Source: Sedimentisphaerales bacterium (GTDB lineage: Bacteria; Planctomycetota; Phycisphaerae; Sedimentisphaerales; SM23-30). Taken from it: 36,779 bases of DNA. Each line of letters begins with the position of its first letter. The stretch's first letter is position 1. Under the pieces are notes generated by a model. That model did no database searches. It was given only the letters and a program-made list of their open reading frames with translations, and was not told the origin of the DNA. The stretch spans positions 1 through 36,779 of the forward strand of contig JAFGHE010000075.1 in NCBI GenBank assembly GCA_016930295.1, read 5' to 3'. Below, piece after piece: positions 1-36,779 of the stretch. Both the position numbers and the translations under genes were made by a program.

Positions 1-1
1 A

Positions 2-766
2 GCCGGCGCCGCGGAAGAAATGTCCACGCAAATGAGCAGTATGGCCGCTTCCAGCCAGCAGACGCTGGCAAATATCAAGACCGCGGCCAGCTCGGTGGAA
101 CAGATGACGGCCAGTATCTCCGAAGTTGCTAAAAACGCCGAACAGGCGGCCAGTGTGGCCGATCAGGCGGCCGAACTGGTGGGGGTCAGCAATGAAAAAA
201 TCAATCTACTGGGTACTGCTGCGGATGAGATAGGAAAAGTAGTCGAGGTCATCCAGGATATCGCTGAGCAGACAAACCTTTTGGCGTTAAATGCCACAAT
301 CGAAGCCGCACGGGCCGGTGACGCCGGCAAAGGATTTGCCGTGGTGGCTACGGAAGTAAAGGAACTGGCCCGGCAGACCGCTGAGGCGACTGAGGATATC
401 AGTAAAAGAATCGCTGCCATTCAGAGTTCTACCGGGGAATCGGTAGCGGCCATTGGCAAGATCAGTGAAGTGATTAAAAATGTCAATGAAGTCTCCCGAA
501 CCATTGCCTCCGCTGTGGAAGAGCAAAGTATTACTACCAGAGAAATCGCCAAAAACGTGGCTCAGGTAGCCACCGCTTCAGAAACCGCTTCCAAAAATAT
601 TGCCGAGACCACGACTGCCGGCCAGGAAATCGCCCGTAACATCTCCGGCGTGGATGACGCCGCCCGCCAGACCGCCGACGGCGCCGCCCAGACCCAACTC
701 GCCGGCACAGAACTATCGAAACTCTCCGAAGAACTCCAGACCCTGGTACGACAATTTAAAGTCTAA
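2..766 (+). CDS. Methyl-accepting chemotaxis protein, C-terminal signalling domain (5' truncated by window edge)
   Basis: This is the cytoplasmic signalling half of a chemoreceptor that controls CheA kinase activity. The frame is open from base 2, so the N-terminal sensor, membrane and HAMP parts lie outside the window. The highly conserved hairpin tip is complete ([20 protein letters not shown], then [18 protein letters not shown]), flanked by Ala/Ser/Glu-rich coiled coil that would hold the methylation sites. The C-terminus ([12 protein letters not shown]) matches the signalling-domain end of the next receptor, [12 protein letters not shown], so the two are close paralogues. This copy stops there, without the hemerythrin tail of its neighbour. 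It belongs with the downstream receptor, cheB and cheR. What it senses cannot be told from this fragment. Confidence 0.93.
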
Positions 767-1105
767 ACGATTCCCTGACAGGTATTATCGGGAGTTCATT
801 TCAGTATTACCCGGGGGGGATCAAATTAGTGATATTTTATTAGAAATTTGCCGGTCGCCTTCGACAGTCGCAACGCCAGGATTCCGATAGACAAAACATA
901 CGATAACGTACAGGAGTAATATACTCTAAGCTGCTTTGGGCAGCCAGGAGTGTGCGATATGTGGCAAATTTCAGAATATGAGAATACCAAGCGTAATAGA
1001 GTGGATTTAAAGGCTGGGTTCAGTTTTTCATAGCTTTCCATATGATGCCTATCCCGGGCCAGGATAGCCAAAAAGATAATTGATTATGGTTAAAGGAAAT
1101 AGCTT
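767..1105. other. Intergenic region between two chemoreceptor genes
   Basis: I see no convincing gene in these 339 bases. There is a small hairpin with arms GCTGC/GCAGC at 930-944 and a short inverted repeat TATCC/GGATA close to the next gene. An AAAGGAAA ribosome binding site sits seven bases before the ATG at 1106. I found no clear terminator or promoter. Confidence 0.4.
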
Positions 1106-3949
1106 ATGACACAGGCAGAGTTAACATCAGACGGACCGGATACCAACATAATGACGCATGAAGTGTCAGTCGAAAAATCCGGATTCAACAGAAAAATGAA
1201 AATTAGTACCAAAATTATTGTATTGGTTATTATTTCTTTGTTACTGGTAGGCGGGATCATTGGTGCTGTTTCTACCTGGCAGTTATATCAGGACGCCCAG
1301 AGGACTATCGCCCAGATAGAAAAATTTAAGACAAACCGCTCAAAGGATGTCAATGTCAACCTGGATAAATATCGGCAGGAGTTAATCGCCCGGAAAAAAG
1401 AATATCTTAAATCAGAGATCCAAACCGCTATGGCAGTGTTGCAAAAAGCCTATCAGGATGCCCATCATCCGGAAAATCTCAGGGCTGTCTATCGTGACCC
1501 ACTCCAGAATGCCGTCAATACCGCCTATAGCATCCTCCAGACTATCGAGGCTGAAGAAGGGCTGAGCATCGAGGAAAAGCAGGCCAGAGCCATGGCCCTG
1601 ATAAAAAACCTGCGCTATGGACCGGATAATAAAGATTATTTCTGGATCAACGATCTCCAGCCCAAAATGATTATGCATCCCTACAAGCCGGAAATGGACG
1701 GTCAGGATGTATCCGAGTCAGTGGATAGCAACGGCAAAAAACTCTTTATGGAGTTTGTCGATGTCTGCCGGAAACAGGGTGAAGGGTTCGTCGATTATTA
1801 TTGGCCCAAATATGGCGCCGAGGAATCGTATCCAAAGCTGTCATATGTAAAACTCTTTGAACCGTGGGGCTGGATCGTCGGCAGTGGGGTTTATATGGAA
1901 ATTGCCGAAGAAAAACTTAAGGCCGATGCCGCCTCCCTCATAGAATGCCTGAGATACGGGCCGGAGAATAAGGACTATTTCTGGATAAACGATAACCAGC
2001 CCGTAATGGTCATGCATCCTTATAAGCCCGAACTGAACGGCCGGGATGTATCCGACATGGAGGATAGCAACGGCAAAAAGCTCTTTGTGGAGTTTGTCGA
2101 TGTCTGCCGCCGGCAGGACGAAGGATTTGTCGAATACTATTGGCCCAAATATGGAGCCGAGAAACCGCAACCGAAGTTATCCTTTGTCAGGCTGTTTAAA
2201 GAATGGAACTGGATTGTCGGAACGGGCATGTATGTCGATGATATTGAAGCCGCGGTCCAGGCTAAAAATGATGAATTACAGAAAGAACTCGACGAGGTAT
2301 GTGTCGGCCTTCAGCAGCAGATTGAAACCACCAAAGCCAGAGTCAGGGAAAACACGCTTATTTTTATGACAATTACCGCCGTGGTGGTATTTTTCGCGGC
2401 AGGTGTCTTGTGGATGGTACTGAAACGGTATATCATCCGGCCGATAAAAAACGCCGTGCTCGTAGCCCGGAATATTGCCGAAGGGAACCTCACTACCCGG
2501 ATTGATATGGAAAATATATCCGGCGATGAAATCGGTGAATTAATGCTGGCTTTGCATGCCATGACTTCGCGGTTGCATGAAATTATAGATAAAATCAACA
2601 GTAATATGTCCGTTTTATCCGCGGCTGCCGGGAATCTCTCCGACAGCTCGGAACAAATGGCCACGGGCGTGGATGAAATGACCGATCAGTCTTCCGCCGT
2701 AGCCCGGGCCGCCGAGGATATGACCAGTAAAATGAATGATATGGCATCCTCCACCGAGCAGACTTCCGAAAGTATAAAAACCGTGGCCACTTCCATTGAA
2801 CAAATGACCGCCAGTATCAGTGAAGTGGCACGAAACGCGGAAGAGGCCTCCAAGGTCGCTGGTGAGGCGACCCAGCGGGCGAAAGTCAGCAATGAAAAAA
2901 TCGGCCATCTCGACATCGCCGCTGACGAAATTGGGAAGGTCATCGAGGTCATCCAGGATATTGCCGAACAAACCAATCTGTTGGCACTGAATGCCACTAT
3001 TGAGGCGGCCCGGGCCGGGGATGCCGGCAAAGGATTTGCCGTAGTAGCCACCGAAGTCAAGGAACTGGCACGCCAGACGGCCGAAGCCACCGAGGGAATT
3101 GCCCAACGCATTTCCTCAATCCAGACGTCCACTCAGGAAACCGTTGAATCCATCAGCCAGATAAGTGAAACCATTGCCAATGTCAATGAGGTCTCCCGCA
3201 TGATTGCCGCGGCCGTTGAGGAACAAAGCATTACTACCAAAGATATCGCCAAACATATCTCGCAGGTGGCAACCGTTTCCGAAATGGTTACCCGCGGAGT
3301 TTCCGAGTCGGCGGCAACCTGTGGTGAGATCACCAGAAATATTGCTCATGTCGATATCGCGGCCAAACGAACCGCGCAGGGCACGGCTATGACCCGTGCC
3401 TCCGGCTGGGAATTATCTCGACTTGCCGAAGAATTACAGGGACTGGTTGGACATTTTAAAATCAAAGATAGTACCATTACCGATGGAACACCCGAGGTGA
3501 GCCCGCCGTTACCTGAGGTAACTACGGATGAAATAGAAAGTGGTCGGCCTCAACCGGACGTTTTTATTAAGTGGAACGATGATCTCAGTGTCTCTGTGGA
3601 AAAGATGGATCAGCAGCACCAGAGTCTGATCGATATCATAAATAAATTACACAAGGCCATGAAAGAAAAACGCGCGCCCGAGTTTCTGGGGCCTGTTATT
3701 GATGAATTGGCTAATTATACCCTCGACCATTTTAACTCCGAAGAGGTATATATGCTCCAACAGAAATATTCCGGCTATCCGGAGCATAAAAGGGAGCATG
3801 AAAAGTTTATCGAAAAGGTGAAGGCCTTCGAAGATGATTTCATGAATAACAAATTGACGGTTTCCATTGATGTCATGGATTTCCTGCGCGACTGGCTCAT
3901 GAACCACATTCAAAATAGTGATAAAAAATACAGCCCGCAGTCAACGTGA
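1106..3949 (+). CDS. Chemoreceptor with duplicated Cache domain and C-terminal bacteriohemerythrin
   Basis: This 947-residue membrane chemoreceptor has segment TM1 at about 35-56. Two copies of an sCache-type sensor follow at about 169-272 and 283-388; each contains a [12 protein letters not shown] motif, MHPYKPE and a WGWIVG/WNWIVG end. TM2 is at about 418-440, followed by HAMP to about 495 and a full MCP signalling hairpin. From about residue 818 there is a bacteriohemerythrin with its di-iron ligand pattern visible: QQH, HFNSE (HxxxE), HKREH (HxxxH) and HIQNSD (HxxxxD). Cache domains bind small ligands outside the membrane. The hemerythrin should bind O2 or sense redox state in the cytoplasm, so the receptor probably joins a chemical signal with oxygen avoidance. 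The start has a good AAAGGAAA site. The two Cache copies are near repeats at DNA level, indicating a recent internal duplication. Confidence 0.95.
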
Positions 3950-4025
3950 TATATAAACATAGGAAGAGTCATAAATATCTGAACACGTTAATCAGTAGTA
4001 CATTGAATTACAGGAATTGAGCTGA

Positions 4026-5153
4026 ATGGGTAACGATTCCATACGGGTTTTGGTCGTCGATGACACAGTCACATATCGCAGGATTGTCAGTGATATTCTG
4101 GGCCAGATGGACGACATCGAAGTTGTGGGTGTGGCCGCCAACGGTAAAATCGCCCTGCAAAAGATCGAACAGTTACAGCCCGATATAATTACCCTGGATC
4201 TGGAAATGCCCGAAGTCAATGGCCTGGAGGTGTTACGTCGTTTACAGGCCCAAAAAAGTACGGTTAAGGCCATTATGCTCAGTGCCTTCACGTCCGACGG
4301 CGCCAGAGGAACGCTCGAAGCCCTGGAATTGGGAGCCATCGATTTTGTACTAAAACCCAGTGCCGACAGTATCGAAGAAAGTGTCGCTATATTAAAAAGG
4401 AAACTCTATCCCAAGATACAGGCCTTTGCCCGTACGAAGAGTGTTCACGATGTTCTATCCGGACAAACCTCATCGATAACGATTCGGCCGACCGCGTCCC
4501 CGCCGGCATCCGCGGGTGATCCCACACTATCAACAAAGAGTTTTGCTGCACCAAAAGAAAAACCCGAAATCGTAGTGATCGGAATATCCACCGGTGGACC
4601 GCAATCGCTAAATAAAATGTTACCCATGCTGCCGGCAGACCTGGAAGTGCCGGTTTTGATTGTTCAACATATGCCCCCCATGTTTACCAAGTCACTGGCG
4701 GATGATCTTGATCGTAGATGTGTCCTGCGGGTCCATGAGGCTTATGACGGTCAGCCGGTCGAAGCCGGCCATGTCTATATAGCACCGGGCGGTGAACAGA
4801 TGAAAGTGATAAAACAATTCGATAAACCGATTATCCAGATTACCGAAGACCCCCCGGAAAACAGTTGCCGTCCTTCCGTGGACTATCTGTTTCGATCGGT
4901 TGCTCATAACTACGGCGGGAAAGTCGTGGGTGTTATTATGACCGGGATGGGCAGCGACGGCACCCTGGGGTGCCGACTCCTCAAAAGACAAAACGCCTCG
5001 ATTATCGCCCAGGATGAAGCCACCTGTGTCGTTTACGGAATGCCAAAACAGCCGATTGAAGAAAACCTGGTGGATACGGTGGCCTCCTTGGATCGTATCG
5101 CAGAAGTGATTGTACATTGTGTCCGGCAGGGGAGTGTAATGCTTTGCAGGTAA
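4026..5153 (+). CDS. cheB: CheB, chemoreceptor glutamate methylesterase
   Basis: This removes methyl groups from (and deamidates) receptor glutamates, resetting chemotaxis sensitivity. The N-terminal receiver domain has the acidic pair in LVVDD and a phospho-acceptor Asp at about residue 58 (TLDLEMP). A linker of about 60 residues leads to the C-terminal methylesterase domain. That domain shows the catalytic serine region (GISTGGPQSL), the histidine (IVQHMPP) and the aspartate (MTGMGSDGT). The length of 375 residues is normal for the family. It follows the hemerythrin receptor by 76 bases and its 3' end overlaps cheR, so the two adaptation enzymes are probably translated together. Confidence 0.97.
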   Translation: MGNDSIRVLVVDDTVTYRRIVSDILGQMDDIEVVGVAANGKIALQKIEQLQPDIITLDLEMPEVNGLEVLRRLQAQKSTVKAIMLSAFTSDGARGTLEALELGAIDFVLKPSADSIEESVAILKRKLYPKIQAFARTKSVHDVLSGQTSSITIRPTASPPASAGDPTLSTKSFAAPKEKPEIVVIGISTGGPQSLNKMLPMLPADLEVPVLIVQHMPPMFTKSLADDLDRRCVLRVHEAYDGQPVEAGHVYIAPGGEQMKVIKQFDKPIIQITEDPPENSCRPSVDYLFRSVAHNYGGKVVGVIMTGMGSDGTLGCRLLKRQNASIIAQDEATCVVYGMPKQPIEENLVDTVASLDRIAEVIVHCVRQGSVMLCR

Positions 5154-5992
5154 CCGAAGAAGAAATTCAGATCATCGCTCGTTTAGTCAAAGACCTTTGT
5201 GGTGTCGTTTTGGATCAGACCAAAGGATACCTCATCGAATCGAGACTCTCTTCCGTTGCCGAAGAGGCCGACTGTATAACATTCAGCGAGCTATACTATA
5301 AGGTTCGTTATGCCAACGATAAAAAGCTGCAAAATCAGATCATCGATGCCATCACCACACAGGAAACACTTTTCTTTCGGGATAATTCACCCTTTGAAGC
5401 CCTGCAGTTTAAAGTGATACCTGACATAATTGATACCAGAGCCGCCACTTCGTTTCCCAAATGTATTCGCGTCTGGTCCGCCGCCTGCAGCACCGGCCAG
5501 GAACCTTACAGCATAGCCATGGTGTTCCACGAAATCATTCCGGATATCCACAACTGGGACATCAAAATACTGGCCACCGATATTTCAGATGCCGCCATCA
5601 GGCAGGCCAGTTTAGGTTGTTACAACGCCCACGAGATTCAACGAGGCATGAAACCGGAACTTTTATCGAAATACTTCATTAAAAAAAATGACGGCTATAA
5701 AATATTGGACGAAATCCGGGCGATGGTGGCCTTCCAGCGGTTAAATCTCCATGAACCCTTTACACATCTCGGATCCTTTGATATTATCTTCTGTCGTAAT
5801 GTCGCGATCTATTTCAACGACAAAGACAAACGTAGCCTGTTTAATCGCCTGGCCGATGTCTTGACTACCGATGGATACCTGTTTGTCGGTTCCTCCGAAT
5901 CGTTAACCGAATTTGGCCCGCGCTTTATACCCCAGCTTCACTGTCATACTGTTTTATACCAACCCAACAAAATTTCAACAGCCATTGTGTAA
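5144..5992 (+). CDS. cheR: CheR, chemoreceptor methyltransferase
   Basis: This SAM-dependent enzyme methylates receptor glutamates, opposing CheB. The N-terminal helical domain is followed by a Rossmann methyltransferase with the SAM-binding motif WSAACSTGQEPYSIAM and the FCRNVAIYF motif. Most relatives have GEEP where this protein has GQEP, a mild change. I chose TTG at 5144 because AGGGGAG lies nine bases upstream. The frame is open further up, and a TTG at 5117 would add nine residues but lacks a good ribosome binding site. With the chosen start it overlaps cheB by 10 bases. No CheA, CheW or CheY is in the window; they may lie upstream of base 1. Confidence 0.95.
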   Translation: MQVTEEEIQIIARLVKDLCGVVLDQTKGYLIESRLSSVAEEADCITFSELYYKVRYANDKKLQNQIIDAITTQETLFFRDNSPFEALQFKVIPDIIDTRAATSFPKCIRVWSAACSTGQEPYSIAMVFHEIIPDIHNWDIKILATDISDAAIRQASLGCYNAHEIQRGMKPELLSKYFIKKNDGYKILDEIRAMVAFQRLNLHEPFTHLGSFDIIFCRNVAIYFNDKDKRSLFNRLADVLTTDGYLFVGSSESLTEFGPRFIPQLHCHTVLYQPNKISTAIV

Positions 5993-6104
5993 AATAATTC
6001 AGTTAACGCTTACGTATCAGCATCTCACTATAAACCCTCCTTCTACCATAAAGACAATTCATAAAAATGGATGACCTCAATTAGATATTTTATTGTAATT
6101 ACTA

Positions 6105-6119
6105 AAATGATTCTCATTT
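6105..6119. promoter_or_regulatory. Fur-like operator palindrome
   Basis: AAATGATTCTCATTT is a perfect inverted repeat with 6-base arms and a 3-base centre. The other strand contains AATGAGAATCATT, the core of many Fur boxes. It lies about 160 bases before a possible promoter for the response regulator. No iron-uptake gene is adjacent, so Fur control is only an inference. Confidence 0.35.
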
Positions 6120-6256
6120 GATTTTCAAAGGGGTTATTCAGGGTATTTTGAAGCAACGATATATTGATATGGGCCGCCCAGCGTTGCCGTCTTTACCATC
6201 TTTAAAAATTCCTGTTGGGCAGACGATATTTATCTAACTGGAAAAATAAGATTTTT

Positions 6257-6287
6257 TTGGAGATATTTACGGAATATATCCTATAAT
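6257..6287 (+). promoter_or_regulatory. Possible sigma-70-type promoter of the response regulator
   Basis: There is a perfect TATAAT at 6282-6287 with a second one overlapping at 6287-6292. The best upstream hexamer, TTGGAG, matches only partly and its 19-base spacing is long. The implied leader to the ATG at 6475 is about 180 bases. Confidence 0.25.
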
Positions 6288-6307
6288 ATAATAGAGTCGG
6301 TGTTCGG

Positions 6308-6410
6308 CAAGGGGGTCTCCGGAGTCATTTAAAAGTAGTGGTTCTGACTTATGCGCCTCTCAACCCATAAGAGAGTATCATCTGAATACTCCCATCCTTT
6401 TATTCAGGGG
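6308..6410 (+). repeat. Upstream copy of a two-word non-coding repeat flanking the response regulator
   Basis: The word CAAGGGGGTCT (6308-6318) is followed by TATTCAGGGG (6401-6410). The same two words in the same order occur after the gene at 7169-7179 and 7211-7220. TATTCAGGG also occurs at 6135-6143. The words are exact, but the sequence between them is not conserved. Confidence 0.45.
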
Positions 6411-6474
6411 GCAGGGTCAGGGTAGAAATTTTAGTTCGTTTTAAGCACCAGGACGCAAAGGATAAGACAGACAT

Positions 6475-7134
6475 ATGAGCATTAATATATTATTGGCCGA
6501 TGATCACCGGATTTTCCGGGAGGGACTGCGTAAACTTATTGAAGAACAGCCGGACATGAAGGTTGTTGCGGAAGTGGATGATGGCCGCGCGGCAGTTGAC
6601 CTGTCCCAAAGATACAACCCTGATGTAGTCATTATGGATATATCTATGCCCAGTTTGAATGGGATAGACGCCACGGAACAAATTATCAAACAGAATCCCA
6701 ATATTAAAGTCATTGCTTTATCCATCCATAACAATAAACGTTTTGCCTCCTATATGTTCAAAGCGGGGGCGGCTGGATACTTGACCAAGAGTTGTTGTTT
6801 CGACGAACTGACCCAGGCGATCATATCCGTAGTAACAGGCCATACCTACATGAGCCCGGAAATCACCGATGTAGTCATCGGTGATTATGTCGATAAAATC
6901 CCCCACGAGAAGTTCACATTTTGCGGTCAGCTTTCCAACCGGGAAAGGGAAGTGCTGCAACTCATCGCCGAAGGGAAATCAACCAAAGAAGTGGCCGTGC
7001 AATTACATGTCAGCGCTAAAACAGTAGCCAGTCATCGTGAACATATTATGAATAAGTTGAATATCCATAATGTGGTGGAATTAGCCCGATATGCCGTGCG
7101 GGAAGGTTTGACATCATTTGAATTGTCAAAATAA
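6475..7134 (+). CDS. NarL/FixJ-family response regulator (REC + LuxR-type HTH)
   Basis: This is a cytoplasmic DNA-binding response regulator of 219 residues, a typical length. The receiver domain begins ILLADDH, with the phospho-acceptor Asp at about residue 55 (VVIMDISMPS) and a conserved Lys in GYLTKS. The C-terminal LuxR-type helix-turn-helix (LSNREREVLQLIAEGKSTKEVA, then LHVSAKTVASHREHIMNKL) spans about residues 150-210. No histidine kinase is adjacent, so it is an orphan in this window. It lies downstream of the chemotaxis genes on the same strand but after a 482-base gap, so it is probably a separate transcript. Its targets are unknown. Confidence 0.94.
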   Translation: MSINILLADDHRIFREGLRKLIEEQPDMKVVAEVDDGRAAVDLSQRYNPDVVIMDISMPSLNGIDATEQIIKQNPNIKVIALSIHNNKRFASYMFKAGAAGYLTKSCCFDELTQAIISVVTGHTYMSPEITDVVIGDYVDKIPHEKFTFCGQLSNREREVLQLIAEGKSTKEVAVQLHVSAKTVASHREHIMNKLNIHNVVELARYAVREGLTSFELSK

Positions 7135-7168
7135 ATTTAATCACTACACCGATCACCATTAAATAAAA

Positions 7169-7220
7169 CAAGGGGGTCTATATATTGTTTAATCGAACAG
7201 GTTTGGAGTATATTCAGGGG
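7169..7220 (+). repeat. Downstream copy of the two-word repeat flanking the response regulator
   Basis: CAAGGGGGTCT (7169-7179) and TATTCAGGGG (7211-7220) repeat the words found upstream of the gene, in the same order but closer together. They sit in the 109-base gap between two convergent genes. Confidence 0.45.
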
Positions 7221-7243
7221 AAACCATGACACCTGGATAATGA

Positions 7244-8380
7244 TCAATCCGGCGGAGGCGATTTCTGCACGGCATCCACTTCAATTTCAAACAGCAGATC
7301 CTCGCGACAGACCACATTGTTTATCACAATCACCGGCCATGATTCTAAATTATGACAAGAGCAATATTGCCCGAGTGCCGGCACATCGTCTGCCTGCCTG
7401 AAATAGGCCAGGGCCCGAACTATATCCTGCCAGGACATACCTCTTGACTCTAAAATAGCCCCCACTACACGCATGGTTAAATCAACCTGTGCATCCACAT
7501 CGCCCGGATTCATCGTATCTCCATTCGGATTGATACTGGCCGTGCCGGATACAAACAGACGCCGGTGATCCGGCATAACCAGTTCTACCGCCCGGCTGAA
7601 TGAACTGCCGTAATCCAAAGCAGCCCCCTGAAGCGGTGAAGCGATGGCAAAAGCCCTGGAATCAGGGATTTTCAGTTTCACCGCCAACAGACCGCCGACG
7701 AGTGCCGTGCCGGCAGGATTACGACCGCCTATGCCGGTACTGGCAGGTACAAGATTGTCATAGACTTTTCGTTCCCTGAAAAACTGATTGCGAACCCTGT
7801 TAAACTCGCCATACCAGTCCAGTATATCGTGATTATAAAACCAGGTACGAATAACATGAGAGAAATCCATACCTGTTGTTTCAAGAATCTGCTCCATGAG
7901 TTCCAGGGTAAAACGCGCTTGCTTGCTCCTTGTTCCTTCGGCGGTTTTTGGACGAATATCACCCAGCCGACAATAGCGACCATAATGGTCTTCAAATGTA
8001 CAACCAACTGTCCGGCCGTCCCACGCAATCGTTTCAATATCAATCCCCGATACGGCCCATATATGGGTTCCGCATAAATCAGGGTGATCACCGTCCTCCA
8101 CCCAGGTGACCGGCCAGTCAAGCCTGCCCGGGATATTCTCTTCTACCATCTTTATCGAACCATCACCCCGGGTTATACCAAACACATCCTGTGATATGAT
8201 CAGGGCTTTATGATCTCGAATAAACTCCTGGGCTTTGGTAAATATCGCTTCCAGTGATTCACCCGCGACCGGAACGGCATTAATGAAATACTCCTGAAAT
8301 GACGGCCTGGGTAAAGTTAATATTGTCAGTCCAGGTGAAGTATTGGCGGTTAATGACGATATTCCATCATGATACCTCAT
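7244..8380 (-). CDS. RidA/YjgF-fold protein, two-domain, chorismatase-like
   Basis: This is a soluble protein of about 378 residues with no signal peptide or membrane segment. The C-terminal third resembles the RidA/YjgF/UK114 family: the LFVSGTASINPNGDTMNPGD segment, a helix with QVDLTMRVVGAILESRGMSWQDIVRALAYFR, and an E-V-D-A-V-Q end. The longer N-terminal part and the total length resemble FkbO/Hyg5-type chorismatases, which hydrolyse chorismate to a dihydroxycyclohexadiene or hydroxybenzoate acid. That assignment is an inference from architecture. I chose ATG at 8380 because AAGG lies eight bases upstream; a GTG at 8389 is within that site. It is convergent with the response regulator. 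The alternative is an uncharacterised enamine-deaminase-like protein. Confidence 0.7.
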   Translation of the reverse strand: MRYHDGISSLTANTSPGLTILTLPRPSFQEYFINAVPVAGESLEAIFTKAQEFIRDHKALIISQDVFGITRGDGSIKMVEENIPGRLDWPVTWVEDGDHPDLCGTHIWAVSGIDIETIAWDGRTVGCTFEDHYGRYCRLGDIRPKTAEGTRSKQARFTLELMEQILETTGMDFSHVIRTWFYNHDILDWYGEFNRVRNQFFRERKVYDNLVPASTGIGGRNPAGTALVGGLLAVKLKIPDSRAFAIASPLQGAALDYGSSFSRAVELVMPDHRRLFVSGTASINPNGDTMNPGDVDAQVDLTMRVVGAILESRGMSWQDIVRALAYFRQADDVPALGQYCSCHNLESWPVIVINNVVCREDLLFEIEVDAVQKSPPPD

Positions 8381-8571
8381 GTCCGGCACCTTATTATTAG
8401 AGGTAGTATATTCTTAAAAAACTAGGCATATCTATAACTATAACGTTTAAGTTTCTTGGTTATTGCATGATTATTTTATTGCACAGGCTTAAGTCATGGA
8501 ACGCCTGTAAGAGCTGATTATACCGGATATTGCCACGCAAAACCGATTCTATTACAAACAGCGGGTGTCTC

Positions 8572-10830
8572 CTAAGGGTTTTCCTGGTAGGGTATGCCTT
8601 CTTGGTAACCAAGCAGACGGCTGTTAATTTCCCGGGCCAGTTGATCTTGTTTTAAGGAGACGGCTGAATTATAAGCTTTTTTCGCTGTGTCGATAGCCTC
8701 TGTAAAGTTGCCCGAAGCCGCATAAGCGATTGCCAGAGTATCTAATAAATGAGGAGGGTCGCCTTTGACTGTTTCCAGGGCCCGCCGGGCTAATTGAACC
8801 GCCGTTTTCGGATTATAGAATTCTTCCTCAGGATAGGCCGCCATACTCCAGGCTAAATTATTTAAGGCATCCGCATGTCCGGGTTGTAAGGCTATAGTAA
8901 TTTTCCAGTGTTCTACAGCCTTGGTAAGATTATGCTTTTGCATATACGCTTCGGCCAGATTGTGATGAACCAGCGGAACCTCGGAATTCATGCTAATAGC
9001 GTGTTCCCAATGGGTAATGGCCAGATCCAGTTTAGCCTGTTTGCTGTAGAGCCTTCCCAGATTACAGTGGGCTTCAAAACATCTCTGTGGATTGACCGCT
9101 ACGGCTTTATTAAGATAATCAATGGCCTGATCAATGTCATTAAGTCGTATCAGGGCCATCGCCAGGTTATTATAAACGGCGTAATCTTCAGAACCAATTT
9201 CCAGGGCCTTCTCAAAGTAATTCACCGCCTGGTCAAATTGGCCCAGGTTCAGATAGGCTGTTCCCATTTTATAATACGTTTCATGACGATGCGGATTGAT
9301 TTCTATGGCTTTTTCCAAATAAGCAAGGGCTGCCGCGTATTGATGCCGGCCCAAAGCAATTTCCCCCATACTTTCGTGCCCTTCAAATAGTGTGGGCACC
9401 CGGGCCACCAGCTCTGCACAGAGAGAATAAGCCTGTTCATACTTTTTTTGGGCAATCAACTCTTTAATCAGGGCGCTGTCATTATGGTATTTAAGCATAT
9501 CTTTCGGGTCCGCTTTATCCTGCGTAAATTCAAACTCCTCCGTAATCCCGGAACCAGCCACATAACCCAGAGATTCGAGACGTTTGATCCCTTCTGCATC
9601 CAGTGCGTATTTGCTATCGGATGTCTCTCGGATACTTTGATCAAGCATTTCCTTTAACCGCACTTGCAGTATGCGAGCCCGGTTTTGGTCGGTTTGATAG
9701 AGATTTGTTTGTTCCCGGGGATCGTTAAGAATGTCGTAGAGTTCGGGCCGGGTGGTTTGAATGTATTTCCACCGATCGTTTACCACGCCTAACAGCGAGT
9801 TGGCGTTATATTTCGTGGGAATTAAACTTTCACAGTATATATCTCTTGATGGGCCGATTGGCTTCTTTTGGTCAAAGACGCCGGATAAATCCATCCCGTG
9901 CTGAGGCTGAGGAGCTGCCATATGAAGCAAAGCACATACAGTGGGAACAATATCAGTCAGACCGGCGGGACTTTGTATTCGTTTGGCCTTGCGCATTCCG
10001 GGCATTTTAAATATCAAAGGCACTTTGATGGCACTTTGATAAATATAATAACTATGCGTGGGTTCCTCGTGTTCATAGAGCATTTCTCCGTGGTCACTGG
10101 TGATAATGACCATGGTGGAATCATACAAACCGGAATCCTTTAACGTTTTCACCACCTGGCCAATACAGTAATCCGTAAAAGCTATCTCGCCCACATAGGG
10201 ATTAGTCGGGAATTTTTTGTCAAAAGGAGCAGGAGGCTCATATTTACCGTGAGGATCATAATAATGCAGAAAAAAGAAAAAGGGCTTATCTTTATGCTCT
10301 TCAATCCATTCCTGGGCGATAAGTGTTGTTTCATCACCTTTTCGTTCACTGATATCCTTTTCCTGAGTCAATTGCTCGAAATAATCGTTATATGTATCAA
10401 ATCCCTGGTCAAGATTAAACTGAGAATCCAAAATATAGGTGCTTACCGCGGCGCCGGTAACAAAACCATTTTCCTTAAAAACCTCTGCCAGGGTCGTAAT
10501 CCTGTCTTCCACCCGGTAGTCATAATTATCATGAATACCATGATAAGGGGGGATTAAGCCCGTTAACATGGTCGTATGCGACGGCAGCGTCAGGGGAACC
10601 GAGGCGTAAGCATTTTCAAAAAGAATTCCTTCCCGGGCCAGATTGTCAATATGGGGAGTGTTGATTTCCGGATAACCATAGCAGCTTAAATGATCCGCAC
10701 GGCAGGTATCAATACTTATCAGCAGTACATTACGTATCGGTTTACTTTTTCTGTTTCGGACCAAGGAAAATGCCACACAAATAATCAATAAGAAGATAAG
10801 GATAATGATAATATGTCTTTTTCGTTTCAT
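8572..10830 (-). CDS. Membrane-anchored sulfatase-fold hydrolase with C-terminal TPR repeats
   Basis: This 752-residue protein has an N-terminal hydrophobic anchor (about 6-23). An alkaline-phosphatase/sulfatase-fold domain follows, with the metal-binding segment LLISIDTCRADHLSCYG and a later ITSDHGE. From about residue 470 there are several TPR repeats (for example YEKAIEINPHRHETYYKMGTAYLNLGQFDQAVNYF). True sulfatases need C/S-x-P-x-R to form formylglycine. Here the equivalent site reads T81-L-P-S-H85, so a threonine would be the nucleophile, as in LtaS-like phosphotransferases and phosphodiesterases. The domain therefore probably faces the periplasm, but the reaction may be phosphoester or phosphonate chemistry rather than sulfate ester cleavage. 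The ribosome binding site is weak. It stands alone. Confidence 0.88.
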   Translation of the reverse strand: MKRKRHIIIILIFLLIICVAFSLVRNRKSKPIRNVLLISIDTCRADHLSCYGYPEINTPHIDNLAREGILFENAYASVPLTLPSHTTMLTGLIPPYHGIHDNYDYRVEDRITTLAEVFKENGFVTGAAVSTYILDSQFNLDQGFDTYNDYFEQLTQEKDISERKGDETTLIAQEWIEEHKDKPFFFFLHYYDPHGKYEPPAPFDKKFPTNPYVGEIAFTDYCIGQVVKTLKDSGLYDSTMVIITSDHGEMLYEHEEPTHSYYIYQSAIKVPLIFKMPGMRKAKRIQSPAGLTDIVPTVCALLHMAAPQPQHGMDLSGVFDQKKPIGPSRDIYCESLIPTKYNANSLLGVVNDRWKYIQTTRPELYDILNDPREQTNLYQTDQNRARILQVRLKEMLDQSIRETSDSKYALDAEGIKRLESLGYVAGSGITEEFEFTQDKADPKDMLKYHNDSALIKELIAQKKYEQAYSLCAELVARVPTLFEGHESMGEIALGRHQYAAALAYLEKAIEINPHRHETYYKMGTAYLNLGQFDQAVNYFEKALEIGSEDYAVYNNLAMALIRLNDIDQAIDYLNKAVAVNPQRCFEAHCNLGRLYSKQAKLDLAITHWEHAISMNSEVPLVHHNLAEAYMQKHNLTKAVEHWKITIALQPGHADALNNLAWSMAAYPEEEFYNPKTAVQLARRALETVKGDPPHLLDTLAIAYAASGNFTEAIDTAKKAYNSAVSLKQDQLAREINSRLLGYQEGIPYQENP

Positions 10831-11352
10831 GCTGCTACTTTACTTGCATGCGCTTTAGCATAAGGGTATGAATGATGACCTTCATCACCCATTTCGGACT
10901 GAAATTGTAACATAATTATTAAATAAGTACAATCTTTGAAAATGCAGTAGTTATACTTATGGTTTTCAAGATTAACGGATATGTATATAATACGCCACCC
11001 GCTATCTCGAAAAAACCGGAACTGTGTCGCCAAATGCCCAGTGAGTTTACATGAAAAACCTGATGGCGATGTTGATGTCATGGTGATGGCCCTGTTCAAC
11101 CGATAGCAAAATATCATTAATGTGGTTTGGGCTTGCCAGGATGACAAGTGGGTGTAAATAGAAATGAATTCGATCCATACTTTCAAGAAAAAACTCTATA
11201 GAAAATTTTTTTTAAGTTTTTTCTACTAAGGACTTTACATGTTAATAATCAGCTGTTTTATAGATTTTTTAACATACCAGGTTGCCAAAGCCGCTCAGCG
11301 TGCATATGAAATATTATAAATAATGGCTTTTAGTGTGGGGTGGGAGTCGTAT
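10831..11352. other. Intergenic region, divergent between the sulfatase-fold gene and the small repeat protein
   Basis: I see no gene here. A 119-codon open frame on the minus strand (10827-11186) has no recognisable domain and no ribosome binding site. Features are a candidate promoter (10904-10932), a short inverted repeat TGATGA/TCATCA near 10870-10890 and an A/T-rich stretch around 11200-11250. Confidence 0.4.
10904..10932 (-). promoter_or_regulatory. Candidate sigma-70-type promoter of the sulfatase-fold gene
   Basis: On the minus strand TTGTAC and TACAAT are separated by 17 bases. The -10 box matches five of six positions, the -35 box only the TTG. The predicted leader is about 65 bases. 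Confidence 0.3.
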
Positions 11353-11571
11353 ATGGATACAGGATATTATTTAGAAAATAACAGTATTTGCGGTCCCGGC
11401 GGCTTTTCCCAGGCCAGAGTTAGCGAATCCGGTTATATTTATACGCCTAATGGCTACACATACTGCTGGATTTGGGGTAGTTATATCTATTCTTTGGATT
11501 TAGGATACACCCGTTTTTATCTCAACAATAACCGAATCCACGGCCCGTCAGGTAAGCTCCCCTGGATGTAG
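11353..11571 (+). CDS. Small protein of four tandem beta-hairpin-like repeats
   Basis: This is a hypothetical protein of 72 residues. It breaks into four units of about 17 residues: YLENNSICGPGGFSQA, RVSESGYIYTPNGYTYC, WIWGSYIYSLDLGYTRF and YLNNNRIHGPSGKLPWM. Each has an aromatic/aliphatic strand, an I-Y/H/C centre, a Pro/Asp-Gly-type turn and a second short strand. Such units suggest a small propeller- or beta-flower-like fold; this is inference and the function is unknown. I chose the ATG at 11353 because GGGAG lies six bases upstream. An in-frame ATG at 11323 adds ten residues but has no ribosome binding site. There is no signal peptide. It is convergent with the hydrogenase operon. Confidence 0.6.
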   Translation: MDTGYYLENNSICGPGGFSQARVSESGYIYTPNGYTYCWIWGSYIYSLDLGYTRFYLNNNRIHGPSGKLPWM

Positions 11572-11613
11572 CCTTAATTTACCCTATTGCCGGGAAAAGA
11601 CCAGACAAGGATG

Positions 11614-11650
11614 ACATACCTGCATCCGCCGGAGGCGGATTTAGGCATGT
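11614..11650. repeat. Inverted repeat between convergent genes (REP-like or bidirectional terminator)
   Basis: The core ATCCGCC-GGA-GGCGGAT (11624-11640) is a perfect 7-bp stem. It is extended by outer arms ACATaCCT and AGGcATGT, giving a 37-base hairpin. There is no U-run on either side, so a classic intrinsic terminator is doubtful. Its position at the end of the 13-kb operon and facing the small repeat gene would suit transcript-end protection. Confidence 0.6.
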
Positions 11651-11675
11651 TTGTTCACAATGCCTGTGGACCTGA

Positions 11676-12149
11676 TTAACCCCGGCTTTTAAGCAGATCG
11701 CCTGCTTTTTGTATGTAAGAAGGCAGAGCAGCCCGGATAGGAGCGGTTAACGTCTGGCTGAATTCGTAGGGGGGGGCGATTTCCATGGCAAGTATCCTGA
11801 TTTCATCAGGAAAATCAATCGATAATCTCTTGGCCAGCTCAATCACCTCCGGCAGACCCATAAAATGACGGCAGGTACTGAGCACTTGGTTAAAATCGTC
11901 CGGGCTGAATTCCAGGATTGTTCCAACCGGGTGAACGCCGGTACTCACTGAATCCAATAGCAGAACCTTATCATATCCTGACATTAGCTCTAAAAGAGCC
12001 AGCCCCGATTCTATTGTATCAACGAAATCAATACCCTCAGAACCCTCTTTTTTGAGTATTTGGACAGCCTCAAGTGCTACGGCGTCATCTCCCTTGATAT
12101 CATTACCCAGGGCCAGGACTAATACGGACGTGGACCTATCGGTATGCAT
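11676..12149 (-). CDS. NiFe-hydrogenase maturation endopeptidase (HupD/HycI/FrhD family)
   Basis: This protease removes the C-terminal tail of the hydrogenase large subunit after nickel insertion. The protein begins VLVLALGNDIKGDDAV, the family's opening GN..-GDD segment, and has the metal-coordinating acidic and His positions in the middle (LLLDSVSTGVHP; CRHFMG). At 157 residues its length is normal. It is the last gene of the operon, 16 bases after mvhA, whose product carries the expected cleavage signal. That spacing and order imply it is dedicated to this hydrogenase. Confidence 0.92.
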   Translation of the reverse strand: MHTDRSTSVLVLALGNDIKGDDAVALEAVQILKKEGSEGIDFVDTIESGLALLELMSGYDKVLLLDSVSTGVHPVGTILEFSPDDFNQVLSTCRHFMGLPEVIELAKRLSIDFPDEIRILAMEIAPPYEFSQTLTAPIRAALPSYIQKAGDLLKSRG

Positions 12150-12165
12150 GGAAATTCCAAAAAAG

Positions 12166-13626
12166 TTAATGTCGGATTTCTTGTATCACCTTGCCGGTGC
12201 TATCATGGATGAGGGCGATGAGCGGCATTTGGCCTGGCAGAGAATGAGTGGCACAGGCATGACACGGATCATAAGCCCGGAACGCCATCTCCACCATATT
12301 CAGCAGACCGTCGTTAACCTTTCCACCCTTAATCATTCCCTGGGCCGCCTTTTCCACCGACATGGCAATAGGCGCGGCATTGAAGTTGGTGGCCACGATA
12401 AGATTGACTTTGGTTAAAATACCTTCATCATCAGTAAAATAATGGTGAATCAGCGTTCCCCGGGGTGCTTCCACAATACCCACACCTTCGTCCGGTGTTT
12501 CCGTAGGCACGGCACGTATATCGTCACTGGTGATCTCATCATCTTCCAGCAGTTCCTTCATCCGTTCCGCAGCGTATTGTGCTTCCACCAGACGGGCCCA
12601 GTGAAATGCCAGGGTAGCGTGGGCCGGCTTGCCGCCGAGTGTTTCGTACATCTTCTCATAGGCCGCCTGGGCCAGAGGGGTGGCCATACCATCAGCCGTG
12701 TTACATCGTGCCAGGGGGGCCGACCGCACTACCCCGCTGTCAGCTCCATCCGTAAATCCTTTCCAGCCAATATTTTTCAGATATGGGAAGGTGATATAAC
12801 TCCACGGCTCAACATGTTCGGCTATATGATTCATATAATCACGCGGTGCAAAACGAGCAATTTCCTTACCTTCCGGGCTGACAACACGGACATCCCCTTC
12901 ATAGAAATTCACCTTATTATTCTTATCCACCAATCCCATATAATTGGTCTTGTGGGCATACGCATCGTTGAGTACGAGATTGACATAATCTTCATTTTTC
13001 AAAACCACATCGTCAAAGAGGTTTAAAGAAAACTGAGCAAACTGAATTGCATTCTCCGCCACTTTCAGGAATTCCTGACGTTCTTCCTCGCTGATTCCAC
13101 GGGATACACCCCCTGGTAGTCCAAACACCGGATGAATCACTTTCCCGGCCATCGTTTCCATCATTTGCCGGCATTCCCGCCGTAATCGGATTACTTCAGA
13201 TGCGACATCCACACCCACCTTACCTATCACACCCAGAATATTCCGTTCTGCCGCCGGGGCGCCAGGGCCAACTACAAAGTCAGGTCCGCCCAGAAAATAA
13301 AAGTGCAGATAATGGTCTTCAATCATAAATGCTGAATAGACCAGTTCGCGCAGCTTCTTGGCTGTTGATGTCGGCTCCACATGCCACAAAGAGTCCAGAC
13401 ACTTGGTCGACGCCATGTGATGGGCCGTAGGGCACACCCCACATATACGGGGGGTTATCCGCGGCATCTCCTCGGCCGGCCGCCCAATACTGAATGTCTC
13501 AAAACCACGAAGTTCCGGCACCTGTAAAAATGCTCGTTCCACATCCCCGGCGTCATTCAGAAAGATTTCAATCTTGCCGTGACCTTCAAGACGTGTTATC
13601 GGATTAATGGTTATTCTCTTACTCAT
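12166..13626 (-). CDS. mvhA: NiFe hydrogenase large subunit, MvhA type (group 3)
   Basis: This is the catalytic subunit of a soluble, F420-non-reducing-type hydrogenase. Both nickel-binding motifs are intact: RICGVCPTAHH near residue 60 and DPCHACATH near the C-terminus. The sequence continues for about 25 residues after that His (SLPGQMPL...), the tail removed by the maturation protease encoded next. At 486 residues it fits the Mvh/Vhu family. An AAGGAA site precedes the start by eight bases. Together with MvhG and MvhD it would oxidise or evolve H2 and hand electrons to HdrA. The gene lies 49 bases downstream of mvhG in the same operon. Confidence 0.95.
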   Translation of the reverse strand: MSKRITINPITRLEGHGKIEIFLNDAGDVERAFLQVPELRGFETFSIGRPAEEMPRITPRICGVCPTAHHMASTKCLDSLWHVEPTSTAKKLRELVYSAFMIEDHYLHFYFLGGPDFVVGPGAPAAERNILGVIGKVGVDVASEVIRLRRECRQMMETMAGKVIHPVFGLPGGVSRGISEEERQEFLKVAENAIQFAQFSLNLFDDVVLKNEDYVNLVLNDAYAHKTNYMGLVDKNNKVNFYEGDVRVVSPEGKEIARFAPRDYMNHIAEHVEPWSYITFPYLKNIGWKGFTDGADSGVVRSAPLARCNTADGMATPLAQAAYEKMYETLGGKPAHATLAFHWARLVEAQYAAERMKELLEDDEITSDDIRAVPTETPDEGVGIVEAPRGTLIHHYFTDDEGILTKVNLIVATNFNAAPIAMSVEKAAQGMIKGGKVNDGLLNMVEMAFRAYDPCHACATHSLPGQMPLIALIHDSTGKVIQEIRH

Positions 13627-13675
13627 CTTGTTTGTTCCTTATAGAGCAAAAAATTATATTACTTTAATAGATTAT

Positions 13676-14656
13676 CTAGCTATTCTCGTGCAAATCAACC
13701 AGACGGCGCCTTAGCAGGGAAGCCGGCAAACTGAACCGGTATAAGGTGCCCAAAGGATCGGCCAGGGAATCGGCCAAAACCTGTGATGACTCGGTCGTGT
13801 CAGCTTTTCCCCTGGAGGCTATCGCACTGAGCAGCTTCAAACCCGCATCAAGGGCGTCAGGCGTAGGTCCAAAACAGCCCCGACAGGGCATATTGCCGTT
13901 GATACAACGCTCACCACAGCCGGATCGGGTTGCCGGACCCATACAAAGATACCCTTCAGCCAGGAAACACTTTTCCGGATCAGGGGTGGATGTTGACACA
14001 CGCTTAAAACTGGCGATCGTCAGGTCGTCCGGTTTTGTCTCGTTACGCGGACATGATTCGCATAAAGCCTTTTCCGGGGCCAGCACGGAACCCTTGGGCG
14101 GCAGCTTACCTTCCAGAATGGCATTCACCGCTTCCGCCACCAGATTCGGAGGCGGCGGACAGCCCGGCAAATAATAATCCACGTCAATCACCTGGTCCAG
14201 GGTTTTTACATCTTTCCAGAAAAACGGCAGTTCCAGATCATAATTGTCCACTTTGCTATGCTCCTGGGGAACAGTACCGTTGGGATTGTTTATCGTGGGC
14301 GACAGGTGATATTTGTTGGCGAAGATCTGTTCCTTAGTGGTTGCATTGGCCAGGCCCGGTATACCGCCTATATGAGCACAGGATCCGAACGCCACAATCA
14401 GAGAACATTTTTCCCGCAGAAGTTTTACCCATTCTTCCTGTTCCGACAGGCGCACCGCCCCGTTGATAAAGGCCACTGCCACGTCGCCCGGCTTCCAGGC
14501 CTGCACGTCTTTGAGTTTGATATCAATGGCCACCGGCCATAAGGCAATATCCACCGCGGCCACCACCTTTAAGATATCTTCGGCCAAATCCACCACAGTC
14601 TCTTCACAACCACCACAGGAAGCACACCAATAAAATGCTACTTTTGGTTTTGCCAT
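13676..14656 (-). CDS. mvhG: NiFe hydrogenase small (electron-transfer) subunit, MvhG type
   Basis: The iron-sulfur small subunit carries electrons from the NiFe site to MvhD. The proximal-cluster cysteines are seen in WCASCGGCEE, GSCAHIGG and YLPGCPPPP. The C-terminal third has a second Cys-rich block (CESCPRNE, EKCFLAEGYLCMGP, SGCGERCINGNMPCRGC), matching the medial and distal clusters of Mvh/Frh-type small subunits. There is no twin-arginine signal or membrane anchor, so it is cytoplasmic. It has a good AAAGGA ribosome binding site and lies 26 bases after mvhD. At 326 residues its length is normal. Confidence 0.94.
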   Translation of the reverse strand: MAKPKVAFYWCASCGGCEETVVDLAEDILKVVAAVDIALWPVAIDIKLKDVQAWKPGDVAVAFINGAVRLSEQEEWVKLLREKCSLIVAFGSCAHIGGIPGLANATTKEQIFANKYHLSPTINNPNGTVPQEHSKVDNYDLELPFFWKDVKTLDQVIDVDYYLPGCPPPPNLVAEAVNAILEGKLPPKGSVLAPEKALCESCPRNETKPDDLTIASFKRVSTSTPDPEKCFLAEGYLCMGPATRSGCGERCINGNMPCRGCFGPTPDALDAGLKLLSAIASRGKADTTESSQVLADSLADPLGTLYRFSLPASLLRRRLVDLHENS

Positions 14657-14682
14657 GTCTTGTCCTTTTTATTATGCAAACA

Positions 14683-15126
14683 CTACAAATTAGTACATAG
14701 GGCTTCAATACGTTCTTGCCAGTTCAGCGGACCGAGTTTCCTGAGTTGTTCCGTGAACTGCTTTACCAACTGGGCAAACAGATCACCTTCCGACGCGGAT
14801 ATCCATTCCAGACGCACACGTTCCCGTTCAATGCCAAACTGGTCCAGAAGATTCAGCAGCATCGGAAATCGACGCATCGCTTTATAGTTACCCTCGGCAT
14901 AGTGACAGTCACCCGGATGACACCCCGCGATCAGTACTCCGTCAGCACCGTCCCGCAGCGCTTTGACCACAAACGTGGGATCAACTCGACCGGAACACAT
15001 AACTCGGATGGCAGCTAAATTGGGCGGGTACTGGATTCGGCTGGTGCCGGCTAAATCCGCGCCGGTATAGGAACACCACCGGCATAAAAACCCAACGATT
15101 TTTGGTTCAAACGATTCGTTGGCCAT
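14683..15126 (-). CDS. mvhD: MvhD, hydrogenase iron-sulfur subunit linking hydrogenase to HdrA
   Basis: This small iron-sulfur protein bridges MvhAG and HdrA in the MvhADG-HdrABC complex. Family cysteines are visible in [22 protein letters not shown] and [10 protein letters not shown], which hold its [2Fe-2S] cluster. I chose the ATG at 15126 (MANESF...) because GGAG lies nine bases upstream; an ATG at 15141 in the same frame has only AAGAGA right against it. It is a free-standing MvhD, not fused to HdrA as in some bacteria. It lies directly downstream of the HdrA C-half gene, agreeing with direct contact between the two products. Confidence 0.94.
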
Positions 15127-15155
15127 ATTCTTTGTCTCCATTTCTCTTAAAAATA

Positions 15156-16916
15156 CTAGGCCAGGATCCCTTCAATTTCTGAGAATATCTGTTCATCCTC
15201 AAAATTCTTCTGGTGCGCCGCCCCCGAGGGACAACCCGCCACACAGGTCCCACAGCCTTTACATAATTCCTCAGTCACAACGGACACTCTCTTTTCTTCA
15301 TCATAGTCAATCGCCGCATAAGGACAGTTGGCAATACACAATTGACATCCGGAACAACGCTCTTCATTGATTTCTGCGGTAATCGGTTCCAGTATAACTT
15401 TGCCCTTGTCAATCAGCGATAACGCACCTGCCGCGGCGGCGGCGCCCTGGGCCACGGAATCAGGAATATCCTTGGGCCCCTGACACGCCCCGGCCAGGAA
15501 AATCCCGTCGGAGATGGCGTCCACCGGCGCCAGTTTGGGATGCTTCTCCAGGTAAAAACCACCCTTCGAACAATTCAGCCCCAATATCTTGCTCAGCTTA
15601 TCCGAGTCAGATCCCGGTATCAAGGCACTGGAAAGTATTACCATATCCACCGGCAACCGACGCGTTAATCCCAAAAGCGTGTCTTCGGCAATGACTATCA
15701 GTTTGCCCTTTTCCTCATCCGTTTCCGGCACGTCGGTCACTTCCGCACATTTACCCCGGATAAAATGAACACCCTCACCTAAAACTCGCTTATAAAATTC
15801 TTCATATCCTTTGCCAAACGCCCGCATATCGATGTAAAGATTATAAACCTCGGCCTCGGTCTTTTCCTTGACCAGGTGAGCAAATTTAAGTGAGTACATA
15901 CAGCAAACTCGGGAACAGTACTCGTGGTAGTTTTCATCCCGGCTGCCGATACAGTGTAAAATAGCCACGGCCTGTGGTTCACGACCGTCCTTGGTAAATA
16001 TCTTACCGCCGGTCGGTCCGCTGGCATGGCTGATCCGCTCAAATTCAAGCGAATTGATCACATTATCCAGTCGCCCATAGCCATAACGGAAAATTTCAGA
16101 ACTGTCAAAAAGCTCAAAACCAGTAGCCACAATAATAGCGCCTACTTCGACCTCTTCAACCTTGTCTTCCTGATCGAAGTCGATGGCATCCGCTTCGCAG
16201 AACTCTTGACACGCCTGGCATGTCCCTTTCTGAAAATACATGCAGGTATTGGTGTCAATGACCGGTACATTGGGAACCGCCTGGGCGAATGGGACATAGA
16301 TACTCGGTCGACCGGATAATCCCTCGTCAAAAGCCAGAGGAATCGGTCGCAGTGTCCGTTTTGTAATTTTTGAAAGATCAACACAGTCCGCCGGACACAC
16401 AACCTGACACGCACCACAGGCCATACAGATGGGAGAATGCCGGTCGTAAGCCGGAGCAATTTTTTTCTCTCGGCCCCGGTTCACAAAGTTGACCGCGCCG
16501 ATCCCCATCCTTTCCTCACAAACCCTCACACACTGACCGCATAGAATACAGTCTTCGTTCTTTTTCGGGAACCGGACCTCTTTAATATCCATCTGTTCCG
16601 CCAGTTGTTTCACCGGCGCCACCTCCGGACAACGGGCCAACAGCAACTCTACCATGATTTTGCGCGTTTTTAATACACGCTCCGATGCCGTATTTACCAC
16701 CAGGCCGTCCTGAGCCGGGTAGGTACAGGACGCCTGAATCTGCGTACCCCAGGAATATTCCAGTTCCACCAGGCACACCCGGCAGGCGCCGTACGGCAGC
16801 AGAGACTTGTGGTGACAAAGGGTAGGAATCTCAATGCCCAGCTTTTGGGCCGCTTGCAGAACGGTTGATCCCTCTTCCACTTCCACTACATTACCATCAA
16901 TTGTCAAGCTTATCAT
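15156..16916 (-). CDS. NuoG/HoxU-type ferredoxin module fused to the C-terminal half of HdrA
   Basis: Residues 1-80 are a plant-type [2Fe-2S] ferredoxin (Cys 34, 45, 48, 64), as in NuoG, HoxU and HndD. The His-ligated cluster motif usual in NuoG is missing; the stretch reads [11 protein letters not shown]. Two [4Fe-4S] motifs follow (Cys 123/126/129/133 and 164/167/170/174). From about residue 190 the sequence becomes HdrA, starting at its interior ([20 protein letters not shown]). It continues through [35 protein letters not shown] and the FAD-closing [16 protein letters not shown]. The end has the two HdrA ferredoxin motifs ([24 protein letters not shown]). The HdrA N-half with the GGGIAG flavin fold is missing here and is encoded at 22161-23450. 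No [FeFe] H-cluster motif is present. Its ribosome binding site, GAGGAG, lies inside the end of the PHP gene, 3 bases upstream. Confidence 0.93.
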
Positions 16917-16919
16917 ATC

Positions 16920-18098
16920 TTACTCCTCATTGTGAAGCCGTTTGCTATCAAATCCGACTATGAGTTGAGAATCTTTCCTGTATTCAAACTGAAGATGTAA
17001 ATTCTCTCGACCCGACAGGATCGTTTGTAATGTTTCACTGATATTACCAATAGGTTTCAGGTCCGGGTGACTCAACTGGAATATGGCTTTCACCGTGGTA
17101 CCTTGCCCCGGTTTCGATTGTAACTCCAGGTTTCCCCCGCTTTGTTTGGCCGCCTGCGCCAGCAGGGGCAGGCCTAATCCCACTCTCCGTGTGGTACGCG
17201 TGGTATAAAACGGATCAAAGACTTTTCTCTGGGTCTCCTCGTCCATACCCTTGCCGTTATCTCGGATCTGCAGAACAAGTGTATCCTTTTCGGTATTTTC
17301 GTTGAGTTCGATCTCGATACGAGTGGCTGACGCCGCAATCGAATTTTCCGCAATGTCCAGTATATGTAACGACAGATCTTCCATGGCTACGGATACCCTC
17401 CGATCATCTTCGTTATGCAGAGCCTTGTATATCTCTTCGAAACTTGGGGCTTCGGCCAGAATCAATGTATAGCTTTTGCCAATGTCCCCCAGACAGTGGG
17501 CGTCCGATGATCTCAATACCGCATAGTCCGACCACTCATTAAGGCGGGCCCGCGCAGATACTTCCACCGCATCGAGTCTCAGTCCTTCAGGGATAAAACC
17601 CAACTGTCTTTGCAGGCTGAATCGCGGGCGGTCTATATGGGCCGCCACCGCCAGCCCACCACAGGTGTGGATGGCATCAACCACCTCATCCAGCCTCAAA
17701 TCCGTGGCGCCAATCAGCAATTTTGTATTATTCCCGGTTATCTGATCATTTTCATCCACTATCGTCTGCGGACCGAAGGCAGCCTCGTCATTTTCACCGG
17801 CCAGGTGTTCATCAACCAATGCCTGAATATACCTCAGGTCACCCAGACTCGGGAAAAGACCCGTAATATGGACTTCCTCACACGAGGTTATCTCGATGCC
17901 CGGAATCACGGATAGTGATTCCCTGCCTGCGGCTTTTAATACCGCCGCCACATTCTCAGTCGAATTGTGGTCACATATGCCAATCATATCCAGGCCCGCG
18001 GTCCTTGCCTGCCTGACTATTGCCGAAGGTATCATCTCAGCCTCCCCGCATGGCGAAAGGCAGGTATGTATATGCAAGTCCGCTTTGTACTCCTTCAT
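16920..18098 (-). CDS. PHP-domain phosphoesterase fused to a HATPase domain
   Basis: The N-terminal PHP domain (about 1-230) begins ADLHIHTCLSPCG and has further metal ligands in GICDHNS, PGIEIT, AAHIDRP and SSDAHCLGD. The C-terminal part (from about 235) is a GHKL ATPase with N-box DIAENSIAA, G1 RDNGKGMD and the GLGLPL loop. A dimerisation histidine box is not evident, so it may act as an anti-sigma-like or signalling ATPase. Genes of this kind accompany DRTGG and HATPase proteins in operons of NAD-linked bifurcating [FeFe] hydrogenases, where their role is not settled; here they sit in a NiFe/Hdr operon. The gene lies 63 bases after the second DRTGG gene and nearly touches the HdrA C-half gene. 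Confidence 0.88.
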   Translation of the reverse strand: MKEYKADLHIHTCLSPCGEAEMIPSAIVRQARTAGLDMIGICDHNSTENVAAVLKAAGRESLSVIPGIEITSCEEVHITGLFPSLGDLRYIQALVDEHLAGENDEAAFGPQTIVDENDQITGNNTKLLIGATDLRLDEVVDAIHTCGGLAVAAHIDRPRFSLQRQLGFIPEGLRLDAVEVSARARLNEWSDYAVLRSSDAHCLGDIGKSYTLILAEAPSFEEIYKALHNEDDRRVSVAMEDLSLHILDIAENSIAASATRIEIELNENTEKDTLVLQIRDNGKGMDEETQRKVFDPFYTTRTTRRVGLGLPLLAQAAKQSGGNLELQSKPGQGTTVKAIFQLSHPDLKPIGNISETLQTILSGRENLHLQFEYRKDSQLIVGFDSKRLHNEE

Positions 18099-18161
18099 AA
18101 TGGCCGGTACTTCTCCTGCATGGCCTGCAAGGTCTGCGCCGATTCAGTCTCTATTCGCTTT

Positions 18162-18521
18162 CTACGACGTTTTATTACTTACACCTCGTACGCCAAGGTC
18201 ATAAAGCCGGCCGATAAGTTCAAAGGCCGGCAGCTTACTCACCATAATCACTATCTTTTCACTCTCTGCTTTCTGGATCGTATCTTCGTCAGGCTCTCGG
18301 CCGCCTGTCAGTATAATGCCGGAAAGCTCTTTCATACTGGCGACCGCCACGATATTCACGTGAGCCTGCAGGGTAATCCAGAGATCACCTGACCGGCTGT
18401 TGCCTATCACATCACTGAGCAGATCACTGGCGTACCCGCCGGTTACCTCCTTTTTAAAAAGGTTATCGGAGCACGATCTTACTTCAAGACCAAGCGTTTC
18501 CACCAGTTCAGTTAACTTCAT
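18162..18521 (-). CDS. DRTGG-domain protein (second copy)
   Basis: This is a small cytoplasmic protein of about 119 residues made of a single DRTGG domain, an accessory regulatory fold without known catalysis. The family segment is seen in SGIILTGGREPDEDTIQKAE, with the end YDLGVRGVS. I chose the ATG at 18521 because GAGGAG lies just upstream; a longer frame to 18551 would overlap the previous gene more and lacks a site. It overlaps the CBS-HATPase gene by 14 bases, so the two are translationally coupled. It is a distant paralogue of the DRTGG protein at 19451-19807. Confidence 0.85.
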   Translation of the reverse strand: MKLTELVETLGLEVRSCSDNLFKKEVTGGYASDLLSDVIGNSRSGDLWITLQAHVNIVAVASMKELSGIILTGGREPDEDTIQKAESEKIVIMVSKLPAFELIGRLYDLGVRGVSNKTS

Positions 18522-19431
18522 GTGGCTCCTCGTTGATCCGGAAGGAAACATTCAAAGTCGTTCCCCTTCCCGGTTCCGATTCTATGATAAACTCGTCGGC
18601 GCTTTTTTTCATATTAACCAGACCCATCCCGGCTCCAAATCCCATTTCCCGCACCCATTCCGGCGCCGTGGAATAACCCGGCTCCAGCGCCTTTTCCAGG
18701 TCCGCAATCCCCGGCCCCGAATCTTCAATTTCCACGAAAACCCGGGCCGGCTCCACTTCAGCTCGTATCCGGCCGCCCTCGGTATAAATCACCAGGTTCA
18801 TCTCTGCCTCGTAACTGGCGATTGCGATTCGCCGCACCAGGTCGGAACGTAAACCCAGACGTCTCAGGGTCCTTTTCAAACGGGTGGAACTGTCACCCGC
18901 CTGCGTGAAATCCTGACCTTTGACGTTATAGCGTAACTGAAGACTGGTATCGTCCGCCTCAATATTATCAAAAAGGTACCGGGCCGGAAAGTGACGGGCT
19001 TCCTGTTCCTGATAATCAATTTCCAGTTTCTTTAGCAGCCCCTCAATCACATCCCCTTTGGTCAGAATCCCCACCAGCGTCTTCTGGTCACGAGTGATGA
19101 CAGGAAATCGGCCTAAACTCGTACTCTCAAATTTCCGAATCGCCAGCACCAGGGGGTCATCTTCATATATAGTTGTCACTTCCCGGGTCATCCTCTCTTC
19201 TATCGCACAATCCTCCTGATCATTGGCTAACCACTTGATAAAATCCTCAATACTGATCAGGCCCACCAATTGACCCTTCTCCAGGACGGGTACCCCCGAA
19301 ATTCGATTGCCTTGCAGTAAACTTCTCAGCCGGCTCATACGTTCTTTCGAACCGATCGTAATGACGTCGCGGGTCATGACCGCGCTGACCTTCATTTCGT
19401 AAACCATTTCCTGGGTCTTACCTACATTCAC
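18508..19431 (-). CDS. CBS-pair protein with C-terminal RsbW-like HATPase domain
   Basis: Residues from about 12 to 130 form two CBS motifs (VSAVMTRDVITIG...GVPVLEKGQLVGLIS and RMTREVTTIYEDD...RFPVITRDQKTLVGILTKGDV), which usually bind adenine nucleotides. The C-terminal half is an anti-sigma-type GHKL ATPase (SYEAEMNLVIY N-box, DSGPGIAD, GMGLVNMKKSADE, PGRGTT). The combination suggests an energy-charge or redox-cofactor switch for the hydrogenase complex; this is inference. I chose GTG at 19431, seven bases after AAGGA and 19 bases after the stop of the upstream DRTGG gene. An open frame to 19554 would overlap that gene by about 100 bases and is unlikely. Confidence 0.85.
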   Translation of the reverse strand: MNVGKTQEMVYEMKVSAVMTRDVITIGSKERMSRLRSLLQGNRISGVPVLEKGQLVGLISIEDFIKWLANDQEDCAIEERMTREVTTIYEDDPLVLAIRKFESTSLGRFPVITRDQKTLVGILTKGDVIEGLLKKLEIDYQEQEARHFPARYLFDNIEADDTSLQLRYNVKGQDFTQAGDSSTRLKRTLRRLGLRSDLVRRIAIASYEAEMNLVIYTEGGRIRAEVEPARVFVEIEDSGPGIADLEKALEPGYSTAPEWVREMGFGAGMGLVNMKKSADEFIIESEPGRGTTLNVSFRINEEPHEVN

Positions 19432-19450
19432 CTGGAATTCCTTCTTGAAT

Positions 19451-19807
19451 TTATTCCTTCGTTTCAGAACATCCTTTAAGCCCGTGGTAATAGAGACGGC
19501 CACAACTTTCAAACATGGGCACCCGCGTGGCCAGAAGCGGCAGACTGTGCTCACGGGCCATGGTTATGGTCTCCTCAGGAGGCCTCTTGCCTCGTACAAA
19601 ACAAATGCCTACAATTTCAGCAATCTCACACGTTCGGACCACCTGGGGATTGGTTAATCCGGTCAGCAGCAGAGAACCTTTTTTGCCAAAGGCCAGCACA
19701 TCACTCATCAGGTCGGCTCCGCAACCCATTTCCACGTCGATCTCCTCCAGATTCGTGCCCACAATGACTTCCGCATCCAGGACCTTTCGGGCATCCTCTA
19801 AATTCAT
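19451..19807 (-). CDS. DRTGG-domain protein (first copy)
   Basis: This single-domain protein of about 118 residues resembles DRTGG proteins in hydrogenase operons: MGCGADLMSDVLAFGKKGSLLLTG, then VRTCEIAEIVGICFVRGKRPPEE and a YYHGLKG end. The TGG of the name motif is replaced by RGK here, while the second copy keeps it, so the two may have different ligands. ATG at 19807 is chosen because AAGGA lies about eight bases upstream; a frame running to 19846 lacks a site. It follows the nuoF-like gene after an 88-base gap, in which I see no promoter, and precedes the CBS-HATPase gene. Confidence 0.83.
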   Translation of the reverse strand: MNLEDARKVLDAEVIVGTNLEEIDVEMGCGADLMSDVLAFGKKGSLLLTGLTNPQVVRTCEIAEIVGICFVRGKRPPEETITMAREHSLPLLATRVPMFESCGRLYYHGLKGCSETKE

Positions 19808-19935
19808 CCTGATTATCCTTAATGTTCCCTGCTTCCCGCCTGACACATGGTTTCAGCGTTCCACAGGTATTTCTATTATGTTTTTCTTACAGGTTAACTT
19901 AAATTCATACGCAGGTATTTCCCTGCCTGGCCTGC

Positions 19936-21750
19936 TTAATGGCTAACTGCTGCTTCCATGACACTATTAGCCACCTTGGTCACCGCATTGAAGGTACATA
20001 CATCATAACAGGCGCCGCACTTGGTACACTTGTCCGCTATGATCGTATGGGGCGATTTGCTTTCACCCTGAATGGCCCCATGGCCACAATGCTTCCTGCA
20101 CAGTCCGCAGCCGGTACATTTTTCTTCATCGATTTTGAACTGGAACAGCGGCTTGCACACCCCGGCCGGGCAGTGTTTGTCCCGAATATGAGCCTCATAT
20201 TCATCACGAAAATGGCGAATCGCGCTCAACACCGGATTTGGAAGACTCTGCCCTAATCCACACAGAGACGCATCAATAACGGCTTGTCCCAATTCCTCCA
20301 GAAGTTCGATATCTCCTTCCTGACCCTCGCCTGCGCATATCCGTGTGAGGATCTGGAGCATAACATCCGATCCTTCCCGACAGGCTGTACATTTCCCGCA
20401 TGATTCATCCACGCCAAATTCGATAAAGTACTTGGCCACATCCACCATACAGGTATCTTCATCTACCACGACCATGCCGCCGGAACCCATAATTGCCCCG
20501 GCTTCCTGCAACCGCTCGTAATCAACCGGTAAATCCAGAAGACGCTCCGGTATGAATCCACCGGAGGGCCCGCCGGTCTGCACGGCCTTGAGTTTCTTGC
20601 CGTGGGGAATGCCTCCGCCAATATCATAGACAATCTCTTTAAGCGTTATGCCCATCGGCACTTCCACCAGCCCGGCATTGTTGACATTACCGGCCAGAGA
20701 AAACACTTTTGTTCCCTTGCTCTTTTCAGTCCCGATTTCGGCAAACCACTTGGCGCCCCAGTTTATAATCGCCGGCACATTGGCCCATGTCTCCACATTA
20801 TTAATCACCGTGGGTTTGCCCCACAATGCCGTACGCGGCGGACGCTGACGGGGCTCGGGGGGCTTACTTTCAATCGAGGCTACCAGGGCTGTCGTCTCGC
20901 CACAGACGAACGCACCGGCCCCTTTAAATATCTCTACATCAAAATCAAAACCAGTATCAAAAATGTTTTTACCCAGTAAACCATATTCACGGGCCTGCTC
21001 CACCGCCAGCTCCATCCGCTCAATCGCCAGCGGATACTCAATCCTTACGTACACATAGCCATACGAAGCGCCTATGGCATAGGCCCCGATGGCCATCCCT
21101 TCCAGTACTGAATGCGGATCGGCCTCGATGATACTTCGGTCCATAAACGCTCCGGGATCACCCTCGTCCGCGTTGCATATGATGTATTTCATGTCATCCT
21201 GCATCTTCCGGCGGCTTTCCCATTTACGACCCGTGGAAAAACCGGCTCCTCCCCGGCCTCGCAGTCCCGATGTCTTTATTTCTTCAATGACCGCTTCCGG
21301 CGCCATCGAAGTCAGAACCTTGGCCAGCGCCTTATACCCGTCACGCGCTATGTATTCCTCTATCTTATCCGGATCGATCATGCCCCGATTACGCAGCGCT
21401 ATCAGACGCTGATCCTTGAAAAAAGGAATTTCACGCAATTCCGGAATCGGAGTCTTCTCGCCCGGCGAAACATACATCAATGATTCCACCGGCCGGCCCT
21501 TGAGTAAATGTTCCTCCACCAGATGGGGAATATCTTTGGTCTTGAGCTTCTGATAGAAAATCCCGTCCGGCTGCACGACCAGTATCGGCCCTTTCACACA
21601 TAATCCGCTGGCGCCGGTCGGCACGACCTGGATATCATCCTCCAGCTTGTGTTTGCTGATTTCCTTTTCCAAAGCCTCTTTTATCTGCAAAGACCCGTTC
21701 GATATACAATTCGTGCAGGTACAGATCATTACGTTAGCTCTGTGTGGCAT
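19936..21750 (-). CDS. NuoF/HndC-type NAD(P)H-binding flavoprotein (diaphorase subunit)
   Basis: This 604-residue subunit binds FMN and NAD(P)(H) and exchanges hydride electrons with the complex. An N-terminal thioredoxin-like [2Fe-2S] domain (Cys 10, 15, 51) has Ala 47 where a fourth Cys is expected. The NuoF core shows SGLRGRGGAGFSTGRKW (FMN/NADH) and CNADEGDPGAFMDR. Next comes CGETTAL (283-289), where most relatives read CGEETAL. An SLBB-like segment and a [4Fe-4S] motif follow (SCGKCTACREG). The C-terminus adds two ferredoxin motifs (CTGCGLCRKHCG; CTKCGACYDVC), the HndC/HydB layout rather than respiratory NuoF. The ribosome binding site is GAGGAG, eight bases from ATG. It lies 12 bases after the HndB-like gene. 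Confidence 0.95.
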   Translation of the reverse strand: MPHRANVMICTCTNCISNGSLQIKEALEKEISKHKLEDDIQVVPTGASGLCVKGPILVVQPDGIFYQKLKTKDIPHLVEEHLLKGRPVESLMYVSPGEKTPIPELREIPFFKDQRLIALRNRGMIDPDKIEEYIARDGYKALAKVLTSMAPEAVIEEIKTSGLRGRGGAGFSTGRKWESRRKMQDDMKYIICNADEGDPGAFMDRSIIEADPHSVLEGMAIGAYAIGASYGYVYVRIEYPLAIERMELAVEQAREYGLLGKNIFDTGFDFDVEIFKGAGAFVCGETTALVASIESKPPEPRQRPPRTALWGKPTVINNVETWANVPAIINWGAKWFAEIGTEKSKGTKVFSLAGNVNNAGLVEVPMGITLKEIVYDIGGGIPHGKKLKAVQTGGPSGGFIPERLLDLPVDYERLQEAGAIMGSGGMVVVDEDTCMVDVAKYFIEFGVDESCGKCTACREGSDVMLQILTRICAGEGQEGDIELLEELGQAVIDASLCGLGQSLPNPVLSAIRHFRDEYEAHIRDKHCPAGVCKPLFQFKIDEEKCTGCGLCRKHCGHGAIQGESKSPHTIIADKCTKCGACYDVCTFNAVTKVANSVMEAAVSH

Positions 21751-21762
21751 GATTTAAACTCC

Positions 21763-22146
21763 TCAAAAAGTCCTTTCACTCCCTGCGGCTAGTGCGTATT
21801 CCTTAATCATTTCTCCGCCCAGTACGTGTTTCACAAAAACCTCCTTCGCTTTCTCCGGAGTCATATCCACGTACTTAACGGCCGGCTTCCCTTCCATCTC
21901 CACCGTGACCATAGGTTCACGACTGCACAGTCCGGCACAACTGGAGATAGTCAATAATACATCTTTCACATCCCTGCTCTCCATTTCATCCATTAATGCC
22001 TTCATCACGGGCCTGGCCCCCGCGGCTATGCCGCAGGTACCCATATGAACGATTACCTTTGAACGGCCCGACCCTTCACGCATGAGCATCGTTCGTTTCA
22101 CCTTGCCTGCAACCTTGTCCAGATCGCCCGGTTTTAACTTAGGCAT
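21763..22146 (-). CDS. HndB-like thioredoxin-fold [2Fe-2S] ferredoxin
   Basis: This 127-residue iron-sulfur protein resembles HndB and the free thioredoxin-like ferredoxins of NADP- or NAD-linked hydrogenases. Cysteine motifs are HMGTCGIAAGAR and SSCAGLCSREPMVTVEM. It probably carries electrons between the NuoE and NuoF parts or serves a structural role. It has a strong AAGGAG site seven bases before ATG. It sits 14 bases after the HdrA-N/NuoE gene and 12 bases before nuoF, so the three reproduce the HndA-HndB-HndC order. Confidence 0.9.
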   Translation of the reverse strand: MPKLKPGDLDKVAGKVKRTMLMREGSGRSKVIVHMGTCGIAAGARPVMKALMDEMESRDVKDVLLTISSCAGLCSREPMVTVEMEGKPAVKYVDMTPEKAKEVFVKHVLGGEMIKEYALAAGSERTF

Positions 22147-22160
22147 GTCAGTTCTCCTTG

Positions 22161-23450
22161 CTAACTGTATTCTTTAATTAGTTCCCGAACATCGGTTTGT
22201 TTGAAATATCCGTATATCTTTTCGTCCACCGCAATCACAGGAGACTGGCCGCAGCAGCCCAGACAGTTCACTGTCTCAAGACTGAACTGCTGGTCACGGG
22301 TGATATCTCCGGCACCGATACCCAACTGGTCTTCAAAGGCTTCCAGTATCCGGTTGCCGCCCTTCACATAACAGGCCGTACCCATGCAGATACGGATAAC
22401 ATGCTTACCCTGGGGTGTTAGACTGAACGCATTATAAAAAGTTGCCAACCGGTATACCTTACCCAGCGGAACCTCCATTTCCCGGGATATATATCGCAGC
22501 GCATTTTCCGGCAGATAGTTGAACGCCATCTGGGTGTCCTGCAATGCCGGGACAATGGCGCCCTTGGCCTCCCGGTATTTCTCCATGATCCCCTGCATGG
22601 TTGCTGCTTCGTCCGGTTCCATTACAATCTCCGGCTCCTCGTCAGGTTCCAGATAGGCAACGTTGCGCACCAGGCACCCTCGCATACATTCACCACAGCC
22701 CGTACACTTGCTCTCATCCACGTAACGCGCCTTGCGACGGATTTTAGCCTTGAAATTACCCACGTAACCGGATACTTCCTCCACTTCCGAATAGGTCATC
22801 AGCTCAATATTCGGATGCTGACCTACCTGCACCATCTTGGGCGTTAGAATACAGGCGGCACAGTCCAGGGTAGGGAACGTTTTGTCGAATTGAGCCATAT
22901 GACCACCAATAGAAGGTTCTTTTTCCACCAGGTACACCTTCTTGCCGGAGTCGGCAATTTTCAGGGCCGCTTCGATCCCGGCAATACCCCCACCGACTAC
23001 CAGCGTATCCGGATGAACCGGCGCTTCCCGCTGTTCCATCGGCGTCTGATATTTCACCCGACGGACCGCCGCCGTGATAAGACGCTTGGCCTTGGCCGTG
23101 GCTTTTTCACGGTCCGAATGTACCCACGAACACTGCTCCCGGATATTGGACATCTGGAACAGAAACCGGTTCAAACCCGCATCCTCGCACGCATTACGGA
23201 ACGTTTCCTCATGCATCAGCGGTGAACACGAAGAAACCACCACACGCGTCAGCTTGTCCTCTTCAATATCTTTCTTGATCAGGTCCTGGCCCGGTTCGGA
23301 ACACATGTATTTGTATTCCCGAACCACTGCCACGTCCGGAAGAGTTCTGGCATATTCAACAAGTTTTTTTATATCCACCGTATGCGAAATGTTCGTTCCG
23401 CAGTGACAGATATAAACTCCGATTCGCTGGCTGTTATTTTCTTTAATCAT
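22161..23450 (-). CDS. N-terminal half of HdrA fused to NuoE
   Basis: Residues 1-265 match the front of HdrA: an iron-sulfur domain with CHCGTNI (Cys 15, 17), Cys 50 and SSCSP (Cys 75), the FAD fold VVGGGIAGIEAALK (151-164) with IGGHMAQFDKTFPTLDCAAC, the YSEVEEVSGYVGNF segment and a ferredoxin motif (Cys 249, 252, 255, 259; CL instead of the usual CP). HdrA then stops. From about residue 283 a NuoE-type thioredoxin-like domain follows, with its helical lead-in (LPENALRYISREMEVPLGKV) and [2Fe-2S] ligands Cys 355, 360, 396 and 400. The rest of HdrA is in the gene at 15156-16916. It begins with ATGA overlapping the stop of hdrB, so the genes are coupled. The protein is cytoplasmic and expected to form half of a split flavin site. 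Confidence 0.94.
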   Translation of the reverse strand: MIKENNSQRIGVYICHCGTNISHTVDIKKLVEYARTLPDVAVVREYKYMCSEPGQDLIKKDIEEDKLTRVVVSSCSPLMHEETFRNACEDAGLNRFLFQMSNIREQCSWVHSDREKATAKAKRLITAAVRRVKYQTPMEQREAPVHPDTLVVGGGIAGIEAALKIADSGKKVYLVEKEPSIGGHMAQFDKTFPTLDCAACILTPKMVQVGQHPNIELMTYSEVEEVSGYVGNFKAKIRRKARYVDESKCTGCGECMRGCLVRNVAYLEPDEEPEIVMEPDEAATMQGIMEKYREAKGAIVPALQDTQMAFNYLPENALRYISREMEVPLGKVYRLATFYNAFSLTPQGKHVIRICMGTACYVKGGNRILEAFEDQLGIGAGDITRDQQFSLETVNCLGCCGQSPVIAVDEKIYGYFKQTDVRELIKEYS

Positions 23451-24340
23451 GAATTATACACCTTTTCCGTTAGCAACTCTTCCACCGGCGTCAAAGAATC
23501 TTTCAACGCCAGATCCTTCTGGTTAATTCCAAACGCAGCTCCCATAAGCTGGGTAAAATACAGAATCGGAATACTGCAGTCTTGCCCCATGGCGTCATTG
23601 ATCGTATCCTGGTAGGCCTCCAGATTTATCTGGCACAACGGGCAGGCCGTGATAATGCAGTCCGCCCCCTGGTCTCGGGCGCATTTAAGTATGTTGCCGG
23701 ATAACTTTACGCCGATTTCCGGTTGCGTGGTCATCATCATTCCGCCACAACACTTGGCCTTCAGTGCAAACGGCACCGGTTCGCCGCCCAGCCATTCGAT
23801 AAGCCGGTCCATCATCTGCGGGTCCTCCGGATCATCAATCTCGCCAAACGGCCGGCTGATCTGACAGCCGTAATAGGGCGCCACCTTCAGACCGGACAGA
23901 GGCCTGCTTACACACCCGCGCACCTCTTCTTCGCCCAGGTCATTGACAATCACATCCAGAAAATGACGAACCTTCACACCACCCCGATAATTCATGCCCC
24001 CGGCCGCCAGGGCCTTCTGAATTTCCGCCTGTAACTGGGGATTCTCACTCATGTACTTATTTGTCTTGTTTAGAACCAGGTAACAGCCGTTGCAGACCGT
24101 GACCAGTTCCAGACCTTCCTTTTCCGCAATGGCCAGATTCCGGGCAGATAACACAAAGGCACGCTTTTCATGAATGGCCATATACGCCGTCGCACCGCAG
24201 CAGTTCCAGTCGTCAAGTTCCGATAGCTCTATTCCTAAGGCTCCGGCCACACTCCGGGTGGACATGTCATACGCACGGTTGGTACCCTTGACTGAACACC
24301 CGGGATAATACGTAAACTTCTTTTTGTCCATCGTACTCAT
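23447..24340 (-). CDS. hdrB: HdrB, heterodisulfide reductase subunit B
   Basis: This is the catalytic disulfide-reducing subunit. Both CCG motifs are complete: CSVKG...NCCGAT...CNGC in the first half, and YYGCQ...KCCGGMMM...CPLC in the second. In HdrB these hold the two unusual non-cubane [4Fe-4S] clusters that cleave the disulfide. At 297 residues its length is normal. The start overlaps hdrC by ATGA and the end overlaps the HdrA-N/NuoE gene by ATGA. A bacterium of this type is not expected to make CoM-S-S-CoB, so the natural acceptor is unknown. Two Met codons (24340, 24331) could start it; the overlap favours the first. Confidence 0.95.
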   Translation of the reverse strand: MSTMDKKKFTYYPGCSVKGTNRAYDMSTRSVAGALGIELSELDDWNCCGATAYMAIHEKRAFVLSARNLAIAEKEGLELVTVCNGCYLVLNKTNKYMSENPQLQAEIQKALAAGGMNYRGGVKVRHFLDVIVNDLGEEEVRGCVSRPLSGLKVAPYYGCQISRPFGEIDDPEDPQMMDRLIEWLGGEPVPFALKAKCCGGMMMTTQPEIGVKLSGNILKCARDQGADCIITACPLCQINLEAYQDTINDAMGQDCSIPILYFTQLMGAAFGINQKDLALKDSLTPVEELLTEKVYNS

Positions 24341-24906
24341 GTTTCACCATTTTTCTCTATTGCAGCGACCATCTTTCTGAAACCTTCGATCCCTTTGATC
24401 GTATGGGGAAGAAATTCCAGTCGGCCCCTGGTTATCAATTTCCTGACCAGATTCATCTGGCCAAACATCTTGAACATATTGGTGCGCAGATAATATTTCT
24501 GCAGCAGTGTCGTCTCCGCATTTCGGCCATGTTTATCAACCACCTCCGTAAACGCCCGCGCCATCACCGCATTCGTGGTGTCGGGTGGATAGAGATTATG
24601 TTTCACTCCCAGGCGTTTCAGTTCATACATCACATCCGTAAACGGTATCTTCGCCGGACAACGCACTGAACAGGAATAGCACGATGCACACAGCCACACC
24701 GTATTCGATTTCAGTACCTTCTCCAGCACGCCCGCCCGCAACGCCGCGATGATCTCTCGCGGACCGTACTCCATCGCACTACTGGTGGGACACGACGCCG
24801 AACAGGTACCGCATTGAATACATTTGTCGATACTCTTCCCCTGAGGCAATTCATATACATGACGTAGGAATTCGCTGCTTAGCCTTGCGGCCTCGGTATT
24901 GGCCAT
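24337..24906 (-). CDS. hdrC: HdrC, heterodisulfide reductase subunit C
   Basis: This iron-sulfur subunit passes electrons from HdrA to HdrB. It has two [4Fe-4S] motifs, CIQCGTCSASCP and CASCYSCSVRCP. At about 189 residues it has the normal length of the soluble form and lacks the membrane helices of HdrE/DsrM. It is the first gene of the operon, about 60 bases from the predicted start site of a sigma-54 promoter. GGAGG precedes two adjacent ATG codons; the second (24906) has the better spacing of five bases, while 24909 has only two. Confidence 0.95.
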   Translation of the reverse strand: MANTEAARLSSEFLRHVYELPQGKSIDKCIQCGTCSASCPTSSAMEYGPREIIAALRAGVLEKVLKSNTVWLCASCYSCSVRCPAKIPFTDVMYELKRLGVKHNLYPPDTTNAVMARAFTEVVDKHGRNAETTLLQKYYLRTNMFKMFGQMNLVRKLITRGRLEFLPHTIKGIEGFRKMVAAIEKNGET

Positions 24907-24975
24907 CATTACCTCCAGATTTTAAAAAGACATTACTTTAAATAAATGACATTCAAATAGACTACTTCATTAATA

Positions 24976-24992
24976 AGCAATTAGCATGCCAA
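24976..24992 (-). promoter_or_regulatory. Sigma-54 (-24/-12) promoter of the hdr-nuo-mvh operon
   Basis: On the minus strand the sequence TTGGCATGCTAATTGCT has GG and GC dinucleotides exactly 10 bases apart and matches the RpoN consensus TTGGCAC-N4/5-TTGCT at almost every position. Transcription would start near 24966, about 60 bases before hdrC. An NtrC-type activator with an intact GAFTGAD loop is encoded immediately upstream. Confidence 0.75.
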
Positions 24993-25094
24993 TCGATTAG
25001 TAAACCTCAATAAGACCGATAACCACTTAACAGAAAATGACTAAGTATTTTACTTGAAGCCTGGTCCGACCTTTAAAGATAAATAATACTTCGT

Positions 25095-25122
25095 GGAAAT
25101 CCGCCAATCTAACGGATATCCG
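25095..25122. promoter_or_regulatory. Tandem palindromes, likely enhancer sites for the NtrC-type activator
   Basis: GGAAATCCG (25095-25103) and GGATATCCG (25114-25122) are related near-palindromes with centres 19 bases apart; the second is part of the perfect CGGATATCCG. They lie about 110-145 bases upstream of the -24/-12 promoter, the usual distance for activator binding. The assignment is inferred from position and symmetry. Another short palindrome, CGACAGTGTCG, is at 25170-25180. Confidence 0.5.
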
Positions 25123-25203
25123 CAATTCAGGCCAGACAACCATTGAAATGTGGATAAAGATATGTGCCACGACAGTGTCGGCCGTGCCGGTAACCGTCAT
25201 ATT

Positions 25204-26535
25204 CTAAGAGAGCCTGTGTTTGTTGAGCTTATCACGAAATGTGGATAATTTCATGCTTAGCGCCCGCGCCGCCGCACTTTTATTACCATTACAATGATGT
25301 AAAGCTTTTTCCAGCAGTTCTCGTTCCGCCTTCAGAACAGTATCCTTAAATCCATTATTCTCAGTAGGTTGTATCGGGCAGGTATGTATGTCCCGCGAGA
25401 GCAACTCCGCCGTGATGACACCGTTGCCCACGATAAAAGCCCGCTCCAGGGCATGGGCCAGTTCTCTGACATTACCCGGCCAGGAGTGAGACTGTAAAAA
25501 TTCCATCGCATCATCTTCCAGGCGATAAGCCCGGTCCCCGGCAATTCGCTTGAGCAGATGCTCTACCAGTAACATCAGATCACCCACACGCTCTCGCAAC
25601 GGCGCCAGCGTAATACGCAGCACATTGAGTCGATAATAAAGGTCGCTGCGGAATGTGCCTTTCTGCGCTTCAACCAGAAGATTTTTCTTGGTGGCTGCGA
25701 TAATTTTGACATCCGCTTCTATGGGTGTATGACCCCCAACCCGTTCAAATACTTTTTCTTCAATGACACGAACGAGTTTAATCTGCTGGTCCCACGGTAT
25801 ATCGTCCACATCATCCAGATAAATCGTACCACCCTGGGCCATATCAAATTTACCCTTCTTTTGCTCATCCGCACCGGTAAACGCACCTTTTTCATGGCCA
25901 AACAGACCGCTTTCAATTAAATGGGCCGGCAGCGTGGAACAATTTACCTTAACAAATGATGATGAGCTTCGCCCTGACCTCGTATGAATGGTATGGGCCG
26001 CCAGGTCCTTGCCGGTCCCGGTTTCTCCAATCAACAGGACCGTGGCATCACTACGTGCACACAGTTCCACCATCCGGCGCACTTCACCCATGGCCTTCGA
26101 ACTGCCTACCATAATATCTTCCAAAGGTGTTTGAGTGCCCCTGACAAGTCTCGATGAATCCGCCGACATGAGCCGGACGCTTTTCCGAATCCGCTCCAGC
26201 AGCGGAAATATCTTTTCATTGCGGAAGGGTTTGGTAATAAAATCGAACGCACCCAGCTTCATTGCTTCCACTGCCAGCGGAATACTGCCGTACGCCGTCA
26301 TCAAAATCACTTCCGTTTTGTTCTCCGGATTACGCTTGATCCGGTTAAGCAGTTCCATGCCGTCGATACCCGGCATACGCAGATCGGTGACCACCACGTC
26401 AAATCGTTCTTTTTCCAGACATTTTAAGGCTTCCTGCGCATTGGCTATCGGGACTGCCGTATAACCCCGATCCCTCAGATCATCAACCAGGGAAACACGC
26501 TTTATCTCTTCATCATCAACGACTAGGATTCTCAT
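25204..26535 (-). CDS. Sigma-54-dependent response regulator (NtrC family: REC-AAA+-Fis)
   Basis: This 443-residue transcription activator has a receiver domain (VVDDEE; phospho-acceptor Asp at about 52 in VVVTDLRMPG; Lys in FDFITKPF). The AAA+ domain has Walker A GETGTGKD, the sigma-54 contact loop GAFTGAD (in GHEKGAFTGADEQ), Walker B GGTIYLDDVDD and the arginine-finger region. The Fis-type HTH is at the C-terminus (CNGNKSAAARALSMKLSTFRDKL). It is co-transcribed with the histidine kinase upstream (4-base ATGA overlap). The sigma-54 promoter of the hydrogenase operon lies less than 300 bases downstream on the same strand, so it is the prime candidate activator. Confidence 0.95.
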   Translation of the reverse strand: MRILVVDDEEIKRVSLVDDLRDRGYTAVPIANAQEALKCLEKERFDVVVTDLRMPGIDGMELLNRIKRNPENKTEVILMTAYGSIPLAVEAMKLGAFDFITKPFRNEKIFPLLERIRKSVRLMSADSSRLVRGTQTPLEDIMVGSSKAMGEVRRMVELCARSDATVLLIGETGTGKDLAAHTIHTRSGRSSSSFVKVNCSTLPAHLIESGLFGHEKGAFTGADEQKKGKFDMAQGGTIYLDDVDDIPWDQQIKLVRVIEEKVFERVGGHTPIEADVKIIAATKKNLLVEAQKGTFRSDLYYRLNVLRITLAPLRERVGDLMLLVEHLLKRIAGDRAYRLEDDAMEFLQSHSWPGNVRELAHALERAFIVGNGVITAELLSRDIHTCPIQPTENNGFKDTVLKAERELLEKALHHCNGNKSAAARALSMKLSTFRDKLNKHRLS

Positions 26536-27863
26536 ACCAATTCCTTTTCCTTAATATAGGCACTCTCGGCGGTATTTAGAATAATCCGAAACGTCGTGCC
26601 TTCTCCCAGTTGACTTTCCACTTCAATGTCACCGCCCATTTCGGATATAAGCATCCGGCACAATGCCAGACCCAGGCCCGTGCCACCCTCATTCTGGCGC
26701 GTTGTAAAAAAAGGCTCAAATATTTTGTCCAAATGCTCCGGCCGGATGCCAGAACCCGTGTCGGTGACCTCAACCGTCACCCTTTTAAACTGGGCCAGGG
26801 CCGGCCTCTCCGGCACAAACGTACTGAGGGTAAGCTCACCCCCTTCGGGCATAACGGTCAGGGCATTCGTACACAGGTTAAAGATTACTTCCTGAAGCGT
26901 AAAGGTATCCCCCCATACCAGCGGGATATTACCTAAATTCGTACGGACGCTAACCCCGTGTTTACTGGTCTGGCCTAACAGGTCCATAACCGCTTCCACC
27001 GCCTTGTTCACATCCGTATCCTGCAACTCCAGTCCGCGCGGCCGGGCAAAAAACTGAACCCGTTTCGCCGTCCGTTCAATCCGTTCCAGAGCTTCGTTCA
27101 TCATGGTCACATACTTATGCAGATGCGGGTCACCGTTCACGCTTTTACCGATCGTCTGCAGACAATTCTGTACCCCGTCCAGCGGATTACTGATCTGATG
27201 CGCTATCCCCGCAACCAGTTGACCGATGCCCAGCATCTTTTCCTTCTGACGCATGACCGCCTGCATTTGATGCATATAATTATTTATCGACGAAGTAAAA
27301 TAAACCGTAATCCACAATGTCGTGGAAAACGCAATAAAAAATCCAAACATGTATATTTCATCCAGCTTAAGCTGTGATTCCGCTATCATAAACGTATCCT
27401 GCTCCAGTACCGTGTTATTTTCCGGCATGACGCCCAGGTAGCCCGCCACCAGAAAAAGTCCCACCAGTACCGACGCCAGACCCGCCAGATAATACGGCGC
27501 CCGACCCGGAAGCAGCAACGAGGCGATAATCAGATGAAATACAAAATAAAATATAAACGGATTGTAATGCACCCCGGAAAAATACAATAATAATATCAAA
27601 GCAATCTGATCCAGCGCTATCTGCAATATGATGTTCCGGTCCAACTTCGAACCACGCGGTGTCCGTCGTCGGCCGAACCACGCGAATATCGAATTATAAA
27701 CCAGCATCGCGCCCACAATGATATAAAGCGGCATTGGATGTGAAACCACCTTCAATACCCACGAACTCACCCATACCACCAGGATTACACCCAGACACAC
27801 GATCCATCTGAGACTCACCAGCCATTGAACCCGATTCGACAATATCTGCAGCGGAAGCTTCAT
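26532..27863 (-). CDS. Membrane-bound sensor histidine kinase
   Basis: The N-terminal half (to about 195) holds around six hydrophobic segments (for example WIVCLGVILVVWVSSWVL; MPLYIIVGAMLVYNSIFAW; FYFVFHLIIASLLL) with no large extracytoplasmic domain. It probably senses a membrane-embedded or redox signal. The kinase core has the H-box VAGIAHQISNPLDGVQNC, N-box EVIFNLCTNAL, G1 DTGSGIRP and GGTGLGLAL. It precedes and overlaps the NtrC-type regulator by ATGA, so the two form a cognate pair. AGGAG lies close before the ATG. What it senses cannot be read from the sequence; H2 or redox state would fit the target operon. Confidence 0.93.
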   Translation of the reverse strand: MKLPLQILSNRVQWLVSLRWIVCLGVILVVWVSSWVLKVVSHPMPLYIIVGAMLVYNSIFAWFGRRRTPRGSKLDRNIILQIALDQIALILLLYFSGVHYNPFIFYFVFHLIIASLLLPGRAPYYLAGLASVLVGLFLVAGYLGVMPENNTVLEQDTFMIAESQLKLDEIYMFGFFIAFSTTLWITVYFTSSINNYMHQMQAVMRQKEKMLGIGQLVAGIAHQISNPLDGVQNCLQTIGKSVNGDPHLHKYVTMMNEALERIERTAKRVQFFARPRGLELQDTDVNKAVEAVMDLLGQTSKHGVSVRTNLGNIPLVWGDTFTLQEVIFNLCTNALTVMPEGGELTLSTFVPERPALAQFKRVTVEVTDTGSGIRPEHLDKIFEPFFTTRQNEGGTGLGLALCRMLISEMGGDIEVESQLGEGTTFRIILNTAESAYIKEKELV

Positions 27864-27912
27864 ATTCTCCTGATGCCCTGAAGGGGTACTCCCTGAAAAT
27901 CCATTTCACTTG

Positions 27913-27942
27913 ACTATATAATATATACTCATTGCCTGACAA
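27913..27942 (-). promoter_or_regulatory. Sigma-70-type promoter of the kinase/regulator pair
   Basis: On the minus strand TTGTCA and TATAGT are 18 bases apart, each matching five of six consensus bases. The predicted leader to the ATG at 27863 is about 42 bases. Confidence 0.45.
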
Positions 27943-28262
27943 TCCGCATCTAACACTATATTACTAAAGAAGATAAATAATTTCAACCATTATTAGCCCC
28001 GAAGGGGCGCAAGTGTTTAGCCGGGGGCGTAAGCCCCCGGTAATAAATGATTTATGCTAAAAGCCCCGAAGGAGCCTGCCCCTGGCTTGCACAGGGGGCG
28101 AAAGTAAGAACCACTTCCCAAACAGATCATCGACAGAACGTCATACCTGCCCCATCAATTTAAAGATGGATTTTCACTTTAAATAATAGTATAATAAATG
28201 TTTAATAGTCTTTTCAAATGGTTTACATAATCATAAAACCTGTATTTTAGCGAGCAGAACAC
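27943..28262. other. Intergenic region with clustered GC-rich palindromes
   Basis: Upstream of the kinase promoter this stretch holds no gene. Its main content is the palindrome cluster at 27996-28100. A perfect TATAAT at 28190-28195 with a weak -35 could serve the small secreted peptide gene. Confidence 0.5.
27996..28100. repeat. Cluster of REP-like palindromes
   Basis: Three hairpins stand in a row. GCCCC-gaa-GGGGC is at 27996-28008. CCGGGGGC-gtaa-GCCCCCGG, a perfect 8-bp stem, is at 28021-28040. A stem of TGCCCCTG with CAGGGGGC lies near 28077-28100. The word AGCCCCGAAGG occurs twice, at 27995 and near 28061. Such GC-rich palindromes between genes are frequent in planctomycetes and similar genomes and behave as dispersed repeats. 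Confidence 0.7.
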
Positions 28263-28487
28263 ATGAGTAATAAAACTTCATTTAAAATCATTATACTGGT
28301 AATCTTCTTGTTCATTTTCACTCTCCCGGCTGCTAAATCGTTTGCCATCACCGCCCAATTCGATTTCAACAAATGCACCTTCAAAATCACCCTAAAACAT
28401 GATGACATTATACCCCTGACCGGAACCATCCCCTTCAGCATAACCTTCGGCGATTTCGACCAGGCCGTCAACGTAGTCCTATCTTAA
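28263..28487 (+). CDS. Small secreted hypothetical protein
   Basis: This short protein of 74 residues starts with a clear signal peptide: a basic N-terminus, the hydrophobic core IIILVIFLFIFTL and likely cleavage after KSFA. The mature part is only about 45 residues (ITAQFDFNKCTFKITLKHDD...FGDFDQAVNVVLS) and matches nothing I recognise. The ribosome binding site is weak, and the gene lies between two repeat clusters. It could be a genuine small exported protein or the remaining N-terminus of a longer one disrupted near the palindrome at 28526. Confidence 0.45.
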   Translation: MSNKTSFKIIILVIFLFIFTLPAAKSFAITAQFDFNKCTFKITLKHDDIIPLTGTIPFSITFGDFDQAVNVVLS

Positions 28488-28525
28488 AAAACCAACATCC
28501 CAGCGCAGAGAAATGGCAAGGGTGG

Positions 28526-28560
28526 CATGCTTACACGAAGCGCAGCGCAGTTTAAGCATG
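28526..28560. repeat. Inverted repeat with CATGCTTA/TAAGCATG arms
   Basis: Perfect 8-base arms, CATGCTTA (28526-28533) and TAAGCATG (28553-28560), enclose a GC-rich loop with GCGCAGCGC. It follows the small secreted peptide and precedes a run of ATCAG-like words (28600-28645). It is probably a dispersed intergenic element, possibly also acting at the 3' ends of the two convergent genes. Confidence 0.6.
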
Positions 28561-28641
28561 TTGAAAAACCAAAGACCAGTCCAAAATACAAGTTAATTTT
28601 AATCAGTGTTCATCAGCGTAAATCAGTATCATAAATCATCA

Positions 28642-29643
28642 TCAGCAAATCCGCGGCAGTTCTTCGCCGTAGGGGGGATTGATGATCCGTTCGCCGCCAA
28701 GTGCGGTCTGCATTCGTACCAGGCCGGCGCGCTTGTCGATATGGCCGATGATGGCTGCGTCTTTGCCGAATGGGTGTCTCTGTAATAAGGCCAGGACCTC
28801 TTTTTCCGCGGACGAATCCACGATAAAGACCATCTTCCCTTCGTTAGCCACAGTCAATTCATCCAGTCCCAGCATCTGGCATGCGCCTTTAACCGCCGGG
28901 CGTAGGGGGATCGAATCCTGGTCGACGAAAAATCCCACGTTTTGGGCCATTTCATTCAAACAGCCCGCCAGCCCGCCGCGCGTCGGGTCTTTCATGCATT
29001 TAACCTTGTCACCAAACTCCCGCAGTATAGTCTGCACCATATCCCCCAGCGGCGCCGCATCACTTTCTACCGGCGATACAAAGTTCAGTTCATTCCGTGC
29101 GCTCATCACCGCGATGCCGTGGTCCCCAATAAATCCGTTGATTATCACGCTATCGCCCGGGGCAATACGACTGACAGAGTATTCGATAGTCCCGGTCAAA
29201 ACACCCACGCCGCTGGTGTTGATAAACAACTCGTTCGCCGCCCCTTTTTCCACCACCTTGGTATCCCCGGTAACGACCTTCACCCCCGCCTCACGTGCTG
29301 CGCTTCCAATAGATGTAAGCATAGTACGTAAGACCTCCATATCCAGCCCTTCTTCAATAATCAACCCCAGTGCCAGCGCCACCGGAAGGGCCCCGGCAGC
29401 CGCCAGGTCGTTAACCGTACCGCAGACCGCCAGCCGCCCGATATCTCCGCCCGGAAACACCAGAGGCCGGACCACAAAACTATCCGTCGTGAAAGCCACC
29501 CGTCCGCCCGGCAGATCCAGCAGGGCACTGTCCGTTAGTTCAAACAGACTCCCATCAGCGACTGCGGGAACAATATCTTTATTGATCAACTCCTGCATCA
29601 ATGTCCCGCCACCCCCATGGGCCAGCATGATTTTATCCGTCAT
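28642..29643 (-). CDS. hypE: HypE, hydrogenase maturation (carbamoyl dehydratase)
   Basis: HypE receives a carbamoyl group from HypF on its C-terminal cysteine and dehydrates it to the cyanide ligand of the NiFe site. The protein begins MTDKIMLAHGGGGTLMQELI, has the AIR-synthase-like ATP-binding segments (TDSFVV; VVTGDTKVVEKGAANELFINTSGVG) and ends in PRIC, with the reactive Cys last. I chose the ATG at 29643, with AGGA about eight bases upstream. Earlier in-frame starts (29652, or an opening at 29781) would add a tail through palindromic intergenic DNA. It follows hypD by 141 bases. Confidence 0.94.
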   Translation of the reverse strand: MTDKIMLAHGGGGTLMQELINKDIVPAVADGSLFELTDSALLDLPGGRVAFTTDSFVVRPLVFPGGDIGRLAVCGTVNDLAAAGALPVALALGLIIEEGLDMEVLRTMLTSIGSAAREAGVKVVTGDTKVVEKGAANELFINTSGVGVLTGTIEYSVSRIAPGDSVIINGFIGDHGIAVMSARNELNFVSPVESDAAPLGDMVQTILREFGDKVKCMKDPTRGGLAGCLNEMAQNVGFFVDQDSIPLRPAVKGACQMLGLDELTVANEGKMVFIVDSSAEKEVLALLQRHPFGKDAAIIGHIDKRAGLVRMQTALGGERIINPPYGEELPRIC

Positions 29644-29662
29644 ATCCATCATCCTAACGTAG

Positions 29663-29742
29663 CTCAAGCATCCAGCTTGAGATTCTTCCAAGACAATATT
29701 CCATCGCGAAAAACGTCGTAGGGGCGACACACGTGGTCGCCC
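29663..29742. repeat. Two short palindromes in the hypD-hypE gap
   Basis: CTCAAGC-atcca-GCTTGAG (29663-29681) and GGGCGAC-acacgtg-GTCGCCC (29722-29742) are perfect 7-bp stems. They fill a gap inside an otherwise compact hyp cluster and resemble dispersed intergenic palindromes; effects on hypE expression are possible. Confidence 0.55.
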
Positions 29743-29784
29743 AAATACCGTTCCAATACAACTAACACGCTGAGAGTTCAAAGT

Positions 29785-30906
29785 TTACCCTTTTGAAGAA
29801 AGGGGCTTAGCGTGTTTCCTATACTGATAATACACACTGCACGACCCTTCCCGGCTGACCATACATGCGCCCACCGGCTCAGACGGCTTACATCGCCGGG
29901 CAAACAGCGGACATTCCAACGGAGTAATGATCCCCTTGATAACATCTCCGCACCGACAGCCGCTTGGCTCGCGGTCCTCCGGTTCCGCCAGCCCAAACAC
30001 CCGGCGCGCATCAAACGCCGCGAACTCCTCTTTCAACTCCAGCCCACTTTTTGGAATCGTACCCAGCCCGCGCCACCGGCTGTCGGCAATATCGAATACC
30101 TCATCAATAATCTCCAGGGCCGCAATATTCCCTTCACCTTTTACCCGCGTGCCATACACATTTTCCACGCGCGCTTCCCGGTCCACTAACTGCATCAGAA
30201 TCGCCACCATGGCCATCAGCATCTGCTGACCGTCAAACCCGGCCACCACGCACGGACGCTTATACTTTTGAGACACCAGGGCATAACAGTCCGAACCTAT
30301 AATAACCGACACATGCCCCGGCGCGATAAACCCGTCAATCGCCAGTTCCGGATCCTCCAGCAACGCCTGCATCGCCGGGATAATCCGCTTATGCGCAGAA
30401 AACACCAGGAAGTTATCCAGCTTCTCCTGGCGTGCAGTCTTAATAGCATAAGCACTGGGCGGCGTGGTGGTCTCAAAACCGATACCCAGAAACACGATTT
30501 TCTGCCCCGGATTCTTACGCGCCATCTCCAGTGCATCCTGAACCGTATAAACCACGGAGACCGCTGCCCCTTTACTCCGTGCCTCGGCCATGCTGATCGT
30601 AATCCCCGGCACACGCACCATATCGCCATAGGTCGTAATATGGGCATTCTCTTCCAAAGCCAGTTGCGCGGCCTGATCAATATACCCGCCCGGCGTAACA
30701 CAGACCGGACAGCCCGGCCCGCTGATCAGCCGGATATTCCCCGGCAACACCGCATGCAGTCCCTCCTGATGCGCCGTGGCCGTATGCGTGCCGCACACCT
30801 CCATGATCTTTATCGTACGCCCGGAGAGCTTGTCCGCCGCCTTACCCAGCATATCAACCAGACGCCGAGTCTCAGCCGGATTCAAATGTCTTTCGGTAGT
30901 GCTCAT
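29785..30906 (-). CDS. hypD: HypD, hydrogenase maturation iron-sulfur protein
   Basis: HypD is the scaffold on which, with HypC, the Fe(CN)2CO unit is assembled. Diagnostic segments are present: MEVCGTHT, SGPGCPVCVTP, GFETTTPPSAYA, FIAPGHVSVI and a C-terminal Cys block (CRCGDVIKG...LECPLFARRC...GACMVSREGSCSVYY). At 373 residues from the ATG at 30906 it has the usual length. GAGGAG lies four bases upstream of that start. It overlaps the end of hypC by 35 bases, a tight coupling that matches the physical HypC-HypD partnership. Confidence 0.96.
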   Translation of the reverse strand: MSTTERHLNPAETRRLVDMLGKAADKLSGRTIKIMEVCGTHTATAHQEGLHAVLPGNIRLISGPGCPVCVTPGGYIDQAAQLALEENAHITTYGDMVRVPGITISMAEARSKGAAVSVVYTVQDALEMARKNPGQKIVFLGIGFETTTPPSAYAIKTARQEKLDNFLVFSAHKRIIPAMQALLEDPELAIDGFIAPGHVSVIIGSDCYALVSQKYKRPCVVAGFDGQQMLMAMVAILMQLVDREARVENVYGTRVKGEGNIAALEIIDEVFDIADSRWRGLGTIPKSGLELKEEFAAFDARRVFGLAEPEDREPSGCRCGDVIKGIITPLECPLFARRCKPSEPVGACMVSREGSCSVYYQYRKHAKPLSSKG

Positions 30907-31111
30907 CAATCTCCTCAAATATCTTCTTCTGCTCCTGGTAATCTTCCTCACTGATAATCGATATGGCAAACCCGGCATGGATCAACACATAATCACCCAC
31001 CGTCACCTCCGGCGCCAGCACCGCCGATATCGACACCCGGTTCCCCTCCACATCCACCACCGCACCCTGCCCCGCCAGTTCAATCACCTTGCCAGCCACG
31101 CCAATACACAT
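30872..31111 (-). CDS. hypC: HypC, hydrogenase maturation chaperone
   Basis: This small chaperone of about 79 residues carries the iron ligand complex to the large subunit. The start is set by function: the protein must begin Met-Cys, and the ATG at 31111 gives MCIGVAGKVIEL, with Cys 2 the essential ligand. A GTG nine bases upstream is part of the AAGGTG ribosome binding site. The rest (VDVEGNRVSISAVLAPEVTVGDYVLIHAGFAISI) is standard HypC. It is the first gene of hypCDE, with a candidate promoter about 40 bases upstream. Confidence 0.95.
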   Translation of the reverse strand: MCIGVAGKVIELAGQGAVVDVEGNRVSISAVLAPEVTVGDYVLIHAGFAISIISEEDYQEQKKIFEEIDEHYRKTFESG

Positions 31112-31152
31112 ATCTGTCACCTTAACTTTGTATAAAAAATATCTCTCAGTCT

Positions 31153-31181
31153 ATTTTAAGCGCTTATACAAACGTATTCAA
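31153..31181 (-). promoter_or_regulatory. Candidate sigma-70-type promoter of hypCDE
   Basis: On the minus strand TTGAAT and TAAAAT are 17 bases apart (four and five matches of six). The palindrome AAGCGCTT (31158-31165) touches the -10 box and could be an operator. The leader to hypC would be about 35 bases. No -24/-12 element is seen here, so hypCDE may be regulated separately from the hydrogenase operon. Confidence 0.4.
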
Positions 31182-31279
31182 ATAATTAATTATCTATCAC
31201 GAAATAATAAAACACTGCCCCTTGATCCCTGATAATGTTACCCAGGACTTCTTAAATTTATTTTAAACAGTGTCTAATA

Positions 31280-34200
31280 TTACCAGGTAACAATGGAAGC
31301 ACTACCAGCCGTTAAACCCGAACTGGTAGCGTCGACTAAAATAGTACCCGGCTGGTCGGAAACCCGAATAAGAGCCGTGGCAATCCCGGCCTCTGCTGAT
31401 ACCGTTGACGGAGTAACCAGAGCGGACTCGCCCGTCACGGAAAACGTTATTTCATTGGAAGCATCCGGAACAACCATACCCTTACTGTCATGGACGTAAG
31501 CATATACAAAAATCGACTCTGAACCGTTCGCGGGCACGTCGGTAATGTCAAATTCAACCCATATTGAACTTGCCGAACCCGGCGTCTGCACAGTATGAGA
31601 GGCAACTACCTGACCGTTAATGAGGCCTTCCGCCTTTAACTCGCCGGCCTGGAATGTTAATCCCTCAAAGGTAAACGGCGGATGCGCCAGATTCGCCGTT
31701 GGATAGGCCGTATCCGGACTGCGGGTATCCTGCAAGACATCATTAATATAAAGTTTGACCTGCTCGCAATTGCTGAACACCTTCACATCCGTGGGCGAAG
31801 AAGCGGCCCAGTTATTAGCGATAAAAACCATCGGCCCTGAATCAATATCAAGATACGACAGATCCAGGTCAGCTCGGCGCTGGCTTTGCCAGAAATAAGC
31901 GGAAAACTTCGGCAGTCTCAGGAAATCATAAACCCCTGACGGCCAGGCCCCGTAATCGATTCCCACCCATAATCCATCCCCGCACATATTCGATAATCCG
32001 CGGTTGAGGTGATGCGATTCCTGATGATTCCACGCCTGTTGGAGCATGGGCTCTTCGCCACCGCCAAAAGAATCGCCAGGTATATCATCGGCTCTATGGA
32101 CATCACTGGTGCTGCCGCTTCCCCCGCCATATTCCCAATGACCGTGTTCACTGATGATTAACGGTTTGTTGCCCGAATAGCTCCGGGCGCCTGCCGTCGG
32201 AGTGGCAATATATATATCATAGATGCTGTCGTACATCCAGGCAGAAACATAACATTGATCGCCCGGGTACTCAGCGTGACCGATATCCATCGCGGTCTGG
32301 GCATAGGTCGAATCGAAATTCGTCTCGTTCAGGGATAATTCCCAGGCAATCACACAGGGATGATTCCGGTCCCGGCGAATCATATCCCGCATGGTCTGAT
32401 ACGATCTGGATTTAAACAACTCGCCGCCAACATACTGGAATCCCGGGATTTCATCCATCACCACAATTCCCAGTTCATCACAGGCGTCCAGAAAGGCCGG
32501 ATCCGGGGGATAATGGGAGGTACGTATATAGTCAAATCCGGCTTCTTTGAGAAGCTCGGCATCGCGGCGTTGTCCCAGATTTCCCATGGCCCAGCCCAGA
32601 TAGGGATAATCCTGTACGCGGTTGGTGCCCCGCAGCCGCATAGGCTGGCCGTTTATCTTAAAACCTTCGGATAAAGAATAAGAGATCCTCCGGATTCCAA
32701 TGCGGATTTGATACGTATCAGCAATTTCACCATTATCATAGATGTGAGTGTAAAGGGTATAAAGATTCGGATCATCAGGATGCCAGAGAGCCGGTTCCGT
32801 GACCGTCACCATTTGGGTAAATGTATGATCCTCGGTTGCGGCAATCGTCTGGGTGTCGTTTGCCTGGGCAACCACCATATTATCATCATTAACTATGTAA
32901 GACACCAGACCGCATTCCTTGGCGGTCAGATGCTCGTTCACGATGTGTGTTTTGATTTGCACCGTTGCCTGTGATTCATCGGCCTGAGGATATGTGATAA
33001 ATAGGCCTCCGCCGCCAACCATCCCGGCATAAACCGAATCCGTCAGGTGCAGTTTATCGGTGATATGCATCCAGACATCCCGGTAAATCCCTCCGGTGCT
33101 ATACCAAAGCCCATAGGCAGGGATGTCCCCGTCCTCCTGCTCATCGACTTTAACGGCAATAACATTATCGGTCCCGCCGTAATACACATGGTCCGTAATG
33201 TCCACCATAAACGGCAGATACGCCCCGTAATGAGTCCCCAGATGCGTTTCGTTTACCCACACATCCGCGACCTGGTCCGCCGCTTCAAACTCGATAAAAA
33301 TCTTATTACCCTGATCAGCGCTATCGAATGAGAAATGTTTTCGATACCAGTTGATCTCTTCAACCTCGAGACCCGGCCACTGAATCCGCAGGGGCGTAAC
33401 CACTGGCGTATGGGGTATATTGACGTTCTGCCAGGTGGAATCATCGTAGGAAATTTCTTTGGCATTATCTCCGGGTATATCGCCCCGGTAAAACTTCCAC
33501 CCGGTGTTAAAGCTTATGGTCTGTCGGGTCGACTGTTGCGGTACGTAAGGAACCATAGTCCCCATCAGCCAGTTCTGGGCAAAAACAACCAGGTCCGCTA
33601 TACCAATCGAGGTATCAAGATTTAAATCATAGATTTCGTTAAAACCCGGCTGGCCCGCGGTCGTCATCCAACCATTGGAGAACCCAGTAAAATCCTGTAG
33701 ATCGACAACCCCGTTTCCATTAAAATCAGCCGTTCGAACCTGAACGTCGGCGATGACCGTAAAATCGTCATATTCTGCCGTACAATTGCCCCCCACATTC
33801 TGGCTGTTTGAATAAAGTCCAAACCCGGTAATATCACCGGTAAGATCGGATGCGGCCGTCGAACCGCGCGCCGCTGTATTAATATCCAGGGTGTCCCAAA
33901 GGCTGTTTCCCGATTCATAAATCAGGGACTGGGTTGCAAACACCTCACTGGCGGAAGTAAAAATTGTCTTGGAAACATACCAGTTGCCCCCGACCTGAAC
34001 CGCCAGGCTGGTCTGGGGGGTGGAACTGTAGAAAGAATGCCTGCGTAAATCATACTGAAATTCGATCGATGAAGAGGTGGGATTTTCAACAGTATATTCA
34101 TTGGTATAGATTAAGTTTTCACACGATCCGTTATGCCATACCCAGGCTATACTATCGGCAATGCCCCCGCCACTGCCGCCGTCGTCATAAACACCATTCC

Positions 34201-34315
34201 AACCGGCAAGGGTAATGTCTCCATCACCATCAAAAGATTCAGTATATAACTCAGCGGCGGGGACCATAGCCGAAAAAAACAAGACTGCCAATATCAGCAG
34301 TATTATTCGGGCCAT
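31280..34315 (-). CDS. Secreted GH2-family glycoside hydrolase with internal dockerin-like module
   Basis: This 1011-residue exported enzyme, beta-galactosidase-like, has a signal peptide at 1-20 (IILLILAVLFFSAMVPAA). A beta-sandwich domain of binding type follows (to about 190). A dockerin-like pair of Ca2+-binding loops lies at about 193-253 (ADFNGNGVVDLQDF and YDLNLDTSIGIADL). The GH2 jelly-roll, Ig-like domain and TIM barrel span about 266-830. The acid/base Glu lies in ELSLNETNF (about 662) and the nucleophile Glu in IISEHGHWEYG (about 722). The C-terminus (about 900-1011) is a Big_1-like Ig domain. A strong AAGGAGG site precedes ATG. It lies between hypC and hypF, to which it has no functional link. 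Substrate is not certain; beta-galactoside, beta-glucuronide or beta-mannoside are all possible for GH2. Confidence 0.92.
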   Translation of the reverse strand: MARIILLILAVLFFSAMVPAAELYTESFDGDGDITLAGWNGVYDDGGSGGGIADSIAWVWHNGSCENLIYTNEYTVENPTSSSIEFQYDLRRHSFYSSTPQTSLAVQVGGNWYVSKTIFTSASEVFATQSLIYESGNSLWDTLDINTAARGSTAASDLTGDITGFGLYSNSQNVGGNCTAEYDDFTVIADVQVRTADFNGNGVVDLQDFTGFSNGWMTTAGQPGFNEIYDLNLDTSIGIADLVVFAQNWLMGTMVPYVPQQSTRQTISFNTGWKFYRGDIPGDNAKEISYDDSTWQNVNIPHTPVVTPLRIQWPGLEVEEINWYRKHFSFDSADQGNKIFIEFEAADQVADVWVNETHLGTHYGAYLPFMVDITDHVYYGGTDNVIAVKVDEQEDGDIPAYGLWYSTGGIYRDVWMHITDKLHLTDSVYAGMVGGGGLFITYPQADESQATVQIKTHIVNEHLTAKECGLVSYIVNDDNMVVAQANDTQTIAATEDHTFTQMVTVTEPALWHPDDPNLYTLYTHIYDNGEIADTYQIRIGIRRISYSLSEGFKINGQPMRLRGTNRVQDYPYLGWAMGNLGQRRDAELLKEAGFDYIRTSHYPPDPAFLDACDELGIVVMDEIPGFQYVGGELFKSRSYQTMRDMIRRDRNHPCVIAWELSLNETNFDSTYAQTAMDIGHAEYPGDQCYVSAWMYDSIYDIYIATPTAGARSYSGNKPLIISEHGHWEYGGGSGSTSDVHRADDIPGDSFGGGEEPMLQQAWNHQESHHLNRGLSNMCGDGLWVGIDYGAWPSGVYDFLRLPKFSAYFWQSQRRADLDLSYLDIDSGPMVFIANNWAASSPTDVKVFSNCEQVKLYINDVLQDTRSPDTAYPTANLAHPPFTFEGLTFQAGELKAEGLINGQVVASHTVQTPGSASSIWVEFDITDVPANGSESIFVYAYVHDSKGMVVPDASNEITFSVTGESALVTPSTVSAEAGIATALIRVSDQPGTILVDATSSGLTAGSASIVTW

Positions 34316-34444
34316 CGTGCACTCCTCCTTAGCTGTTTGCGGATATTCATACGAGTTTAATCATTTTAGCAGAAATTTCGTGAATTGTCAAGATTTCCCT
34401 TTTTTCCGGCCGTTCTGAGCCAGATTGCCCCAACCCCAGAGATT

Positions 34445-36742
34445 TTATACCCCTGACTTTTTCCGAATCAGCGTGTCCGCCACCACGGCCTGGCCGAAGG
34501 AGATGCAGCCGTCGTTGACCGGGAGTTTGCGGTTAAAGTAAACGGATAGCCCCTTTCTTTCTAACGTATCCACGAGCCGGGACAGGATGATCTCGTTCTG
34601 GAACACCCCGCCTGATAAGGCCACGGTTTTGCATAGGGTTTCCTGCGATAGTTCCGTTGCCAGTTGGGTCAGTCCCTCAACTACAAAATTATGGGCTTTG
34701 GCGGCGATTATTCCACGACCTAAACCGGAATGTAAATCTTTAACCAGTGCTTGCATTACCGGCTCGATTAATAATATTTTTATGTCATCTCTTGTTTCAA
34801 TTTCGACTGGATACGCATTGTGTTCATCAGGGGCGGCGCTGTTTTCCAGTTCAATCGCGGCCTGGGCTTCGTAGGTGTTTTCCCGGCAGATACCCAGCAG
34901 GGCACTGACCGCGTCAAAGAACCGGCCCAGGCTCGAACACAATGGTGAGTTGATATTTTTAATGATCATAACCGCGACCGCGTTGATATTAGCCGACGGA
35001 ATATCCGTAATGAGTTCGTTAGCTAAAGTTACTCCTTTTGGCGAGCCAAATGTTTTAATCAGGCAACTGACCGCCATGCGCCAGGGTTCGAGGCTGGCCA
35101 CGTCGCCGCCGGGCATGGGGATCTGCTGTAAATGTCCTTTGCGTTCAATGCGGTCCGGCCAAACATAGAGCAGTTCCCCGCCCCAGATGGTGCCGTCCGA
35201 GCCGTAACCAATACCATCAACCGCCAGGCCGATGACCGGTCCTTCAAGGTTATGCTCACCCATGACCGCCGCAATATGCGCGTGATGATGTTGTACCCGC
35301 ACCAGTTGAATATCCTCATAAGTCTGGGCGAAACGTGTGGACAGCATTGCCGGATGCAGGTCGCAGGCTATAATCTGTGGCCGGGCGCCGATCAGGGCGC
35401 CCAGCTTTTCCACGGTGCGCACGAAACTTTCATACACCACCGTGGTACCCAGGTCACCGATATGCTGACTTACAAACGCCTTATTATCTTTGACAAATGT
35501 AACCGTATTCTTCAGTTCCGCCCCCAGCGCCAAAATATCGCCCCGGCCTTTACGAGCCAGTATCACCGGGGTGGGCACATAGCCCCGCGCCCGGCGCAGC
35601 ATCAGGGGTTCTGACTGAAACACCCGCAGTACCGAATCATCACAACTGGTATAGATGCCCCGGTTATGCATCAGAAAAAAGTCGGCTATACCGCCGAGTT
35701 TTTCGCGGGAGCTGTTGTTATCACTTTCAATCGGTTCGTCTGTCTGGTTGCCGCTGGTCATCACCAAACCCGGGTAATCGCCCTGCATAAGCAGAGTATG
35801 CAGCGGCGTATAAGGCAGCATAATCCCCCAGAACCGGCTGCTCGGTGCTACCAGAGTACTCAGGGGCGAATCCGGCCTTTTCCGGCATAACACGATGGGA
35901 CGCTCTTTACCGGTCAGTAATTCCTGGGCTGTTTTATCAACGTGAGCGAACTGCCTGGCGGTTTCGATGTCCCGTACCATAATGGCAAACGATTTGGCCT
36001 TACGGTATTTTCTTTTTCTTAGCTCTGCCACGGCTTCATCATTATCAGCGCGTACCGCCAGATGAAAGCCGCCCAGTCCTTTGATCGCCAGAATTTTTCC
36101 GGCCTGTAAAAATTCGATGGCCTGCTTGATGGGTTTATCCGCGTCCAAAGATTTACCCCCGGCATCTGCCAGCCAGACATGCGGCCCGCACGCCGGGCAC
36201 GCGTTGGGCTGGGCATGAAACCGCCGATCACCCGGATCGTCGTATTCACTCTGGCACCGCGTACACTGGGTAAACTCCCGCATGGTCGTATTTGGCCGGT
36301 CGTAGGGTATATCGTTGATAATCGTATAGCGCGGCCCGCAGTGGGTGCAGTTGATAAAGGGATACTGATACCGCCGGTCGGCCGGATCGTTCAGTTCAGC
36401 CAGACACGCCGCACAGGTGGCTGTATCAGGAGTAATGGAAAGCTCTCGTTTGCCCTCAGGACGGGAATCCCTAATGACAAATAAATTTTCGTTGTCAATC
36501 GGTTCCACGGCTTCCACGCCCGTAATCACCGGCTCTGCCGGCGGTGGGCACTCCGAGATAACGGCCTTTTTAAAGCGTTCGAGACCGGCCCCGTCACCCT
36601 GTACCTCGATCTGCACGCCTTCGGAAGTATTTGTCACACTGCCGGTTAACGCCAGGCGTGCGGCCAGATTATAGACAAACGGCCGGAACCCCACCCCCTG
36701 CACAGCGCCGGCAACACATATCTTACATCTGGTTTGCTTCAT
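34445..36742 (-). CDS. hypF: HypF, carbamoyltransferase for hydrogenase cyanide ligand synthesis
   Basis: This 765-residue maturation enzyme makes thiocarboxamide on HypE from carbamoyl phosphate. It has an N-terminal acylphosphatase domain (GAVQGVGFRPFVYNLA, then TNTSEGVQIEV) and two zinc-finger Cys pairs (CAACLAEL...CTHCGPRYT; CTRCQSEY...CPACGP). The YrdC-like domain follows (LAIKGLGGFHLAVRADN; SPLSTLVAPSS). The Kae1-like carbamoyltransferase domain has VQHHHAHIAAVMGEH and ends with ALSGGVFQNEIL. Length and domain order are standard. The ribosome binding site is weak, and only 37 bases upstream are visible. Together with hypC, hypD and hypE it supplies four of the six usual maturation genes; hypA and hypB are not in the window. 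Confidence 0.96.
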   Translation of the reverse strand: MKQTRCKICVAGAVQGVGFRPFVYNLAARLALTGSVTNTSEGVQIEVQGDGAGLERFKKAVISECPPPAEPVITGVEAVEPIDNENLFVIRDSRPEGKRELSITPDTATCAACLAELNDPADRRYQYPFINCTHCGPRYTIINDIPYDRPNTTMREFTQCTRCQSEYDDPGDRRFHAQPNACPACGPHVWLADAGGKSLDADKPIKQAIEFLQAGKILAIKGLGGFHLAVRADNDEAVAELRKRKYRKAKSFAIMVRDIETARQFAHVDKTAQELLTGKERPIVLCRKRPDSPLSTLVAPSSRFWGIMLPYTPLHTLLMQGDYPGLVMTSGNQTDEPIESDNNSSREKLGGIADFFLMHNRGIYTSCDDSVLRVFQSEPLMLRRARGYVPTPVILARKGRGDILALGAELKNTVTFVKDNKAFVSQHIGDLGTTVVYESFVRTVEKLGALIGARPQIIACDLHPAMLSTRFAQTYEDIQLVRVQHHHAHIAAVMGEHNLEGPVIGLAVDGIGYGSDGTIWGGELLYVWPDRIERKGHLQQIPMPGGDVASLEPWRMAVSCLIKTFGSPKGVTLANELITDIPSANINAVAVMIIKNINSPLCSSLGRFFDAVSALLGICRENTYEAQAAIELENSAAPDEHNAYPVEIETRDDIKILLIEPVMQALVKDLHSGLGRGIIAAKAHNFVVEGLTQLATELSQETLCKTVALSGGVFQNEIILSRLVDTLERKGLSVYFNRKLPVNDGCISFGQAVVADTLIRKKSGV

Positions 36743-36779
36743 ACTATGATTATATCGGTTAACTTATCCAAAATAAAGA

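Follow-up and report, generated by a model that had tools for sequence, protein, structure and literature searches.

A group D (M2e) sensory [FeFe]-hydrogenase, TamHydS, is encoded upstream of a bifurcating HydABC with a 'histidine kinase-like ATPase' alongside, and its signalling route is given as open (PMC8163306). The Bfu family consists of HydABC homologs with varied third substrates, including NiFe-Bfu and the HdrA-containing Bam-Bfu (PMC9304861). We analysed a window of 36,779 nucleotides from a Sedimentisphaerales bacterium of the Planctomycetota, in which four regulatory genes are embedded in a related operon. We read these genes as a signalling cassette that pairs an ATP-dependent kinase with a phosphoesterase, can exchange its sensor and is placed in operons of NAD-linked redox complexes (probability roughly 0.55).

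Mapped loci with a HydS-like sensor resemble the group D loci, the sensor standing beside a GHKL (histidine kinase-like) ATPase in an NAD-linked bifurcating hydrogenase operon (PMC8163306). The cassette partners at these loci (GHKL, DRTGG and PHP) are the same as in the window, whereas the window has no HydS, carries a CBS pair on the ATPase and has a NiFe/Hdr catalytic end. DRTGG and PHP partners are absent from the accessible part of the group D account (PMC8163306), and a description of DRTGG or PHP proteins with hydrogenases was not found in the open-licence literature.

The window shares with the Bfu family the NuoE/NuoF/NuoG-type core and the full BfuB domains; catalytic ends vary in that family and HdrA coupling is known in Bam-Bfu. 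However, the accessible part of that account lists no type whose end is HdrABC-MvhADG with an HdrA divided between NuoE and NuoG, and it does not treat the regulatory block (PMC9304861). Methanogen HdrABC-MvhADG has homologs here for HdrA/B/C and for MvhA/D/G, and the HdrB and [NiFe] motifs are intact, but in the window HdrA is divided between the NuoE and NuoG chains, to which its halves are fused, and an NAD(H) module is present. Compared with [FeFe] HydABC, both the H-cluster domain and the maturases are missing.

The redox operon of the window

Table 1. Positions of the operon genes and neighbouring elements in the window
Feature	Position	Strand	Basis
Hydrogenase maturation protease	11676..12149	-	TIGR00072, HycI
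MvhA, large [NiFe] subunit	12166..13626	-	RICGVC and DPCHAC motifs
MvhG, small [NiFe] subunit	13676..14656	-	sequence; recurrent neighbour
MvhD	14683..15141	-	Pfam FlpD
NuoG N-half (BfuA-like) fused to HdrA C-half	15156..16916	-	NCBIfam FeFe A6, HdrA2; PDB HdrA
PHP phosphoesterase-GHKL ATPase fusion without HisKA	16920..18098	-	Pfam PHP, PHP_C, HATPase_c
DRTGG protein 2	18162..18521	-	Pfam DRTGG; AlphaFold and Foldseek to DRTGG domains
CBS pair and SpoIIAB-like GHKL ATPase, one fused protein	18508..19431	-	Pfam CBS, HATPase; GTG start inferred
DRTGG protein 1	19451..19807	-	Pfam DRTGG; ORF open to 19846
NuoF/HydB (BfuB-like): Trx, FMN, 4Fe-4S, two C-terminal 4Fe-4S	19936..21750	-	Pfam, structure match, tree
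HndB-like thioredoxin-fold protein	21763..22146	-	Pfam
HdrA N-half fused to NuoE (BfuC-like)	22161..23450	-	HdrA2 residues 9-262; 2Fe-2S_thioredx 286-428
HdrB	23447..24340	-	both cysteine-rich motifs C...CC...C..C intact
HdrC	24337..24909	-	
Candidate sigma-54 promoter TGGCATGCTAATTGCT	24976..24991	-	upstream of hdrC; 1-mismatch match
Sigma-54 response regulator	25204-26535	-	sequence
Histidine kinase	26532-27863	-	sequence

In the NuoG-HdrA protein, the match to the NCBIfam [FeFe] A6 hydrogenase model is confined to residues 2–183, and HdrA2 matches residues 192–584. This bears out the proposal of the preliminary description that the C-half of HdrA occupies the place of an H-cluster domain. 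HdrA is not one chain: HdrA2 model positions 1–256 lie on the NuoE chain and 257–640 on the NuoG chain. NuoF has the full BfuB set (FMN 51K domain, NADH_4Fe-4S and C-terminal 2x4Fe-4S) and aligned over residues 3–593 to HydB 7q4v and 7t2r; its closest solved relatives are the HydB of one [FeFe] and one [NiFe] bifurcating hydrogenase. The cysteines of the BfuC [2Fe-2S] and of the BfuA 2Fe-2S and 4Fe-4S clusters are present. In the N-terminal [2Fe-2S] of BfuB the third cysteine is Ala and an additional Cys stands at position 12, and both changes co-occur in 18/18 loci. The HdrB CCG motifs and the [NiFe] cysteine motifs that mark an Hdr-Mvh enzyme are both present. Judged by sequence, the catalytic end is a split-HdrA HdrABC plus MvhADG [NiFe] complex, and the whole is probably NAD-linked and electron-bifurcating (Bfu/NuoEFG-type).

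The lack of an H-cluster in the window proteins, noted earlier, holds genome-wide. In the genome of the window (88.6% complete), Fe_hyd_lg_C had no match anywhere, which also means that HydS is absent; HydF gave nothing over the cut-off and HydG was not found.

The four-gene block and its sensors

The order DRTGG, CBS-HATPase, DRTGG and PHP-HATPase between nuoF and nuoG-hdrA was confirmed by Pfam, all on the minus strand. DRTGG protein 1 scored under the 25.2-bit cut-off (E = 2.6e-4, 21.2 bits), and its D-L-M-S-D and LLTGL.N.Q motifs are conserved in 95 loci. DRTGG protein 2 scored over the cut-off (E = 8e-6, 26.1 bits). Its AlphaFold model (pLDDT 90.9) matched the solved DRTGG domains 2ioj and 3l2b/3l31 and, by Foldseek, also resembled the HPr kinase N-domain. 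The gene most likely starts at ATG 18521.

The CBS-HATPase matched the CBS pair at E = 1e-23 and HATPase_c_2 at E = 5e-9. Profile and fold matches of the CBS part are AMP/ADP/ATP-binding proteins (AcuB, MJ1225), and its G-x-x-S/T-x-x-D residues are conserved. The best GHKL match of the ATPase part, by profile and fold, is SpoIIAB; the HATPase_a box strings were inexact in 12/103, a point against the cassette reading. Based on the family alignment, the start is most likely GTG 19431, past the DRTGG1 stop, rather than 19554. The PHP-HATPase matched PHP (E = 1e-7), PHP_C and HATPase_c (E = 2e-19), and the PHP metal residues (HxH, DHN, H, SDAH) are retained throughout the family.

The sensor differed by operon class. 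The [FeFe] operons carried a group-D-like HydS and the NiFe/Hdr operons either HydS or the CBS-HATPase, which was found in 66 loci, none of them a mapped [FeFe] operon. One or the other sensor nearly always pairs with the first HATPase, and the same HATPase is fused to either, as CBS-HATPase in the 66 loci and as HATPase-HydS in L104, L105, L106 and L223. Cassette members are also tied together by PHP-HATPase (window, L026, L037), DRTGG2-PHP (L107), DRTGG1-HATPase (L085) and HydS-DRTGG2 (L224) fusions. An apparent HATPase_b-NuoE fusion in L102 was discarded as an artefact of a reading that runs across a stretch of unknown bases.

The HydS-like proteins end in Cx2Cx4Cx16C, their H-domain lacks the proton-path cysteine of group A, and HydS of NiFe/Hdr operons retains the H-cluster cysteines. 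HydF or HydG occurred in 0/19 genomes with HydS in NiFe/Hdr (non-[FeFe]) operons, compared with 17/17 on the [FeFe] side; HydS of the NiFe/Hdr operons therefore probably has no H-cluster despite the retained cysteines. The 19 genomes retain a hydrogenase-like sensor although they are seemingly unable to build its active site. In the window, the hydrogenase-like sensor is replaced by a CBS domain as the predicted sensor; domains of this kind usually read cell energy (ATP/AMP).

Distribution and ancestry of the block

The same gene set was mapped in 115 loci spread over some 20 named phyla or candidate divisions, so the block is not a chance arrangement. The preliminary description regarded it as typical of bifurcating [FeFe] hydrogenase operons. 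It does accompany a true H-cluster HydA in nine HydABC loci (L105, L107, L211, L216–L219, L221, L223), but that it is typical of them was not supported: among the mapped loci it is spread more widely over NiFe/Hdr, Hdr, Rnf and formate-dehydrogenase-like operons. Many Planctomycetota [FeFe] operons have no block although their upstream sequence is present (e.g. L186, L190, L192, L195, L198, L200, L201, L203); further ones without a visible block are cut by contig ends. No Firmicutes locus was among the best 80 of the contig scan, and the [FeFe] operons compared lie outside the classical clostridial and Thermotoga HydABC operons. Hydrogenase-free operons with the block include those of Rnf (L045, L081, L222) and Fdh-like type (L061, L076, L207), but a diaphorase nearly always accompanies it, so that the refuting condition of the preliminary description, a block in operons lacking hydrogenase or diaphorase, holds in part. 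A few loci have no neighbouring diaphorase (L095, L097, L101, L215), and the target is therefore not necessarily NuoEF. The block is more aptly described as a cassette of NAD-linked bifurcating (Bfu/NuoEFG) complexes, whatever the catalytic end. Its control genes track the NAD/ferredoxin module, not the hydrogenase.

In the NuoF tree, the window protein fell within a 58-row clade (support 99) made up of NiFe/Hdr, Rnf and Fdh-like operons, from which all [FeFe] NuoF proteins are excluded. Its block proteins also grouped with NiFe/Hdr operons. The suggested branching of NuoF and the DRTGG/PHP proteins with [FeFe] operons was thus not seen. Of the earlier idea of an [FeFe]-type chassis re-used with MvhADG and HdrABC, the common NuoEFG core stands, but the window proteins branch apart from [FeFe]. 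On the block tree the sensor type requires a single change, with HydS on one side (37 rows) and CBS-HATPase on the other (60 rows). Support was 99/98 for the NiFe/Hdr HydS clade and 74/56 for the CBS side, rising to 91/83 when the Rnf locus L222 is left out. The best PHP matches beyond the block family reached just 22–45 bits.

It is possible, though somewhat doubtful, that a NiFe/Hdr enzyme acquired both the NuoEFG chassis and an [FeFe]-hydrogenase regulatory block. The true [FeFe] operons with the block agree with this, as does the HydS-like protein with H-cluster cysteines in the 19 non-[FeFe] genomes, which looks like an [FeFe] relic and is a hint, not proof, of an [FeFe] form first. Midpoint rooting also placed the [FeFe]-side HydS blocks outermost. 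However, the NiFe/Hdr NuoF and block proteins form separate groups not nested inside [FeFe], HydS of the two operon classes form sister groups in the tree of the H-domain, and the many block-less Planctomycetota [FeFe] operons argue against a takeover. All roots are midpoints of unrooted trees.

A possible signalling route and its alternatives

Gene content, conserved active-site motifs, folds, recurrence and the sensor exchange are observed in the data; the nucleotide binding, phosphorylation, target and output that we infer for the signalling cassette are as follows. An adenine nucleotide bound by the CBS pair would gate the SpoIIAB-like GHKL kinase, which would act on one or both DRTGG proteins, with the conserved serine of D-L-x-S-D as candidate phosphorylation site. 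The phosphate would be removed by the PHP domain, which is tied to the second GHKL ATPase, and the DRTGG proteins, depending on whether they are phosphorylated, would set the activity or level of the redox complex. The group-D-like HydS would take the sensor role in [FeFe] and some NiFe/Hdr operons.

The first HATPase shares its GHKL kinase fold and boxes with the partner-switching kinases SpoIIAB/RsbW. The substrates of SpoIIAB-like kinases are STAS proteins, and none matched in the 12 operon proteins scanned, which counts against the SpoIIAB-like model. The window has PHP instead of a PP2C phosphatase, and the DRTGG proteins are possible partners. Since PHP domains also act on nucleotides, the PHP substrate may be a small molecule.

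More tentatively, at a little under even odds, one cassette would serve at least four catalytic ends. Its sensor would be, in [FeFe] operons, group D HydS as an H2 sensor with an H-cluster; in NiFe/Hdr operons of genomes without maturases, a HydS that lacks the H-cluster and acts as a [4Fe-4S] redox sensor; and in the class of the window, a CBS sensor of energy. The DRTGG, PHP and SpoIIAB-like parts would then supply the signalling route that group D HydS has been missing. What these partners do is suggested by the replacement of HydS with CBS on one and the same kinase. The cassette names candidates for the route given as open in the group D account (PMC8163306), and the CBS replacement makes that hydrogen-sensing question testable.

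We consider it unlikely that the block acts on transcription only, through the neighbouring sigma-54 regulator pair. This pair adjoins the operon, homologs of it stand beside some relatives, sigma-54 regulators occur near 16/88 relatives, and the -24/-12 site is well placed. The window has two 1-mismatch matches, a number not above chance; one of them is TGGCATGCTAATTGCT, and it is its position that supports it as a candidate. However, the pair looks self-sufficient and in most relatives no such regulator lies nearby. General sigma-54 control of block operons was not supported, with a good site in just 2/56 upstream stretches.

The block genes could instead serve assembly or cofactor insertion of NuoEFG-type complexes, in which case the GHKL ATPases would be chaperones and PHP would cleave nucleotides, and their place inside a structural operon at the diaphorase fits this, as do the GHKL domains without HisKA known from chaperones and MutL; yet this is quite improbable, as many HydABC operons manage without the block, a sensor nearly always accompanies the first HATPase, and the GHKL match is SpoIIAB rather than a chaperone.

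Operon and putative complex of the window

The operon lies on the minus strand in the order hdrC, hdrB, hdrA (N-half)-nuoE, hndB-like, nuoF, DRTGG1, CBS-HATPase, DRTGG2, PHP-HATPase, nuoG-hdrA (C-half), mvhD, mvhG, mvhA, and maturation protease. Most of these gene identities were backed by domain searches, and together with the gene order they confirmed that the four-gene block (DRTGG1 to PHP-HATPase) is part of a NiFe/Hdr operon. The motif check found the [NiFe]-site motifs, as well as the two cysteine-rich domains of HdrB, intact. The genome of the window (4.2 Mb, 329 contigs, 88.6% complete) groups with Planctomycetota. No Fe_hyd_lg_C protein, no HydF over its cut-off, and no HydG was detected in it, so the preliminary description's statement that an H-cluster protein is missing holds genome-wide.

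HdrA is split between positions 256 and 257 of the HdrA2 model, with part 1 on NuoE and part 2 on NuoG; thus, two fused chains jointly carry one HdrA. This is a smaller form than that of most CBS-type relatives (many of the mapped loci L024–L110), in which NuoG-HdrAc-HdrAn-HdrAc (~1080 aa) equals one and a half HdrA and NuoE is fused to a short HdrA piece.

The window NuoF aligned end to end with HydB of both the A. woodii [FeFe] and the A. mobile [NiFe] bifurcating hydrogenases. This HydB-like NuoF core, together with HdrABC and MvhADG, suggests a complex linking H2, NAD(H), ferredoxin, and a disulfide-type or other HdrB acceptor. Bfu enzymes (the HydABC-type NuoEFG family) have many third substrates, and one, Bam-Bfu, has an HdrA module; an HdrABC-MvhADG end is not among the Bfu types described in the accessible sections of that source (PMC9304861). 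At the N-terminal [2Fe-2S] of NuoF, a gained Cys12 and Ala/Ser as third ligand always came as a pair (18 loci), against 62 loci with the usual pattern. L033 and L047 have the usual pattern even though the FMN-domain tree groups them with the window, so the N-terminal domain of NuoF may have been exchanged.

Exchange of HydS for a CBS pair

In [FeFe] operons the block encodes a protein that combines two 4Fe-4S and an Fe_hyd_lg_C domain and ends in Cx2Cx4Cx16C, which is the layout of the group D sensory hydrogenase HydS (PMC8163306). This layout was read from Pfam matches of the NiFe/Hdr examples L057 and L102 and from the cysteines across all 40 HydS. HydS follows HATPase_a as its own gene or is fused to it; at L107 the contig ends before its expected position. 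Some NiFe/Hdr operons contain HydS as well. The window and its CBS-type relatives, 66 loci in all and none of them an [FeFe] operon, have a CBS pair N-terminally on the HATPase in place of HydS. This exchange is one of the new points of the analysis.

The H-domain tree placed all cassette HydS in one clade (99, starred) that excludes catalytic HydA as well as HydS-HK proteins; within it, HydS of the [FeFe] side and HydS of the NiFe/Hdr side are sister sets (86 and 90). One change of sensor label suffices on the joined tree of HATPase_a, DRTGG2, PHP, and HATPase_b (99 rows). The careful 47-row block tree recovered a NiFe/Hdr-HydS clade (support 99/98) and the CBS rows as one side (74/56; 91/83 without L222), whereas the rows of the [FeFe] side held together with only 60/27.

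The four H-cluster cysteine positions of HydS are kept in 39/40, 36/40, 40/40, and 39/40, and the second is Ser in three Fdh-type loci. HydF over its cut-off or HydG was found in 0/19 genomes whose HydS belongs to an operon of another type than [FeFe], whereas 17/17 tested genomes of the [FeFe] side had at least one of them (Fisher p 1e-10, a statistic that ignores relatedness). Genome incompleteness can hide a single maturase gene, but hardly both in all 19 genomes. Either the HydS of these genomes would bind [4Fe-4S] clusters only, or an unknown maturation route would exist there. That HydS-like sensors occur where H-cluster maturases are missing from the genome is a second new point. HydS with H-cluster cysteines in genomes where HydF/HydG was not found occurred at L050, L052, L057, L071, L083–L086, L088, L093–L098, L101–L103, and L224.

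Relationship and spread of the block

The block had been read as typical of [FeFe] hydrogenase operons, with an [FeFe] chassis re-used with MvhADG and HdrABC. This reading is supported in part: core and cassette are shared, but "[FeFe]-typical" is not supported. In the NuoF tree, the window fell into a single clade whose 58 rows come from operons of the NiFe/Hdr, Rnf, and Fdh-like kinds (99, starred); every [FeFe] NuoF lay outside, whether or not its operon has the block. The PHP-only tree placed the window inside a starred 22-row set without any [FeFe] row. All tree roots are midpoints and do not give the direction of transfer. Three Rnf rows were nested among the NiFe/Hdr rows of the NuoF tree (98, starred), indicating a change of catalytic end around a retained NuoF. 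The block accompanies this NuoF in L045 and L081; in L014 the block is reduced.

Twenty [FeFe] regions of Planctomycetota were collected with the A6 model. The block was absent from the mapped piece in 19, those with clear H-cluster motifs, of which at least four (L187, L188, L189, and L204) are uninformative, being cut at or near NuoF. In two genomes of cut regions (G066 and G200), the block lies on another contig that stops within NuoF or immediately ahead of it. L104 with L204, and L106 with L189, may therefore be two halves of a single [FeFe] operon in each case. Upstream sequence was present, yet without the block, in L186, L190, L192, L195, L198, L200, L201, and L203.

PHP-domain searches detected the block in 8/343 Planctomycetota genomes, in 78/125 genomes from the phylum to which the Cloacimonadota genome G396 belongs, and in 4/331 genomes of another phylum. 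Across genome contigs they gave 396 places, and the analysis continued with the best 80. The 115 PHP-bearing loci comprised 66 NiFe/Hdr, Hdr or NiFe, 9 [FeFe], and 4 Rnf operons, a tally in which the NiFe/Hdr share is overstated because the best 80 were picked by likeness to the window. The remaining 36 were not classed owing to contig ends or other catalytic ends; three of them (L061, L076, and L207) have molybdopterin-domain NuoG-like proteins. L012 and L047 are one contig. This breadth across operon types is a third new point. The open-access papers searched yielded no description of the block, a result that speaks only weakly for novelty.

Rnf operons (RnfD, G, E, A) with NuoE, NuoF, and a NuoG-like protein were seen at L045, L081 (= L013), L014, L222, and L100, with the block complete or reduced. 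Their NuoE often has an N-terminal Fer2 and their NuoF is often fused to a GltD-like domain. The NuoEF module may feed Rnf in these loci.

Table. Positions of individual features in the window and in mapped loci
Locus	Position	Feature	Remark
Window	21750-19936	NuoF with rearranged N-terminal [2Fe-2S] cysteines (residues 10, 12, 15, 47, 51)	Also in relatives
L206	11468-13447	SpoIIE phosphatase and HATPase_c_2 protein after block and NuoF	One genome of the Cloacimonadota set
L085	1353-3624	NuoG-like protein with fused glycine cleavage H domain, and second H-domain protein, before NuoE and block	
L073	14744-16828	One reading frame with NuoG-like 2Fe-2S and amidohydrolase domains after block	Possible artefact of assembly or reading frame

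Predicted working of the cassette proteins

The closest profile match of HATPase_a was SpoIIAB (E 3e-10), which was also its closest fold match (1til, TM 0.85 by target length). The CBS-HATPase model (pLDDT 85, pTM 0.48) is reliable for the domains and not for their arrangement. The CBS pair matched the AMP/ADP/ATP-binding proteins AcuB and MJ1225 by profile and fold, and G-x-x-S/T-x-x-D is kept in both repeats. The PHP metal residues are kept, as are the N, G1, and G2 boxes of HATPase_b (99/102), for which the domain search gave no HisKA match. Both DRTGG proteins keep the D-L-x-S-D serine, which is invariant across 29 rows in DRTGG2. The SpoIIAB-like HATPase_a, the CBS and PHP residues, the HATPase_b boxes, and the DRTGG serine point to a putative kinase/phosphoesterase switch acting on the DRTGG proteins, each chemical step of which is predicted from sequences and models. 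The redox complex or its expression would respond to this switch. Fusions between cassette members support joint action.
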